From the NCBI GenBank assembly GCA_040755755.1, contig JBFLZW010000006.1, positions 77,982 to 141,981 on the forward strand: DNA of 64,000 nucleotides, in the 5' to 3' direction. Source of the DNA: a bacterium. GTDB lineage: Bacteria > SZUA-182 > DTGQ01. The notes beneath the pieces are model-generated. The model worked only from the letters and a program-made list of their open reading frames with translations, did not search any database and had not been told where the DNA came from. Positions within the stretch are counted from its first letter, which is position 1. Each line of letters starts with the position of its first letter. Made by a program: the position numbers and the translations under genes. This document shows positions 1 to 64,000 of this stretch, piece by piece.

Positions 1-117
1 CAAAGGAGCGGTTGTCAGGACGAGGAAATCATGAGTCGCCGGGCGAAGAGCACATGTCAGGAAAAAAGGAGCAGATGTCAGGAGAAGACAAGTAACTGTC
101 AGGAGGAAGAGATATGA
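1..117 (+). CDS. C-terminal end of a heptad-repeat protein (partial, runs off window)
   Basis: Reading frame 1 is open from the first base to a TGA at 115-117. The 38 residues fall into five 7-residue units: GCQDEEI, MSRRAKS, TCQEKRS, RCQEKTS and NCQEEEI. At DNA level the octamer TGTCAGGA recurs at 13, 55, 76 and 97, that is at multiples of 21 bases. The stop overlaps the ATG of the next gene (ATGA at 114-117), as expected for translational coupling. The family is unknown and the stretch could be a non-coding tandem repeat, so this call is tentative. Confidence 0.35.
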   Translation, partial: QRSGCQDEEIMSRRAKSTCQEKRSRCQEKTSNCQEEEI

Positions 118-1496
118 GGCTTGCTTTCGGTCCACAAAAGGCTGAAACCATTGTTTCAACTGAGTCATCACCTGAGCGCGACCGGCTGCTTGAGGTAAAG
201 CGGGGGCTTGATGAAAAACTGACCCGCTATAATCCGGGCGAGCTTTTGAGCTGGTGGGTGGCTGAGGATGCCTTTGAGCTGCCGGATGAAACGATCACCG
301 GGCTTCGCCGGGGCGGAGAAGCCTTAAACCGCTTTTTTCAGAAGGCCAATGACCTGTTCTACCGTGAGCCGTGGATCCAAAAGCGCCTGGAGAAGAAAAT
401 TTCCCCGCATTACCGGCTGCTCAACCGGGCACAAATCCAAGCCCTCCCCAGAATGCCCCGGCCCGATGTAGTCCTTGACCGCAGGTGGCAGCCGAAATTC
501 GTGGAGCTTGAAATTACCGTCGGATCACGGGCTGATACCGCTATCATGGCCGAGGAGTATGGCCTCAATCATCACCGCGGGCTGATCAGATCCTATGCGG
601 ACTTTGTCAAAACCTACTGGCCGGACAAAACTCTGGCTATGGTCACTGCCCCCCACCCCTTTTTCCTGGATCTTCCCGATGACGCCAGGGCCTTTGCCTC
701 AATGCTCCGGCGGGAGGGTATTCCGGTTGTGGTCCTGACCGGTGAGAACCTGCCCCATCTTCGGTTTGACGGCCAGAGGCTGCTCCTTTACCAGCGCTCC
801 GGCGACCCCATACCGATTCACCTTATGGACCGGTTTATCGATATCTATGAAATTGCCGAGCTGCAGCACCCTGGCATGGCCGCCATTCTCGATGCCTATC
901 TGTCCGGTGCGGTTGTCGATGTGAACACCTGCAAGCAGTTTCTGGATGAAAAGGACTGGATGGCCATTTTCTGGGAGGAAGGAATGCGAAGTATCTGGCG
1001 CGCTGAGCTGGGAGAAGAGCATGACCAGGTACTGCGCACCACCATCCCCCGGACCTGGCTGGTCCGCGAAGGACAGCAGGTGGAGCTGCCCGGGGGAGAA
1101 AAAGTGCCGATTCTCCGGCTGGGAGACATTCCAGCCCAGGAGCGGCAATTTGTCATCAAGGAAAGCGGCACATCGACAACTTCTTCGGGAGCCCAATCCC
1201 TGCGGGTGCTCTCCGAGATGAGCAGGAAGGAGGTCCAGGAGCTGCTGCGAAGCCTGATGAAAAGCAGGGTTAAATTCATCATCCAGGAGATAATCGACTC
1301 GCCCAGAGTCAGCTTCACCGCCCTTGACCCCGATGATGACCGGGTAATCACCCAGCATGGAGCCCGGCTCAAACTCAGCGCCTTCTACTGCGACGGCAAG
1401 CTGATGGATATCAGGCTGGTGGCCAGCAATGCCAAACTGGCTGTCAATGACCAGGATTATGTGGTCGGCGTGGTCCGCTATGACGGAGAGGAGTAA
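114..1496 (+). CDS. ATP-grasp-like protein of unknown substrate
   Basis: This 460-residue soluble protein has no signal peptide or membrane segment. It starts at ATG 114, seven bases after AGGAGG at 101-106. The C-terminal third (about residues 345-450) carries FVIKESGTSTTSSGAQSL, then FIIQEII and a basic and acidic segment. That layout resembles the nucleotide-binding lysine and hinge of circularly permuted ATP-grasp enzymes such as the glutathionylspermidine-synthase-like group. The N-terminal part is not recognised. If the assignment is right it would be a carboxylate-amine ligase, but no substrate can be named. The start overlaps the stop of the upstream repeat-protein frame, so the two may be translated together. 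Confidence 0.5.
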   Translation: MRLAFGPQKAETIVSTESSPERDRLLEVKRGLDEKLTRYNPGELLSWWVAEDAFELPDETITGLRRGGEALNRFFQKANDLFYREPWIQKRLEKKISPHYRLLNRAQIQALPRMPRPDVVLDRRWQPKFVELEITVGSRADTAIMAEEYGLNHHRGLIRSYADFVKTYWPDKTLAMVTAPHPFFLDLPDDARAFASMLRREGIPVVVLTGENLPHLRFDGQRLLLYQRSGDPIPIHLMDRFIDIYEIAELQHPGMAAILDAYLSGAVVDVNTCKQFLDEKDWMAIFWEEGMRSIWRAELGEEHDQVLRTTIPRTWLVREGQQVELPGGEKVPILRLGDIPAQERQFVIKESGTSTTSSGAQSLRVLSEMSRKEVQELLRSLMKSRVKFIIQEIIDSPRVSFTALDPDDDRVITQHGARLKLSAFYCDGKLMDIRLVASNAKLAVNDQDYVVGVVRYDGEE

Positions 1497-1560
1497 GAGG
1501 GAGCGAGTGCGAAGAGAAGGCAATCTGATACCATTTCGACATTCAACTGCAGCATAAGTA

Positions 1561-1632
1561 GAGAATTCAGAATTCAGGAGTCAGGAGTCAGAATTCAGAA
1601 TAAGGCTTTCGTTTCTCCTGACTTCTGACTCC
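1561..1632. repeat. Dispersed GAATTC/AGGAGTCAGGAGTC repeat, copy 1
   Basis: The 1497-1842 gap holds this AT-balanced repeat built from GAATTCAG and AGGAGTC units. It is followed by the inverted arm TTCTGACTCC, so the transcript could fold into a hairpin. Related copies lie at 13801-13846 and 22784-22890, all between genes. The rest of the gap holds the promoter at 1704-1732. Confidence 0.75.
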
Positions 1633-1703
1633 CTTGGCCGGTTTATGCTCAATTTCAGGTGAGAAATGGTATGAGTAAGTTAACATTGTCAAGGTAATCC
1701 ATA

Positions 1704-1732
1704 TTGAAAATTTGATTATGTTATGTTATACT
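1704..1732 (+). promoter_or_regulatory. Sigma-70-type promoter for the caspase-like operon
   Basis: TTGAAA at 1704-1709 is followed by a 17-base spacer and TATACT at 1727-1732. It lies about 110 bases before the GTG start at 1843 and is the only good match in this gap. Confidence 0.55.
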
Positions 1733-1842
1733 ATATGTGCTATATGGATAATTTATCGATTTTCCGGGTTTATAGTAACCTTTATATCCCGTATCTATTC
1801 AATTCAATATCACAGGTTAATGGCTGTAAGGAGTTGATTTAA

Positions 1843-3129
1843 GTGTTAAATAAAACGCCAAAAGCATATCATATCTGTCTATTCTTTTGCGCCTTTATTC
1901 TTTCATGCAGTTCTTCGCTCAAGCAGTCGCAAAAAAAGCTGCCGCTCAGATTTGTTGGACCGACACTATCTAAAGGCGTGGATACCAGCGGCTCAACAAG
2001 TACCCCTGTGGAACCATCGAGCACATTTTCGGCTGAAGACGCTCAGGTTATTGCCCACCTCAAGATTGAAAACCTCACCGGGAAACACCAGTTGCGATGG
2101 GAGTGGTATAATCCGGACGGCAGTCTCTATTGCGCTTCTCGTAATTTCCCCGTCGGGGCTTCCAAAGGAAGGTATCTTCCCCAGGCGAGTGCATGGCATA
2201 AGTTATCTGTTCATGGTGACAAGGCGCAAACCTGCCAGGGGCAGTGGGTGGTAAAGGTCTTCTGTGATGATGCCCTCATAGGGTCTGCACCCTTTTCGCT
2301 GCAGGCACCGGCAGAGGCGGCAGACCTCATTCAACTGCCCAAGGACCTTTCCGTGAAGCCCTATCCCAGGGATTGGGGCCTCATCATCGGCATAGAAGAT
2401 TATGCTCATTTACCCAAAGTGGAATATGCCAAAAAAGATGCCCTGATTGTAAGGGATTATTATATGAAGATTTTGGGAGTTCCGGAAGAAAATATCATTT
2501 TTCTCATAGACGGCGATGCAACCAAAGCCAGAATAGAGGGTTATCTCAGAAAGTATATCCCCAATAATGTTGATAAAGAGACCACACTGTACGTCTACTT
2601 TGCGGGACATGGTGCCCCGGACATCGAACAGGGCGATCCCTTCCTGGTTCCTCACGATGGCGATACTCAGTTTCTGGCACAGACAGGTTATAGCCTGAAA
2701 ACCTTCTATCAAGACCTGGATAACCTGAAGGTAAAAAAGGTTTACGTGTTTCTCGACTCATGCTTCAGCGGCGTGGCTTCCCGGGCTGCTGGCATGCTGG
2801 TAAAAGGGCTCAGGCCAGCCCTCATCCATGTCAAGGATGTACCGCTTCAATCTGAAGCTGTCGTGGCTCTCAGTGCCTCGCAATCAGGACAGGTCAGTAA
2901 TGCCTATCCTGAAACAAAACATGGGCTTTTCACCTATTTCCTCCTGCGGGCACTGCGGGGTGAAGCGGATGAAAATGATGATCACTGGGTTAGTGTGAAA
3001 GAAGTCTTGAATTATGTAAAAAGTCATGTCTCACGGGTTTCACACCGAATGGGCGCGGATCAAGTCCCTGCTATCGCTCCTCCTCTGGAAATACTCAAAG
3101 ATGCAGCTATCAGCAGGGTACTGAAGTAA
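1843..3129 (+). CDS. Caspase-like (peptidase C14) lipoprotein
   Basis: The GTG start lies nine bases after AAGGAG at 1828-1833. Residues 1-22 form a lipoprotein signal ending in ILSC, with Cys22 as the likely lipid anchor. Residues of about 30-170 are a linker-like beta region. A caspase-fold peptidase domain follows from about 176 to 425, opening with WGLIIGIEDY. The predicted catalytic dyad is present: His256 in YFAGHGAP and Cys307 in FLDSCFSG. Members of this family cleave after basic or acidic residues, but specificity cannot be read here. It heads a same-strand run with a DUF4384 protein, a small membrane protein and a giant surface lipoprotein. Caspase-fold proteins are often found with DUF4384 domains in bacteria, so the pair is probably functional. 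Confidence 0.85.
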   Translation: MLNKTPKAYHICLFFCAFILSCSSSLKQSQKKLPLRFVGPTLSKGVDTSGSTSTPVEPSSTFSAEDAQVIAHLKIENLTGKHQLRWEWYNPDGSLYCASRNFPVGASKGRYLPQASAWHKLSVHGDKAQTCQGQWVVKVFCDDALIGSAPFSLQAPAEAADLIQLPKDLSVKPYPRDWGLIIGIEDYAHLPKVEYAKKDALIVRDYYMKILGVPEENIIFLIDGDATKARIEGYLRKYIPNNVDKETTLYVYFAGHGAPDIEQGDPFLVPHDGDTQFLAQTGYSLKTFYQDLDNLKVKKVYVFLDSCFSGVASRAAGMLVKGLRPALIHVKDVPLQSEAVVALSASQSGQVSNAYPETKHGLFTYFLLRALRGEADENDDHWVSVKEVLNYVKSHVSRVSHRMGADQVPAIAPPLEILKDAAISRVLK

Positions 3130-3191
3130 CTTTGGAGAAACCAGGCCCTCGGAATTATCACAGATGTTCCCCATCTTGTATGGGAGCCTCT

Positions 3192-3234
3192 CCTCAACTC
3201 CTCCCCCTTGATGGGGGAGTCTGGGTGGGGGTGA
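3192..3234. repeat. Dispersed CTCCCCCTTGA(N)GGGGGAG repeat
   Basis: CTCCCCCTTGATGGGGGAG forms a hairpin and is followed by CTGGGTGGGGGTGA. The same motif recurs at about 9108-9149 and, inverted, at 9290-9331. It occupies the gap between the caspase-like gene and the next gene. Confidence 0.7.
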
Positions 3235-3342
3235 TGGTTATCTTCACCATCCTCATGGAGAAAAGGAACATGGGGAACATCGGTAAACGTCACATCTTTT
3301 CCATCGGGAAACCCGCATGACCGTTGAGCAGGCGAACGTAAG

Positions 3343-4245
3343 ATGTCAGGCAGGAAGAGTAAAATCAGGATTACAACTAGACCTGAAGTATGGATTATTG
3401 TTATCCTGCTATACTGCATAGTCATCCCTTCCGTGCTTACGGCCCAAGATGTCACCTGGATTACCGCTGAAGGCACAGCCCCCCTGAAAAATACCGGCAA
3501 AGAAGAGGCCAGAAAACTGGCCCTGGAAGATGCCCTCCATAAAGCCCGCGAGAAAGCCGTAGCTGCCAATGTTTCAGCCCAGACCCTGATCGTTAATCTC
3601 AGACTCTCAGGCAGTATACTTGGCGCCATACCCTACGGCAGGGTAATTGAGCAGACAATAATCGAAGAGGGCGTCGAAGACGTGCACAAGGGCGATGGGA
3701 ATAAGGAAGGTAGTCAGGTGTACAGAGTCAGGATAAAGGCACGGGTTGCCGAGGAAACAACAGGCCAGGATCCCGATTTCAGGCTGGAGGTATCACTCAA
3801 CAAGTCCAGCTTCACCGAGGGCGAGGAGATGGTGATCACCATCAAAGCGACACGGGACTGCTGCCTTGCGGTTTTCAATCTCTTTGAGGATGATAAAATT
3901 CTCAGGCTTATCCCCAACCGGTTCAAACGGGATGTCCTGCTCAAAGCCGGTCAGCCCTTTCTTTTTCCCGATCAGAATGACATAAAAAAGGGCATAACTC
4001 TCAAAGTACATGTGCCGGAGGGCAGGGAAACTGTCAGAGAGTCATTCTATGTCCTGGCGCTCAAACAGCCCTTCCATCTCATCAACAATGACCAGTACCA
4101 GGAAGGCATTTTCGGCCTCTACAACGGCAAGGCAGCACTTATGAGCGATCTGATCGGGGAAATTGTTGATATCCCCTTTAGCCAGAGAGCGGAACAATTA
4201 GTGTCATATCAAATCAGGAAAAGCAGCAGGAGGATGTCCAATTAA
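3343..4245 (+). CDS. Exported LPP20-like/DUF4384 protein
   Basis: This 300-residue protein has a hydrophobic segment at about 16-35 that ends in VLTAQD, consistent with a signal peptide. Residues 38-150 contain a repeated Lys/Ala-rich helical region (EEARKLALEDALHKAREKA) like the LPP20/FlgT-type N-terminal domain. Residues of about 158-285 match the DUF4384 pattern: a start like FRLEVSLNKSSFTEGEEM, then CCLAVFNLFEDDKILRLIPN. DUF4384 domains commonly accompany bacterial caspase-like peptidases and protein kinases; their role is unknown. The ribosome-binding site before ATG 3343 is weak. It lies 213 bases after the caspase-like gene on the same strand. Confidence 0.75.
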   Translation: MSGRKSKIRITTRPEVWIIVILLYCIVIPSVLTAQDVTWITAEGTAPLKNTGKEEARKLALEDALHKAREKAVAANVSAQTLIVNLRLSGSILGAIPYGRVIEQTIIEEGVEDVHKGDGNKEGSQVYRVRIKARVAEETTGQDPDFRLEVSLNKSSFTEGEEMVITIKATRDCCLAVFNLFEDDKILRLIPNRFKRDVLLKAGQPFLFPDQNDIKKGITLKVHVPEGRETVRESFYVLALKQPFHLINNDQYQEGIFGLYNGKAALMSDLIGEIVDIPFSQRAEQLVSYQIRKSSRRMSN

Positions 4246-4307
4246 TCAAGTTCGATATTCCTGTCCACTGGTTAAATTCAGTATCCTCGTTTATCAGGAG
4301 GTGTTAG

Positions 4308-4667
4308 ATGAACCTTTTCAGAAAAACCGTCGGATTAGTGGCCATTGCTTCAATCGTTGGCCTGCATTTTCCTCAGATAAGCCGTGCAATGCAAAATCCA
4401 CCCTCTTCAGAAAGTGATAAAGCGTTGGGTATAACAGAGCATGATCCTGAATTCCTTGCCCCGCCTGAAATCGAAATACCTGTTGAGACCACAATAGAGG
4501 GGAAAAAGAAAGAGAAGAAGAAAACAAGTAAATGGGTCTGGATCGGGGCCGGGGTTCTGATTACCGGCGCTATTGCCGCAGCAGCGAGTGGCGGGGGTGA
4601 TGGCAATAGTGGAAAGTCATCGCAACAGGGGGAAGGAGAGATAACCGTTCAATGGAATGAACAATAA
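4308..4667 (+). CDS. Small single-span membrane protein of the caspase/DUF4384 cluster
   Basis: The 119-residue product begins at ATG 4308, eight bases after a strong AGGAGG at 4296-4301. Residues 1-27 look like a signal peptide. A lysine block (GKKKEKKKTSK, about 64-75) precedes one membrane helix, WVWIGAGVLITGAIAAAASG, followed by a Gly/Ser tail. Small proteins with a Lys-rich stretch, a single helix and a Gly-rich end are seen near DUF4384 genes, but no function is known. The location between the DUF4384 gene and the giant lipoprotein suggests it is part of the same envelope assembly. Confidence 0.7.
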   Translation: MNLFRKTVGLVAIASIVGLHFPQISRAMQNPPSSESDKALGITEHDPEFLAPPEIEIPVETTIEGKKKEKKKTSKWVWIGAGVLITGAIAAAASGGGDGNSGKSSQQGEGEITVQWNEQ

Positions 4668-4752
4668 CCCTGGGATAGAACCAGGTCTTAAAAAGACTTT
4701 TGATCCAGGCCAGGCCAGGATTGGTATATAAGAGCAAGTAAAGGAAGAGACT

Positions 4753-7700
4753 ATGAAGTGCCCTGACACGAGGATTCATCGTGATTTACCAATAGGTCGT
4801 ATAGTAGGTATCTATGGTGCATTGTGTGCGCTGCTTATTCTCCTTTCAGCCTGTGGTAGTAATTACTCTGAAGATACTGGTCATAACACAGGCTCGATAG
4901 GCTTTAGCCTCACCTGGGAGCGTCCTGAACAGTCTCCTGTCATTGGTCAATTCCCTGCCATTCGGACCAAAGCAGCGCCGGGCGGTGATTGTTGTGAAAG
5001 CTATGGAATAGAGTATATCAATGCTTATGTTTATAACGCAGCAGGTAAAGAAGTCGCTTCCAGAAACTGGCCCTGTTCTGCTGGACAAGGCACAATCTCC
5101 AATGTGCCTTCAGGAACTGGCCTTCGGGTCAGGATTGAAGGCACCATTACTGGCGCTGTTGTGTGGGAGGGGGAGAGAACGGGCATTTCCGTTATGGCTG
5201 GGCAGAGCACAAATGCAGGGGTAGTCTCTATGTCATATAAAGGCACTGATAAAACTCCACCAGTAGTTATCTCTTCAGTTCCCCTGAATGGAGCCATTGA
5301 TGTTCCTCTTACCCAACGTATAACAGTCACTTTCAACGAGGACGTGGCTCCACCCTCAGTGAATACCACAACTTTTACCCTGGTCAGTGGCTCAACCCTG
5401 ATAAGAGGCATAGTGACCTATGATGCTGACAGCAAGACCGCATCCTTCATACCGGCTGGCGGCAGCTTTTCTCCCTCGACAGCCTATACAGTAACTATAA
5501 CCAATGGGGTGGAGGACAGGGCTGGCAACTCTATGGCCTCAAATTATATCGGGAGTTTCACTACCGTTCCTCTCCAATCAGGCAGGACCCTATGGGCCTG
5601 GGGATGGAACGAGGAGGGTCAATTAGGAGATGGTGCCAATACTGATAAGAATACCCCTGTCCAGATCGGGACTGATAACCAATGGGTATCAATCGCAGCA
5701 GGATGGGCTCACACGGTAGCCCTTAAATCAGATGGAACCTTGTGGGCCTGGGGAAGGAACGATGTAGGCCAATTAGGAGATGGCACCAATAGTGATAAGA
5801 ATATCCCTGTCCAGATCGGGACTGATAACCAATGGGTATCAATTTCAGCAAATAGCGAATCCCATCATACCCTAGCCCTGAAATCAGATGGGACCTTATG
5901 GGCTTGGGGAAGGAACGATGCAGGCCAGTTAGGAGATGGCACCAATAGTGATAAGAATACTCCTGTTCAGATTGGGACTGATAACCAATGGGCAGCAATC
6001 GCAGCAGGATGGGGTAATTCGCTAGCCCTGAAATCAGATGGAACCTTGTGGGCCTGGGGAAGGAACGATGTAGGCCAATTAGGAGATGGCACCAATATTG
6101 ATAAAAATACCCCTGTTCGGATAGGGACCGATAACGAATGGATAGCAATTGCAGCCGGAGGCAAACACACGGTAGCCCTGAAATCAGACGGAACCTTATG
6201 GGCCTGGGGAAGGAACGAGGAGGGTCAATTAGGAGATGGTACCAATATTGATAAGAATACCCCTGTTCGGATAGGGACCGATAACAAATGGGTATCGATT
6301 GCAGAAGGGGGCTTTCACACCATAGCTCTGAAATCAGATGGGACCTTATGGGCCTGGGGAAGTAATGGTAGCGGCGAATTAGGAGATGGCACCAATATCG
6401 GGAAGAATATCCCCGTTCGGATAGGGACCGATAACAATTGGGTATCAATTGCAGCAGGATGGTTTTATACTACAGCTCTAAAATCAAATGGGACTTTATG
6501 GGCTTGGGGGAGTAATGGTAATGGCAAATTAGGAAATGGCACATATATTGATAAGAATACCCCTGTCCAAATAGGGACTGATGCTCAATGGATATCAATT
6601 GCAGCCGGATATTGTCATACTGCAGCCCTTAAATCAGGGAATATTGCTCATCCTTCTGCACCCACGCAGGTAAGTGCCACAGCAGGAGATGCAAAGGTAA
6701 CTATAAGTTGGCAGCCGGTTGAAATAAAATATGAAATAAATAGCCCTCCGGAAAACATTGCTTACAATCCTGCCGGGAGTGGATATCCTGATCCATCGGA
6801 GTCAGATCCAGGGTGGGGTGGCGGTAGCTGGCCTTGGCAAATGATCGATGGTTTGCGATGGTATGAGGGGCAATGGCAGGGGGGACTGGCGTTCACCGGT
6901 GGGACATCGAGTTGGGGAGGACCTTGTGGATGGAGGCAGGCAACAATAAACTTCGGAGAACCCAAGACATTTAACAGAGTTGCAGTATGGCATCACGGTT
7001 GTGGACATTTACCCAATACCTACAAAATCCAATACTGGGATGGAACAAACTGGATAGATGTATTTTCAACCGGCAGGGGACATGACTATCTGCCATTTCC
7101 AGAATTGTGCTGGTCAACGCCTACCGTAAATCTGTTCGATCCCGTAACATCGGATAAGGTGAGGCTTACCTTAAACAACTGCGATATGGATCATGGTTGG
7201 ATTTATGAGCTGGAGGTATATAATAACCCTCATCCTATCCCTGTATCATACGCTATTTACTGGTCGAAAAGTCCTGGAGTATCAAAGACCAACTATGAGG
7301 GCAAGATTGACGATATTACTGCCACCTCGTACACTCACACTGGCCTTATAAACGGCACGACTTACTATTACAGAGTCACAGCGAAAAATAGTTCGGGAGA
7401 AAGTGATATGTCAGATGAAGTATGGGCTAAGCCGGATAAGGTTACCTGGACTGAAAAGACTCCTATGCCCAATCCCGTTAGTGCTTTTGGTTATGCAGTG
7501 GTAGATGGAGTTATTTACATCATTGGCGGCGATAGCTCCGCGTCGAGCACGAGCACTGTCCAAAGGTACAATCCGGCAACTGATACCTGGCAATCGGACA
7601 CCGATCATGGTGGAACCTTAGCACCTTTACCAAAACCAAGGTCGTTATTATTTTGCGGTGTTATAAATAGAAAGATCCATGCCATAGGCGGGTGGGAGAA

Positions 7701-8289
7701 TGGCTCTTATAAAGGTGATCATTTCGTTTACGAACCAGATACCAATACCTGGCAAACCGGCCCATCAATTCCTCAGTGCCCTATCGGTCAATTTTCAGCA
7801 ACCATAAACAACAAAATATACGTTTTTGGAGGATGGAGGGGAATTTATAATAACCTTGTTTTCGAATATTCTGAAGAAACTGGTTGGTCTTCGAAGAGTC
7901 CTATGCCAACTCCAAGGAATCATGGGATTACTGGGGTATATGATGGAAAGCTCTATGTGATTGGAGGCCAGGGTGGACAGCCAGCGCAACAACAACCTTT
8001 GGATGTGGTTGAAATATATGATCCCCAAACTGATACCTGGTCTACTGGTTTAGCACCAATGCCCAGTCCGCAACATTGGTTAGGCAGCTCTGGTTCTCCA
8101 GTGCTCAATGGAATAATCTATGTTCTTGGGCCAGGGAATACAGCGTATAGTTACAATCCACAGTCTGATTCATGGGAAATACTGAATTCAATGCCTGATC
8201 CCACTTGCTCAGCTTCAGGAATTTCTGCAATCAACGACTCACTCTATGCAATAGGACCAAAACATACTTTCAAAGGCATACGTAATTAG
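4753..8289 (+). CDS. Giant surface lipoprotein: Ig-like, RCC1 repeats, split FN3 with discoidin-like insert, Kelch propeller
   Basis: This 1178-residue protein starts after AAGGAAG and has a lipobox LLSACGS, so Cys34 is the probable lipid anchor. Order of parts: an unassigned region 35-165; an SbsA-type Ig-like domain 170-275 ([18 protein letters not shown]); seven RCC1-type repeats of about 50 residues (LWAWG...GQLGDGT...DKNTPVQIG) at 276-630; an FN3 start ([20 protein letters not shown]); a discoidin-like insert with [20 protein letters not shown]; the FN3 end (YAIYWSKS to SDEVWAKP); and a Kelch propeller from about 905 onward. Both propeller types usually bind proteins or ligands. As the last gene of the caspase-like run, it is likely exposed at the cell surface. 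Role unknown. Confidence 0.85.
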
Positions 8290-8313
8290 CGAAGCCCTAT
8301 TGACCTGGCCTCT

Positions 8314-8560
8314 CTACCGCCTCCTCACAACCAGTCGAAACCCGGCCGCTTCAGAAGCAGCATCGGGCAGGAGGCTCCAGCGTCTGGCGGAGCAGCATCC
8401 CCGGGCATCAGTTGCCCAGTGGCCGCCGCGCATTACGCGCTCCGTGCCTTCTGGTGGTCCTTTGGGGGTCCGTAGCCGGGCCGTCGGGGTAAGGGGCATA
8501 CCAGTCCTGGCACCACTCGGCAACATTTCCTCTCCAGGTTCGAGGGTGATCCACTCTGCC
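8314..8560 (-). pseudogene. Broken SUMF1/formylglycine-generating-enzyme-like fragment
   Basis: On the minus strand one frame gives [19 protein letters not shown]. The next frame gives [17 protein letters not shown] and then AAGFRLVVRRR before a stop. Together these match the C-terminal half of SUMF1-type domains (GNVWEWCQDWY ... GTERVLRGGSW ... GFRLV). A single extra C in a run of five C's at about 8468-8472 separates the two frames. The N-terminal half is absent and an IS5-type remnant lies directly beyond. A sequencing error in the C run could explain the frameshift but not the missing half. Confidence 0.7.
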
Positions 8561-8663
8561 TGGTTAAGAGCCGAAAAATAACGGGAAGTATGATACACTA
8601 GATGAGGATAAATCAATATGTCAATGGAAAGCACTGCCTCGATGTCTTGGGGCAGCCAGCACG

Positions 8664-9104
8664 GTGCATGATCGATTCCAGGAGTGGGAGATAGGAGTGG
8701 CGGTAGATGGGGCCAATCGAGATGATAAGAAAATGATGCTCCCAACCCTGGAGGCTGATGTTATTGAGCCTCCAAAGCCCACAGAAGATAACCCAAGATA
8801 TACGGGATATTCTTATAGCCAGGGGATATATTCCTCAATGTGCGGGCTCGGGGGGAAGAATCAAAACAAAAGAGGGAAATCCCCAACTATCGGGCAAGAC
8901 GATGGGTAGTTGAACGTACTCACTCATGGCTCATGGCTCAATCGCTTTCGGCGATTACTTATCCGTTGGGAGAAAGAAGTTGACAATTATTTGGCTATGG
9001 TAGACTTCGCTTGCGCCTGGATCGTCTTCCATGCAGCAGGACTTTTCGGACAGGCTCTAATATTACAACGAGACTTTCAATTAATGAAAGAGGAATGGTC
9101 ATAA
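8664..9104 (+). pseudogene. IS5-family transposase remnant with multiple frameshifts
   Basis: One frame reads IGVAVDGANRDDKKMMLPTL and stops near 8908. The true continuation appears in other frames: ARRWVVERTHSWL near 8896-8933 and then SWLNRFRRLLIRWEKEVDNY. These motifs, ending in ACAWIVFHAAGLFG, are typical of the C-terminal DDE region of IS5-type transposases. An 8-base duplication (TCATGGCT repeated near 8926-8940) explains one shift. The 5' half of the gene is missing. It can no longer make a transposase. Confidence 0.75.
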
Positions 9105-9397
9105 TACATCACCCCCACCCAGCCTCCCCCCTCAAGGGGGAGGAGTATGGAGGACATCTTAAGGGGGAGGAGTTAGAAGACGCCTCACTTGCCACAGAGG
9201 GGGCTTCCCTGCTGCCGTATGGGCTCCCTGCTGCCAGAGGGACTTCCCTGCTATCGGGAGGGACTTCCCTGCCCCTTGAGGAGTAACTTCAATCCCTCCC
9301 CCTTGAGGGGGAGGTTAGGTGGGGGTGAATAAAACCAAGGGAGTCCTCTAACCACTCCTCTTATGTGAAGGGGAAAGGAAAAAGTCTCGTTGTAATA
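9061..9397. repeat. Nested inverted repeats (MITE-like) enclosing CCCCTCAAGGGG motifs
   Basis: TATTACAACGAGACTTT at 9061-9077 is exactly inverted at 9381-9397. Inside are two oppositely oriented copies of the CACCCCCACC...CTCCCCCTCAAGGGGGAGG repeat, at about 9108-9149 and 9290-9331. The centre (9190-9280) has four imperfect copies of GGGACTTCCCTGCT. No coding capacity is supported. The outer arms may be ends of the adjacent IS remnant or of a small non-autonomous element. Confidence 0.65.
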
Positions 9398-9757
9398 CTA
9401 AATGCCTGATTACTTATTTAGCGAGAGAACCATTTAGATTACCACAACCAATGAGAGGAACAGAAAAAAAATTTTTAATTGACAGTAATCCCTCAGCGAT
9501 GTACTCCGTCTTTTAATGCATAGTACTTTTGACATCCACTTCTTCTGCCTCGTGTACTTATTCCGCCACTGGATTGATAATTGGAAAACCACGATGATCA
9601 CCTGAAATTAAGGGAGGTGAGGATTCTATTTCGTAAATTGGATATTTACAAGCAGTAAATTTTCCTCAGCAGCGGGCTTTTATAAAGCTCATTCAGTAAT
9701 TATCTTGATTATCCTCAGATGTATGAGAGAATGTTTTATTTTTCAAGGGAGTATGAA
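9398..9757. other. Intergenic stretch, AT-rich, no gene seen
   Basis: This 360-base leader before the Thr-rich protein gene is AT-rich. It contains two TTGACA hexamers (near 9479 and 9528), neither with a convincing -10 box at the right distance. I see no open frame with a ribosome-binding site. Confidence 0.4.
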
Positions 9758-10279
9758 ATGAATTCAATGAAAAAGAACTGGTTAACCTTTGGTTTGATGA
9801 TTTTGGTGTTAGTGGCCTTAACGAGTGCAGCTCAAGCCCAATTTTATCCACCTATCGTGCCTCCCTTCTATGGGTATGGCTATAGTCCGGTGCCTCCGGG
9901 TTTCGGATATTATCCAGTGCCTTCGTCAGCCACTGTCGTGCCCTATGGATATCGCGGTCCCCACGCTCTGCTCACTACCCTGGCACTCCTGGGCCTTTTG
10001 CCAACGACTACAACTACTACCACACTTTTGCCGACGACTACAACCACCAGCACGCTTCTGCCGACCTACACTGTCCCCACTACCACGGTTCCAACCACGA
10101 CCGTTGGGACCACCACTGCTCTGCTGCTGGGCGGATCGATTTCCCCGACTACTGCTTTGCTGCTGTCTTCTACTACACCTACCACAACCTATCCTACGAC
10201 GACTTCTACCATTGGGACCACGACAGCTTTACTGCTGGGAGGCACCTCTACGACAACACTGCTGGCCCTGGGTATCTAA
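9758..10279 (+). CDS. Exported Thr-rich low-complexity protein
   Basis: ATG 9758 lies six bases after AAGGGAG at 9745-9751 and is preferred over an upstream in-frame start at 9719 that has no such site. Residues 1-26 form a clear signal peptide ending in SAAQAQ. A Pro/Tyr/Gly section (FYPPIVPPFYGYGYSPVPPG) follows. From about residue 80 the chain is made of Thr runs alternating with LLP, TALLLGG and TVPTTT. No cysteines or catalytic motifs are visible. It is probably a cell-surface or matrix protein. A hairpin terminator follows at 10336. It is the first of three low-complexity exported proteins in this region. Confidence 0.7.
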   Translation: MNSMKKNWLTFGLMILVLVALTSAAQAQFYPPIVPPFYGYGYSPVPPGFGYYPVPSSATVVPYGYRGPHALLTTLALLGLLPTTTTTTTLLPTTTTTSTLLPTYTVPTTTVPTTTVGTTTALLLGGSISPTTALLLSSTTPTTTYPTTTSTIGTTTALLLGGTSTTTLLALGI

Positions 10280-10335
10280 GCTCATAAGTAAGTAAATCAT
10301 AAAAAAGATCTAACGATCATCGTGCTTTTCACATA

Positions 10336-10388
10336 TCGCCTTTTCGGGCATTGAATATTAAACCCGGAAAGGCGAATTTTTTATTTTT
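10336..10388 (+). terminator. Rho-independent terminator after the Thr-rich protein
   Basis: TCGCCTTTTCGGG (10336-10348) pairs with CCCGGAAAGGCGA (10363-10375), with one G-T pair, and is followed by a T-rich run to 10388. Confidence 0.85.
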
Positions 10389-10498
10389 TGACTATTATCG
10401 GCCGACCTGGAGCCGATCAGAGAAATAGCAGAAAAAAACTATCGTTTCTCCCCGCTGATGTCAGGTTAAAACCGTCAAGATAACAGAAAGGGATAGAA

Positions 10499-13108
10499 GT
10501 GAGCATGAAGATTAATCCTGATCGAGGAGGATCGGCTCCATTTCCGGACTGGAGCAGGCTTATTGTTTTTCCTGTTTTTTTCCTCATGGCAGTCATGGCC
10601 GCGGGAGGCATGTCCTGGGCAGCAGGTGCCGATCCGGCGGTCCCCCCGCATCTCAATGTTCTGGTGATTACCATTGATACCTTACGAGCCGATCATCTTG
10701 GGTGTTACGGATATCAGGGAGTAAAGACTCCCAATATCGACACCCTGGCCCGGCAGGGAACAGTGTTCCAGCAGAGCTTCACTCCGGTTCCGGTTACCCT
10801 TCCCTCTCATGTTTCCATCTTCACCGGAACCTATCCTCCTTTTCATGGGGTCCGCAATAACGGGAATTTTATTCTTGACGCTCAGGCACTCACGCTGGCA
10901 GAGGTTCTGGCTGACCAGGGGTATCGGACGGCAGCGTTTATCGGAGCCTATGTCCTGGACTCTTATTACGGATTAGATCAGGGATTTCAATGGTATGATG
11001 ATGATTTTTCCGAAGGGGCAAGCAATGAGGAGGAATTGTATCAGGAAAAAAACGCCGAGCAGATCACCCGGGAGGCGGTGAAGTGGCTGGAGAACAACGG
11101 TCAATCCCGTTTTTTTATCTGGCTTCACTATTTCGATCCCCACTCACCCTACAGTCCGCCATCTCCCTTTCTGGAAGAATACCGCCAAAACCCCTACGAT
11201 GGGGAAATCGCCTATACCGACCACTGGCTTGGAGTTTTATTCCATAAGCTGCGGGAGCAGAAGCTCGACGACAAGACCCTGATCATTCTCACCTCAGACC
11301 ATGGTGAAAGCCTGGGAGAGCACAATGAGCTGACTCACGGAGTATTTATTTACGATGCTACCTTGCGGGTGCCTCTGATACTGAAGGGTGGTCCACTTCC
11401 TTCCTCCAAAACGGTTTCCTCCCAGGTCCGGACCCTGGACCTTATGCCAACCGTTTTACAGATCCTGGGAATCGACTGTCCAGGTTCAGTGCAGGGGAAG
11501 AGTCTGGTGAATTTAATCAATGGCCAGCCGGATAAAGAAGAGCGGGTTTTGTACTGCGAGTCCTATTTGCCGTATTACAATCATGGCTGGAGCCCGCTGG
11601 CAGGAATCCGGGCCGGTAATTGGAAATACATCAAGGCCCCGAAACCAGAGCTTTACGATCTTCAGAAAGACGCTGCGGAGAAGCAAAACCGGATCAGGGA
11701 GCTTTCGGCCACCCAGGATCAGATGGAAGCAAAGCTTAAGGCAATGCTATCTTCAATAGCCCCCCCCGAAATGAAAGGGGACCGGAAAGCGGAACCACAA
11801 GGTGATCATGCGCTCCCTGTGCCGGATCAGGATCGTCTGAAGAAGTTAATGAGCCTGGGATATATTTCCACTGCACCCGCCGGCAAGAAAAAAGATGGCT
11901 CTCTGGCTGACCCGAAGGATAAGATCGGGCTTATGGATTATTTAAACCGCGGCATGGGATTTTTGGAGGCCCGGGATCCCAACCAGGCGATCAGGGAGTT
12001 CAAAGCTTTGATCAGCCAGGATCCGCAAAATATTTTCGCTCATCTGATACTTGGCTCAACCTATTGTAAAGTTAAACTTTACGATTTGGCTTTAGAGGAG
12101 TTCACTACCGTTGCCCGGATGGATGATTCCTATATGGATATCCACAACCGGCTGGCCTCTGTCTATCAGATAAAGGGGATGAGCGACCGGGCTATTGAGG
12201 AATACAAGACAGCTATTCAGAAGTATCCCCGATGTGCGGAAAACTATAACCTTCTGGCCACGGTATATCTTGATATCCACCGCTATGATGAGGCTATCGA
12301 GCAATTGAAGGAAGGCATCAGACTTAAGCCCGGCTTTATCCGGGCCCATAATAACCTCGGACTGGCCTATGGCAGGAAAAAGAACTACGCTCTGGCCATA
12401 GAGGAGTTCCAGACTGCCCTGAAAAGCAGTCCTTCGATTGCTGAAATTTACAATAACCTGGGCTGTGTTTATCTGGAACTGGGTATCCTGCTCAACCAGA
12501 AAGAAAATATCCCTCAATTTCCCATCGATCCCCAGGAAATGGAAAAAATTTATCAGAAGATTCCGAATCTGCAGGACCATCCGGCCATAGCCTTTGATCT
12601 GGCCAGAGAGTCGTTTGAAAATTCCTTAAAGATTGATCCCCGATTCAAGGATGCCAGAATAAACCTGGGAATAGCTTACCTGAATGCCGGTTCCGGAGAC
12701 AAGGCCGTAGCTGAGTATAAAAAGATACTGGCCGATGATCCTTCGGATATCCAGTCCCGGTTGAATCTGGCTGTCGTGTATTTGCAGGGGGGGCAGGTTG
12801 AGCAGGGGAGGGAAAGCCTTCAGGAAGTCCTCATCCGGGACCCTAACAATATGCCTGCTCATTACTACCTTGGCTCAACCTACATGCAGGCAGGTCAAAT
12901 TGAAAACGCTCTTGCTGAATACCGCCGGATGGTTCAGATTCAGCCCCGGAATCCTGATGCTCATTTTTATCTGGGAGAGGCCTATCGGGCCAAAGGTCAA
13001 ACCAGGCAGGCCATTGAAGAGTATCAGCAATCACTGAAAATCAATCCCCTTCACATAAGAGCGCAGCAGAGCCTTTCCGCAGTGACCTTGAAAAATAACT
13101 CACCATGA
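10499..13108 (+). CDS. Membrane-anchored sulfatase-fold protein with TPR tail
   Basis: The 869-residue protein starts at GTG 10499 after AGAAAGGGA (ATG 10505 is an alternative). One hydrophobic segment at about 20-42 serves as signal or anchor. An alkaline-phosphatase/sulfatase-superfamily domain spans about 52-360. It contains the metal-site motifs VITIDTLRADHLGCYGY and LTSDHGESLGEHNELTHG. The usual Cys/Ser of the formylglycine site is not present: the corresponding stretch reads PVTLPSHVSIFTG, with Thr at the likely nucleophile position. It may therefore be a phosphatase/phosphodiesterase-like or inactive member rather than a true sulfatase. About nine TPR units fill 470-865 and probably bind partner proteins. 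Convergent or operon partners are not obvious. Confidence 0.8.
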   Translation: MSMKINPDRGGSAPFPDWSRLIVFPVFFLMAVMAAGGMSWAAGADPAVPPHLNVLVITIDTLRADHLGCYGYQGVKTPNIDTLARQGTVFQQSFTPVPVTLPSHVSIFTGTYPPFHGVRNNGNFILDAQALTLAEVLADQGYRTAAFIGAYVLDSYYGLDQGFQWYDDDFSEGASNEEELYQEKNAEQITREAVKWLENNGQSRFFIWLHYFDPHSPYSPPSPFLEEYRQNPYDGEIAYTDHWLGVLFHKLREQKLDDKTLIILTSDHGESLGEHNELTHGVFIYDATLRVPLILKGGPLPSSKTVSSQVRTLDLMPTVLQILGIDCPGSVQGKSLVNLINGQPDKEERVLYCESYLPYYNHGWSPLAGIRAGNWKYIKAPKPELYDLQKDAAEKQNRIRELSATQDQMEAKLKAMLSSIAPPEMKGDRKAEPQGDHALPVPDQDRLKKLMSLGYISTAPAGKKKDGSLADPKDKIGLMDYLNRGMGFLEARDPNQAIREFKALISQDPQNIFAHLILGSTYCKVKLYDLALEEFTTVARMDDSYMDIHNRLASVYQIKGMSDRAIEEYKTAIQKYPRCAENYNLLATVYLDIHRYDEAIEQLKEGIRLKPGFIRAHNNLGLAYGRKKNYALAIEEFQTALKSSPSIAEIYNNLGCVYLELGILLNQKENIPQFPIDPQEMEKIYQKIPNLQDHPAIAFDLARESFENSLKIDPRFKDARINLGIAYLNAGSGDKAVAEYKKILADDPSDIQSRLNLAVVYLQGGQVEQGRESLQEVLIRDPNNMPAHYYLGSTYMQAGQIENALAEYRRMVQIQPRNPDAHFYLGEAYRAKGQTRQAIEEYQQSLKINPLHIRAQQSLSAVTLKNNSP

Positions 13109-13208
13109 AATTCAAAATCGAATAAATCCTGCCGATATTCCGATAAGTATTGTTATCAAGGGTGAGGTGTGAGTATGTATTAACCAGTCAGGTGGAGGGG
13201 GAAAGCTG

Positions 13209-13418
13209 ATGAATACTTTGGAACATTACCAGCATGCGAACTATGCAAACCATACGGTCATGTCCGGGCCGAAAGAGTCAAACCCGATGAATAAAATTGA
13301 ATTTTCCATTCTGCCCAGAGAAAGGTTAGTGAGCGATATCGAGAAGCGGATGATGGCTGTCGAAAAGATGTTGTACAGGCTGGATAATGAGCCACCTGAT
13401 GAGAGAGTCACACCGTAA
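13209..13418 (+). CDS. Small protein of unknown function
   Basis: A 69-residue frame begins at ATG 13209 after a purine-rich GGAGGGGGAAAG. It is charged and mostly helical by composition, with the C-terminal part DIEKRMMAVEKMLYRLDNEP likely to form an amphipathic helix. No signal peptide, membrane segment or known motif is visible. It sits 100 bases after the sulfatase-fold gene on the same strand and could be co-transcribed. Evidence for coding is the ribosome-binding site and plausible composition only. Confidence 0.45.
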   Translation: MNTLEHYQHANYANHTVMSGPKESNPMNKIEFSILPRERLVSDIEKRMMAVEKMLYRLDNEPPDERVTP

Positions 13419-13556
13419 TCGGGACCCCAGGCGGTTCCTTTGCCTGCGTCTCTTTGCCGGTATTTTCATTTCCCTTCGATGAGGAGAGCAGGAATCCCCC
13501 GGTGGAGAGTCTTGTCACCACTTTATCTTTATTTTATAATTAGCCGATGTAAGAAT

Positions 13557-13586
13557 TTGACAATCGCCACACTTGTTTACTATACT
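13557..13586 (+). promoter_or_regulatory. Sigma-70-type promoter upstream of the multihaem cytochrome
   Basis: TTGACA at 13557-13562, an 18-base spacer and TATACT at 13581-13586. It would give a leader of nearly 400 bases before the cytochrome start at 13977. I looked for a cyclic-di-GMP riboswitch in that leader and did not recognise one. Confidence 0.55.
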
Positions 13587-13800
13587 ATAAATATAGCTGC
13601 CTATATAGATAGCTTATTCTGTTTATGTGTCCATGCCTTTCCTTTTTGAACTTGGAAGAGCTCTTCCTGGCGAGAACACGGGAGAGCGATTTTTTTTCAA
13701 TTCTGCAGATACGTAATTACTCAGGTAGATAGACTGCAGGTATTTGACTTGCAGAAAACCATTGAGAAAAACAGAAGCCGGAATGCAGGGAAAATGCTTT

Positions 13801-13846
13801 TATTCTGATTCCTGATTTCTGACTCCTGACTCCTGAATTCTCAAGA
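13801..13846. repeat. Dispersed GAATTC/AGGAGTCAGGAGTC repeat, copy 2
   Basis: The inverse orientation of copy 1: TTCTGACTCCTGACTCCTGA then ATTCTC. It lies within the 13419-13976 gap, whose remaining sequence is AT-rich and without a supported gene. Confidence 0.75.
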
Positions 13847-13976
13847 ATGCAGTTTCACCAACTTGCGTAATTATGCGGATAAAATTTTACCTCATACTTG
13901 ATGTGAGGAGGTATAATCCCCGGCTTTTCGACAGCCAAAAAAGAACAACTTATTTATGAGGTTAGTGAGGTTTACT

Positions 13977-16900
13977 ATGGTTAAAACAAGCAAAACGAAA
14001 CAAAAATTACCCTTATTCCAAGTAAACGCGGCCTGCTTCTTTTTCATGTCATTTATCATACTTTCCACTATCTTACCTTCGGCAACTCCATCTCTTGCCA
14101 ATCCCCTTTGCACTATACATCAGAGCAGCTCCCGAGGACCACAGGTCAACTGTACCTATTGCCATGCTGATCCCTATCCAGGATATCTCAATGACGGACT
14201 GCTCCTGGACGACACCACCGTCTGCGATCAATGCCACAGCCCGACAGGGCAATTTAACGGGACGGGGAGCGCCAAGGACAACTGGCAGGACGGGGGGGTG
14301 TATAACGGCAATCAATTAAAGCCGGGCAGGGAAAAATGGTGTGTCAACTGTCATGATGACGGAGCTTGTACGATCAATGGTGTTCCTGCACCCAATATTG
14401 CAGGTCTATCCATGAGCGGAGACTGGCAAAATTCGGCCACCATAGTGTATCCGACTGGCCCGGATGCGGGGAAAATCCTGGACGGGGACCCTGAAACCGG
14501 TATCAACAGCGGGGTAATTATCTTTGATCTGGGTGATCCTGCCGTCGTTTCTCATGTCAGGCTTTATACCGCTGCTGGGGAGTCGGCCCAATGGGAACTC
14601 TGGGGAGGAAACGATCTCAACACCTGGAGCAGAGTATTGCTTGGACCATCAGTGATTTATGCCGCACCGGTCTGGCTGACAGAGCTTGCAGGTGAATGGA
14701 ATGAAATCAGGCTGGATAAATTTATCCCGGTTCGGTACCTCAAACTGGTCAAGGCGAGTGCGTGGCCGCTCAGTGGAAATTACCTGCGCGAATTTGAATA
14801 CAAAAAGGACTTGCAATATGGCTACTACGTTACCGGCCATAAGATCGAATGCGATAACTGCCACGATCTGGCCAGCGTCCACATCGATGGTGAGAGCAGG
14901 ACCTACAGTGCCAGTGCCAGTCCCAACAACTACCAGGCAGGCTACCGCCTGAAGGACGTGGAGGTGGATGGAGAGATGAAGCCTCCGCTCGAGATTCCCC
15001 GGATAGGGTGCAACAGTGGGACAAATCCCAAAACCAGCAATGACTTTGCTCTCTGCTTCGCCTGCCATAATAAATATAAGCTCCTGGGTGATGCCTATGG
15101 AGCGGACCAATTTATGCAGGATCCCCTGGCTACGAATTTCCGCAATGACGATCATGTCGATGAAAACCTGAAGGTGAAAAACGAGCACCTTCGCCATCTC
15201 CAGGGAAGGGGCTACTGCGGTAACAGTAAGGACTGGGACTCTGACTGGGATGGTACCGGAGATTCACCTCAGAGCTGCACGGCCTGTCACAATGTTCACG
15301 GTTCTCCCTCTCCGGCCATGATCAGGCATGGAGAACTGGCCAGTACACCGGGCACTGCCAACAAATCTCCCCTGCTGAACTTTCAGTATCTCAAGAGAGG
15401 TGTGGAAGGAGATGTAACTGATTCGAGCCTGATGAGCGTTTCTGAAAGCGCTGGCGGACAGACCCAGTTCAGGGGATCGGGGCCAGGGACGATAGGGAAA
15501 AATCAGATGTGCAACATGTGTCATAATGATAAAATAACCTATCACCGTGAGCCGGTAACTTCACCCATCGCCCAGTGTCTGGACTGCCACACCACTGCGA
15601 GCGTAGCTGCAATCAATCCAAGTCATGCCACTCACCTGTCGGTGGATCCCCGTGGCCCGACCATTAGCTGCAAGATCTGCCATAGTGATTGCAGCCAAGG
15701 CAGCCCTCATCTGAAATTGATGGCTGATGGTAAATCATTACCAGAGACTACGGCCTGCGATATCTGTCATAGCAAGGACGGTGTCTTTGACGGAGTGAAC
15801 GATCAGGTGATCGGTGCTAAAATTAATTGGCAGGATGGAGTATACCAGAAGCCGGAACGCCTTGATCTGAAGCAAGGTCTGGAAAACTGGTGCGCCACTT
15901 GTCATGATGCGGGGACTTCACTCTGCAGCGAAGTATCGGCCCCGAACGTCATGGGGGATAACGCTACCTATGGTTATAATATCAATGGCCACAAAATCGC
16001 CTGCTCGGCCTGTCACGACCTGACCCTGGCCCACATTGATGCTGATGCCCGGACGTATTCGAAAAATTCCAATCCCCTGGATACCAGCGATCCTCATAAT
16101 TACCAGAATGGATATCGGTTGAAACACCGGATGATTATCCCTCTGACTATCGGCAACCAGGGATCCGATGTCAGGGCAAGGTTTGCCCTCTGCTTTGAAT
16201 GCCACGATTATGATAAAATCATGGATAGCAGCGCTCCGTATCAGACCAATTTCCAGGATGATGATGTCAACCGGCATCTTTACCATTTAAACGCCGGAAG
16301 AACAGCCTGGGATTCCGACTGGAATTACCTGCAGACGGACGATGAGCCTTTAGACTCCCGCCTGAGTTGTCCCGCCTGCCATAACGTACACGGTGCTCCC
16401 AATCCGGCCATGATTCGGCATGGTGAGTTAATCAGTACTCCCGGAACCCAGGATAAGGTGCCGGCTTTGGATTTTCGCTGGTACAAAGAGGATGGGTTTA
16501 CTCTGACCGTACTTGGTGAGGAGAGCCGCTATGGAGATATGCCGCCGCTTGGTGGAGCGGGAGAAGGATCCTTTGAGGATAACAGAGTATGCATTGGCTG
16601 TCATAGTGGCGGTAATCTTATCAAATATGACCGGGTCTATCAGCATATAACCATGCCTCAAGGTACCTGGGCCAAACCTCCGCTGCCCCCATCGGTGCGA
16701 ATCCTGAATCCGGTTTCAGGCAGCGAGGATGTGGCCGTAGATGGCAATTTGAGTTTTCTGCTTCTCTCAAACGGCCAGAATGCACTTGAGCTGGGCACCT
16801 TCTCGGTTTCCATTGAGGGGTCAATCTCCTATGACCAGAATTATCATTATGGCGATAGCGAACTTGAAGTTACCTCTCTTCCGTGGAGACCTCTGGATTA

Positions 16901-17825
16901 TCAGGTGACAGTCTTCCCCTCGGCTAATTTCGGTGATCAGGAAAGAATCACGGTGACTATTTCTGTCCAGGATAGTGCAGGCCACCGATTGACTTCTCCT
17001 GCCTGGTCCTTTATAACCAGCGGTTCCATTCCCGTGATCTGGAAGACTCCTCAGGCAGTGCGTACCGCAACCTTCTTCTATCCGGAACGCCTGATCGATG
17101 ATCAGCTGGAGACCGGAAATCCCTTTGCCGGGGGTGCTGCTCACTCAGTAGTTTTCGATTTGGGACAAAGCTATGAAGTAAGCTGGATTCGCCTACTGCT
17201 TCCTTCTCCTGAGTCTCGCAGGTGGACAATATGGGTGAGTGACGATCCGGAAAATTTCGGGACTGCCGTGAAATCGAACTGGATAGCTCAGCCATCCTGG
17301 ATTACGGTAGATAATACCGAGGCAACCTTTACGCCTGATTCTGATACCTGGCCTTCCTCGACCGCACCGGCCGGCTATATCGGAACCGATTATCAAACCT
17401 GCGCAACCTCAGCCAGTGGTGATACAGCCACCTGCACCTGGACCCCGCAGATTCCTGCGGAAGGGGATTACCTGGTTTATGCCCTCTGTATCAGCAGTGC
17501 CGACAGGGCTCCGGATGCGGTTTACACCATCAATTATGATGGCGGATCACAGTCAGTAACTGTAAACCAGCAGGGAGATGGAAAAGTGTGGAACTTTCTG
17601 GGTACCTATCATTTTGCTCAAGGAGATTCCGGCAGTATTATCCTGGGCAATGGATCCTCTTCTGACGGCTTCTTTGTAGTAGCGGATGCTATTCGGCTCG
17701 TTCCGGTGCCGGCATGGGTTCAAACTTCCGTCACTCCGAAAACAGGAAGGTATCTTAAGCTCTATACGGATATGGGGCCTTTATCTGAAGATACTATCAA
17801 GGAGGTTGACTTCGGCGGGAATTGA
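13977..17825 (+). CDS. Exported multihaem c-type cytochrome (15 CXXCH) with discoidin-like and golvesin-like domains
   Basis: ATG 13977 follows GTGAGG; an in-frame ATG at 13956 lacks a site. The 1282-residue product has a hydrophobic signal ending in PSLANP. Fifteen CXXCH haem-binding motifs are visible: CTYCH, CDQCH, CVNCH, CDNCH, CFACH, CTACH, CNMCH, CLDCH, CKICH, CDICH, CATCH, CSACH, CFECH, CPACH and CIGCH. The arrangement suggests an internally duplicated module. Two stretches (about 145-265 and 1020-1110) resemble discoidin-type carbohydrate-binding folds: IIFDLGDPAVVSHVRLYTAA and VVFDLGQSYEVSWIRLLLP. The region at about 1120-1240 resembles the golvesin C-terminal/xanthan-lyase-type domain, followed by a short discoidin-like end. 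It likely moves electrons at or beyond the outer membrane while attached to polysaccharide. That role is inferred. Confidence 0.85.
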   Translation: MVKTSKTKQKLPLFQVNAACFFFMSFIILSTILPSATPSLANPLCTIHQSSSRGPQVNCTYCHADPYPGYLNDGLLLDDTTVCDQCHSPTGQFNGTGSAKDNWQDGGVYNGNQLKPGREKWCVNCHDDGACTINGVPAPNIAGLSMSGDWQNSATIVYPTGPDAGKILDGDPETGINSGVIIFDLGDPAVVSHVRLYTAAGESAQWELWGGNDLNTWSRVLLGPSVIYAAPVWLTELAGEWNEIRLDKFIPVRYLKLVKASAWPLSGNYLREFEYKKDLQYGYYVTGHKIECDNCHDLASVHIDGESRTYSASASPNNYQAGYRLKDVEVDGEMKPPLEIPRIGCNSGTNPKTSNDFALCFACHNKYKLLGDAYGADQFMQDPLATNFRNDDHVDENLKVKNEHLRHLQGRGYCGNSKDWDSDWDGTGDSPQSCTACHNVHGSPSPAMIRHGELASTPGTANKSPLLNFQYLKRGVEGDVTDSSLMSVSESAGGQTQFRGSGPGTIGKNQMCNMCHNDKITYHREPVTSPIAQCLDCHTTASVAAINPSHATHLSVDPRGPTISCKICHSDCSQGSPHLKLMADGKSLPETTACDICHSKDGVFDGVNDQVIGAKINWQDGVYQKPERLDLKQGLENWCATCHDAGTSLCSEVSAPNVMGDNATYGYNINGHKIACSACHDLTLAHIDADARTYSKNSNPLDTSDPHNYQNGYRLKHRMIIPLTIGNQGSDVRARFALCFECHDYDKIMDSSAPYQTNFQDDDVNRHLYHLNAGRTAWDSDWNYLQTDDEPLDSRLSCPACHNVHGAPNPAMIRHGELISTPGTQDKVPALDFRWYKEDGFTLTVLGEESRYGDMPPLGGAGEGSFEDNRVCIGCHSGGNLIKYDRVYQHITMPQGTWAKPPLPPSVRILNPVSGSEDVAVDGNLSFLLLSNGQNALELGTFSVSIEGSISYDQNYHYGDSELEVTSLPWRPLDYQVTVFPSANFGDQERITVTISVQDSAGHRLTSPAWSFITSGSIPVIWKTPQAVRTATFFYPERLIDDQLETGNPFAGGAAHSVVFDLGQSYEVSWIRLLLPSPESRRWTIWVSDDPENFGTAVKSNWIAQPSWITVDNTEATFTPDSDTWPSSTAPAGYIGTDYQTCATSASGDTATCTWTPQIPAEGDYLVYALCISSADRAPDAVYTINYDGGSQSVTVNQQGDGKVWNFLGTYHFAQGDSGSIILGNGSSSDGFFVVADAIRLVPVPAWVQTSVTPKTGRYLKLYTDMGPLSEDTIKEVDFGGN

Positions 17826-17857
17826 TCAGCCGGTATAATTGATTATTCTGCCTTACC

Positions 17858-17890
17858 CTATCCATCTCCCCCAAAGGGGGAGATGGATAG
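17858..17890. repeat. Perfect 15-bp hairpin after the cytochrome gene
   Basis: CTATCCATCTCCCCC (17858-17872) is exactly inverted at 17876-17890 with loop AAA. It lies 33 bases past the cytochrome stop. There is no T-run, so it may stabilise the mRNA end or be another dispersed CCCC/GGGG repeat. A second C/G-rich motif lies at 17980-18015. Confidence 0.7.
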
Positions 17891-18187
17891 GCATTAACTT
17901 GACAATGGTAAATTAGCCAGCTTGCCTTAACCATACTGAACCACCTTAATAAGGTGAGCATCTTTTCTCCTGACGCCACTCACCCCAACCCTCTCCCCGG
18001 AGGGGCAAGGGAGAAAAACGCTGCCCCGAATTCTGGGCATGAACTCCGCTATCCCTTAATAGCATTGTATCCCCAAAGGGACGAGGGGGAAAAACGTTGC
18101 CCTTGCTCAGGCTCAATCCCCTGAGCCCAATGCAATGGGTGGAACTGGTTAATACGCAGGGAGTCTGTCATTTCGGAAGGGAAAACT

Positions 18188-18287
18188 AAAAGGGCCTTGT
18201 CTTTCGGCTTGTCATAAGCCTGTGAAGAGCAAGGCCCTTTGCTGAAATCAGGGGAATAAGGGGGGGATGGGAAAATTCCCCTGATTT
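18188..18287. terminator. Two consecutive strong hairpins between cytochrome and Tyr-rich gene
   Basis: Hairpin one pairs AAAGGGCCTTG (18189-18199) with CAAGGCCCTTT (18230-18240) and encloses an inner GGCTT/AAGCC stem at 18206-18220. Hairpin two pairs AAATCAGGGGAAT (18245-18257) with ATTCCCCTGATTT (18275-18287). They lie between two convergent genes, so a bidirectional terminator is likely. Confidence 0.6.
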
Positions 18288-18359
18288 TCATTTTATGATA
18301 GCTTACAGAACCTCATATCCATCCGGAGATCATTTCGGTTCCCCCCATACCGATTCCGG

Positions 18360-19385
18360 CTAGATTATTCCTAATCCCAGTAACGACAGGCTGGATAAGC
18401 CAGCCCCAGCCAACCCAAGGCCGCCAAGGCCACCCATGGCCAGTCCGGCCAGGGGATCCATGGCTATCCCGGCGGTCAGGGGATCTAATCCGTACAGTCC
18501 ACCGTATAAGCCTAATCCACCTAATCCAGCACCATACAGTCCCAGTCCGCCCAGGGCTGGGATTCCAGCTAATCCGCCTAATGCGGCACCATACAGTCCC
18601 AGTCCGCCCAATCCATACATTCCAGCGCCATACAATCCACCCAAGCCGTAGAGTCCAGCGCCGTACATTCCACCATAGAGTCCGGCTGTTCCGTAGAGGC
18701 TGCCGCCATAGAGTCCGCCATAAAGGCCGCTGCCATACACTCCGCCATAAACGCCCATCCCGCCGCCATAACCAGCATATCCACCGCTTGTGTAGGTGCT
18801 GTAGCCGTATCCACTGCCGTAGGGGGAGTATCCGCCGTATGAGCCATAGCTGCTGCCATAGGGGGAATAACCATAACTGCTGCCATAAGGAGAATAGCTG
18901 CCGTAGGTGCCGTATGTACTATAGGGAGAATAGCTGCCGTAGGGGGAGTATCCGCCATATGAGCCATAGCTGCCATAAGGGGAGTAACCATAGCTACTTC
19001 CATAGGGAGAATAGCTGCCATAGGTGCCGTATGTACTGTAGGGAGAATAGCTGCCATAGGTGCCGTATGTACTGTAGGGAGAATAGCTGCCATAGGTGCC
19101 GTATGTGCTGTAGGGAGAATAGCTGCCGTAGGTGCCGTATGTGCTGTAGGGAGAATAGCTGCCGTAGGTGCCGTATGTACTGTAGGGAGAATAGCTGCCA
19201 TAGGTGCCGTATGTACTGTAGGGAGAATAGCTGCCATAGGTGCTATAGCTGCTGGAATAAGGATAACTACTATACGTGGAGTAGTCGTACTGAGCCCGGG
19301 AAGAGGGAATAAAAACTATGAAATTCAGTATTAAAAGTAATGTCCAAAAACCTGGAAAGGTTAGATAGCAAGCTCTTCTCTTCAT
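18360..19385 (-). CDS. Exported Tyr/Ser/Gly tandem-repeat protein
   Basis: ATG 19385 lies ten bases downstream of AAGGAG at 19401-19396; longer frames to 19418 are less likely. The 341-residue product has a signal peptide (TLLLILNFIVFIPSSRAQ). The first half of the mature chain is a 12-residue repeat, YSPYSTYGTYGS, in about seven copies, degrading into YSPYGSSYG units. The second half changes to GGLYGAG/GLYGGxYG repeats and a Leu/Gly-rich C-terminus. It has no cysteine after the signal peptide. Such Tyr/Gly-rich chains resemble silk, resilin and prion-like matrix proteins in composition, but homology is not claimed. It converges on the multihaem cytochrome gene and is likely extracellular. 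Confidence 0.75.
   Translation of the reverse strand: MKRRACYLTFPGFWTLLLILNFIVFIPSSRAQYDYSTYSSYPYSSSYSTYGSYSPYSTYGTYGSYSPYSTYGTYGSYSPYSTYGTYGSYSPYSTYGTYGSYSPYSTYGTYGSYSPYSTYGTYGSYSPYGSSYGYSPYGSYGSYGGYSPYGSYSPYSTYGTYGSYSPYGSSYGYSPYGSSYGSYGGYSPYGSGYGYSTYTSGGYAGYGGGMGVYGGVYGSGLYGGLYGGSLYGTAGLYGGMYGAGLYGLGGLYGAGMYGLGGLGLYGAALGGLAGIPALGGLGLYGAGLGGLGLYGGLYGLDPLTAGIAMDPLAGLAMGGLGGLGLAGAGLSSLSLLGLGII
19007..19246. repeat. 36-bp tandem array inside the Tyr-rich protein gene
   Basis: Units beginning GAGAATAGCTGCC start at 19007, 19043, 19079, 19115, 19151, 19187 and 19223, exactly 36 bases apart and nearly identical. Being in-frame, gain or loss of units would change only protein length. Confidence 0.9.
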
Positions 19386-20188
19386 TATTTCCATGCTCCT
19401 TATAATTAGGTAAAACAAACGGTCTTGAGTTCCAGTAACCAGAATACTCCCATCTCAGCGTACAACTTATTTATTCATTCACCCCCCTTGTCCCCTATCC
19501 TGCACAGACTCACGCATACAGTGATCCAGCAGGTTCGCCCTCAAAGTCACTTTTTTTGCGATATCTGAAGAAGGCAGCAAAAAGAATGCCATAGAGCTTG
19601 GACCCTCATGTTATCCAGGATTTGTGGCAGGACAGGGCAGGTAAGGCTTATGTACATCCTTAAGTAGAATCTTTTCAAGAAATGGGATCGTAATATTTCA
19701 AGTTCCCTGGAATACTTTGGACTGAAAGTCCCTCCATTGACGCTGGCTTGCAGGAAATCATACAAAATATACTTTAATCATAAACCCTATGTCATTATTA
19801 TCCACTTTTTGAGAGTTGACATACCCTAATTCAGGGGGGACACATTTTTCCTAACCAGCTATTTTTTCTCCGGAAAGACGGATCAGCCCGGAAAAGAAAA
19901 TTTTTTCCGGATCTGGTGAAATATTTGCATAAAACTCCAGGGTAGAATGGAGAAGCTTTTTCAGCAGAGATATCTGTTTATTGTTTTGGTAAAGTAAATC
20001 ATGACTGGTAAGAAACCTTGTCATAACTATAAGCTTTAATGCAGCCTCTGGAGAGTTTTTTGACACTACCAGAGATATTTTATCAGCAGAGGAGGTGGAT
20101 AAAACCAGCGATTTTACTCGAGTTTTCAGGTTTTAGGGATCGTTTTAGGGACTATGTGGATTAATATTCGCTTTCTTGAGGTAGAAAT
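19386..20188. other. 800-base intergenic region between divergent repeat-protein genes
   Basis: The stretch separates the minus-strand Tyr-rich gene from the plus-strand GLYGG gene, so it must hold both promoters, but I see no convincing -35/-10 pair. A small hairpin CCGGAAAA/TTTTCCGG lies at 19888-19910. Open frames here have no ribosome-binding site or recognisable composition. Confidence 0.45.
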
Positions 20189-20929
20189 ATGAAGAGGGAG
20201 TTCTTGAATCTTTGTAAGGTGAGTTTGGTTCTTATCCTTTCTGTAATGTTACTTTCAGTTATGAGTGTCAGACAAGCCCATAGTTATTATGGAGGGCTGT
20301 ATGGAGGGCTGTATGGTGGACTATACGGCGGTCTGTATGGCGGTCTGTATGGCGGTCTGGGTGGTCTGTACGGCCTGAGCAGCCTTTATGGCGGCCTCTA
20401 TGGCATGTACGGCGGCCTCTACGGATTGTACGGTGGAGGCCTGTATGGGCTGTATGGCGCTTATAGCCCCTTTAGTCTCCAGAATATGTATTTCCCGATT
20501 CAAACCGGAACGGGCTTGACCTATCAGGTACCTTTCCTCCAGATCGCTCCGCTTCTTGGAATTGCGGGATTGTATAACAGCCTGTTTCCCAATTTGTTTG
20601 GTTCTTCCTCTTCTGGTTATGGGAGAGCTTCTCAGCAGGTTATCGCCGCTCTGTATACTGCTCTGACTACTGATCCGGTTCTGGGGCCGGTCCTCTTGGC
20701 TGATACAGTTACCTTGAATATTCTGGCCGCTGATGCCGTTCTGGCTGCAGTTGTCGCCGGAGACCCGTTATGGCTGTCTTTCCACGGCTGGCAGGTATTA
20801 CCACCGAATATTGTCCCTGCACAGCCTCTCTTGCTTTCAAAGATGGCGGTATCCTGTACTCAGTGTCATTCCAATGTAAACAGCGGCACTTTGTTAGCTG
20901 TTGTTCCACTGCCGACTCAGTTGATATAA
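20189..20929 (+). CDS. Exported GLYGG-repeat protein ending in a single c-type haem motif
   Basis: ATG 20189 follows GAGGT at 20179-20183. The 246-residue product has a signal peptide (VLILSVMLLSVMSVRQAHS). Residues 33-95 are repeats of GGLY with Gly, Leu and Tyr dominating. The middle (95-215) is a Leu/Ala-rich segment with LLGIAGLYNSLFPNLFGSSS and a hydrophobic helix-rich part. Near the end is SCTQCHSNVNSG, a c-type haem attachment motif with Cys223. A single CXXCH without other cytochrome landmarks could be accidental, but the neighbouring gene encodes a 15-haem cytochrome. The GLY repeats match the second half of the divergently oriented Tyr-rich protein, which suggests shared function. 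Confidence 0.75.
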   Translation: MKREFLNLCKVSLVLILSVMLLSVMSVRQAHSYYGGLYGGLYGGLYGGLYGGLYGGLGGLYGLSSLYGGLYGMYGGLYGLYGGGLYGLYGAYSPFSLQNMYFPIQTGTGLTYQVPFLQIAPLLGIAGLYNSLFPNLFGSSSSGYGRASQQVIAALYTALTTDPVLGPVLLADTVTLNILAADAVLAAVVAGDPLWLSFHGWQVLPPNIVPAQPLLLSKMAVSCTQCHSNVNSGTLLAVVPLPTQLI

Positions 20930-21043
20930 TGTGGAGGGTTTGAGAAAAGCACCATCTGGATTACCCTGATTAACGTCTGGTTATTTGATTGCAGAGGAAT
21001 TTCCATATTTCCATCGATGCAGGTTTCCAGGCGGTCTAAAAGC

Positions 21044-21094
21044 CCCCTCAGCCCTGCCTCTCCCCCCACAGGGGGCGAGGGGGCAGGGTGAGGG
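21044..21094. repeat. C/G-rich dispersed hairpin repeat
   Basis: CCTCAGCCCTGCCTCTCCCC pairs with GGGGGCGAGGGGGCAGGGTGAGG across CACA. It resembles the motif at 17980-18015. The rest of the 20930-21399 gap shows no supported gene. Confidence 0.6.
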
Positions 21095-21399
21095 GATATC
21101 TTTTGAGATCGAGGTGACCTATTATTTCTGTATCGGATGAGGAAAATTATAGCCGGCTTGACAGGCACGCCCGCAGGTTAAAAATATCAGAGAGAGGGTA
21201 GTGTCAGAAGTATCTCTTGCTCCCCTGGGAGAAGAGTCAAGGGGTGTGTTGAGAGAGAGATGGGCAGCCTTATGGTTATGGTAGGCCAGATAAAGGTGAT
21301 TGCTAGGTTTTCACTTTCAATCCCAGGTGATGGGAATGAGAGCCAGGCTCCTGCCTGATTGGGTCCGAGCCCGGAGAGACCCGGAGACGCCGGAGACCA

Positions 21400-22221
21400 C
21401 TACGGCTCTCGGCAGGCATCGGGCAGGCAGGCAACTGTGGCGCTTTCTGTGGCGCCTTCAGGCTCCAGAGGAAGGCTGTGGACATGCTCGGAGAATATCT
21501 TTCTGAACATCAGTTCATACGATTTTTCCATCAGGTGTTGCAGGTTTTGGGTGTCATGGGTATTGTATTGCAGCAGAGTGGAAAGAGCCTGCCGGTTACC
21601 CTTCTGATACTGTTTCCAGAGCAGGACCGCATCGTAGCCGGTAAGTCCTCTGACCTCATCCGGCCGGATGATGCCAAACTCTTTTTCGATCCCTTTCAGC
21701 CCTCCGGTAAAACCCAGGCGCTTGAGGAAAAACCGCAGATCAACATGGACATGAGGGAAGTTCATCTGAAGTTGCCGCCGGAGAACCGGAAGGTCGAAAC
21801 AAACTCCATTATAGGTGATAACCAGGTCGTAATTGGCAATCTCCTTTCGAAAAGCTTCCATGTTGTGCCCATTGATAAAGCTCTTCATCTGGTTCTTCCC
21901 GTAGAGACCAATTACCGTTACCTCATGAGAGGAATTGACATAGATGGATTCGATATCAAGGCAGGCGGCCCGATCGCGAAAGTGGTAAAAGAGTCTCCAT
22001 AATTCCCGTGAGGGGAGAAGCTTTTTAAAAAAGTAGATATTATTCTGATTTTGCCTGGATCTTTCGATGTATTTTACCATGGTGCGGTATCTGCGTCCGA
22101 CCAGTTGTTGACTTGCCGGTGATTTCAGAAAATCATCCCAGGTAAGAATATTGTTACGCCACAGCATTTGCTCTATTCGGTCCCCAACGCCCGGGATGTG
22201 TAAAAATGTATGAAAGAGCAT
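21400..22221 (-). CDS. YprB-like RNase H-fold exonuclease (predicted)
   Basis: The 273-residue protein has a helix-hairpin-helix-like start (HTFLHIPGVGDRIEQMLW) and an RNase H-fold nuclease domain from about 85 to 250. The DEDD-type acidic residues are visible as CLDIES, VITYNGVCFDLPVL and YNTHDTQNL, consistent with a 3'-5' exonuclease of the YprB group. These proteins are predicted DNA or RNA processing enzymes; the substrate is unknown. The C-terminal tail (PLEPEGATESATVACL) is short and unassigned. It starts four bases after the stop of the Nudix gene on the same strand, so the two are one operon. Confidence 0.8.
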   Translation of the reverse strand: MLFHTFLHIPGVGDRIEQMLWRNNILTWDDFLKSPASQQLVGRRYRTMVKYIERSRQNQNNIYFFKKLLPSRELWRLFYHFRDRAACLDIESIYVNSSHEVTVIGLYGKNQMKSFINGHNMEAFRKEIANYDLVITYNGVCFDLPVLRRQLQMNFPHVHVDLRFFLKRLGFTGGLKGIEKEFGIIRPDEVRGLTGYDAVLLWKQYQKGNRQALSTLLQYNTHDTQNLQHLMEKSYELMFRKIFSEHVHSLPLEPEGATESATVACLPDACREP

Positions 22222-22225
22222 CTTC

Positions 22226-22771
22226 TCATTCCTTCTTCCTTGATCGGTTATTCAGCTTTTTCCAGGTAAGGTACCTGTGCAGTTCTTCTCTCAGGTTGGG
22301 AGTAAAAATATCAGTATCAATCTGTGACAGCAGATGATCCAGATCCCAAAACCGCGCTTCCGCTATTTCGTCCGCATTGGAGAAGATCGGTCCGTTAAAA
22401 CAGCAGGTGAAGGTTTTCACCATTTCCGTTTCGACGGATGTTCGAAAGAGGTAATCATACAGGTAGTGAATCGGGACATTTCTGATGGATAACTCCTCTT
22501 CCATTTCCCGGCAGGCTGCTTGTTCGAATGTTTCGCCAGCAGCCAGATGACCGCCTACCGAAGTGTCCCATTTGCCAGGTTGAATATCTTTGCTCAAGGC
22601 TCTCTTTTGCAGCAGGATTTGGCCTGCATCGTTAAAGACCAGAACATGAATCACCCGGTGAATCAGGTCAGGATTGCCATGACAGACGGACCGCGGAGCC
22701 GTGCCCACAATTTCCCCCTTCTGGTTCACGACCTCAAAGTATTCTTCGATCTCTTTGTCCGTCCTGGCCAA
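22226..22771 (-). CDS. Nudix hydrolase
   Basis: This 181-residue protein has a Nudix domain with the box GGHLAAGETFEQAACREMEE at about 73-92, preceded by a strand LIHRVIHVLVFNDAGQILLQ. The canonical Gly near the end of the box is replaced by Ser (EELSI). The sequence resembles YfcD/isopentenyl-diphosphate-isomerase-like Nudix enzymes. The substrate is probably a nucleoside diphosphate derivative or similar. The basic C-terminus is KKLNNRSRKKE. It is the first gene of a two-gene operon with the YprB-like exonuclease, so a nucleic-acid or nucleotide-cleaning role is plausible. Confidence 0.8.
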   Translation of the reverse strand: MARTDKEIEEYFEVVNQKGEIVGTAPRSVCHGNPDLIHRVIHVLVFNDAGQILLQKRALSKDIQPGKWDTSVGGHLAAGETFEQAACREMEEELSIRNVPIHYLYDYLFRTSVETEMVKTFTCCFNGPIFSNADEIAEARFWDLDHLLSQIDTDIFTPNLREELHRYLTWKKLNNRSRKKE

Positions 22772-22783
22772 AAATGGTCTCCT

Positions 22784-22890
22784 TGAGAATTCAGGAGTCA
22801 GAATAAAGGCTATCAGATGTTGCCCATGTTCCTTTGAAAGGCTGTCTTTCTCCCCATTTCTGACTTCTGACTCCTGACTCCTGATTTAAC
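22784..22890. repeat. Dispersed GAATTC/AGGAGTCAGGAGTC repeat, copy 3 with inverted arms
   Basis: GAGAATTCAGGAGTCAGAAT at 22784-22803 is answered by TTCTGACTCCTGACTCCTGA near 22866-22885. The arms could pair over an 60-base loop. It lies between the Nudix gene and the IF-2 gene. Confidence 0.75.
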
Positions 22891-22912
22891 TATTATATGG
22901 CATCGGGCGGCT

Positions 22913-24694
22913 TTATTCAATAGAAAGTTCACTTGCTATCTCACCGGGAATCTCCTGCCGGGTAAAAACTTCAACCTGGTCCCTGACCTGATAGCGGGTA
23001 AATCCCCTGGACAGAATCATGCCACAGGTTTCCCCCTGGCCGATTTCATCCACGAACTGATCGTAATGTTTCAGGGATATGATATCACCGGTGTGGAGGA
23101 TGATTCCCCGGCGAATTATTCTGGCCTGGGAGCCCTTGACAAATTTTCCTTCCTGAACAAGGCAACCGGCCACGACACCCACCCGGGCAATATGGAAAAC
23201 CTTGATCACCTCACCCCGGCCAATTATCTGTTCACGGTAGCGGGGAACGACTACCCCTTGAGCGAGCCTGCCGACTTCGCCGATCAGGTCATAGATGACG
23301 CTGAACAGCCGGATATCGACTCTTTCCTGCTGGGCGAGCAATTCGGCCTTGCTGTCAGGCTTGACATTGAAGCCGATGATGGGTCCGTGACCCGCAGAAG
23401 CCAAAAGCACATCCGACTCGCTGATTGCTCCCACACCACTGTACGCTATGGTAATTCGCGCCCCTGGAATGGCCAGATTCTGCAGGGATTGAATGATGGG
23501 CTGTAAAGACCCGAAGACATCCACCTTCAGAACAATGGGCAGGGCCGGAATGGTCTCTTTGCGGATTTCCTGCTGCATTTCCTGGATGGTAGCCGGTCTT
23601 GGCCTTTGCTTCTCCGCCTCCTGTTCCTGCCTGCTGAGCAGGTCAGCCAGTTTCCTGGCCTCTTTTTCTCCGGAGATAACCAGAAAAGGGTCTCCGGCTT
23701 TTGGGACCTGGGAAAAGTAAGAAACCTGCACCGGGGTCGAAGGACCGGCCGTGTCCACCCTCATGCCCCATTCGTTCATCATCAGTCTCACCCGTCCGGA
23801 GGTCTGGCCGCACAGGAAAAAATCCCGTATCCGCAAGGTTCCATCCTGAACCAATACTGTAGCTGTCGGACCAAGCTGCGGATCAATCTGGCTTTCCAGA
23901 ACTGTTCCCCGGGCCGGTCTTTTCGGATCGGCCTTAAGCTCCATGATCTCGGACAGCAGTAAAATCATTTCGAGCAGATGATCCAGGTTCTTGTGGTGCT
24001 TGGCGGAAATGTCTACAGTGATGGTCTCTCCCTGCCACTCTTCGGGGATCAATCCGTGTTTGGCCAATTCCTCCCGGACCCGGAGCGGGTTTGCCTGCGG
24101 CTTATCGATTTTGTTGACAGCCACAAGAATCGGGACCCGGGCCGCCTGGGCATGCTGAATGGCCTCGACGGTTTGAGGTTTGACACCCTCATCCGCTGCC
24201 ACAACCAGAACCACGATGTCGGTAACCTGTGCACCTCTGGCCCTCATGGCCGCAAATGCCTCATGCCCCGGTGTGTCCAGAAAGACGATATCTCCTCCCG
24301 GCGTATGGATCCTGTAGGCCCCGATGTGCTGGGTTATGGCTCCCGGTTCCTGACCTGCCAGATTGGTATGCCGGATGGCATCGAGGAGAACGGTCTTGCC
24401 ATGGTCCACATGACCCATGACCGTTACGACCGGCGGACGTGCCTGGACCTGGAGTTTTTTTTCCGGCTCTATGGATAGGATATCCTTTCTGCCCTGAATC
24501 AGTACCCTGACCTTGAAACCCTCCTGTTCGGCAATCCAGATGGCCTGGTCCACTTTCATGCCGTCCCCGGCACTGACGCTTTTCCCCATGCTCCGCAAAG
24601 AGCTTTCGATTTCTTCCGGTGTCTTGTGAATCGCTTTCGACAACTGCCGGATAGGTATTGATGGTTCGAGGTCGATTCTCATAACTTTCCCCAT
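22913..24694 (-). CDS. infB: Translation initiation factor IF-2, compact form
   Basis: At 593 residues this is much shorter than most bacterial IF-2. It delivers fMet-tRNA to the 30S subunit and hydrolyses GTP. Residues 1-75 are a small IF2-N-like domain. The G domain shows GHVDHGKT (94-101), [13 protein letters not shown] and SAK. Domains II, III and IV follow, with the C2-type tRNA-binding region near the end ([18 protein letters not shown]). The long N-terminal extension common in bacteria is absent. The usual nusA, rbfA and rpsO neighbours are absent, so this may be a second, stand-alone copy. Start at 24694; ATG 12 bases later (MRIDLEP) is also possible. Confidence 0.9.
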
Positions 24695-24777
24695 ATCTTT
24701 CTCAAAAAAACTGCACCTTGATTCTTATTCGTCCTTTCTCCGGGAAGTTCAGGAGAAGAAAAAGGCGGGTTTTTTTC

Positions 24778-24807
24778 TTGCCATTGTATCTAAGACTATG
24801 TTATAAA
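24778..24807 (+). promoter_or_regulatory. Sigma-70-type promoter for lon
   Basis: TTGCCA at 24778-24783, an 18-base spacer and TATAAA at 24802-24807. It lies shortly before the lon start. Confidence 0.45.
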
Positions 24808-24832
24808 TTCAGTTTTAATACTGGTTATTTTA

Positions 24833-27274
24833 ATGGATAAAGATAGGGAGATTTTTGCTATAATTATGGGAAGTGAAAATCATAATATATTGGAACCGCA
24901 GATGGAGCAGGAAGAAAAACAGATCAGCCTGACTTCAGAGGTTTTGCCGGAAAGCCTGGCTATCATTCCGATCAATGACCGTCCGATATTTCCGGGGATC
25001 GTTATACCCATAATCATTGAAAACGACACGCTGAAAAATGCCATTGAAACCGTTCATCAGTCCTCTCATAAAACTGTGGGCCTGTTCCTGACCAGAGGGG
25101 AGGAAGAGGAAAAGGAGACCTACAACCTGGAGGACATTTATCAGGTTGGCGTGGCGGCTAAAATTCTCAAGCTTATTCCTACGGAAACTAATGAATTGCA
25201 TGTGCTTATCTCTTCCCAGGAAAGGATCCGGCTGCAGGAGATCGTGACCCAGCATCCCTATCCGATCGGGAAAGTGGAATACCACCACGAAGCCAGGTTC
25301 TCGATGAATGAAGAGCTGAAGGCCTATTCAATGGCTATCGTATCCTCCATCAAGGAACTTTTGAAGCTCAATCCCCTGTTTAAAGAAGAGCTGAAAATAT
25401 TTCTGACCCGCTCCACCCTGGAAGAGCCGGGTAAACTGGCGGATTTTGCAGCCTCTCTGACCACAGCCGACCGGGAACAGCTTCAGGATATCCTGGAGAC
25501 CATCAAGGTCAGAGACCGGATCGACAAGGTGCTGCTGCTCCTTCGCAAAGAGCTCGATGTCACCAAACTCCAGGCCAAGATTACCAAGCAGATCGAGGAC
25601 AAAATCTCAAAGCATCAGCGGACCTTCTTCCTCAAGGAGCAACTGCGGGCCATTCAGAAGGAACTGGGGATCATCAAGGACGAGCGGGCTGCGGCTGCCG
25701 AGCGGTTCATCAAGCGACTGAAAAAGTTAAAGCTCAGCCCTGAAGCGATGAAGGTTGTCGATGAGGAGCTGGAAAAGGTTTCGCTTCTGGAGCCTGCTTC
25801 CCCGGAGTATCATGTTTCCTACAATTATCTGGAATGGCTGACCTCTCTGCCGTGGGGAAAGCAGTCGAAAGACAATTATGACCAGGAAGCGGCTAAAAAG
25901 ATCCTTGACCAGGACCACTATGGTCTTACGGACGTCAAGGAAAGGATCCTCGAATTCATCAGCGTCGGAAAGCTCCGAAAGAGCATAACCGGCTCCATCA
26001 TCTGCCTCATTGGCCCGCCGGGGGTAGGCAAAACCTCGCTCGGCAAATCCATTGCCCGGACCCTGGGCAGGAAGTTTTACCGCTTCTCCCTGGGCGGCAT
26101 GCGGGATGAGGCGGAAATCAAAGGCCACAGGCGCACCTATATCGGAGCCATGCCGGGGAAATTTATCCAGAGCCTCAAGGTTGTCCAGACTTCCAATCCG
26201 GTTATCATGCTGGATGAAATTGACAAGGTGGGGAAAAGCTTTCAGGGTGATCCTGCCTCCGCCCTTCTGGAAGTCCTCGACCCTGAGCAAAATGTGGAAT
26301 TTCTCGACCACTTTCTCGATGTCCGGTTCGACCTGTCCAATATCCTCTTTATCGCTACCGCCAATCAGCCGGACACCATTCCCGCTCCTCTGCTCGACCG
26401 GATGGAAATCATGCGGCTTTCCGGATATGTGCTGGAAGAGAAAATCGAGATTGCCAAACGGTTTCTCATTCCCAAGCAGATCAAAAACCACGGCCTGAGC
26501 CGCAAGAGACTGATCATTCATGAGGATGCTCTCCGGCAGATGATCGACCAGTATGCCCGTGAGGCTGGCGTGCGGAGCCTGGAAAATCAGATCAAGAAAA
26601 TCTGCCGCAAGGCTGCCCGGCTTATTGTCAGCGGAGAGAAAAAAACCGTGGTCATTACTCCGCAGAATCTGAATCATTATCTGGGTATACCCCTCTTTGC
26701 CAGGGAGGAAATCAGCAAGGAGAGAATGCCCGGACTGGCTACCGGCCTGGCATGGACCGAGACCGGAGGAGCTATTCTGTCGATCGAGGCTGCGGGTATT
26801 TTCTCCCGGCGAAAAGGATTCAAACAGACAGGGCAATTGGGTGAGGTCATGGTCGAATCTTCCGAAATCGCCTATAGTTATATCATGTCTGCCCTGCCAA
26901 GGTATCAGGCCAACCCGAAATATTTCGACCAGCACTTTGTCCACCTTCACGTTCCGGCAGGCGCTACGCCCAAAGACGGCCCTTCTGCCGGAATAACCAT
27001 GGCCACCGCTCTTCTTTCCCTGGTGCTGGAAAAACCGGTCTCGCCGGAGATAGCCATGACCGGAGAGATCACTCTCACCGGCCAGGTCCTGCCCATTGGC
27101 GGAGTAAAAGAGAAGACCATCGCCGCCCGCAGGGCGAATATCAGGGAATTGATCCTCCCCTGGGAAAATAAAAAAGACTTCGATGAGCTTGCCGACTATA
27201 TCAAGGAAGGACTGATCGTTCACTATGTCAAAAAGTATGACGAGGTCTATCAGTTGTTGTTTCTGAACGGATAG
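24833..27274 (+). CDS. lon: ATP-dependent protease Lon
   Basis: Lon degrades misfolded and regulatory proteins, including many antitoxins. The 813-residue protein has the LAN substrate-binding domain (about 35-225), a coiled coil, the AAA+ module and the protease domain. Walker A is GPPGVGKTS near residue 394 and Walker B is [11 protein letters not shown]. The catalytic dyad is Ser718 in KDGPSAGIT and Lys759 in GGVKEKT. Start 24833 has no ribosome-binding site; in-frame ATG at 24866 follows AGGGAG, and ATG 24902 is also possible, so the N-terminus is uncertain. Downstream lie several TA genes whose antitoxins would be natural Lon substrates, but a direct link is not shown. Confidence 0.95.
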
Positions 27275-27306
27275 GAGAGTTGCGAGCAATAGGCGAAGTA
27301 ACGTCC

Positions 27307-27534
27307 ATGAACGATCTTACGGTCTTTTATGATGAAAAAGAGGATATACTCTATCTTGCCAAAGAGGGACGAGAGGAAGAGATTGGAGAAATTTCACCCG
27401 GAGTAAATGTTGAACTTGACAGCTCAGGCAATCTCATAGGAATAGAAATTTTCCAGGCATCAACTTTATTCAAGGATGTAATAAAACTGATGGAGAGAAG
27501 GCTTCAGGCTGCCTCGGATATCAACCTTAAGTAG
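27307..27534 (+). CDS. DUF2283 protein
   Basis: The 75-residue protein starts MNDLTVFYDEKEDILYLAKE and ends with a helix. The pattern of YDExxDxLY and SGNLIGIEIFQASTLF is characteristic of DUF2283. ATG 27307 agrees with the usual family start; the longer TTG frame from 27280 is less likely. Many DUF2283 genes lie beside HicB, DUF4258 or other TA genes, as here, where a broken HicB-like gene follows 45 bases downstream. Its own function is unknown. Confidence 0.8.
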   Translation: MNDLTVFYDEKEDILYLAKEGREEEIGEISPGVNVELDSSGNLIGIEIFQASTLFKDVIKLMERRLQAASDINLK

Positions 27535-27579
27535 AGGCCGTACTTAAGCCCTTCTCCAATCTCTGAATGAGGTGATCCA

Positions 27580-27784
27580 ATGAAGCCATTAAGCTATAGA
27601 GTTCTCCTGAGAAAAGAACATGAGGGAGGCTACACGGTTATAGTTCCTTCTCTTCCTGGATGTGTCACCTTCGGCGATGATAGAGGAGGGGATCGAGATG
27701 GCCAGGGAAGCTATCCAGTTGTATATCGATAGCCTCAAAGAACATAGGGAAGAGATTCCAATAGAAGAAAAAACTCTGGAATAG
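27580..27784 (+). pseudogene. Frameshifted HicB-like antitoxin
   Basis: GAGGTGA at 27569-27575 precedes ATG 27580. The first frame reads MKPLSYRVLLRKEHEGGYTV and continues to VPSLPGCVTFGD, which is the HicB partial RNase H-like fold. The match then continues in the +1 frame as MIEEGIEMAREAIQLYIDSL and ends at TAG 27784. A one-base surplus (or two-base loss) near 27676-27680 breaks the gene. No HicA toxin gene is adjacent. A sequencing error is possible. Confidence 0.75.
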
Positions 27785-27847
27785 CGACTAACCGTTGTTG
27801 TCAAGGTAAGCAACATTGTTCAGTGGAGAAACAGAAAGGAAAAAGCC

Positions 27848-28651
27848 ATGCTGGGTATAGGGAAAAACATCCGACTGGAGAGAATTATCGATCGAAACAC
27901 GAATCGGACCGTTATCGTGCCCATGGATCATGGAGTGACCCTTGGCCCGATCAAGGGGCTCGTTGATATGCGGGATATGGTCAATGAGATTGCCGAGGGA
28001 GGAGCCAATGCCGTACTGGGGCACATCGGGCTTCCCCGCCATGGCCATCGCAAGCACGGGAGGGACCTTGGTCTCATTCTTCATCTTTCGGGAAGTACCG
28101 TCTGGGCGCCGGACCCGAATGCCAAGGTTTTGGTTAATACCGTGGAGATGGCCTTGCGGATCGGAGCTGATGCGGTATCCGTTCATATTAATATCGGAGC
28201 TGAAAGCGAATCACAAATGCTTCAGGACCTTGGCGAAGTGTCGGTAAAATGTCTGGAATGGGGCATGCCTCTTCTGGCCATGATGTATACCCGGGGTGAA
28301 AAGTTCCAGGAAGAAAGCTCCGTCGAGGGCGTAAAGCATGCTGCCCGGATTGCAGCCGAACTCGGGGCCGATCTTGTCAAGGTAAGTTATACGGGCTCGA
28401 AAGAAACTTTCCGGGAAGTTGTTGAAGGGTGCCCCATTCCGGTCCTGATTGCCGGGGGCGAAAAGACCAAAAACGAACAGGAAATCCTCCAGATTATCAA
28501 AGATGCCCTGGATGCTGGCGGATCAGGGGTTTCGATTGGCCGCAATATCTTCCAGCATGAAAAGAAGCAGGCTATGGTCAGAGCAATCTGCAAAATGGTT
28601 CATGAGAATATTTCTGTTAATGAAGCCCTGGAGATTCTTGCCAGAGAGTAA
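27848..28651 (+). CDS. DhnA-family aldolase, ADTH-synthase-like (2-amino-3,7-dideoxy-D-threo-hept-6-ulosonate synthase)
   Basis: This 267-residue class I aldolase belongs to the DeoC/FbaB fold. It matches ADTH synthase, which begins the alternative (archaeal-type) route to 3-dehydroquinate from aspartate semialdehyde and a ketose phosphate. Seen are Asp27 in VPMDHGV, Tyr in MMYTRGE, and the Schiff-base lysine near 178 in DLVKVSYTG. The phosphate site appears as GGSGVSIGRNIFQ. The alternative is a class I fructose-bisphosphate aldolase. The partner DHQ synthase II is not in the window, so pathway membership cannot be confirmed. Good spacing to AAAGGAAAAAG before ATG 27848. Confidence 0.75.
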   Translation: MLGIGKNIRLERIIDRNTNRTVIVPMDHGVTLGPIKGLVDMRDMVNEIAEGGANAVLGHIGLPRHGHRKHGRDLGLILHLSGSTVWAPDPNAKVLVNTVEMALRIGADAVSVHINIGAESESQMLQDLGEVSVKCLEWGMPLLAMMYTRGEKFQEESSVEGVKHAARIAAELGADLVKVSYTGSKETFREVVEGCPIPVLIAGGEKTKNEQEILQIIKDALDAGGSGVSIGRNIFQHEKKQAMVRAICKMVHENISVNEALEILARE

Positions 28652-28910
28652 TGAAGAAGTTCCGGGTGAAGAGAAAAAGCTCCGCCCATGCTGGCCGTGC
28701 CAGTTAGCCAGGACCTGGTTAAGCCGGTCAAGGGCGGGGCACGGTGCTCCATCCTGCAAATGATCTCTGCCGGATTCGCCTTCATGGAAGCGATTCTCAA
28801 CAAGGATGCAGTCTGAAGCTTCTGTCGTTTTATAGGTAATCTTGAACTTTTCGGCAAACCCAAACCTATCAATCAGATTTTACCTGCATCTGTAGGTGTA
28901 GGCATTTCAC

Positions 28911-29044
28911 GTCATTTCCGCGAAAGCGGGAATCCATGATCTGTGCTTTCCGATAGCTGATTTATATGAAAATAATGTATAATATTGTAGCTCATATGCG
29001 ATAGCCATCACACCCTTTGCCATTTCCGCCTTCGCGGGAATGAC
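28911..29044. repeat. Two copies of the GTCATTCCCGCGAAAGCGGGAATC-type repeat
   Basis: GTCATTTCCGCGAAAGCGGG at 28911-28930 and its inverted relative CATTTCCGCCTTCGCGGGAA at 29021-29040 are common intergenic hairpin sequences in bacteria. They bracket the fragment at 28935-28982 in the 28652-29101 gap. The first part of that gap (28652-28900) shows nothing supported. Confidence 0.65.
28935..28982 (+). pseudogene. 3' gene fragment, copy 1 (…DLCFPIADLYENNV)
   Basis: The frame HDLCFPIADLYENNV ends at TAA. The same 45 bases recur with one change at 30696-30740, where the frame extends further upstream. Both look like ends of the same lost gene. No ribosome-binding site or start belongs to this piece. 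Confidence 0.6.
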
Positions 29045-29101
29045 AAAGTATAATGCTTTTAAAAGGTGTGTTATATTCCCAAATCTGTTGAGGGATGCAG
29101 T

Positions 29102-29374
29102 ATGAAAACTGAAGAGGTAAAATTCGATATTTCGGAAGATATTCTTGCCTCTCTAAAGAGTGGCATAGAGGATTTTAAACGTGAGATACGGTCGATAGCA
29201 GCCATAGCCTATTACAAAGAGAAGAAATTGTCGCTCGGCAAAGCCGCTCAACTGGCCGGGATGAATAGGCTTGACTTCATGGATTTATTAGCTGAAAAGA
29301 GGATTACTGTTTTCGATCTGGATGAGAGTGCCGCGAAAGCTGAAGTAGAAAGTGCCAGGAAAATAATAAGGTGA
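29102..29374 (+). CDS. UPF0175-family antitoxin
   Basis: ATG 29102 follows GAGGGATGCAG; the upstream frame from 29066 has no site. The 90-residue product begins MKTEEVKFDISEDILASL. The helix-turn-helix-like segment KLSLGKAAQLAGMNRLDFMD and the tail KRITVFDLDESA identify the UPF0175 family. These proteins pair with DUF3368 PIN-like toxins, and such a gene starts 12 bases downstream. The antitoxin probably neutralises it and represses the operon. The 3' end of a second, otherwise lost copy is visible near 30792-30818. Confidence 0.85.
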   Translation: MKTEEVKFDISEDILASLKSGIEDFKREIRSIAAIAYYKEKKLSLGKAAQLAGMNRLDFMDLLAEKRITVFDLDESAAKAEVESARKIIR

Positions 29375-29386
29375 TTAAGGTAAGTC

Positions 29387-29872
29387 ATGGTTATTGTATC
29401 TAATTCTACACCAATTATCGCCTTCTCCCGAATCAATCAAATGGACCTCCTCCAGGCAATCGTTAACAAGCTGTCGATTCCCTTAGAAATAGCCAATGAA
29501 TTATCAGAATATGGGAAAGTAAAGAGAAAGAGTCTTGACCTTAATGAATATCAATGGATTACAATTCAGGAAATTCAGGATAGATCCAAAGTGGAACTGC
29601 TCCTTCCTTCTCTCGATAAGGGAGAGGCAGAAGTAATCGAGCTGGCGATTGAAACTAAGGCGGATTTAATTTTAATTGATGAACTAACCGGCAGGAAAGT
29701 AGCAGAGTCGTTTGATTTGAATGTTATTGGCTCGGTGGGAATTTTGATAAAGGCAAAGGAGGCAGGGAAAATACGGGCAGTTAAACCTTTTATAGACGAA
29801 ATGATTGAAAAGGGGATAAGGTATAGTGAGCGGTTTTATAAGAGCCTGTTATATCAAATAGGAGAATTGTAA
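29387..29872 (+). CDS. DUF3368 PIN-like toxin
   Basis: The 161-residue protein opens MVIVSNSTPIIAFSRINQMD. It then has the acidic segment LDKGEAEVIELAI and LILIDELTGRKVA, matching the PIN-domain DUF3368 family. PIN toxins cleave RNA at a metal site of conserved acids; here Glu and Asp are present, but the first acid is replaced by Asn/Ser as is usual for this family. Starts 12 bases after UPF0175, as expected for a TA pair. Function is inferred from family. Confidence 0.85.
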   Translation: MVIVSNSTPIIAFSRINQMDLLQAIVNKLSIPLEIANELSEYGKVKRKSLDLNEYQWITIQEIQDRSKVELLLPSLDKGEAEVIELAIETKADLILIDELTGRKVAESFDLNVIGSVGILIKAKEAGKIRAVKPFIDEMIEKGIRYSERFYKSLLYQIGEL

Positions 29873-29892
29873 ACTGTGAAAACCGTACCGAA

Positions 29893-29952
29893 GTTTTGCC
29901 GATGAAAATTAGAAGATCGTCGCCTCTGGTTGACCGGATGCGGCCGCCATCA
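29893..29952 (+). pseudogene. Duplicated 5' fragment of rarA
   Basis: GTTTTGCCGATGAAAATT and the following sequence to CGGATGCGGCCGC nearly match the first codons of rarA at 30829-30887 (three mismatches in about 56 bases). After 29952 the sequence differs. The fragment starts with ATG 29902 and cannot make a functional product. It marks one edge of the insertion before rarA. Confidence 0.8.
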
Positions 29953-30014
29953 GGGGCGGCCTGTCGAGCGGCTTGTCTAATCGCAGTCTTGGATATGGTT
30001 GTAGGAGTTTATGA

Positions 30015-30302
30015 GTGGCTACTATTCATATAATCAGAGAAAAGGTAGCTAACCAGGAATATGAATTTGCTATTCCGCACTTTTTTGAAGAAATGGCTGA
30101 TGACGATATCAGCTTCGCGGATATCGAGATGGCTATTGCTAATGGGCGAATAAGGCGTAAGTTTACCCGGGATCCGAGAGGAACACGGTATGAAGTTGTT
30201 GGTTCTACGGCAGAGGGGAGAGAAATTGCAATCATTTGCAGGATTAAAAGTACAGGGAAATTATTGTTAATTACAACTTACGCTTTGGAGAAAATGAGAT
30301 GA
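30015..30302 (+). CDS. DUF4258 toxin-like protein
   Basis: GTG 30015 is seven bases after AGGAG at 30003-30007. The 95-residue sequence contains DPRGTRYEVVGST and an IAIICRIKSTGKLLLITTYA strand pair, which identify DUF4258, a RelE/MqsR-like fold. Such proteins act as ribonuclease toxins. The stop overlaps the next start (ATGA at 30299-30302), coupling it to a YgiT-type antitoxin gene. The order toxin-antitoxin matches MqsRA-like systems. Confidence 0.8.
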   Translation: MATIHIIREKVANQEYEFAIPHFFEEMADDDISFADIEMAIANGRIRRKFTRDPRGTRYEVVGSTAEGREIAIICRIKSTGKLLLITTYALEKMR

Positions 30303-30577
30303 AGATAAAAGCAACAGGATATGATTATGGGGAATGTGAGATTTGCGGCACTCCTATGCAAGAGAAACTTATAAAACAGGATGTTTGGATTAGAGGAGAG
30401 CTTATTATTGTGGAAGATATACCGGCAGGGGTTTGTCCACAGTGTGGTGAAAAAGTTGTTAAGGCAGATGTGGGACAATGGATTATGAAGTTAATAGAAA
30501 ATTCTGAACGGATCGCAAATGCCCCTAAAATTTCCGTACCTGCAATTAAGTTTGATGCCGAGGAAGTAAAAGTTTGA
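30299..30577 (+). CDS. YgiT/MqsA-type zinc-finger antitoxin
   Basis: The 92-residue protein has two CXXC pairs: CEICG at about 14-18 and CPQCG at about 46-50, spaced as in YgiT-type zinc fingers. It lacks the C-terminal helix-turn-helix of full MqsA and ends at NAPKISVPAIKFDAEEVKV. Overlap with the DUF4258 gene indicates a TA module. The zinc finger would bind the toxin; DNA binding is uncertain. Confidence 0.8.
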   Translation: MKIKATGYDYGECEICGTPMQEKLIKQDVWIRGELIIVEDIPAGVCPQCGEKVVKADVGQWIMKLIENSERIANAPKISVPAIKFDAEEVKV

Positions 30578-30629
30578 TAATACAGGATATAGGTGTCAAG
30601 TCTTGAGTGCGCCAGGCGAAGCCTGCGCG

Positions 30630-30818
30630 ATCCAGTATATAGATGAATTTAAAAAATTTGAAATACATGAAGGTGATTGGGAGTGGAATGATTATGATTT
30701 GTGTTTCCCGATAGCTGATTTATATGAAAATAATGTATAAAATTATAACGTCATAATAATGCAGGAAACAGGCGTCATGCACCTGATAATTGAAGTTGAA
30801 AGCGCCAGGAAAAATTAA
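30630..30818 (+). pseudogene. Two gene remnants: longer copy of the DLYENNV gene end, then a UPF0175 tail
   Basis: From about 30636 one frame reads YIDEFKKFEIHEGDWEWNDY and continues to DLCFPIADLYENNV, stopping at 30740. About 50 bases later EVESARKN and a stop at 30816-30818 match the end of the UPF0175 gene (EVESARKIIR). Neither has a start. They sit directly before rarA and mirror the order at 28935-29374. Confidence 0.65.
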
Positions 30819-30836
30819 GGTGATGAGGTTTTGCCG

Positions 30837-32300
30837 ATGAAAATTGGAAGATCGTCGCCTCTGGCTGACCGGATGCGGCCGCAATCCCTTGATGAATTTG
30901 TGGGGCAGGAGCATATTCTCGGCCCGGACAAACTGGTCCGCAAGGCCCTGGAAGAGGACCGGCTTCCATCGCTCATTCTCTGGGGACCGCCGGGCAGCGG
31001 GAAAACCACCCTGGCTATGGTCATTGCCCGGATGACTTCGGCCAATTTTGTTCCGTTCTCGGCCGTGCTTTCCGGAGTCAAGGAAGTCAAGGATATCCTG
31101 AAAGCTGCCGAAGGGGAGAAGAAGTATTACGGCAAGAAGACCATTCTGTTTGTCGATGAGATTCATCGCTTCAACAAGGCTCAGCAGGATGCCTTCTTGC
31201 ACCATGTGGAAAACGGCACCATCACCCTGATCGGGGCCACGACGGAAAACCCCTCCTTTCAGGTGATTCCAGCCCTGTTGTCCAGAACCACGGTCCTGGT
31301 TCTGCAGCAGCTTTCCGCGGAGGATATCCGGAAGCTGCTGAAGCGGGCACTGACTGATCCGGTGCGCGGGCTGGGCTCGGCAAATCTCGATATCGAAGAG
31401 GATGCCCTGGATTTTCTCAGCCACTCCTGTCATGGGGATGCCCGCACTGCACTCAATGCCCTCGAATCCAGCCTGGCCCTGCTTCCTCTAAAATCCCCTG
31501 CCGCAGCAGGAGGCAGGACAATCACGCTGGCTATGGCCGAAGAGGCCCTGCAGCGAAAAGCCCTGCTCTATGACAAGACCGGTGAGGAGCACTATAATAT
31601 CATCTCGGCTTTCATCAAGAGCATGCGGGGAAGCGATCCGGATGCGGCGGTGTACTGGCTGGCCCGGATGCTGGAGGCGGGCGAGGATCCCCTGTTCGTT
31701 GCCAGGCGGATGATCATCTTTGCCTCTGAGGATATCGGCAATGCCGACCCCCAGGCCCTCCAGGTGGCGGTTTCGGCCAAGGATGCCTTTCATTTTGTCG
31801 GCCTGCCGGAAGGCTGGATTCCCCTGGCTCAGGCAGCCACGTATCTGGCCAGCGCCCCCAAGAGCAATGCCTCCTATATGGCTTACCGGAAGGCCAAAGA
31901 GGATGTAACCGGCTACGGCCCGCTGCCGGTGCCTCTGCACCTTCGCAATGCTCCGACCGGATTGATGAAAAAGCTGGGCTATGGTCAAGGGTATCAATAT
32001 CCACATGATGCCAGAGAAGGGTTTGTGGCCGATAATTATTTGCCCGACCAACTGCGGGAGAAAAGGTATTACTTTCCTTCCGATCGCGGCTATGAGGGGC
32101 TGATCAGCCAGCATCTGGCCAGGCTCCGGAAAATGAAGGAGGAGCGGCAGAGCAGGGCGGGGGAGGGGAAGGAAGAAGCGGCACCGGAAGAGCTGGAACC
32201 GAAGGAAGCGCAAGACCGGGATGTCCGGGCTGAAGAGGGCAGGGGAGAGGATGCCCCCTGGGAAGACTCCGGGGAAGAAGAGGATGAAGGCTCCACGTGA
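30837..32300 (+). CDS. rarA: Replication-associated recombination protein RarA (MgsA)
   Basis: RarA is an AAA+ ATPase related to clamp loaders that acts at stalled replication forks. The 487-residue protein shows Walker A GPPGSGKTT, Walker B LFVDEIHRF and the sensor TENPSF. The C-terminal MgsA domain (SDRGYEGLISQHLARL) is complete. It ends in a highly acidic tail of about 55 residues (EELEPKEAQDRD to SGEEEDEGST), longer than usual. ATG 30837 is chosen because of the GAGG at 30825-30828; the TTG at 30831 is less likely. Its 5' end is duplicated at 29893. Confidence 0.95.
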   Translation: MKIGRSSPLADRMRPQSLDEFVGQEHILGPDKLVRKALEEDRLPSLILWGPPGSGKTTLAMVIARMTSANFVPFSAVLSGVKEVKDILKAAEGEKKYYGKKTILFVDEIHRFNKAQQDAFLHHVENGTITLIGATTENPSFQVIPALLSRTTVLVLQQLSAEDIRKLLKRALTDPVRGLGSANLDIEEDALDFLSHSCHGDARTALNALESSLALLPLKSPAAAGGRTITLAMAEEALQRKALLYDKTGEEHYNIISAFIKSMRGSDPDAAVYWLARMLEAGEDPLFVARRMIIFASEDIGNADPQALQVAVSAKDAFHFVGLPEGWIPLAQAATYLASAPKSNASYMAYRKAKEDVTGYGPLPVPLHLRNAPTGLMKKLGYGQGYQYPHDAREGFVADNYLPDQLREKRYYFPSDRGYEGLISQHLARLRKMKEERQSRAGEGKEEAAPEELEPKEAQDRDVRAEEGRGEDAPWEDSGEEEDEGST

Positions 32301-32332
32301 AGAATAGTTAAGGAAAAAGGATTGGGGGGAAG

Positions 32333-33346
32333 ATGGACCGCCAGCCAGGGAGCGGCATGGTCAGCAGGTTGAGTCTATGGTCAGGCTTTACTTTTGTGGC
32401 CGTTGTGCCTCTGATGCTCCTTATGCTCCTTGCGGTTATCCGGCAGACGGGGGCCGAGGTGATAGCCCTTTCTTCAGAAAAGGAAAAAATCCTGGCCTTT
32501 GCCGATCACCTTTTTGAAACCGGCGAATATTACCGGGCCATCACCGAATATTCCCGTTTCCTGTTCTTTTTCCCGGATGATCCGCTCATCAAGCTGGTTC
32601 GTTTAAAGGTTGCCTATGCCTACCAGAAGGGAGAGCAGTGGGAGGATGCAGGCAAACAGTTTGAAATCCTGTGCCGGGATTATCAGGGACAGGATATCGG
32701 CAGGGAAGCCTGTTTTCAATCCGCCGAGACCCTGCGGCTGGGAGGGCATAACCGGCAGGCCATCACCCGGTACCGGCAGTTCATGGAGGCCTATCCTGAA
32801 GATGATGATCGGGTGAGTCTGGCCTTTTTCAGGACCGGCTGCCTTCACCTGGAGCTTCAGGAATGGCAGGAAGCGGCTTCAGCCTTCTCCGCAGTCAAAT
32901 CGGACAGCCGGCTCTTCACCGAGGCAGCATATCTTGGCCGGGAAGCCAGGCGGCTGGCCGCTCTCCCCTTGAAAAAACCTGTCCTGGCCGGTATTCTGTC
33001 CGCGGCCATCCCCGGTGCCGGGCAGATATATGCCAGGCGCTACCGGGACGGTGCCACTGCTCTTTTAGTCAATGGAGGCTTCATCTGGGGTGCAGCCGAG
33101 GCCTTCGATCAGAACCAGCATGGGCTGGGGAGCATCCTCCTGGTCATGGAATTCGGCTGGTATGCAGGCAATATCTACAGCGCCATCAACAGCACCGCAA
33201 AGCTCAATCAGCGCACCCTGGAGAAAAATCTCGCTCCTCTGCTGGAGCGATGCTCCTTCTCCCTCGGCATCAGGGAAAGCACGTTGGTTCATAAGCAGCT
33301 AACCGGGGTTGAAAAGTATCGATTAAGTTTCGATTTTCGGTTCTGA
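32333..33346 (+). CDS. Membrane protein with TPR and C-terminal transmembrane domain
   Basis: ATG 32333 follows GGGGGGAAG. The 337-residue protein has a signal-like hydrophobic segment at 20-42, then TPR-like helices at 50-205 (FETGEYYRAITEYSRFLFFF, KGEQWEDAGKQFEIL). The C-terminal third has PVLAGILSAAIPGAGQIYAR and a second hydrophobic stretch (ALLVNGGFIWGAAEAF), resembling the small-membrane region of DUF5683-like proteins. It is probably an envelope assembly protein, and it starts 32 bases after rarA. Confidence 0.65.
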   Translation: MDRQPGSGMVSRLSLWSGFTFVAVVPLMLLMLLAVIRQTGAEVIALSSEKEKILAFADHLFETGEYYRAITEYSRFLFFFPDDPLIKLVRLKVAYAYQKGEQWEDAGKQFEILCRDYQGQDIGREACFQSAETLRLGGHNRQAITRYRQFMEAYPEDDDRVSLAFFRTGCLHLELQEWQEAASAFSAVKSDSRLFTEAAYLGREARRLAALPLKKPVLAGILSAAIPGAGQIYARRYRDGATALLVNGGFIWGAAEAFDQNQHGLGSILLVMEFGWYAGNIYSAINSTAKLNQRTLEKNLAPLLERCSFSLGIRESTLVHKQLTGVEKYRLSFDFRF

Positions 33347-33506
33347 TTTTGCATTTTTTTTCGACATCCGCTGCCGGGCATGCATAATGGAATTGGCCGC
33401 AAGTCGTCCATTAGGTTGAGAATGCCGATGAGAACAGAGAAAAAGCTGAAGCTCGATAACAACAATTATAGAAGAAGCGGGGGGCCCACTAGAGGGGGTG
33501 TTAACC

Positions 33507-33623
33507 ATGATAGCCAGAATTAAAGAATTGGAAACTTACGAGAGGGTTGTTTGGGGAATCTGTGGATCCTTTACCCTTTTGATACTGGTATTGATCTTGT
33601 TGAACGCATTAACAGCACACTAA
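33507..33623 (+). CDS. Small single-span membrane protein (38 residues)
   Basis: ATG 33507 follows AGAGGGGG at 33491-33498 by eight bases. The product begins MIARIKELETYERVVWGI and then has a hydrophobic helix (GSFTLLILVLILLNALTA) to the end. A perfect hairpin follows 15 bases after the stop, so this appears to be a real transcript end. Too short for family assignment; it resembles other small membrane proteins in composition only. Confidence 0.55.
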   Translation: MIARIKELETYERVVWGICGSFTLLILVLILLNALTAH

Positions 33624-33638
33624 GCCGAATGGGAGACC

Positions 33639-33676
33639 AGGGGCCTCACCAATCCTGAGAGGGTGGTGAGGCCCCT
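33639..33676 (+). terminator. Hairpin terminator after the small membrane protein
   Basis: AGGGGCCTCACCA (33639-33651) is exactly inverted at 33664-33676 with a 12-base loop. The following sequence is only weakly T-rich (GCTGTTTGTGG). A dispersed CAGTGGTCAGTGATCAGTG repeat follows at 33690-33721. Confidence 0.7.
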
Positions 33677-33752
33677 GCTGTTTGTGGCTATCAGTGGTCA
33701 GTGATCAGTGCTCAGTGGTCAGAAGAGAGAACTGATAACTGAAAACTTCCTT

Positions 33753-34445
33753 TTACGGGGCAGTGGATTTGTTCATTTGTGGTTTATACTCCTCCGTTTT
33801 ATGCCTGCTGATCTCACCATCGACCATATAGATTACATCTTCGGCAATATTGGTAGCATGATCGGCTATCCGCTCCAGGTGGCGGGAGACCGAGAGAAGG
33901 TGAATCAGGGACTCCACTTCTTCAGGATGGCGATTGATGCCAGCCTGGACTTGGCTATACATCTCACGGTTGATGGCGTCCACCTCGTCGTCTGAGGCGC
34001 AGACCTCACGGGCCAGTTGAGAATCCATATTAACCAGGGCATCCAGGCTCTGCCTGAGCATTAATTGGGCTTTCTCAGCCATACCGGCAAGATCAAACGG
34101 GATATTCACCTTTGACTGTGCGGCTAAAAAGGTAGCCCGCTCGGCAATGTTAACGGCAAGGTCACCAATCCGTTCCAGGTCATTATTAATTTTCAGGACA
34201 GCCACAATAAACCGCAGGTCGATAGCTACCGGCTGATAGAGAGCGAGCACTTTCAGACATTCCTCTTCCACATCCACTTCAGTATGGTCGATTTTCAGGT
34301 CATTTTCGATCACGCTCACGGCCAGTTTTGTATTTCTCTGTTCGATGGACTTGACGGCTTTTTGAACGCTCTCCTCAACCAACGTGCTGAGGGATAATAG
34401 GTTACGTTTCAGCTTTTCGATTTCTCGCTGCAAATGTTGAGGCAT
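33753..34445 (-). CDS. phoU: Phosphate-uptake regulator PhoU
   Basis: The 230-residue all-helical protein has the two PhoU repeats, each with the E/DxxxD metal-binding helix (NDLERIGDLAVNIAERA and SRHLERIADHATNIAEDVIY). PhoU links the Pst transporter to PhoR and damps the phosphate response. No pst or phoBR genes are in the window, so it is stand-alone here. AAGGAGG lies 13 bases before the start, a long spacing. The tail TEEYKPQMNKSTAP is not conserved. Confidence 0.95.
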   Translation of the reverse strand: MPQHLQREIEKLKRNLLSLSTLVEESVQKAVKSIEQRNTKLAVSVIENDLKIDHTEVDVEEECLKVLALYQPVAIDLRFIVAVLKINNDLERIGDLAVNIAERATFLAAQSKVNIPFDLAGMAEKAQLMLRQSLDALVNMDSQLAREVCASDDEVDAINREMYSQVQAGINRHPEEVESLIHLLSVSRHLERIADHATNIAEDVIYMVDGEISRHKTEEYKPQMNKSTAP

Positions 34446-34639
34446 ATGACTTTCTTTTCCTCCTTATCCGAAAATGGTCGGCAGTATATCGCCTTGTCAT
34501 TCCTCAGTAGTCAAAATATAGCATAATATATGCCAAAACTCCAGGGGGAGTAAATCTGACCGGCGTGCCCGACCTAAGCCGTGCTTTCATCTTCCTGCCG
34601 CCCTGTGAGGATACAAACTGGATAAGGCTCGGTAAGAAT

Positions 34640-34801
34640 TTAATTGAGCGGAGAAAATTCACTTTTGGGTGCTCCGCAGACAGGGCATACCCATTCATCA
34701 GGCAGATCTTTAAAGGCTGTTCCGGGACCGATACCACCATCAGGGTCTCCATCAGCCGGGTCATAAATGTATCCACATACGTCACAGACATACTTTCCCA
34801 T
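34640..34801 (-). CDS. Rubredoxin
   Basis: The 53-residue protein starts [20 protein letters not shown] at 34801, nine bases after GGGAG. An in-frame start at 34900 gives a 33-residue extension without a ribosome-binding site. CDVCG and CPVCG ligate a single iron. Rubredoxins carry electrons to rubrerythrin and other peroxidases. The gene follows rubrerythrin on the same strand beyond a terminator, so it may have its own promoter or be read through. Confidence 0.95.
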
Positions 34802-34911
34802 ATGTTTTGACTCCCGTTCCTGACCGCTTGATCTTAAGGTCTTATCTTCTCGAATGATCTCATTGTCGAGCGGAAAAAGGTGATTGCTGCTTTTCGGCAT
34901 AAATCACAAAA

Positions 34912-34939
34912 GAGCATGCAGAAAAATTTCTGCATGCTC
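34912..34939 (-). terminator. Terminator after rubrerythrin
   Basis: GAGCATGCAGAAA (34912-34924) is exactly inverted at 34927-34939. On the minus strand TTTTGTG follows the stem. Partial read-through to rubredoxin is possible. Confidence 0.75.
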
Positions 34940-34960
34940 ATGTTCAGGATATGTACATGG

Positions 34961-35536
34961 CTACCAGTTCTCCGCCAGCACCTCAAAATACCCTTGAGGA
35001 TGAGCGCAGGCCGGGCAGGAGTCTGGTGATTCCACTCCCCGATGAAGATAACCGCAATTGCGGCATCGCCAGACAATAGCTTCTTTCTTTTTAAAGACCG
35101 TACCTGCCTCGATATTGGCCAGGAGGCCAAGGTATCGCTTCTCGTGCTGTTTTTCAGCTACAGCAACAGCCTCGAATATTTTGGCAATGCTCGCAAGACC
35201 TTCATCCTGGGCTATCCTGGCAAATGATGGATACATCACCTCCCACTCATGATGCTCTCCCTGAGCAGCGGCTTTCAGAGCTTCGGCAGTTGTGCTGATG
35301 ATGCCAGCCGGAAATGCGGCCTGAATTTCGACATCCCCTCCCTCAAGCAGTTTGAAGAAACGTTTGGCATGTTCCTTCTCCTGGTTGGCGGTTTCCTCGA
35401 ATATATCCGCGATCTGGATATAGCCCTCTTTTCTGGCTTGGCTGGCAAAGTAGGTATAGCGGTTCCTGGCCTGTGATTCTCCGGCAAAGGCAGTCAAAAT
35501 ATTTCTTTCTGTTTTCAGACCCTTCAGACTCATCAT
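34961..35536 (-). CDS. rbr: Rubrerythrin
   Basis: The 191-residue protein has the diiron four-helix domain (AFAGESQARNRY, EETANQEKEHAKRF, and VAVAEKQHEKRY) and a C-terminal rubredoxin-like domain with CRNCG and CPAC. It reduces hydrogen peroxide in anaerobes with electrons from rubredoxin. AAGGAGGAG immediately precedes two tandem ATGs (35536 and 35533). A good promoter lies at 35592-35620. Confidence 0.95.
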   Translation of the reverse strand: MMSLKGLKTERNILTAFAGESQARNRYTYFASQARKEGYIQIADIFEETANQEKEHAKRFFKLLEGGDVEIQAAFPAGIISTTAEALKAAAQGEHHEWEVMYPSFARIAQDEGLASIAKIFEAVAVAEKQHEKRYLGLLANIEAGTVFKKKEAIVWRCRNCGYLHRGVESPDSCPACAHPQGYFEVLAENW

Positions 35537-35591
35537 TACTCCTCCTTGATTAAGGTGTGGTAGAAAGCTGGCAGAGAGATTAAAAAAGAGT

Positions 35592-35620
35592 ATAATAATT
35601 TCAAACTATTTTCCTGTCAA
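35592..35620 (-). promoter_or_regulatory. Sigma-70-type promoter for rubrerythrin
   Basis: On the minus strand TTGACA (35620-35615), a 17-base spacer and TATTAT (35597-35592). The leader to the start codon is about 55 bases. Confidence 0.7.
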
Positions 35621-36070
35621 GCAATTTCCAGACACTGATGCGGACCGCGTTTTTCCCCTTTACTCAAAGGGGAAAGAAGAGGGATTTCGGATTATGCCAG
35701 AGGACCTTGGGGAACAAGGTCCCTGACCCCAGGATTATCTATACGCTTAAAAAAGCGCAAGGAGGACGGACCCAAGGCCAGGGACCCTGTTAATACACGA
35801 TAACCATCAGGTTTATTTCGATCCTCGACCCGCGCCCGCCAGGGCCAAGATGCTAACCCGCTATTGTGGAGCTCTGGAGCATGAAAGGTTAACCACAAGG
35901 AGTATCTCTTTTTAATTCGGCATAAAACCAGGAAAGAATCGGGAGTATCACTTTGAATTTTTTACTAACCGGCAATATTTACTAGTTTATATTTTATTGC
36001 TCAGGCACAAAGGCACAGCGGGGCAAAGAAGATAAACTGATCACTGACCACTTCCCTCCCGCAAGAGCCG
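35621..36070. other. Intergenic region with hairpins
   Basis: CCCCTTTACTCAAAGGGG near 35657-35674 and GGACCTTGGGGAACAAGGTCC near 35703-35723 are hairpins. A fragment of the CAGTGATCAGT-type dispersed repeat lies at about 36036-36052. No gene is supported. Confidence 0.45.
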
Positions 36071-36967
36071 TCACTGAGCTGCAACCGGCGACCTGTCACC
36101 CTCCCTCCGGCTCAGATTCTCCTTTGCCGGACCGGGGAGCATGAGGGGCGTCTTGCCCAGGGTTTGAAGTTTGGCATGGCCGAGAGAATTATACGGCAAA
36201 AGGGCATATTCTTTGATGCTCAATTTCCGGAACAGGACAGACATTGACTGGCGGGCTTCATTCGTGGTCGTGATGCCGGGAACAAGGGGGATGCGGGGAA
36301 TCATCTTTTCAGGACAGAGGCTCATGAGCATAGTCAGATTGTCCAGAATCTGCTCATTGCCTTGCCCGGTATAGAGGCGGTGGAGATCAGGGTGAACCAG
36401 TTTGACGTCAAAATAAATAAGATCGAGGAATTCAAGGATGGTTTTCTGAAATTCAGCTCCTGAGAAAAGTCCATTGGTTTCAATAGCCGTGTGAACCCCA
36501 TCCTTTTTCAGCATTCGGAGGAGGATCGAGATATAATCCATGTGAAGTGTAGGTTCCCCTCCCGATAAAGTGACGCCTCCATCCAAACCACGGAATAATT
36601 GCTGATCCTGGAGTACCAGTTCAAGGATCTGTTCAGGCGAGTAATAAGTGCCAATGCGCTGCAAGCTCAGTCCGGTGCAAACTTCCGTGCATCGACCGCA
36701 CCGGATGCACCGCTCCCGGTCTATCCGGGCAGGATTATCCAGGCTGCAGGCTTTAGTTGGACAAACATCCACACAATCCCCGCACAAAAGGCATTTGGAT
36801 GGGTAAAAACCGATTTCCATGTCCGGATCAATGGCTTCCGGATTATGGCACCACAAACAGTTCAACTGGCAGCCTTTGAAAAAGATCGTGGTTCGAATGC
36901 CCGAACTACCGGCTAGAGCATGTCTTTTAATATCGATGACCAATGGACGGTTCACTATGCACCTCAA
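36071..36967 (-). CDS. Glycyl-radical-enzyme activating enzyme (radical SAM)
   Basis: The 298-residue protein has the radical-SAM cluster motif CQLNCLWC (Cys33, 37, 40). It is followed by a bacterial-ferredoxin-type insert with two 4Fe-4S motifs (CLLCGDCVDVCP and CIRCGRCTEVC), typical of activases for glycyl-radical enzymes other than simple PflA. SAM-binding GGVTLSGGEPTLH is present. It would install the glycyl radical on a partner enzyme, but no such enzyme is in the window. The C-terminal tail GPAKENLSRREGDRSPVAAQ looks unconserved. An SCP2-like gene lies just upstream on the same strand. Confidence 0.85.
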   Translation of the reverse strand: MRCIVNRPLVIDIKRHALAGSSGIRTTIFFKGCQLNCLWCHNPEAIDPDMEIGFYPSKCLLCGDCVDVCPTKACSLDNPARIDRERCIRCGRCTEVCTGLSLQRIGTYYSPEQILELVLQDQQLFRGLDGGVTLSGGEPTLHMDYISILLRMLKKDGVHTAIETNGLFSGAEFQKTILEFLDLIYFDVKLVHPDLHRLYTGQGNEQILDNLTMLMSLCPEKMIPRIPLVPGITTTNEARQSMSVLFRKLSIKEYALLPYNSLGHAKLQTLGKTPLMLPGPAKENLSRREGDRSPVAAQ

Positions 36968-36989
36968 CAGGTAAAAAGGGTTGATCCGG

Positions 36990-37451
36990 CTACTGAGGCA
37001 GATCTTCGTTCAGAGCCAATTGAATGTGATCAGTTAAGAATCCCAGCTTATAAAAATAATTCGGATTTCCTTGAAGAGCCACTGCATTGTCATGGAGAGT
37101 TTTTAAGATGTCTTTCCTGGGTGAACACAATGAATTCATGATACCCTGGTTATCTTTGAAGGTTATGGTGATATCAGCCTCAGGAGAAACGGCCTCTTCA
37201 ATTATCAGCCCGTCATCGTCAAAGGTAGCCAGAAAAGCCACCTGATTCTCCTTGCTCATGAATTGGTACTTCCCGGTAAAACCCTGAATATTTTTCCGAA
37301 AATCAGGGCTGACCTGAGAAAGCAGATCCATCACTTGGAAGAGAACCTCCGGAAAGGTCTCATCCGATTCTCCAGCCATGCATTGCTGATATTTTTTCTT
37401 TGCCTTCCGAAATTGCCACCGCTGCACCTGCCTTTGGATCCAGGTACCCAT
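36990..37451 (-). CDS. SCP2-like sterol/lipid-binding domain protein
   Basis: The start MGTWIQRQVQRWQFRKAKKK at 37451 follows GGAGGGAGAGG; a longer frame to 37481 is possible. The 153-residue chain has a basic N-terminus then an SCP2-like fold from about 45, with DITITFKDNQGIMNSL and ALQGNPNYFYKLGFL. Such domains bind lipids or hydrophobic ligands. It lies 22 bases before the activase gene, so the two are likely an operon, with unknown joint role. Confidence 0.6.
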   Translation of the reverse strand: MGTWIQRQVQRWQFRKAKKKYQQCMAGESDETFPEVLFQVMDLLSQVSPDFRKNIQGFTGKYQFMSKENQVAFLATFDDDGLIIEEAVSPEADITITFKDNQGIMNSLCSPRKDILKTLHDNAVALQGNPNYFYKLGFLTDHIQLALNEDLPQ

Positions 37452-37481
37452 CTTGTCCTCTCCCTCCACTTTTTTCATCAA

Positions 37482-38038
37482 GAAATAGCCGTATCTTCAA
37501 GAGATACGAAGGAGCATAAGGCACTCCCTTCAGTTCATGGAATCCTCCCGTGCTGCTGGGGAAATTACGTTCATTCGTCCACATCCTGAGTCGAATAATA
37601 AGTTTAGTTCAAAAGGAAAGTTAGCATGCGGTTTACTGAAAGAGAAAGATAATTGCAGGTTCGTTTGCTGCTCATGACTACTGAAGAGAACCCCTTTTCG
37701 GCTGACATCCCTGGATGTTATCCGAATCATCCCCTGTATCTCCTCAATAGGGTGATTGACCGTGATTTGTGATTAAGGAAACAATGATAAGCTCTATATC
37801 GGTGAATATACTAAAAACCCGGGGGCAAGGCAAGAGAAATTTTTATCAACTACATTTGAAAGTACGCAACTACACGCTCCGTCTCTTTTCCGTTAAGGGC
37901 AATCTGTATCTCTGGAGGGACGGTCTCTGACACAGGGGCTCCCTGCTGTGGCCGCCCGAATGGGGCAGGCAAGGGGCCTGCCCCTCCAATGTCATTGCCT
38001 GTTTTGGAACACGGGAATGTCTTCTTTATCTGCACTCT
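37482..38038. other. Intergenic region downstream of htpG
   Basis: GGGGCAGGC/GCCTGCCCC near 37962-37984 and CACAGGGGCTCCCTGCTGTG near 37931-37950 are strong hairpins without T-runs. CGTATCTTCAAGAGATACG near 37491-37509 is another. No gene is supported. Confidence 0.45.
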
Positions 38039-39922
38039 TTATTTAACGGCCCGCTCCAGAATATGGTACATCCGATCCACCATATTTCTGGGCTCAGCGA
38101 GGAGACCGGCGGCAATCAGGGCGTTATCGAAGATCTGCTCCCCGATGGTTTTGGCAAACTCCGCATCCTGCGTCCGCAGGGTGTCCAGGCCGCGAATCAG
38201 AGGATGGCGGGGATTGATTTCCATGGTCAGAGGGGAAGGCCCTTCACCAAGGTTTCTATCCATGACCTGCATGACCCTTCGCATGGCGCTGCTCATGCTG
38301 CTGTCAGGATTGACCACAATGGCCGGGCTTTCCACCAGGCGGTGGGACTCGATGACCTCCTTGACCCGGTTGCCCAGAATATCCTTGAGCCAACTGGTAA
38401 GGGATTTGATCTGGTCAGTGCTCAGGGATTCCCTGAATTTCGGCTCCTCCGCTTTTTCTTCCTTTTTCCCTGATTCCGGCAGCTCCAGATTGGCCTGATC
38501 GGCAGAAAGCAGCTTTTTGCCATCGAATTCGTGCAGGTTGCTCATAACGAAGTCATCAATAGGATCATGGGTATATATGACCTCAAGATCACGGCTCCGG
38601 AAAGTCTCCAGGTAAGGGCCAGACTCGATGACCTCCCGCGAAGGACCGTTGAAGTAATAGATGACCTTCTGCCCCTCCTTCATCCGCTCGACATATTCAG
38701 CCAGAGAGGTCAGTTTGCCCTTGTCGGTCCTGGATGACTCGAAGCGCAGCAGTCTGGCAATATCTTTCTGGTGGGTGAAGTCATTGACGATTCCCTCTTT
38801 CAGGAATATTCCAAAGGTGTTCCAGAAGCCGGTGTATTTTTCCGGATTCTGTTTGGCTTCATCTTCCAGATACTTGATGAACCGGCCGCTGATCACCTGG
38901 TTGATCTTTCTGACAATGGTACTATCCTGCAGGGTCTCCCGCGAAATATTCAGGGGCAGGTCCTCACTGTCGATAACTCCCCGCAGGAACCTCATCCATT
39001 CCGGCAGGAGCCCTTCCGGGTGTTTGGCGATCAGCACCTTGCGGCAGTAGAGGTCCACGCCGGGCTCCATTCTGCCAAAGCCGAACCGCTCAAGATTCTC
39101 TTTGGGAACAAACAGGAGTGCCTTGATGGCCAGCGGGGCATCGGCACTGAAATGCAGATAGTACGAAGGATCGTCGAAGGCATTGGCCACGAACCGGTAA
39201 AACTCGGCGTACTCCTCCTCTTTAATCTCGCTCTTGTTGCGGGTCCAGATAGCCTGGATGGTGTTGACCTTCTCCCCCTTGACCAGAATGGGGAAGGGGA
39301 CGAAGTTCGAGTAGCGCTTGATGACCCGTTTGATGGTTTCCGGATCGGCGAATTCGCGGGCATCTTCCTTCAGCTCAAGGATGATCTTGGTCCCCCGGCG
39401 AACCCCTTCCAGCGGTGCTATGGTGTAGGTGCCAGATCCGTCACTGACCCACTCCCATCCCTGGTCGTCCATCCGAAAGCTCCGGGTCTGAACCCTTACC
39501 CGGTCAGCCACCATAAAGGCGGAGTAGAAGCCGACACCGAACTGGCCGATCAGGTTGATATCCTCGCGGGCCGCTTCAGCCAGTTGGGCCAGAAAGCTCT
39601 GGGACCCGGAGTGGGCGATCGAGCCAAGGTTAGCCACCAGCTCATCGCGGGTCATGCCGATACCGGTATCGATAATGGTCAGGGTACGGGCCTTTTCATC
39701 CGTGTTGATCAGAATCTCCAGGGAAAGGTGCCCGTCGAAAACTTCCTTGTGAATCAGACTCTCATGCCGGAACTTTTCGAGAGCATCAACCGCATTGGAT
39801 ACCAGCTCGCGGACGAAAATTTCACGGTCCGTATACAGAGAGTGGATAACAATGTCCAGGACCTTTTTTACCTCGGCCTGGAATTGAAAGGTTTCAGCAG
39901 TAATTGTTCCTTCATTTGGCAT
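38039..39922 (-). CDS. htpG: Chaperone HtpG (bacterial Hsp90)
   Basis: Start MPNEGTITAETFQFQAEVKK at 39922 follows AAGGAGG by 11 bases; a TTG frame to 39961 includes that site and is rejected. The 627-residue protein has the GHKL ATPase domain (VSNAVDALEKFR, DTGIGMTRDEL, GQFGVGFYSAFM), the middle domain with DLPLNISRETLQ, and the dimer domain. HtpG remodels client proteins with DnaK. It closes the chaperone operon and is followed by hairpins. Confidence 0.95.
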   Translation of the reverse strand: MPNEGTITAETFQFQAEVKKVLDIVIHSLYTDREIFVRELVSNAVDALEKFRHESLIHKEVFDGHLSLEILINTDEKARTLTIIDTGIGMTRDELVANLGSIAHSGSQSFLAQLAEAAREDINLIGQFGVGFYSAFMVADRVRVQTRSFRMDDQGWEWVSDGSGTYTIAPLEGVRRGTKIILELKEDAREFADPETIKRVIKRYSNFVPFPILVKGEKVNTIQAIWTRNKSEIKEEEYAEFYRFVANAFDDPSYYLHFSADAPLAIKALLFVPKENLERFGFGRMEPGVDLYCRKVLIAKHPEGLLPEWMRFLRGVIDSEDLPLNISRETLQDSTIVRKINQVISGRFIKYLEDEAKQNPEKYTGFWNTFGIFLKEGIVNDFTHQKDIARLLRFESSRTDKGKLTSLAEYVERMKEGQKVIYYFNGPSREVIESGPYLETFRSRDLEVIYTHDPIDDFVMSNLHEFDGKKLLSADQANLELPESGKKEEKAEEPKFRESLSTDQIKSLTSWLKDILGNRVKEVIESHRLVESPAIVVNPDSSMSSAMRRVMQVMDRNLGEGPSPLTMEINPRHPLIRGLDTLRTQDAEFAKTIGEQIFDNALIAAGLLAEPRNMVDRMYHILERAVK

Positions 39923-39985
39923 GGGTAAGTGAACCTCCTTTATTTTATTTTGATTGCTCAATACACGGCGCGCTCAATTGCTCCC

Positions 39986-40306
39986 TCACCTTCGCAGCCG
40001 GTCCAGTTCTCTTTTCAGCTCCTCGATCTGGTCGAGAAGGTCGAGGATGATTCCCGCGGAAGCCAGATTCACTCCCATGTCCCGGCGCAGCCGGAGGATG
40101 CGGCAGATGCGAAGGACTGCATCGTCGGTGAACAGGGGTTCGGGCCGCTGCGTTGCCGGCTCGATAAGTCCAAGGGAAAAAAATCGGTCGATAAGGTCCG
40201 GGTGCAGTCCGGCCATATTGGCCAGATCGGACAGGCGAAACAGTCTTCCATCGGGAAGATCCGAATCCGAACAGCGGATCACAATTTCATAGCGATGCTC
40301 TCTCAT
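39986..40306 (-). CDS. cbpM: CbpM-type chaperone modulator (MerR-like)
   Basis: The 106-residue protein has a MerR-like winged helix (GRLFRLSDLANMAGLHPDLI, DRFFSLGLI) and a coiled tail (LDLLDQIEELKRELDRL). CbpM modulates the J-protein CbpA. The gene starts 12 bases after cbpA and precedes htpG. Confidence 0.85.
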   Translation of the reverse strand: MREHRYEIVIRCSDSDLPDGRLFRLSDLANMAGLHPDLIDRFFSLGLIEPATQRPEPLFTDDAVLRICRILRLRRDMGVNLASAGIILDLLDQIEELKRELDRLRR

Positions 40307-40318
40307 GGTCTTTCCCTC

Positions 40319-41326
40319 TTATCGCTGGCGCGGCTGGAAAGAGGAGTGCCTGGCCAGTTCCTCAAAAAGCTCCCGCTCTTTCGGATCAAGTGTTTTCGGC
40401 ACTGCTACCTGAATCATGGCATACAGATCACCGCGCATCCCTCCCGACATGGGAAGCCCTTTGCCTCGCAGCCGAAGCCGCTGCCCGCTTTGGACACCGG
40501 CAGGAATCTTCACCCTGGCTGTTCCTTCCATAGTCGGCACTTCCACCTGTGCACCCAGGGCCGCTTCCCAGGGTGTCACGGGCACTTCCACGATCAAATC
40601 ATGACCTTTTAATTGGAAAACCGGATGAGGAGCGATATGCACCCTCAGATACAAGTCTCCGGGCGGGCCGCCGCCCATCCCTTTCTCTCCCTGGCCACTG
40701 AGCCGGATCCGCTTGCCGTCCGTTATTCCTGCCGGAATCGTGACCTCAAGATTCTGGGTAACGCGCTGGGGCTGACCTGCGGCATCCGGCCTCACGGATT
40801 CCAGAGAAATGGTTTTCTTTGCGCCCTGGTAAGCATCTTCCAGAGGAATGGTGATTTCGGCCTCCCGGTCCTGACCACGCGCAGTCCAGTCCCCCGCCTG
40901 TGTCCGGCCACCGGCGGTCCGAAAACCGCCCAGTCCTGCACCAAAGAGCGTTTCGAAGAAATCGCTGAACTTTCCGCCACCAAGACCGCCAATATCCCCC
41001 AGGTCGCTGAAATTGACACCTCTCCATGTTCCTCCGCCAGTCCCGGCAGCCCGTCCGCCCCGGAAATCCCATCCTGGCGGAGGAGTGAAATCCTGGCCAG
41101 CACGCCAGTTTTCTCCGAGCATATCATAGCGTTTACGCTTTTCGGGATCTTTCAGAACTTCGTAAGCCTCATTGATCTTCTTAAACCGCTCTTCCGCGTC
41201 CGGGCTCTTGTTAATATCGGGATGATACTTTCGGGCCAGTTTCCGGTAAGCACGCTGGATGTCATCCTGTGAGGCATTTCGGGGAACGCCCAGTACCTGA
41301 TAATAATCCTGAAATTTAATGGCCAT
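40319..41326 (-). CDS. cbpA: J-domain chaperone of the CbpA type
   Basis: The 335-residue protein has an N-terminal J domain with HPD ([16 protein letters not shown]) followed by a Gly/Phe-like linker and the two C-terminal beta-barrel domains. There is no CXXCXGXG zinc region, which marks CbpA rather than classical DnaJ. It recruits substrates to DnaK. The order dnaK-grpE-cbpA-cbpM-htpG is one compact operon. No zinc-finger dnaJ is visible in the window. Confidence 0.9.
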
Positions 41327-41349
41327 CAGTTACCCTTTCAATTTACTGA

Positions 41350-41976
41350 TTACTTTTTGGCCTGATGCCTCACCGGGATGACTTTTGCCGGCCGCAGGAT
41401 ACGATCGCTGATGGTGTAGCCGGGTTCAACTACTTCGGCGATGATCCCTTCCGGCTGATCCGCAAGATCAACCGTGGCTACCGCATCGTGACGCTGCGGA
41501 TCGAAGGGTTCCCCTTTCGGGATGATTGGATCCACCCGAAAATGGCGAAGAACACCCTGCATCTGCTGATATATGGCCTGCATGCCCTGATACCAGGGGT
41601 TATCCGATGCCTTTTCCGCTGCTTTGATGGCCCGCTCCATATTGTCCACCACTGCCAGCCACTGGTGCAGGACATAGTCCCGCTCGGCAAAGCGAAGCCG
41701 CTCAAGCTCCCGCTCAAAGCGCTTTCGGTAGTTGTCAAGGTCGGCAGCGGCTCTCTTCCACCGGTCTTCCATCTCCTGAAGCTGCTGCCTCAGGCTGGTC
41801 ACGACCTGTTCCGTTTCCTCAATTTCCTTGCGGGCGGCAGCCTCCTGCTCGGAGAGGATTTCCTCCTCCTCTCCGGCAGGAAGATCAGGCCGGGGTGTTT
41901 CCAGCCCGGCCTCCTGTGATTCGGGTGAATCCCCTGCGGGAATTCTCCGGGATTTTTCTTCCTGATGTCTCTTCAT
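41350..41976 (-). CDS. grpE: Nucleotide exchange factor GrpE
   Basis: ATG 41976 lies seven bases after AAGGAG at 41988-41983; a longer frame to 42003 would start inside dnaK. The 208-residue protein has a long coiled coil (EEIEETEQVVTSLRQQLQEM), then the core GrpE helices and a beta domain (GIIAEVVEPGYTISDRILRP). It releases ADP from DnaK. It begins 24 bases after the dnaK stop. Confidence 0.95.
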   Translation of the reverse strand: MKRHQEEKSRRIPAGDSPESQEAGLETPRPDLPAGEEEEILSEQEAAARKEIEETEQVVTSLRQQLQEMEDRWKRAAADLDNYRKRFERELERLRFAERDYVLHQWLAVVDNMERAIKAAEKASDNPWYQGMQAIYQQMQGVLRHFRVDPIIPKGEPFDPQRHDAVATVDLADQPEGIIAEVVEPGYTISDRILRPAKVIPVRHQAKK

Positions 41977-41999
41977 CGTCTGCTCCTTCAAGCGTGGAA

Positions 42000-43928
42000 T
42001 CACTTTTCAGTAAATTCAGCGTCAATCACGTCTTCACCGCCACCGCCTGAAGGCTGTCTGCCGCCTCCTGCTCCCGGTCCGCCTGCACCACCGGCAGCGC
42101 CTGCACCGGCGGCAGGACCACCTGCCCCGGCCTGCTGTGCGGCAGCGCCGAGGCTATACGAAGCCTGCTGCAGATCGTTCTTCAACTGCCTGACCCGCTC
42201 CACCGGAGCCTCATCTTTGATGGCCTGACGGATATCGGCAATCAGTTGTTCGCAGCGGGCCTTTTCATGGACCGGAACCCGGTCGCCCAGCTCGTGCAGC
42301 ATTCTCTCCACCTGATAGGCCAAAGAGTCTGCCTGATTGCGCTCTTCAATGGCTTCTTTGCGGCTTCGGTCCTCTGCTGCATGGGCTTCGGCATCGTGAA
42401 CCATGCGGTCAATCTCGCCCTTGTCCAGATTGGTCGATCCGCTGATCGTAATCTTCTGTTCCTTGTTCGTGTCCCGGTCTTTGGCCGAGACGTTCAGGAT
42501 TCCGTTAGCGTCGATATCGAAGGTCACCTCGATCTGCGGTACTCCCCGCGGCGCCGGGCGAATGCCTTCCAGCTTGAACCGGCCCAGTTGGCGGTTATCC
42601 CTGGCCATTGGCCGCTCTCCCTGGAGCACCACAATGTCCACAGCAGGCTGGCTGTCCTCGGCTGTGGAGAAAACCTCGGACCTTCGGGTCGGGATGGTGG
42701 TGTTGCGCTCGATCAGCCTGGTCATGACACCGCCAAGGGTCTCTACGCCAAGAGACAGGGGGGTTACGTCCAGCAGCAGGACATCCCGCACTTCTCCCTG
42801 AATGATTCCAGCCTGAATGGCTGCTCCTACGGCAACGACCTCATCCGGGTTCACCGACATGTTCGGCTGCTTGCCGCCGGTCATCTTGCGCACCAGTTCC
42901 TGGACCGCCGGCATTCGGGTGGCACCACCCACCAGGATAACTTCGTCGATGTCTTTCTCGGTCAGTTTGGCATCGTTCAAAGCCTGTTTGACCGGCCCGA
43001 TGCAGCGCTCGACCAGTTGGTGAGTCAACTGTTCAAACTTGGCCCTGGTCAGGGTCATGGACAGATGCTTGGGCCCTGTGGCATCGGCAGTGATAAAGGG
43101 AAGATTGACAATGGTCTGGGCCATGCTCGAAAGCTCACACTTGGCCTTTTCAGCAGCCTCATACAGCCGCTGCAGTGCCTGGCGGTCCTTCCGAAGGTCA
43201 ATCCCCTGTTCCCTGCGGAATTCATCGGCCAGCCAGTCGACTATGGCCTTGTCAAAATCGTCGCCGCCAAGGTGCGTATCGCCTGAAGTCGAGCGGACCT
43301 CGCAGACACCTTCGCCTACTTCCAGAATGGACACATCAAAAGTCCCTCCGCCAAGGTCAAAAACCATGATGGTCTCGTTTTTCTTTTTCTCCATGCCGTA
43401 GGCCAAAGCCGCTGCCGTCGGCTCGTTGATGACCCTGAGCACCTCAAGCCCGGCAATCTTGCCCGCGTCCTTGGTCGCCTGACGCTGAGCATCGTTAAAA
43501 TACGCGGGTACAGTGATGACCGCCTGCTTCACCTTCTCACCCAGGTAATTGGAGGCATCATCGACCAGTTTGCGAAGCACCTGGGCCGAGATCTCCTCCG
43601 GCGCATACTGTTTATTCCGGATATCGAACCGGACCGCATTGTTGGGACCGGAGACTACCTTATACGGAACGATCTTGATTTCCGATTGTACTTCATCATA
43701 ATTCCGGCCAATGAACCGCTTGGCCGAAAAGACCGTGGATTCCGGATTAATAACTGCCTGGCGTTTGGCTATCTGCCCTACCAAACGCTGGCCATCTTCA
43801 GTAAAAGCCACAACTGAGGGAGTGGTCCGCCCCCCCTCGGCATTGGGAATAACTACCGGCTTTCCCGCTTCCATGACGGCTATACAGGAATTTGTAGTAC
43901 CGAGGTCAATTCCAACTGCCTTGGCCAT
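42000..43928 (-). CDS. dnaK: Chaperone DnaK (Hsp70)
   Basis: The 642-residue protein is full length. It has the ATPase motifs [25 protein letters not shown] and [11 protein letters not shown], the EEVD-less bacterial C-terminus ([15 protein letters not shown]) and a Gly/Pro-rich linker. It is the first gene of the chaperone operon. Upstream 528 bases contain an AGTGCCG/CGGCACT palindrome, but no CIRCE element or sigma-32 promoter that I can recognise. Confidence 0.97.
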
Positions 43929-44029
43929 GATCGACTACCTCCTTACTTGATTGATCTTTTTGTTTTTGCGGGTAATTGCCCATCCCGCCCATTGTTTTCT
44001 TTACTCTGCGGACTGCTTTTTCGCCATGC

Positions 44030-44301
44030 AGTGCCGTTTCCGGCACTCCGTTGTATTTTCCCGCAATTGTCCAAAGTTACTATTGACTGCCATTTGTTCT
44101 GAGAAGATAAATATCTATTAATCGGAGATATTTACCTTGTTGAATAAATATGCAAAGCATATGCCAGAGACTATTATAACACTTAAATCATATATTATCA
44201 ATACATTAAGGGTTGCATTTGACGGCCTTTTCCCCGACGAGCTGCTCCCGGTGTGACGTCGCATGCGACGCAGGATATGTCCACCGGCGCATGACGGTGG
44301 A
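44030..44301. other. Inverted repeats in the dnaK-patatin intergenic region
   Basis: Three palindromes stand out: AGTGCCGTTTCCGGCACT at 44030-44047, CGTCGCATGCGACG at 44257-44270, and TCCACCG/CGGTGGA at 44280-44301. They could be operator sites or RNA hairpins. No gene is supported in 43929-44456, apart from the promoter at 44359-44387. Confidence 0.45.
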
Positions 44302-44358
44302 TGTATCGTATGACCATGACCGCCTCATGCTCTCCGAGGGCAAATAGTACAATATTTT

Positions 44359-44387
44359 TTGACAGGTGTATATAATGATTTTATGAT
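44359..44387 (+). promoter_or_regulatory. Sigma-70-type promoter for the patatin gene
   Basis: TTGACA at 44359-44364, a 17-base spacer and TATGAT at 44382-44387. It lies 70 bases before ATG 44457. Confidence 0.65.
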
Positions 44388-44456
44388 ATAATACATTTTT
44401 CTCAGAGTTCAGGATTCCAGACATATTCACGGATTTACCATGAGAGAGGGGGCAGT

Positions 44457-45473
44457 ATGGCCGGTAATAAAATCGATGGTGTTTTTGAAGGCGGTGGAGT
44501 TAAAGGCATTGGTCTTGTCGGAGCAGTTACGGTCATGGAAGAGAAGGGTTTTCAATTTGAGAATGTGGCCGGTACATCCGCGGGAGCTATCGTCGCCAGT
44601 CTGATTGCCGCGGGATATACAGCCGGAGATTTGAAAAAAATCGTTCAGGGCATGGATTACCGCAAATTCCAGGATAAAGGATGGCTGGACAAAATTCCGG
44701 GTCTGGGGCCTGCCTTGAGCCTTGGCTTTGAAAAAGGCATCTACGAAGGGAAATTCTTCGAATCCTGGCTGCGGGGTCTTCTCGCTCATGCCCCGAAAGG
44801 AAAAGTTACAACCTTCAAGGACCTGGTTATGGATGAATATAAGGATGACCCCCAGTTTCGGTATAAGCTCCAGGTCATTGCCGCCGATATTACCCGGGGG
44901 AAAATGCTGATACTTCCCCGGGATATTGTCGATTACGGGATAGAGCCTGATAATCTGGAGGTAGCCCTGGCAGTCAGGATGAGCATGAGCATACCTTTTT
45001 TCTACGAACCCGTTATCCTGAAGGACACCAGCGGCACCCCCTGCTACATCGTGGATGGCGGCATCCTGAGCAACTTCCCCGTCTGGCTGATGGATGACCA
45101 CACCGCCAATCCTCCCTGGCCTACCTTTGGCTTCAAGCTGGTCGGTCCGACGGATGGAAAGCCGAATACCATCAATGGTCCTGTCACCCTGTTCGCCGCA
45201 CTCTTCCAGACCATGATGGAAGCTCACGATAATTATCACATCGAGGAAGCCCAGTTTGCCCGCACCATCCCCATTCCCACACTCGGCATAGGAACAACGG
45301 AGTTTAACCTGTCGAAGGATAAGAGCAACCGGCTTTTTAAATCAGGGGTGGGCGCTGCCGAAAAATTCCTCCAGGGATGGGACTTTGAGCAATATAAACA
45401 GAAGTACCGGCAGAAGAGGTCTGCGGCACCTCAAAAGGCCGTACTACCCCGAAAACCCGGAGTACCCCAGTGA
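44457..45473 (+). CDS. Patatin-like phospholipase
   Basis: The 338-residue serine hydrolase has the oxyanion motif GGGVKG at 12-17, nucleophile Ser41 in GTSAG, and the catalytic Asp200 in DGGILSNFP. Patatins cleave membrane lipids. It has no signal peptide, so it is cytosolic or translocated otherwise. The stop overlaps the GTG before the next gene, a beta-propeller-like exported protein whose own start is 18 bases further. The pair may be co-transcribed from the promoter at 44359. Confidence 0.9.
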   Translation: MAGNKIDGVFEGGGVKGIGLVGAVTVMEEKGFQFENVAGTSAGAIVASLIAAGYTAGDLKKIVQGMDYRKFQDKGWLDKIPGLGPALSLGFEKGIYEGKFFESWLRGLLAHAPKGKVTTFKDLVMDEYKDDPQFRYKLQVIAADITRGKMLILPRDIVDYGIEPDNLEVALAVRMSMSIPFFYEPVILKDTSGTPCYIVDGGILSNFPVWLMDDHTANPPWPTFGFKLVGPTDGKPNTINGPVTLFAALFQTMMEAHDNYHIEEAQFARTIPIPTLGIGTTEFNLSKDKSNRLFKSGVGAAEKFLQGWDFEQYKQKYRQKRSAAPQKAVLPRKPGVPQ

Positions 45474-45490
45474 AAGAATGGGGGAGAAGA

Positions 45491-46855
45491 ATGAAGGTTA
45501 AGATATCTACCAGCATCCACCATTTCAGTATGGAGAGCTCATTACTTCCCGTTTCGAGGGTATCATCCGCTGTGCTCGGCGGGTTTGTCCTGCTTGTTCA
45601 CCTGTTTTTCCCGGTTCGGGCCGGTGCACTGCCGAGCATGTGGCAGGTAAATTACGGCGGAAAGTTGGACGATTCGGCTCAGGCCGTTCAGCAGACTTCC
45701 GATGGCGGATATATTGTAGTTGGATGGACGAGGTCTTTTGGGGGAGATCAAGACTGCTACATCATAAAACTCAACAGCAATGGCGAAGAAGTCTGGCCGG
45801 AAACAAAGCGCTATGGGGGAAAAGGTAACCAGAGAGCTAACGCCGTTGTGCAGACTTCCAACGGCGGGTACATAATAGCCGGAGTAACGGATTCTACTGA
45901 GAGCGGGATGGAAGATTGCTACCTTATCAGGCTTGACCGGGATGGAAACAGAGTCGGCAATGATAAAACCTATGGTGGAAGCTCCGATGATTCAGCCAAC
46001 TCGATTCAGAAGACTTCCGATGGCAATTATATTATAGCTGGCTCGACGAAATCATTCGGGGGGCAAGACTGTTATATCGTAAAATTTGACAGCAATCTTC
46101 AAGAAATATGGTCCCGGCATTTTGGCACTGATGGTAACGATTCATTAAACTTCATTCAGGAGACTTCCGATCAGGGATTTATTGCGGCTGGATGGACACA
46201 ATCTTTCGAAGGCTCGAACAGGCGTTCCTCTGTTGTTAAACTTGGCAGTGACGGTAGTGTGAATTGGTATAGAACCTTCGGTGGCGGCATCCATGATGCA
46301 GCTTACTCGGTTGCGGAAATCAGCGGTGTCGGGTATTTGGTGGCCGGGGTGGCAAGCTCTCCCCCTACCGGAGATAACTGTTATGTCAGGAAACTGGACA
46401 AAAGCGGATCGTTTATCTGGGAAAAGACTTATGGCGGAAGCGGTGACGATGCGGCTTATTCCCTGCAACTGACTTCTGATGGCGGATATGTTCTTGCCGG
46501 AGAGAAAAGCTCTTCCGGTACTAATGGGAAAGACTGCTACTGTGTAAAGGTTGATTATTTGGGTGATACGGCCTGGGAAAAAACCTATGGCTGGAGCGGT
46601 GACGACATATGTTACTGCATCCAGCCGACTAAAGATGGCGGCTATGTCCTGGCGGGGGCTACTCTGACGGCAGCCTACGGTCTTGAACTTTATATTATCA
46701 AAACCGATTCCAAAGGCAATACCACGGCCAGACAAGGCGGTCCAGGTGGTAGTTCTTCCAGGAATTCCCCACCGAGTTATGTGAACCCGGATCAAATCTT
46801 TCATCTCGACTCAGGCGGCTGTTTCCTGCACAGCATTCTGCTGACCTGCCGGTAA
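45491..46855 (+). CDS. Exported beta-propeller-like repeat protein
   Basis: ATG 45491 follows GGGGGAGAAG; a GTG at 45470 is an alternative. The 454-residue chain has a signal-like segment (VLGGFVLLVHLFFPVRAGA) and seven repeats of about 50 residues of the form YGG..DDSAxxVQxTSDGGYIVxGWT...DCYxIKLNxxGE. This pattern is common in secreted propellers of gliding and anaerobic bacteria. The C-terminus GGPGGSSSRNSPPSYVNPDQ followed by a short GGCF-like tail differs from known sorting tags. Function is unknown; the patatin neighbour may be part of the same system. Confidence 0.7.
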   Translation: MKVKISTSIHHFSMESSLLPVSRVSSAVLGGFVLLVHLFFPVRAGALPSMWQVNYGGKLDDSAQAVQQTSDGGYIVVGWTRSFGGDQDCYIIKLNSNGEEVWPETKRYGGKGNQRANAVVQTSNGGYIIAGVTDSTESGMEDCYLIRLDRDGNRVGNDKTYGGSSDDSANSIQKTSDGNYIIAGSTKSFGGQDCYIVKFDSNLQEIWSRHFGTDGNDSLNFIQETSDQGFIAAGWTQSFEGSNRRSSVVKLGSDGSVNWYRTFGGGIHDAAYSVAEISGVGYLVAGVASSPPTGDNCYVRKLDKSGSFIWEKTYGGSGDDAAYSLQLTSDGGYVLAGEKSSSGTNGKDCYCVKVDYLGDTAWEKTYGWSGDDICYCIQPTKDGGYVLAGATLTAAYGLELYIIKTDSKGNTTARQGGPGGSSSRNSPPSYVNPDQIFHLDSGGCFLHSILLTCR

Positions 46856-46948
46856 TTGTCCGGCATGGCCTTTGATTCAGGTGATCGGTCGGGGAGTACG
46901 GGAGTACTCCCCCGATTCCTTCCTCGGTCATTCCCCGCTGCTGCCTGC

Positions 46949-47134
46949 TCACTCCGCCTCTGTCCCGGCCGCCAGCGGCGGTCCGATTGGCAGTCCTTCC
47001 TGCTGCATGATCTTCAGGGCATTGGTGGTTGGACAGACCCCTGGCCGGAGCCGATAGTCGAATTGCATCCGGTCGGTTTCTATTGACTTGTACATATTGC
47101 CGACTATATTATTTAGCTGAGGGACATTGTGCAT
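46949..47134 (-). pseudogene. 3' fragment of a MutS-family gene
   Basis: The frame contains DRMQFDYRLRPGVCPTTNAL and then KIMQQEGLPI, the typical end of membrane-type MutS-like ATPases. It has no start. The rest of the gene lies at 47884-49182; the gap holds a vapBC module on the opposite strand. Upstream of 46949 a GGGGAGTAC/GTACTCCCC hairpin lies near 46890-46911. Confidence 0.75.
47083..47110 (+). promoter_or_regulatory. Candidate promoter for vapBC
   Basis: TTGACT at 47083-47088, 16-base spacer and TATATT at 47105-47110, inside the MutS-fragment DNA. A GGAGAGG at 47146-47152 precedes vapB. Confidence 0.4.
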
Positions 47135-47160
47135 GAAAATGTAATGGAGAGGTATAATAC

Positions 47161-47361
47161 ATGGAAATTAATCTGGCAATAGACGATAAATTGCTGTCAG
47201 AAGCCCAGGAGGTCGGTGGGCATAAGGACCAAAAAGATATAGTAACGGAAGCACTCAAAGAATATATTCAGCGCCGAAAACAAAGGGAGATCATAGAACT
47301 ATTCGGTAAGATTGATTACGACCAGGATTACGACTATAAAAGTGGCAGGTTCCATAGATGA
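47161..47361 (+). CDS. vapB: VapB-type antitoxin
   Basis: The 66-residue protein begins MEINLAIDDKLLSEAQEVGG, a ribbon-helix-helix start, and ends with the toxin-binding segment FGKIDYDQDYDYKSGRFHR. GGAGAGG is eight bases before the ATG. Overlap ATGA with vapC. It likely represses the operon. It lies inside a MutS-family gene on the opposite strand. Confidence 0.85.
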   Translation: MEINLAIDDKLLSEAQEVGGHKDQKDIVTEALKEYIQRRKQREIIELFGKIDYDQDYDYKSGRFHR

Positions 47362-47795
47362 GAGTATTAGTGGATACTTCTATCTGGTCTTTAGCCTTCA
47401 GGCGGAATAAAAATATCAGCATTGAAGAAGCAGGTTTAATCAAGGAACTTGTCAGAATTATTCAGGAAATGAAAGCTGCAATCATAGGCCCCATCAGGCA
47501 AGAATTGTTATCGGGTATTTCTGCCCCTGAGCAATATAAAACTCTCAGGGATAAGCTCAGAGCGTTTGAAGACATGCCTATAGATTCAGATGATTATGAG
47601 GTAGCAGCAGATTTCTTTAATAGATGCCGTAAGAAAGGTATTCAAGGTTCGCACATCGATTTTTTAATCTGTGCAGTAGCCTGCCGGAATAATATGCCAC
47701 TTTTTACTCTTGATAAGGATTTTGAGCTCTACTCAAGGCATGTGGAAGTTTCTCTTTACATCCCGAATCCTCCGAAAGATAGGTCTTCGTCTTAA
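47358..47795 (+). CDS. vapC: VapC-type PIN ribonuclease toxin
   Basis: The 145-residue PIN protein has the acidic residues in LVDTSIW (Asp6), RQELLSGI (Glu), SHIDFLICAVA (Asp) and TLDKDF (Asp). It cleaves RNA when free of VapB. Gene order and overlap match vapBC operons. Downstream the sequence becomes MutS-family remnant. Confidence 0.9.
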   Translation: MRVLVDTSIWSLAFRRNKNISIEEAGLIKELVRIIQEMKAAIIGPIRQELLSGISAPEQYKTLRDKLRAFEDMPIDSDDYEVAADFFNRCRKKGIQGSHIDFLICAVACRNNMPLFTLDKDFELYSRHVEVSLYIPNPPKDRSSS

Positions 47796-47883
47796 GTGGT
47801 CCTCTCGCTAACATGGCGAGGGAACTACGCGGCCGGTTAAATAAAAGCCCCCTCACCCATCCCACACTGTTGCCTCTGCTCAC

Positions 47884-49182
47884 TCCGATGATTCTCTCCC
47901 GGTTGTTGGTTCCCCGGAAAATTTCGTCGATGAGGGCCAGGACAGGGGGAGCGCTCCAATCCCCGGCAGCTTCGAGAATGCTTTTCAGCAGCTTGACCTC
48001 CGCGTAAAAGGAGGACAGACCCTCGGTTACCGAGTCATTCATCTTGAGGCATCCGTGAATTCGCAGCCATGAGGATCGGAAGGCTGACGCGCAGACAAAA
48101 CCTCCGGCCTGGGCAAGACAAAGGTTAATGCCCAGGGTTTTTAAAAAGGTGCTCTTGCCGGACATGTTCGATCCGGTAACCAGGGCCAGGCTGCCAAGGC
48201 CCCTCAGGGAAAAGTCATTGGTCTTTCGCTGCCCGGCGGGAATACAGGGATGCCCCAGCCCTTTGACCATCAAGATGGGGGAGGGTGGAGTCAGGATTGT
48301 TGCTGGCCAGGGTAGCCAGGGCTGAGGCTGCTTCCACTTCTCCCAGGGTCTCCAGCCAGAGGGGAATTTCCTGCGTGAGATGCCGGCTGAGCTCCTCCCA
48401 TCGGCAGACGAAAAAAAAGGTCCAGGGGCAGAGCGGGTTGACTCTCCGGTGAACCAGGGCGTTGCCCTGAATACTGAGCGCATCGCATACCCGCCCGATC
48501 CGCTTCAGATAGCCTGAAGGGCGGCTTTGTGCATTCTGGAAGCAGGCACAGCAGCGGGCCAGTTCCGGGTTTTTCTCCGCTTTGACCTTTCGCTCAAGAT
48601 GCCGGAAAACCGCCTCAAGCCTGCGGAATTCCAGGTGCAGGGAGGTGGCGCGGCTGAATACCGGTGCCAGAGAGGGCAGGGAGGTGAAGAATATCAGGAG
48701 GTAGGCAAGGTATGTGCTGCCCCAGAGAACAGCCGGAAGGGAAAACCGGTACCAGCCCCCAAAGAGCAGGATGGAAAGCAGCCACAAGGCAGCTTCCCAT
48801 TTCAGCACCTTGGGAATCCAGGGGGCGAGTGAGTGCTGCAAGCGGGCGAGAATCTCCTGGCCGTTGATCTCCCTTGCCGCAGCCGCCGGATTTTCTCACT
48901 CAGCCGCTCATAACGGACAACCAGAAAGATAAAGGCCACCAGGCAGAGCACAAGCGCTGCGTACCATACGGGCCGCAAGGAAGGCTGGAACAGGGCTACC
49001 CGAATAAACAGCAGGGCAAGAGCAAAGGTGAGGATCCGCCACCTGACCAGCCTGCGGCTGGCGCTTTCGGCTTGAGTGAGCCTGCGGTCAAGGAAGCTCT
49101 TTTTTAGTTCCCGCAATATGTTTTTTCCTTCTTCACTAAGATTAATACTGTTAAAGCTGTTTCTGCTGTTAACCATCGCCAT
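47884..49182 (-). pseudogene. 5' part of a MutS-family membrane-associated ATPase, frameshifted and interrupted
   Basis: Frame one (49182 to about 48872) has two hydrophobic helices (ALLFIRVALFQPSLRPVWYA and ALVLCLVAFIFLVV). The match moves to a second frame at INGQEILARLQHSLAPW and continues with hydrophobic helices to ASNNPDSTLP. A third frame then gives VKGLGHPCIPAGQ, Walker A VTGSNMSGKSTFLKTLG and LALIDEIFRGTNNRERIIG. The second shift is at a run of five C's (about 48275). After IIG the sequence diverges at about 47884, where the vapBC insert begins. The domain between the N-terminal helices and INGQEIL seems shorter than in full-length relatives. Confidence 0.75.
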
Positions 49183-49196
49183 GCCCAGGCCTTTAT

Positions 49197-49353
49197 CTCT
49201 CTACCGGACACTTTTGAGGTAACGACCGCGAATGAACGCGAACTGAACAAAGAGGACTCGATAATGAAGGCAAATCAAAAGAATTTATCAGCGTCTATTC
49301 GTGTGCATTCGCGGTTGATTACAGGAATTGAAAAAAAAGTGTCCGGTAGCGAA
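49197..49353. mobile_element. MITE-like element with 8-bp target duplication
   Basis: CTACCGGACACTTTT (49201-49215) is exactly inverted at 49335-49349. Inside, ACCGCGAATG (49225-49234) is inverted at 49306-49315. Direct repeats GCCTTTAT at 49189-49196 and 49354-49361 flank the element as a target-site duplication would. It has no open frame, so a transposase must act in trans if mobile. Confidence 0.75.
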
Positions 49354-49436
49354 GCCTTTATTAAGGTTATACAATCAGGATAGTGACAACATCTTATAAA
49401 GTCAAGTAAATTAAACATGCGCGGATGTTCCCCCTG

Positions 49437-52004
49437 TCAGTCCATAACCATGTGGTCTGAGTGTGTACGTTTTTTGGAAGATCCGCTGTAGCGAGAAAAA
49501 GGTATGAAATTTTTTTTAGCCAGACTAGTAAACACCCAAAATTCTATTTCGCTGAGCCATCGCTGATATTCATCCGGAACCGAACTGGTATAGCCTAAAG
49601 ACTCGTCCCTGAAAAGATGCGAGGCGGTAAAAACGGCAACTAATCCTGCTCCATACTTTTTGACAGATAAAATGGAATTCCTCTTTTGATCGGTCAGCAG
49701 GGGAATTCCTCCTTTAACCCGGCAGGCCCGCTCAAATTCTCCAAGGGGTGTGGAAAGCTGATCAAATATCTCTCCCCTGACTATGATGGTCCGATGGTCA
49801 ATTGTCATGTCGAATTCCTGCAATATCTGGTTTGCTGTTGATCCTCGATTGTAGGGACTGTCCATCAGGAGCAATCGGCCCCCCCGAAGGAGATAGTTTT
49901 TCAATTCCGCTATTTCTCCGGAGTCGAAGCCTTTAACCGGATCGACGATAACCACCGCTTTCCCTTGCTTCAGAGCCTCTTCCAACGAGAATTTCAGACA
50001 GGGAATATATCCCAGGCGCTGTATCCAGACAAAAAAGGTAAGAAAGCTTTTATCCGACAGCTCGGCCAGACGACTGACAGGCAAAAAGGATGAAGAGTGC
50101 TCGGATTCCAGGGCCACTCGGAAAAAATCTCTTCGGGCTTTTGGATATGCGTAATTTTTCCGGTTCAGCAGATGAGCCGCTGTCACTCCCAGGACCAGCC
50201 CAGCTATTCCAAAGATGAATAAAACTCCAGGGAGCTCTTCCCTGCACGGTCTCCCTGGAGTCAAGAGGCAGAGCAGGCACCCAAGGCTTAGCAGGGAAAG
50301 GATAAGGCTGACCTTTCCATATCGATTCATCCGGTTAAGCCATTCCATCGATCCCAGGAGCAGTTCGGGTTTGCCGGGAATGAACATGAAGAAGTTGGAA
50401 AAGCAGGTACTGTCAGAATAGGCCAGGACCCTCCCTGCCTTGTAATGCAAGGCTGCCGCCTGGGTGAAAAGCCCGAATTCATAATCGGGATCTTCTTCGG
50501 CAGCAGGGAAAAAATTTTTCCGGGAATAATCAAGGTAGTGGTTGCGGAGTCCATAGCCAGTCATGATGGACATTGCTGTCAGCGGTATTGAAAGAGTACA
50601 GGAGGAGCCGAATAAGAACATGGGAACGTGCTGAACTATCGGATGAGGGAGAATGGCCGGCTTTCGATAGAGGGAAAGTTGATAGGTGGGCAGATCATAG
50701 GTGACATCATACCGGAAGCGAAGGTTAAATCTTGCGGCTACTTTATTTAAATAGGTGCTCATGCCGAAAACATTGGTATGATCACCGATAAGAAAAAGGC
50801 CTCCCCCTCGGGCTACAAAATTCTGGATGGCATCTGCCTCCTCATCGGAATAGTCCCGGGTAGGTGTTTTCAAAATCAGGATATCGGTATCGGCTAATAC
50901 ATGAGGGGTCAGGGGTTGGTAGTTCTTTTTTACCTGAGGATAAAAGTAGGTTAAATACTCACTCAGGCAGTAAAAATTGTAATCTGTCCTCTTGCCGAAA
51001 ATCTGAGTGTCAAATTTTTCATCCGTCCACTCCCAATTGCTATGTTCTTCATCGATAAGAATTCTGCCCGGCTTTTTAATTCCCGGATCGTGGAAACCAA
51101 TGGCCAGGATTAAAAAGAGAGAGCATAAAAAGACCCCACTGCCAAACCGGAGAGATTTCCGGTTAAGGGAAAACCCCGGGCGCACAAATGAAGGCGGTTG
51201 GATTACGTTTTCACTCTGCGGGGGAAAGGGTAAAAGTTCGATCAGGAGAAAGGTGAGGGGAAGAAAACTCAAAGAGGTAATTATCGATGACCAGAAAATT
51301 GCCTGGTTATTAGTTTCAATGCTGATGACAAGAAGAATGAGAAAACGAAAGATGCAGTATCCACAAATGATAAGAAGAAATTTTCCCATCCGGTTTCGTT
51401 TCTGGCCGGTTGCGAAAAGAAGCATAAATCCACCGGACAGATAGAGGAGGAAGGGGAAAAATCCCAATCTCTCCAGGGTGATTGAGAACTTTGCTGTCGT
51501 ATTCACGGTCTGGACGAACAATGAACCATCGCTTAAACTGATCCGCAGCCCTGCAGCCTTAAGGATCGGATAGACCAGGGGCTGGAGGGCCGGAATCTGA
51601 TGATATCGCGCTCCGAAGTAATACCCCAGCGGCAGAGCAGCAAGCTGGACCAGTAACACCAGAGCACAGAGAATACACGAACCAGCCGCACCGGAGAGAA
51701 AGGAAAGCCTCCGACGGCTGAGTTGATCCAGAACAAGGCCGAGGATAAGCAGAGCCGGAGCTATCCTGGTAAATTTCGGCAGGATAAGGATGAGACCAGC
51801 CAGGGCAGGGAGGCTGAGGTATAAGCCGGCGACCGGGGAAGTAATTTCACTTTTCCTGCTTCTCCTGGTGGCGATCACCACTCCCAGGCTGACAGCCAGG
51901 GCTACTGCTCCCATACCCCAGAGAGGTGCAGGCGGTACAAACACTGACCACAGAAACAGCCAACTGGAAGCAAGAAACCAGAGAACCAGCCACAAGAGAT
52001 TCAT
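49437..52004 (-). CDS. Large membrane protein with two GATase-like domains (A)
   Basis: This 855-residue protein has about seven hydrophobic segments in the first 265 residues. A soluble segment from about 300 to 560 follows (KPGRILIDEEHSNWEWTDEK, FVARGGGLFLIGDHTN), resembling a class I glutamine-amidotransferase-like/DUF4350 fold. A hydrophobic pair at 570-625 and a second similar domain (LLRGGRLLLMDSPYNRGSTA) follow. No amidotransferase cysteine motif is visible. It starts seven bases after a paralogous gene. Such proteins are known near polysaccharide or gliding genes, but no role is established. Confidence 0.65.
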   Translation of the reverse strand: MNLLWLVLWFLASSWLFLWSVFVPPAPLWGMGAVALAVSLGVVIATRRSRKSEITSPVAGLYLSLPALAGLILILPKFTRIAPALLILGLVLDQLSRRRLSFLSGAAGSCILCALVLLVQLAALPLGYYFGARYHQIPALQPLVYPILKAAGLRISLSDGSLFVQTVNTTAKFSITLERLGFFPFLLYLSGGFMLLFATGQKRNRMGKFLLIICGYCIFRFLILLVISIETNNQAIFWSSIITSLSFLPLTFLLIELLPFPPQSENVIQPPSFVRPGFSLNRKSLRFGSGVFLCSLFLILAIGFHDPGIKKPGRILIDEEHSNWEWTDEKFDTQIFGKRTDYNFYCLSEYLTYFYPQVKKNYQPLTPHVLADTDILILKTPTRDYSDEEADAIQNFVARGGGLFLIGDHTNVFGMSTYLNKVAARFNLRFRYDVTYDLPTYQLSLYRKPAILPHPIVQHVPMFLFGSSCTLSIPLTAMSIMTGYGLRNHYLDYSRKNFFPAAEEDPDYEFGLFTQAAALHYKAGRVLAYSDSTCFSNFFMFIPGKPELLLGSMEWLNRMNRYGKVSLILSLLSLGCLLCLLTPGRPCREELPGVLFIFGIAGLVLGVTAAHLLNRKNYAYPKARRDFFRVALESEHSSSFLPVSRLAELSDKSFLTFFVWIQRLGYIPCLKFSLEEALKQGKAVVIVDPVKGFDSGEIAELKNYLLRGGRLLLMDSPYNRGSTANQILQEFDMTIDHRTIIVRGEIFDQLSTPLGEFERACRVKGGIPLLTDQKRNSILSVKKYGAGLVAVFTASHLFRDESLGYTSSVPDEYQRWLSEIEFWVFTSLAKKNFIPFSRYSGSSKKRTHSDHMVMD

Positions 52005-52011
52005 CTTATCG

Positions 52012-54468
52012 CTATCCTCTTGAAATCTCTTTGATTACATCTCGGAAGAAAAAGATATTGCCTTCCTGAAAGCAGTTGTTTCCATGTTCAAGATTTCGAT
52101 TGAGTAAAAAGCGGGTATCCGGGATTACGAGAATTCCTCCCTGTCCATACCTTCGGAAAACCACCAGGGGATACTCTCCTTTCTGAAGGAAAATCCTCGT
52201 CCGATCCCTTATCCGCTTCTCAATTCGGATGGGCCAGGCATCTTGAAATTGCACCTCATAATTCCCATAGTTACCCTTGACCGGTCCAAGGGGAACGTTA
52301 GCCAGAGATAGTCCCAAATCTCCCCAAAATGACCTGCTCGCCTCCTTGATTGTCCAGCCTGCTGTCCAGATAAGAAGACCTCCCTTTTCCATAAAAGCTC
52401 GAAGAGCCTTTTCTTCTTTCCGGGAAAAGCATTGCGTGGGATTAATGAAAATCCCCAGGTCTGACTTGTCCAGGAGATTGAAATCGAGCCTTTTGGTGAT
52501 GAAGGGAGTATAGCGGTTTCTCATCAGATTATAAGCCAGTCCATCGAGAGAGTTTTTTTGCCATCCGGTCACATCGAAGAATTCACCATGAGAGTTATCA
52601 ATACAGGCCACCAGAGCTTTGGCCTTATGGCGGGGACATCGGCCAGGTTGATGAAAAAAACGGGCTGGTGCCTGAAAGAGATAGAGGCTGCAAACCAGCC
52701 AGAGAACGGCGATCGGGGGATATTCATACCAGGCCAGCACCAGGAAAAAGAGAAATACAAGCCAGAGAATGTACCGAAGGCAGGTGCTCCTTTCCGGGAG
52801 ACTTTCTTCAGTCAGCCATCGGAAGATATCCTGGATGAACTGCTGATTGTAGAGCAGGGACCCGTTTTGTAAACTGGAAGTATCTCCGAATACGAGAACC
52901 TTTCCCTGTCCGAATCTGGCTTCAGCCGCCAGAACGACATCTCCCAGCCATTCTGTTTTCTGATACCAGAGATCGCCCAGGAAACCATCCCGGCTGTTGG
53001 TTCTGTCACCGGCATCGGAAAAAGCCCTTTTCCCGATCAGAATCGGATTGGCGGGATAGTACACGGCTAATGATGCGCCGGTCCAGATCTGGACATCGTT
53101 TTCCGTGATAACCTGTTCTGTTATGCGGTGTGGCCGTATTTCCATACAATCTTGCCAGGATGAGATAAAGGGTCTGGCACTGTCAAACTGAAAGGAAATG
53201 GGTAGAGGTTGTAAAAGATCATTCAAGGGCTCCCGGATAAAACCAAAACCGGTATGATCTCCCATGACCAGCAGGCTTCCCCCTGCCTTTATATAGTGGT
53301 GAATCGCTTTCCTGGTTGGCTCATCAAATCCTTCCATGAGATTGATAATAACGAGGGCATTGAATTTTTTGAGTTTTTCTTCAGTGATTACCCTGTCGAC
53401 CTGCACCGTATAACCCAATGAGCTTAAAAGGTCCGGTAAGCTGCCGAACATTCCCCCGCTTCTCTCCCCATAATATCCAAACTTTGGAACAGACCAATCC
53501 AGATTATCGTAGATCAAAATCGTTTTGTCATCCGGAGGTGAAAAGTGGCAGATTTTCCATCTGTCCCACATAATCAGCGAGCATAAAAGAAGGAAAACCG
53601 CGGCAAGCCACCCTATGATGCTTCTTGTGCTTTTCGATGACCGATTCGGGTGAAGGTTCACGGGAAGGAGTCTTCTGCTGATAAAATAGAGAGGGATCAG
53701 GAATATCAGAAAAGCGAGCCAGTGGGTTTCAAAGGGAGTGAGCAGGGAGGATGCCTCGTATATATTGAGCCGGATGCGGGAAAAGACAACCTGTTGTCCA
53801 AAAAGATAGATTGTCAGGCTGGCCAGGATAAGAAGGAGAAAGAATCCAGAAGCAGCCAGAATGTCGGTAAGCTTTTCCTTCCCGGCCATCGAGACCTGCA
53901 CAATGAGAACCAGAACATACAAGATACCGGGTATCAGGATAAAAAAACCGGAAGAATGATGTCCAAAGAGCATTTCCTGCCTTGTCAGGGCTCCGATAAG
54001 GTTCATCAGCAGATGATTCGCCCCTTTCACCCCGTACCAGACCAGGGTGCTATGACTGTATCCATAATCAAATAAAGCCACCAATCCGGTAGTGGCCATA
54101 CAAGCATGGATCTGGCCCTGATCCCCTTCCCTTGCGCCGAGGGCCATCAAACACTCCAGTGCACAAACCAATCCAATAAACCCGGCTCCCGATGAAAAAA
54201 GGAAGAGCAGCATCCAGGCAAAACTGAGTGCAGCCAGGATATAACTTTGAAAGAGAGCTCTTTTTTTGAACCGCCAATTTTCCCGGAGTATGGAGGCGAC
54301 TAAAACCATTCCGAGAAAACAGGAAGTCATTCTGGCTGTCGGATCGCCAAAGTAAAGCAGATTGCCCAGATTAATATTTACCAGAGCAAGAAACAGGGCT
54401 ATCCGGGAAAAAGCAGGAAAAGGTTTTCTTGAACCGGTATGACCGGAAATTTTTAAACACTTCACCAT
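52012..54468 (-). CDS. Large membrane protein with two GATase-like domains (B)
   Basis: The 818-residue protein has the same plan as its downstream neighbour: hydrophobic helices over the first 290 residues, a GATase-like domain at about 305-525 (TILIYDNLDWSVPKFGYYGE, IKAGGSLLVMGDHTGFG), two more hydrophobic segments and a second domain (MEKGGLLIWTAGWTIKEASR). Similar order and motifs suggest gene duplication and a heterodimer. No catalytic Cys-His-Glu triad is evident. The 5' side is separated from the Cys-rich gene by a strong terminator. Confidence 0.65.
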   Translation of the reverse strand: MVKCLKISGHTGSRKPFPAFSRIALFLALVNINLGNLLYFGDPTARMTSCFLGMVLVASILRENWRFKKRALFQSYILAALSFAWMLLFLFSSGAGFIGLVCALECLMALGAREGDQGQIHACMATTGLVALFDYGYSHSTLVWYGVKGANHLLMNLIGALTRQEMLFGHHSSGFFILIPGILYVLVLIVQVSMAGKEKLTDILAASGFFLLLILASLTIYLFGQQVVFSRIRLNIYEASSLLTPFETHWLAFLIFLIPLYFISRRLLPVNLHPNRSSKSTRSIIGWLAAVFLLLCSLIMWDRWKICHFSPPDDKTILIYDNLDWSVPKFGYYGERSGGMFGSLPDLLSSLGYTVQVDRVITEEKLKKFNALVIINLMEGFDEPTRKAIHHYIKAGGSLLVMGDHTGFGFIREPLNDLLQPLPISFQFDSARPFISSWQDCMEIRPHRITEQVITENDVQIWTGASLAVYYPANPILIGKRAFSDAGDRTNSRDGFLGDLWYQKTEWLGDVVLAAEARFGQGKVLVFGDTSSLQNGSLLYNQQFIQDIFRWLTEESLPERSTCLRYILWLVFLFFLVLAWYEYPPIAVLWLVCSLYLFQAPARFFHQPGRCPRHKAKALVACIDNSHGEFFDVTGWQKNSLDGLAYNLMRNRYTPFITKRLDFNLLDKSDLGIFINPTQCFSRKEEKALRAFMEKGGLLIWTAGWTIKEASRSFWGDLGLSLANVPLGPVKGNYGNYEVQFQDAWPIRIEKRIRDRTRIFLQKGEYPLVVFRRYGQGGILVIPDTRFLLNRNLEHGNNCFQEGNIFFFRDVIKEISRG

Positions 54469-54506
54469 ACGGGCATACAGATGAGCAGATTTACCTGATA
54501 AAAACC

Positions 54507-54548
54507 GAGAGCCTCCCTGACTCTACCCATAGAGTCAGGGAGGCTCTC
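54507..54548 (-). terminator. Perfect 18-bp hairpin terminator
   Basis: GAGAGCCTCCCTGACTCT (54507-54524) is exactly inverted at 54531-54548 with loop ACCCAT. On the minus strand GGTTTTTAT follows. It ends transcription from the Cys-rich gene. Confidence 0.9.
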
Positions 54549-54580
54549 AGCCGGTGAAAACATATAAGTTAAGCTGCGTA

Positions 54581-55207
54581 TTAAAAAATAGTTAAGGTAA
54601 TTGGCTTTCCGTTTTCCTGAGCCAGGCGATTCAGATTATCCACCTCGGCACAGGGTGAAGGATGATGTCGGCAGAACCAGCCGCTCCTGCAGGTAGATCG
54701 AAGTCCGCAGGTGACGCTGCAGGTTCTCCCGATCAGGGTAGGGAAAGCATGAGTACACGTAAAACCTCGACAGGTTGATCCCCAAAAGGTAGGCCAGCAA
54801 GAAAACAGAAGACTTTGAGGGTCTTGCGCTCTGTTTGCTGCACCCACATACAGCACGGGATTCTTGATTACGCTTTTCACTGTGTGACCTAAGAGCAAAA
54901 GAGACAAGAGTTTTGCCTTGTTCACATCTTCGAGGAAAGTTTCAAAATCGTAACTTATCTCCCTGTCAAAGGCAAAAGGACCTTCATCCTCTTCTATCCT
55001 GCTTCGGCTTTGGACTACCCCCGACTTTTTGCCAATTTTTCTGGTACCGGCATTAAACTCTCGCAATGTTTCCTGTAATGACTCTTCAAACAGTGGAGAT
55101 GATCGGGTATCTTTTGCATGGACAAGCCTGCTGCTGCCTGTCGTGAGAAGAAAAATCGAAATTCCGAGGGAAATAAGTGTATAGCTGGTACGATTTTGAA
55201 ATTTCAT
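54581..55207 (-). CDS. Exported Cys-rich protein of unknown function
   Basis: ATG 55207 follows AGAGGAGAATTAAA. The 208-residue product has a signal peptide (TLISLGISIFLLTTGSSRLV) and a charged middle. The last 80 residues carry eight cysteines in a spacing that includes WGSTCRGFTC, IGRTCSVTC and LRSTCRSGWFC. Disulphide bonds are likely. It ends in a Leu/Ile-rich strand. It lies just downstream of the Wzc-like gene, on the same strand, and is followed by a strong terminator, so it may be the last gene of the polysaccharide operon. Confidence 0.65.
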   Translation of the reverse strand: MKFQNRTSYTLISLGISIFLLTTGSSRLVHAKDTRSSPLFEESLQETLREFNAGTRKIGKKSGVVQSRSRIEEDEGPFAFDREISYDFETFLEDVNKAKLLSLLLLGHTVKSVIKNPVLYVGAANRAQDPQSLLFSCWPTFWGSTCRGFTCTHAFPTLIGRTCSVTCGLRSTCRSGWFCRHHPSPCAEVDNLNRLAQENGKPITLTIF

Positions 55208-55373
55208 TTTAATTCTCCTCTGGAGGTTATTATAAGTAATATAAGATAGAATGCTTCGAAAAATTTTAAGATCTTCGCTCTAGTACGGGATTTAGAGGTA
55301 AAACAGAATAAAGCAATGTTAATAAATCGGCAGGATTTTTAAATTTCAATTACACCCATCAGCTCACTTCCCC

Positions 55374-57635
55374 TTAATTCTCGGAGGGTAGGTGTTTTTG
55401 GGGACGGCTGTTTTTGGAGGCCTTATCATCTCCATAGTACCGATAGTTGTAATAATAATAGCGGCTTCGCTTGCCAAGATCGATATTATTGATGATTACT
55501 CCCAAAAGGGGAGCATTGGCATTTTGCAGAAGATCCCGGCCCTGCATAATGTCTTCCTTACTGGTTGCCCCCCCATGAATCACCAGAGCCACGCCATCGA
55601 CGATACGGCTGATAATCACGGCATCGGTTACAGCCACCAGAGGTGGAGAGTCAATGATAATATAATCATACTGCCTTTTCAGCTTCTCTAAAATTTCTTT
55701 CAGGTTAGGTGATACCAGAAGCTCCGAGGGGTTGGGAGGGAGCTGGCCGCAGGTTATTATTGTAAGGTTAGGAATCGGCCCGTCATGAAGAGTTTCCTCC
55801 AGTAAGCACTGTCCAGTGAGGAGATTTGAGATTCCTTGTTCATTTTTTAAATTCATGAGCCGGTGAAGGCGTGGTTTGCGCATATCGCCATCAATGATAA
55901 CCACTCTGGAGCCACCCTGGGCCATAGTGATGGCCAGGTTTGCCGAAGTGATGCTCTTTCCCTCCATGGGATTGACGCTGGTGATCAGCAGTGCCTTGCT
56001 ATTACTCTCAGGAAAGGAAAAGAGAATGCTTGTCCGGAGCGTCTTATAGGTTTCACTGGTGTGGCTTTTCGGGTTATTCAGGGTGATCAGCTCAGGACAA
56101 GGCGACTCTCTGGTTTCCTTGATAACCAGGTGGGGAACAGTGGCCAGCAGGGGGATATGAAGGTATCGCTTCACATCTTCCGGAGTTTTGATGGTGTTAT
56201 CCAAATATTCAAGGAAGAAGGACAGCCCAATGCCCGCAAACAATCCAACGATTGCTCCCAGGAGAAGGTTTAACTTTTTGTTTGGCTTAATTGGCTTATC
56301 CGGCACTTCAGCCCGGTCAATAATTCGAATATTGCTGTTCTTCAATCCACGGGTAAGGTCGGTTTCTTTCAGACGGTTTAAAACCACCTCGAACATCTGC
56401 TGATTACTCTCGGCATCCCGCTTCAAGACATTATATTGTATTGCCTTTTTGTTCAAATCCAGGGCTTCTTCCTTCTGCTCGTTCAGGGCTTGGAGCAAAA
56501 TCCCCTCCTGGGCCACGGCTATTTCATATTCGGTCTTGATGCTGTTTACAATCTTCTGGACCTCGGAGTTGATCTTTTTTTCCAGGGTCTGTATTTGAGA
56601 GCTGATTTTCATGATGTTGGGATGCTTGGCGCCATATTGTTTGGACTCCCGGTTATACTCCCCCAGGAGAGCGATGTAGTCTTTTTTCAGCTCCTGGATA
56701 AGTGAATTATTCATGACCGAGGGAAGAGATTCCAGCATCTCTTCATTCTCTTTGCATTTTTTTGCCTGATCATAGAGAGTCTCCAGGCGGATCCTTTTTG
56801 TTTTGGCCTCAGTGACTGCACTGTTGAGCTCTGAAAGCTTCTGAACGATGATGTTTTGCTTCTCTTCGAGGGAGACTATTTTATTTTGCTCCTTATAGGA
56901 ATGGAGCGCCTCTTCGGAGGCCTCTACCTTTTTCTTCAGTTCCCCCACGTTCTGGTTCAGCCAGTCGGAAGCGTTCATGGATGCCTCATACTTGAGCTGT
57001 AAATTGTGTTGAATATACTGATCGGCCAGAGTATTGACCACCCTGGTTGCCAAAACGGGATCATGGGCCATGAAACTGATATTGACCAGATGACTGTTTC
57101 TGATCGGCTCAACGTGCAGCTTACCGAGAAATGCATCGATCAGGCAGGATTCTTCCCGCTCCCGCATCTCTTCAGGGGACAGGGTAATGGTTGCGTTCGT
57201 ACGGGCAACCGATAGAGGCATCAAAGAAATGAGGGGCTTTTTGATAGAATTCCCGATGGCAGCAAGAAGACCTTGATTATTTTCATCCCCACGATGGCCA
57301 ATAAACTCCCGATGACGGGCAAGAGCGAGAGTATCGATAACCACCTTGGCCAGCGAGCGGCTCTGCAGGATCTTGTATTGTGTCTGGTAATAATCAAGAT
57401 CTTGAGCATCCAGGGACATGACTTCCTTGATGGAGAGAATATTGGGGTTCTCCTTGTCTATGAGAACCTGTACCGTAGACTTATAAACCGGCCTGGTGTG
57501 AAAGGTGACTATAGCTACCGTTATCAGCGAGATGGTAAACAGGGTAATGACAGTCCATCGGTACTTTACTATCACTCGCCAATAGTCCCGCAGATGTATT
57601 TCTTCCTCATACAAACTGGATTGTTGATATTCCAT
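55374..57635 (-). CDS. Wzc-like polysaccharide co-polymerase with BY-kinase domain
   Basis: The 753-residue protein has a first membrane segment at about 26-46, a periplasmic coiled-coil region (about 60-430, EASEEALHSYKEQNKIVSLE) and a second near 440-465 (LLLGAIVGLFAGIGLSFFLE). The cytosolic tyrosine-kinase domain follows, with VVIIDGDMRKPRLH as Walker A-prime. The P-loop reads SVNPMEGKSITSANLA, in which the usual Gly before Glu is Met. The tail has seven tyrosines (SRYYYYNYRYYGDD) for autophosphorylation. It controls chain length and export with the Wza-like protein. Confidence 0.9.
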   Translation of the reverse strand: MEYQQSSLYEEEIHLRDYWRVIVKYRWTVITLFTISLITVAIVTFHTRPVYKSTVQVLIDKENPNILSIKEVMSLDAQDLDYYQTQYKILQSRSLAKVVIDTLALARHREFIGHRGDENNQGLLAAIGNSIKKPLISLMPLSVARTNATITLSPEEMREREESCLIDAFLGKLHVEPIRNSHLVNISFMAHDPVLATRVVNTLADQYIQHNLQLKYEASMNASDWLNQNVGELKKKVEASEEALHSYKEQNKIVSLEEKQNIIVQKLSELNSAVTEAKTKRIRLETLYDQAKKCKENEEMLESLPSVMNNSLIQELKKDYIALLGEYNRESKQYGAKHPNIMKISSQIQTLEKKINSEVQKIVNSIKTEYEIAVAQEGILLQALNEQKEEALDLNKKAIQYNVLKRDAESNQQMFEVVLNRLKETDLTRGLKNSNIRIIDRAEVPDKPIKPNKKLNLLLGAIVGLFAGIGLSFFLEYLDNTIKTPEDVKRYLHIPLLATVPHLVIKETRESPCPELITLNNPKSHTSETYKTLRTSILFSFPESNSKALLITSVNPMEGKSITSANLAITMAQGGSRVVIIDGDMRKPRLHRLMNLKNEQGISNLLTGQCLLEETLHDGPIPNLTIITCGQLPPNPSELLVSPNLKEILEKLKRQYDYIIIDSPPLVAVTDAVIISRIVDGVALVIHGGATSKEDIMQGRDLLQNANAPLLGVIINNIDLGKRSRYYYYNYRYYGDDKASKNSRPQKHLPSEN

Positions 57636-57708
57636 ATCAGTATTCCTTTATTCTTTTTCCGTTTTATTTTTCAAAAGCATGTTTTTGGGAATTCTCTTCA
57701 AAGAGAAA

Positions 57709-58623
57709 CTAAAAGAAACTTTCCGGAACATCGATAATATCATCCGCTAAGACCGGATCTGTCATTTTGGCTTTTATTTCCTGATTTCTGCCTCTGATAG
57801 TTCGTATGACTTTTATTCTCTTCTTATTGGCCCTGTCAGTAAGCCCCTGGGCCATTGAAATTGCCTGAAGGATCTTCATTTCTTTTTCCAGTCTGAATCT
57901 GCCGGGATACTTTACCTCTCCAGTCACATAGAAGAATTTTGCCTTTGGGATATAGAGGGTATCATTGTCCCGGAGTTGAAAATCAAGGTTAACACCCTGG
58001 TTGAAATCATCAAGGCTGACCGTTATGACCTGGCTCGGTAATCCGGCTCCACCTCCAGAATCATTCTTCAGGGCAGTGGACAAAAGCTCAGGTGGAATAT
58101 TTCCCTTTTCCCCGGAACGCAAGACATACATTTCCTGTCCTGCATCCTGAGCAAGCCCGCCAGCCGCGGCGATAACATCGACCATAGTGGCCGCCCTGGA
58201 CAAAGAGTAATAGCCCGGCTTATTGACTTCTCCCAGCACATATACCTTCTGACTGTTGTACTCCTTGACAGTTACCGTAACCTGAGGGTTAACCAGGTAT
58301 CCATCGGCTAAGCGGGCTTGAATCTTATGCTGCACCTGTTCGGTGGTGAGTCCCTTGACGTTCATTTCTCCTATCAGGGGAAACGAGATCTTATTCCCCA
58401 ATGAAACTGTCACCTCCTGTGAAAGATCAGGGTTATTCCATATCTCTATTTTTAATACATCATGAGGACCAACACCATAGTCTCTCAAGCTCAGAGAGGC
58501 AGCAAAGGATGAAGTGAAATAAACCATAAAAAAAGAAAGAAAAAATACTGCCGAATATCTTGGATGGATACAGGGAAAAGATGCAGGCTTTGCCGTGAGA
58601 GATTTTATTATTTTAAGCGACAT
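57709..58623 (-). CDS. Wza-like polysaccharide export protein
   Basis: The 304-residue protein has a signal peptide (AVFFLSFFMVYFTSSFAAS), the Poly_export domain (YGVGPHDVLKIEIWNNPDLS) and one or two SLBB domains (YVLGEVNKPGYYSLSRAATM and a second starting YVTGEVKYPGRF). It lacks a lipobox and is shorter than Wza. It forms an outer-membrane pore for the polymer. It lies 73 bases before the Wzc-like gene. Confidence 0.9.
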   Translation of the reverse strand: MSLKIIKSLTAKPASFPCIHPRYSAVFFLSFFMVYFTSSFAASLSLRDYGVGPHDVLKIEIWNNPDLSQEVTVSLGNKISFPLIGEMNVKGLTTEQVQHKIQARLADGYLVNPQVTVTVKEYNSQKVYVLGEVNKPGYYSLSRAATMVDVIAAAGGLAQDAGQEMYVLRSGEKGNIPPELLSTALKNDSGGGAGLPSQVITVSLDDFNQGVNLDFQLRDNDTLYIPKAKFFYVTGEVKYPGRFRLEKEMKILQAISMAQGLTDRANKKRIKVIRTIRGRNQEIKAKMTDPVLADDIIDVPESFF

Positions 58624-58713
58624 GGGTAATAATTCTCCAAAAGATCCTGTCCCAAAACAGGGTTTGCAAAAGTGACCCGCTTACGGGGAATACCGACTGC
58701 TGGATTCTGACCG

Positions 58714-60717
58714 CTAACTATACTGCAATACCATCTCCCTCCGTGTTTTTTCATTTACTGCCCCGATTACCTGCTCATTAATGGGGTTTGTACTTTCCTT
58801 CCCCGTTTGGGGATTATATTCAGGCACAATTTCTTTCAGCAGCGATTTTATCCCTGCCGTATCACCTCTGTCTGCGGCTGATAACAGCTCTTCAATCTTT
58901 TCTTCCAGGTCACGATACATCATTCCATTGCTGCCATTACCTTTCAATACCATGAGCCGTTCGTGGGGAGTAGCAACAATATGTTCCCCTTCGGTAATCA
59001 GCTCTTCATAAAGTTTTTCTCCCGGCCTGAGTCCGGTAATGTTTATCTTTATATCTCTATCAGGATCAAACCCATACAGCCGGATTAAATCCCTGGCCAT
59101 ATCAATGATCTTTATTGGTTTACCCATTTTCAGGATGTAAATTTCACCGCTCTTGCCAATTGCTCCGGCCTGCAAGACAAGCTGCACAGCTTCATTGATA
59201 GTCATAAAGTACCGGATAACCTCCGGATGAGTAATGGTCAGCGGCCCGCCTCTGGCAATCTGTTTCTTAAAAAGCGGAACCACGCTTCCCGCACTTCCGA
59301 TGACATTGCCAAACCGCACAGCCATGATTTTCGATTGCAGGGGCACCCCTGCGATGGCAGCTTCCTTGTACTTTAGCTGAAGGATAATCTCAGCCACCCT
59401 TTTGCAGGCACCCATAACATTGGTAGGCCGTACAGCCTTGTCTGTAGAGATAAGGACAAACTGCTCTACTCCTGCCTTCAAGGCCACATCCAGGAGGTTC
59501 TTGGTACCCAGGATATTATTATATACTCCCTCCCAGGGATGCATCTCCATCATGGGTACATGTTTATAGGCTGCAGCGTGAAAAACTACCTGGGGCTCGA
59601 ATTGCTCGAAAATTCTTTTCAGCCTGGGCAAGCAGGTTATTGAGCCCAGGACCGGCACCAGCCCCTGTTTGGGGAAGATATCCTTCAGTTCCATTTCGAT
59701 ATCGTACAGACTGCTTTCTGCCCGGTCGAGCATAATCAGGTTCTTCGGTTTATACCGGGCTATCTGACGACAGCACTCAGAGCCGATCGAGCCGCCTGCA
59801 CCGGTTACCAGAACACATTTTCCGCTCAGGTAAGCACCGATCCTGTCCATATCCAATTCAACCTGATTCCTCCCCAGAAGATCGGCGTAAGATATATCGC
59901 GAATTGCTGATAGATGAACCTTGCCGTTCATTAACTCTCCGAAACCCGGGATGATCTTGCACTGTATGCCGGTTTTTTGACAACAGGTTACCATGGATCG
60001 CATCTTTTCTTCGGATGCGGAAGGGATAGCAATAATAATTTCACTAAGATCAATGTCTTTCACAAGTGAGGTAATCCTCTGTATGTTCCCCAATACCTTA
60101 ACACCATGAATAAACCGGTTGATTTTATCAGGATCATCGTCGAGGAAGCCGACTACGGTATAACCAAGAGCAGGATTATTATTAATCTCGCGAAGGATCA
60201 TCTCTCCAGCGTCACCGGCCCCTATAATCAATACCTTTCTTTTCCTTCCGGCATCGTGGTTACTTTTCCTCCAGATAATTTTTCCCTGTTTGCCCTGGAC
60301 GAGAGCAATTCTGAGCATTAATCGAAACCCTCCGATAAGATAAACCGTAAGAAAACTGTCTATAAGAAATACAGAACGTGCAATGCCTTGAAAGCCGTAA
60401 GTAATCCGGATAAGCAATATAATAGAGAGTGAGCTGACTATGGATGCCTTGATGATATTTCCCAAATCCCGCAAACCTGTGTAGCGCCATACACCTCGAT
60501 AAAGGCCGTAATAAGAGAAAATCAGAATTTTTATCAAGACAATGGGAAACAGGGTATTTTTAAAATTGAAATATTGGATATGAGAAAATCTTAAGTCAAA
60601 ACGAAGATAGTACGAACCCCAATACGAGATTGTAAACAGCAAAGCGTCTGCAAGGAGAACAAACAGCAGATTTTTTCTGAGCTTATGCCTGATGTCGGAC
60701 ACACAATTGTCGAGCAT
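58714..60717 (-). CDS. Nucleotide-sugar 4,6-dehydratase of the CapD/WbpM (FlaA1) type
   Basis: Start MLDNCVSDIRHKLRKNLLFV at 60717 follows AGGAG by six bases; longer frames to 60960 overlap the ligase gene and are rejected. The 667-residue protein has four N-terminal membrane segments, a CoA-binding-like Rossmann part (VLIIGAGDAGEMILREINN) and the SDR domain with GAGGSIGSECCRQ and STDKAVRPTNVMGACKR. As in WbpM, Met replaces the usual catalytic Tyr. It makes a 4-keto-6-deoxy (QuiNAc or bacillosamine-type) sugar precursor. Confidence 0.9.
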   Translation of the reverse strand: MLDNCVSDIRHKLRKNLLFVLLADALLFTISYWGSYYLRFDLRFSHIQYFNFKNTLFPIVLIKILIFSYYGLYRGVWRYTGLRDLGNIIKASIVSSLSIILLIRITYGFQGIARSVFLIDSFLTVYLIGGFRLMLRIALVQGKQGKIIWRKSNHDAGRKRKVLIIGAGDAGEMILREINNNPALGYTVVGFLDDDPDKINRFIHGVKVLGNIQRITSLVKDIDLSEIIIAIPSASEEKMRSMVTCCQKTGIQCKIIPGFGELMNGKVHLSAIRDISYADLLGRNQVELDMDRIGAYLSGKCVLVTGAGGSIGSECCRQIARYKPKNLIMLDRAESSLYDIEMELKDIFPKQGLVPVLGSITCLPRLKRIFEQFEPQVVFHAAAYKHVPMMEMHPWEGVYNNILGTKNLLDVALKAGVEQFVLISTDKAVRPTNVMGACKRVAEIILQLKYKEAAIAGVPLQSKIMAVRFGNVIGSAGSVVPLFKKQIARGGPLTITHPEVIRYFMTINEAVQLVLQAGAIGKSGEIYILKMGKPIKIIDMARDLIRLYGFDPDRDIKINITGLRPGEKLYEELITEGEHIVATPHERLMVLKGNGSNGMMYRDLEEKIEELLSAADRGDTAGIKSLLKEIVPEYNPQTGKESTNPINEQVIGAVNEKTRREMVLQYS

Positions 60718-60769
60718 AGAGATCTCCTTTAACCATGTGTGAATCCAGTTCTTTGAAAGGTATACGGCA

Positions 60770-62983
60770 TCATATGAGAGGGACGGGACGAGAATGTCCC
60801 GCTGAGGTTTTGTCCGAAAAGATTTCGGCGTGAACTGCGACATCCGGATAATACTGGTGAACTGCTTGCTGAATATTCTGCTTATATTGCCGGTTGATAT
60901 GATATGCCTTCCTGAAGCAGCGGATAAAACGGCCAAAAGCTTTCCGGCATGCCATTTCATCTTCCATTTCCATTATTTTTGATTTCCACAGCCAATAGCA
61001 TCCTGCGGAAAAATTAATATTTGCCGACTCAGGCATGAGAGAGAGGGATCTGTCGTACTCCTTTTCTGAAGCCTCCATAAGAGGCTGCAGTTGATGTAAA
61101 TCTTCAAACCGCTCTCCCGATTTCAGCATATGTTCAGCTAATTTCAAATGGTAATAGGGATTCACCGGATTCAGTTGAATGGCTTTCCTGAGAGCAAGAA
61201 GAATCAAATTGTTCAAAACCTGCCCTTCCTCCTCTTTCCGGCTATTCTCATCCGGTGTTTCCTGATCTCTTTTTTTTCCGAGCAGGAAAGCCAGCCAATG
61301 AAAATATTCCGCATTCCCCCTCTCGTAATGAATAGCCGTACAGGCATTCTCCAGAACGGGGGATATCATCCCTTCAAGAGTGCTGTCAGGAAGAGTGGGA
61401 AGAGCCCTTTCCGCCAGCCAGGGTTTTACCACCACCACCACTGCACAGCAAAACCCACCCGTCACTGCCAGAGCCAGAGGCCATCGAAGCCAGCCGGGGA
61501 AGCTGACGGTCACTTTTTGAGGCATTTTCCTTATCCGCCCCCCACTCCGTAAGCTGCTTTCTCTCTGCCAGATCAGGGACGCCAGGGCAATCCCCATAGC
61601 CATACTCAACAGCAGGGCATTGGCTGGAATATGCATATTAAAATCTCCGAAACTGTGCAAGGCCAGCGAGACCATAGCGCCCATGCCTCCCAAACCGATC
61701 CCGATACTGAAGCTGTTTTTTCTTTTTCTCCAGAGAGAAAAGAAATATCCCAAACAAAACAGAAAAGAAACAGTGACCAGACCAAGCCCCAGGAAACCCG
61801 TTTCCGCGCCAAGCTCAATCCAGTCATGGTGGGCATGGTCTATATCATAGGTTTCATCTTCAGGATCCTGGTATCTCCGGTAAGCCTCTCTGAATGTTCC
61901 CCAGCCTGTTCCCAGCAGCGGGAAATCTTTTATCAAGCCCAGGGATGTTTTGGCAAAACGCACCCTGACTTCGCTGTCTTCGGCGATGTTTTTAAAATTT
62001 TGAACTGTTCTCTCCACTCCTGTCCGAAGCCCATAGATCAGGGCTATCGAGCAGATGATTAAAGAGACAGTGGCATACCGCCTGAACCGTTTTCGAAAAA
62101 ATAAGATGCTGTTCATGAAGAGGAAACTCACGGCCAGGGAAATAATCCCTCCCCGGGATCCGGAAAGTATCAGCCCCAGGACCATCATGGCTATCAGGAA
62201 AATAATGAGGGTGGTTTGAGAGAGAATTGAATTCCCGAGATCGAGGGATAACAAAAATCCTCTGATTCCCTTAATCTGGCTGCGGGACCTTTCTCTTGCC
62301 CTGATTCGCCTTCCGGCAGTGGCAATCAGAAATCCGAAGGTAATGGGAATGGTAATTTCCAGCAGGCCAGCCAGGTGGTTTTTGTTGATATATGTCCCTG
62401 TGACCCACGACACTGACCGGATATTTTCAAACCACCAGATATGCGAATATCCCCCTGAAAAACGCAAGATCCCATAGATCGCTTCGAAAATGCCCACAAA
62501 GACAAAAGCATAGACCAGCCCCTGGATTTTTTCCTGCGCGTCTGCCCAGTTGATAATCAGGAAAAATACCCCAAGATAGGCCATGACCCTATATAAGCCC
62601 ATCCTGGTAGCGTATCGATAGAACGATAAGGAGATAAAGGCTGGAACTGTCTCAAGCGCCAGATTGTACACCCTGAATGTTTCGGGGGAGATGACTTTTA
62701 CCCATGAGCTTGGCCAGGGTATCAACTGCAGGAGGATAAGGCCGATAAAGAGAAGCCCGAGGGAATGAAACGGCATCCACTCCACCAGCAGGAAATAATG
62801 TTTTTCCCTTGATCCTTTGATTATTGCTGATGGCGAATTCAGAATCCGGCTTACAAGCCAGCCGAACCACAGCAGGAGTACGCCGATCTCCATGACGGTG
62901 AACGAAAAAATGTGCACCGCCCCAAAAGCCAGAGGACAATAGATGATTAAAAAGATCAGCCCTGATTTTATGAGCTTGTTCAA
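60770..62983 (-). CDS. O-antigen ligase/Wzy-like membrane protein with C-terminal helical domain
   Basis: The 737-residue protein has about a dozen membrane helices and the Wzy_C/O-antigen-ligase signature (LLGTGWGTFREAYRRYQDPE, AHHDWIELGAETGFLG). A soluble region from about 530 is TPR-like (LRKAIQLNPVNPYYHLKLAE). It probably joins or polymerises polysaccharide repeat units. It overlaps the glycosyltransferase stop by four bases (ATGA at 62980). Confidence 0.85.
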   Translation of the reverse strand: MNKLIKSGLIFLIIYCPLAFGAVHIFSFTVMEIGVLLLWFGWLVSRILNSPSAIIKGSREKHYFLLVEWMPFHSLGLLFIGLILLQLIPWPSSWVKVISPETFRVYNLALETVPAFISLSFYRYATRMGLYRVMAYLGVFFLIINWADAQEKIQGLVYAFVFVGIFEAIYGILRFSGGYSHIWWFENIRSVSWVTGTYINKNHLAGLLEITIPITFGFLIATAGRRIRARERSRSQIKGIRGFLLSLDLGNSILSQTTLIIFLIAMMVLGLILSGSRGGIISLAVSFLFMNSILFFRKRFRRYATVSLIICSIALIYGLRTGVERTVQNFKNIAEDSEVRVRFAKTSLGLIKDFPLLGTGWGTFREAYRRYQDPEDETYDIDHAHHDWIELGAETGFLGLGLVTVSFLFCLGYFFSLWRKRKNSFSIGIGLGGMGAMVSLALHSFGDFNMHIPANALLLSMAMGIALASLIWQRESSLRSGGRIRKMPQKVTVSFPGWLRWPLALAVTGGFCCAVVVVVKPWLAERALPTLPDSTLEGMISPVLENACTAIHYERGNAEYFHWLAFLLGKKRDQETPDENSRKEEEGQVLNNLILLALRKAIQLNPVNPYYHLKLAEHMLKSGERFEDLHQLQPLMEASEKEYDRSLSLMPESANINFSAGCYWLWKSKIMEMEDEMACRKAFGRFIRCFRKAYHINRQYKQNIQQAVHQYYPDVAVHAEIFSDKTSAGHSRPVPLI

Positions 62984-63933
62984 TGGGCAGGTTCCTCAAT
63001 TTCCTTCATTACAGTTTTATAGATTTCTGCAATCTCTTTCCCGGTACGCTTAACATCTAACAAATTTTGAGTGAGGGCTTGGCCTCGCCGGGCCCGTATT
63101 AATGATTCATCTGGATCGCGCAGCACATCGATGATGGCCTTTGCAAGTAAATCCGGACGCCGAGAGGGTACCAGCCAGCCGCTCTCCCCGTCAATCACTA
63201 GATCGGGGAAGCCCCCAACTCTGGTAGCAATAGTTGGGCGGCAAGCCAGCAGTGATTCGACAACTCCTCCCAAATTCTCGGAATGGGATGGATGTACTGC
63301 AACATCGAAGTCTGGATAGAGTTGAGGTACATCCATTCTTGTGCCGAGAAAAAAAATCCGCTCTCCACATCGTTTTTTGCCATATTTCATAACGCTATCT
63401 TCATAAGCAATAGCATTGTTCCAGGCACCACCAATGAAAACACCAGCTATATCGAGACCTTTCTCAAGACAGATTGAGATCGCATCAATTAGATCTTCAT
63501 GCCCCTTAATACCTCGAGTTTGCCGCAGATACCACTTAGGTGCATACATGAAAGCTACCATGCCAACCAATCTTACCTTGTCATCAATACCTAATTCCTT
63601 TCGAAGCTTATGTTTCTCATGAACAGTAAAAATAGCCGGATCCGTACCATAATATGATAAAAACAGTCGATTCCGAGTGATTCCAGAGGCGCTATACCTT
63701 TCATAGCTCCATCGACACGAGGCGATCCAATAATCCAGCGATCCTGCAGTGGCTATTTCCGCTCGCCGAAAGAAAGCATGTTCCAGATGCAAAGGTCCGG
63801 GAACTTGAAACAACCTGGGAATTGGATGGTTTTTCCCAAGGGCTAAGCGCATAGTTAGGGTAGTCCCTACGAAATTGGTAATGTCAATCGAAAATTCCCC
63901 CACCGTGACAGCCGAAAATTCCCCCACCCCCAA
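62980..63933 (-). CDS. Glycosyltransferase family 4-like, 5' end replaced by IS-like DNA
   Basis: The chain from about residue 18 (NFVGTTLTMRLALG) resembles GT4-type glycosyltransferases: GMVAFMYAPKWYLRQTRGIK, HPSHSENLGGVVESLLACRP and VGGFPDLVIDGESGWLVPSR form the nucleotide-sugar binding C-terminal domain. The first 16 residues (MGVGEFSAVTVGEFSI) are encoded by two copies of GGTGGGGGAATTTTCG, which look like transposon-end repeats. About 80-100 N-terminal residues of the normal enzyme are therefore missing, and the gene is probably inactive or mis-started. Confidence 0.65.
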   Translation of the reverse strand: MGVGEFSAVTVGEFSIDITNFVGTTLTMRLALGKNHPIPRLFQVPGPLHLEHAFFRRAEIATAGSLDYWIASCRWSYERYSASGITRNRLFLSYYGTDPAIFTVHEKHKLRKELGIDDKVRLVGMVAFMYAPKWYLRQTRGIKGHEDLIDAISICLEKGLDIAGVFIGGAWNNAIAYEDSVMKYGKKRCGERIFFLGTRMDVPQLYPDFDVAVHPSHSENLGGVVESLLACRPTIATRVGGFPDLVIDGESGWLVPSRRPDLLAKAIIDVLRDPDESLIRARRGQALTQNLLDVKRTGKEIAEIYKTVMKEIEEPAH

Positions 63934-64000
63934 ATTATAAATTTATAAAATAGTTAACAAGTGAAATTAGTTGTTGAGATTGTGAATAGGGTGGAAACCT
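63882..64000. mobile_element. Probable IS21-type element end (partial, runs off window)
   Basis: TGTCAATCG at 63882 begins the likely left end. CGAAAATTCCCCCACC repeats at 63889-63904 and 63913-63928, 24 bases apart. IS21-family ends typically carry several such repeats beginning near a TG terminus. No istAB is visible because the element would extend past 64000. Confidence 0.5.

Follow-up and report, generated by a model that had tools for sequence, protein, structure and literature searches.

GLYGG-repeat proteins of an uncultured bacterial lineage: a putative secreted family with exchangeable tails, including a predicted haem c tail, and a Shine-Dalgarno-like leader element

Gene content of the region

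The window, i.e., the whole 64,000-nucleotide stretch of DNA that was analyzed, lies in a genome of 5.26 Mb and 88 contigs (G000) within a phylum-level group, nine genomes of which were compared. Among these are the sister genome G001 (MAG HOT.CON.50), from the same genus, and G002 (CSMAG_150). The longest ORF was taken for each gene, except where a signal sequence, called by eye, pointed to another start. The three low-complexity exported proteins described in the earlier note (Thr-rich, Tyr-rich, and GLYGG/haem) were all found, each with a predicted secretory signal.

The first of them is a Thr/Pro/Leu-rich exported protein of 173 aa, encoded at positions 9758 to 10279 of the plus strand (longest ORF from 9719). 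Its signal sequence ends in TSAAQA, followed by QFYPP, its C-terminal end reads TTTLLALGI, and it matches no Pfam or NCBIfam family. Downstream, at positions 10499 to 13108 of the same strand, a gene that the earlier note did not mention encodes an exported protein with an alkaline-phosphatase-superfamily (sulfatase-like) domain (PF00884, E = 9e-48) and TPR repeats. Sulfatases carry the consensus [CS]xP[SA]R, of which the Cys or Ser becomes formylglycine. In this product, Thr occupies the Cys/Ser nucleophile position (VTLPSHVSIFTG); the motif reads TLPSH, and the formylglycine-forming residue is absent. The third gene (positions 13956 to 17825, plus strand) encodes a c-type cytochrome of 1,289 aa with 15 CxxCH motifs between residues 66 and 883. 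The polysaccharide-type domains previously attributed to it stand in part. A Golvesin_C/xanthan-lyase-type domain at residues 1116 to 1249 is well supported (Golvesin_C, PF25275, E = 2e-31; phmmer, 4e-19 to the Paenibacillus xanthan lyase 6f2p), and there is a weak Big_5 match at residues 911 to 1021, whereas the F5/8 type C-like region at about residues 150 to 270 is weak and falls under the curated cutoff.

The Tyr/Ser/Gly-rich exported protein is encoded on the minus strand at positions 18360 to 19418, with a likely start at 19385 (MKRRACYL...SSRA, then QYDY). It contains seven exact copies of YSPYSTYGTYGS, encoded by a 36-bp tandem array (TRF score, 459), and then GLYGG-type blocks, and its C-terminus, ending in LSSLSLLGLGII, is conserved. 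Divergently from it, positions 20189 to 20929 of the plus strand encode the GLYGG/haem protein of 246 aa, with orthologs in G001 (contig C157, 86% over module and tail) and G002 (contig C11, 66%). A signal sequence (20189 to 20284; cleavage predicted by eye between RQAHS and YYGG) is followed by a GLYGG low-complexity block (20285 to 20461) that consists almost entirely of Gly, Tyr, and Leu, has no charged residues, and is encoded by a 12-bp tandem array. Then come a module of about 46 aa (20462 to 20602), SPFxxQNMYYxIxTGTGLTYQVPFLQIAPLLGIAGLYNSLFPNLF, and a haem tail (20603 to 20926) composed of Asp-led decapeptide-like repeats, an HGW motif, and a C-terminal CTQCH.

Each described ORF has a G001 ortholog that aligns in frame. 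The dN/dS-type ratios of 0.09 to 0.15 are approximate, with synonymous sites close to saturation. Taken together, the in-frame orthologs and these ratios indicate that the frames are selected coding sequence rather than artifacts of composition. GLYGG-coding DNA occurs 199 times in G000, against 24 occurrences of the reversed pattern, with 182 in G001, 82 in G002, 69 in G004, and low counts in the other five genomes. Thus, both the Tyr/Gly low-complexity scaffolds and the GLYGG/haem hybrid, as proposed from the window sequence, are real genes.

Separability of the two blocks

The 11-kb region had been proposed as a single locus. Synteny in G001 and G002 rules it out as one conserved unit. In G001, the Thr-rich gene adjoins the same sulfatase-like/TPR and 15-haem genes on contig C41 (block A; the cytochrome ortholog is 72% identical over its full length). 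The Tyr-rich and GLYGG/haem genes (block B) lie on contig C157, a pair kept in the same divergent arrangement (76% for the Tyr-rich ortholog) with no cytochrome neighbor. There, block B adjoins a phosphomannomutase-like/PilM-like cluster, named by sequence impression, which in G000 is about 32 kb away from it. In G002, the GLYGG/haem gene is tail to tail with unrelated 8-, 8-, and 4-haem cytochrome genes. The 8-haem homologues in G000 (C58), G001 (C170), and G003 (C582) share instead an AsnS-like and an acyltransferase-like neighbor, which are present in G002 as well; the AsnS-like gene is the conserved neighbor of these cytochromes in four genomes. The 15-haem family, which has paralogs in G000 and G003, is present in G003, from which the GLYGG-module family is absent. 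The locus as a whole is therefore not conserved together, although within the genus each of the two blocks is. The cytochrome and sulfatase-like genes make up a conserved block of their own, which would have become a neighbor in G000 through genome rearrangement.

This arrangement bears on whether the scaffolds conduct electrons, that is, whether the Tyr-rich and GLYGG proteins are haem carriers that share with the 15-haem cytochrome in passing on electrons, which we consider improbable. Multihaem genes are abundant in these genomes (46 close CxxCH pairs in G000), and the haem-bearing GLYGG gene lies near a multihaem cytochrome in two of the three genomes that have it, which is suggestive and leaves room for a functional tie. 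However, the two neighboring cytochromes belong to different families, the third genome, G001, has none beside the gene, and the cytochrome and scaffold blocks are separate. Within samples that were picked around GLYGG genes, and thus test neighborhood rather than genome-wide density, about 265 kb of G000 contain a single gene with at least three CxxCH motifs, that of the window cytochrome, and 152 kb of G001 contain none. Around the GLYGG genes of G002, the only multihaem genes are those beside the GLYGG/haem gene.

The 15-haem protein locally matches MtrC/F II/IV and C7-type models and in this respect resembles the outer-surface cytochromes of metal reducers (MtrC/MtrF, OmcS-type). It differs from them in combining 15 haems with carbohydrate-type domains and in lacking a lipobox, and no MtrB partner for it was found in G000. 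The porin-cytochrome conduit protein MtrB/PioB (PF11854) had no match in G000 or G001, which also speaks against conduction, and a weak match in G002. The GLYGG/haem protein itself is unrelated to these cytochromes.

The GLYGG-module family

Proteins of this family share an architecture of signal sequence, (GLYGG)n block, module of about 46 aa, and exchangeable tail. The product of positions 20189 to 20929 has the signal sequence, the GLYGG block, and the SPF...LFP.LF module. Copies of the module number 6 in G000, 6 in G001, 5 in G002, and 5 in G004, and 13 of 50 alignment columns are invariant among 14 sequences. It was absent from the remaining genomes of the 97 searched, G003 among them; MAGs can be incomplete. 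A scan of 84,980 genomes, from which the genome of the window may have been left out, found the module only in three MAGs, and viral contigs yielded no copy. Based on these searches, the family appears to be confined to four genomes, the three MAGs and G000. Neither the module nor the haem tail matched a known family in Pfam, NCBIfam, or PDB sequences. The GLYGG-module proteins are an undescribed, lineage-specific paralogous family of putative secreted structural proteins.

Three types of tail follow the module: the haem domain (G000, G001, and G002), a beta-barrel of about 110 aa (G000 contigs C1 and C60, G001 contigs C46 and C12), and a short Thr/Pro tail. Other genes encode GLYGG with the barrel and without the module, or GLYGG alone. 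Local confidence in the model of the barrel was good, with blocks of pLDDT 79 to 91, and the predicted barrel bears a weak likeness to calycin-type barrels. The module is weakly predicted as a beta-hairpin and helix, and the AlphaFold model of module and haem tail was of low confidence (mean pLDDT, 48.7). In the model we propose, the module, common to these proteins, would serve for assembly or anchoring, and the C-terminus, which varies, would be cargo, be it the mono-haem domain, the calycin-like barrel, or a short tail.

The haem tail

Among 386 genomes searched, the haem tail was found only in the three orthologs. A single match beyond the lineage, in G181 (E = 9e-4), proved to be spurious, a large unrelated protein without haem. 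The dN/dS-type ratio of the tail (0.12) points to purifying selection. The mature protein, which is predicted to be exported, contains two Cys, both in a single CxQCH motif (CTQCH, residues 223 to 227, positions 20855 to 20869), and two His, that of the motif and His199 of HGW (codon at positions 20783 to 20785). The CxQCH motif and His199 are invariant in the three orthologs. Since the protein offers two invariant Cys and two invariant His, it is predicted to bind one haem c with bis-His ligation, His199 being the predicted second ligand.

A haem of this kind could also belong to a sensor, scavenger, or enzyme, in which the tail binds NO, CO, or peroxide, or sequesters haem or iron at the surface, and the GLYGG block is merely a flexible tether. 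The single haem would suit such a function, as would the alternative cargo, the calycin-like barrel being a ligand-binding type of fold. On the other hand, both His are invariant and no other residue is a candidate ligand, which suggests a haem of the six-coordinate, electron-transfer type, and we regard this function as rather unlikely. Conduction through the scaffold is favored by the conservation of haem on it in three genomes, but haem is present on only one of many GLYGG proteins, at one haem per chain of about 25 kDa. One haem per protein beside one multihaem gene is insufficient to show conduction.

A Shine-Dalgarno-like leader element

All three low-complexity genes of the window carry, besides an ordinary RBS, a near-perfect anti-16S sequence (AAGGAGGTGA), which in the leaders inspected lies 80 to 180 nt ahead of the start codon. 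For the Thr-rich gene, the element (GGAGGTGA) is at positions 9613 to 9620 of the plus strand, 145 nt upstream of the start at 9758 and apart from the gene's own RBS. That of the Tyr-rich gene (AAGGGGGGTGA; positions 19479 to 19486, minus strand) is 101 nt upstream of the start and identical in the G001 ortholog. The GLYGG/haem gene has it (GAGGAGGTGG) at positions 20090 to 20097 of the plus strand, 98 nt upstream, and its G001 ortholog has AAAGGAGGTGC at −108. No such element precedes the cytochrome or the sulfatase-like gene in the window-wide list of sites, a difference that again speaks against joint function of scaffolds and cytochrome in conduction.

The sequence GGAGGTG was present at −45 to −220 in 23 of 52 low-complexity genes and in 4 of 212 others (Fisher, 5e-15); in G000 alone, the numbers were 8 of 17 and 2 of 102 (1e-6). 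All P values for the leader are optimistic, because family members are not independent. The Thr-rich gene of the window is one of the four others. With a stricter pattern, after exclusion of Thr-rich genes and with one procedure of start refinement for all signal-peptide-like genes, the element preceded 21 of 52 low-complexity genes (about 40%) and 3 of 211 others. Compared with other signal-peptide-like genes, the enrichment persisted (21 of 52 versus 2 of 38; P = 1.5e-4), and all 21 matches were in the sense orientation, with none in antisense in any class. Over the whole window, the motif was not in excess of chance (7 found, 5.5 expected). The leader signal is positional and specific to a gene class.

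An unbiased genome-wide scan yielded 56 exact sites, against 21 for the reversed control. Classification of 55 sites by script assigned 10 to ordinary RBSs, 9 to the inside of ORFs, and about 22 to positions 83 to 217 nt ahead of start codons that have an RBS of their own, leaving 13 unassigned. These 22 or so sites precede five GLYGG genes, otherwise mostly exported proteins, and groES; protein names were taken from reading the sequences. A ribosome site for a short upstream ORF fitted some leaders, as read by eye (MNK* or MNT* for the Tyr-rich gene), and not others. No Rfam RNA element was found within positions 8000 to 21200 at E ≤ 0.5, and in 16 further loci one tRNA was the only match to reach the gathering score.

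The element resembles the STAB-SD of Bacillus cry3A mRNA, a strong anti-16S sequence about 100 to 130 nt upstream of the start and separate from the RBS, which stabilizes the message of a highly expressed product (PMC4113751). As in STAB-SD, an SD-like sequence lies on the sense strand far upstream of the start codon. In contrast to cry3A, the element occurs here in another phylum and is shared by numerous genes for exported proteins and by groES. By analogy, this second SD-like site probably stabilizes these messages for high output. The shared leader offers a sequence handle by which further proteins of this uncultured lineage that are exported, and probably expressed at high levels, can be found.

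Proposed role of the GLYGG proteins

The GLYGG repeat is nearly identical to the GGLY repeat in the amorphous block of suckerin, the squid ring-teeth protein (YGYGGLYGGLYGGLGY; PMC4555047, PMC6393770), being likewise dominated by Gly and Tyr and uncharged. In the squid proteins, a secreted structural material, amorphous blocks alternate with crystalline (beta-sheet) blocks rich in Ala, Val, Ser, Thr, and His. No such crystalline blocks were found in 15 aligned GLYGG members or in the wider set, and unlike the animal proteins, those described here have a single repeat block, followed by a conserved module and cargo tails. The likeness is one of material type by convergence, not homology. A literature search on bacterial Gly/Tyr-rich or haem-bearing matrix proteins returned nothing relevant.

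Because the repeat matches the squid amorphous block, a cohesive secreted matrix, sheath, or adhesive is the likeliest role of the GLYGG proteins, with haem as a decoration; we put this reading at about even chances. After leaving the cytoplasm by Sec export, the proteins would cohere through a flexible, Tyr-hydrogen-bonded Gly-Leu-Tyr block, producing a cell-surface matrix, sheath, or adhesive with one bis-His haem c protein built in as a redox or haem-binding decoration. The more ambitious version, a bacterial squid-ring-teeth-like material that is redox active through its haem subunit and wired to surface multihaem cytochromes, seems to us a long shot. If a matrix role is true, these proteins would be the bacterial equivalent, encoded in the genome, of an animal biomaterial that has been studied in depth. 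A common module with interchangeable cargo, haem included, would then represent a principle ready for use in designing functional protein materials. It would also make it possible to test whether redox-active matrices are built by bacteria.

The GLYGG proteins might instead fill space in the periplasm or at the outer membrane, to which they would be attached, rather than form an extracellular matrix. In line with this, a Sec-type signal is the sole visible export signal, and neither a lipobox nor a recognized sorting domain was found. The many paralogs, the leaders of the high-output type, and a composition like that of extracellular structural proteins make such a location unlikely, and we infer that the GLYGG proteins reach the cell exterior. 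A route across the outer membrane exists, as the genome of the window encodes seven secretins.

Leader elements of exported-protein genes

Approximately 40% of the low-complexity genes carried a second Shine-Dalgarno-like element 80 to 220 nt upstream of the start codon. This leader element, located in the window at 9613, 19486, and 20090 (Thr-rich, Tyr-rich, and GLYGG/haem genes, respectively), was confined to the sense strand and, genome-wide, also preceded various other exported-protein genes and groES. It was common to the four members of a Pro-rich exported family (stretches L146, L156, L161, and L170; NWMAMPPYNTLWPLWSP...).

Protein tails and neighboring genes

The haem tail of the GLYGG/haem protein contains four decapeptide-like repeats, each starting with Asp (DPVLGPVLLA, DTVTLNILAA, DAVLAAVVAG, and DPLWLSFHGW; 20603-20785). 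In some paralogs, the module that follows the GLYGG block leads not into a haem tail but into a predicted calycin-like beta-barrel with the pattern GxWxGxW ... DTGxxxxxL (L052:7998-8501, L053:7998-8516, L035:8984-9796, and L036:7925-8800). In four genomes, an AsnS-like gene adjoins an 8-haem cytochrome gene (L126:3546-5084, L127:4610-6166, L128:4077-5699, and L032:14786-18629), and the C-terminal tails of these cytochromes are of low complexity.

Since the formylglycine position of the sulfatase-like and TPR protein (10499-13108) is occupied by Thr, it probably has a different alkaline-phosphatase-superfamily activity. At 1843-4245, the gene for a caspase-like peptidase (PF00656) precedes one that encodes a DUF4384 protein. 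Upstream of the 9758-20929 locus, a gene at 4753-8289 encodes a large RCC1/Kelch protein that resembles a lipoprotein and contains a Big_5 domain. At 49437-63933, two ABC-auxiliary, GldG-like proteins (PF09822) adjoin a polysaccharide synthesis/export cluster comprising Wzz, polysaccharide export, Polysacc_synt_2, Wzy, and glycosyltransferase.
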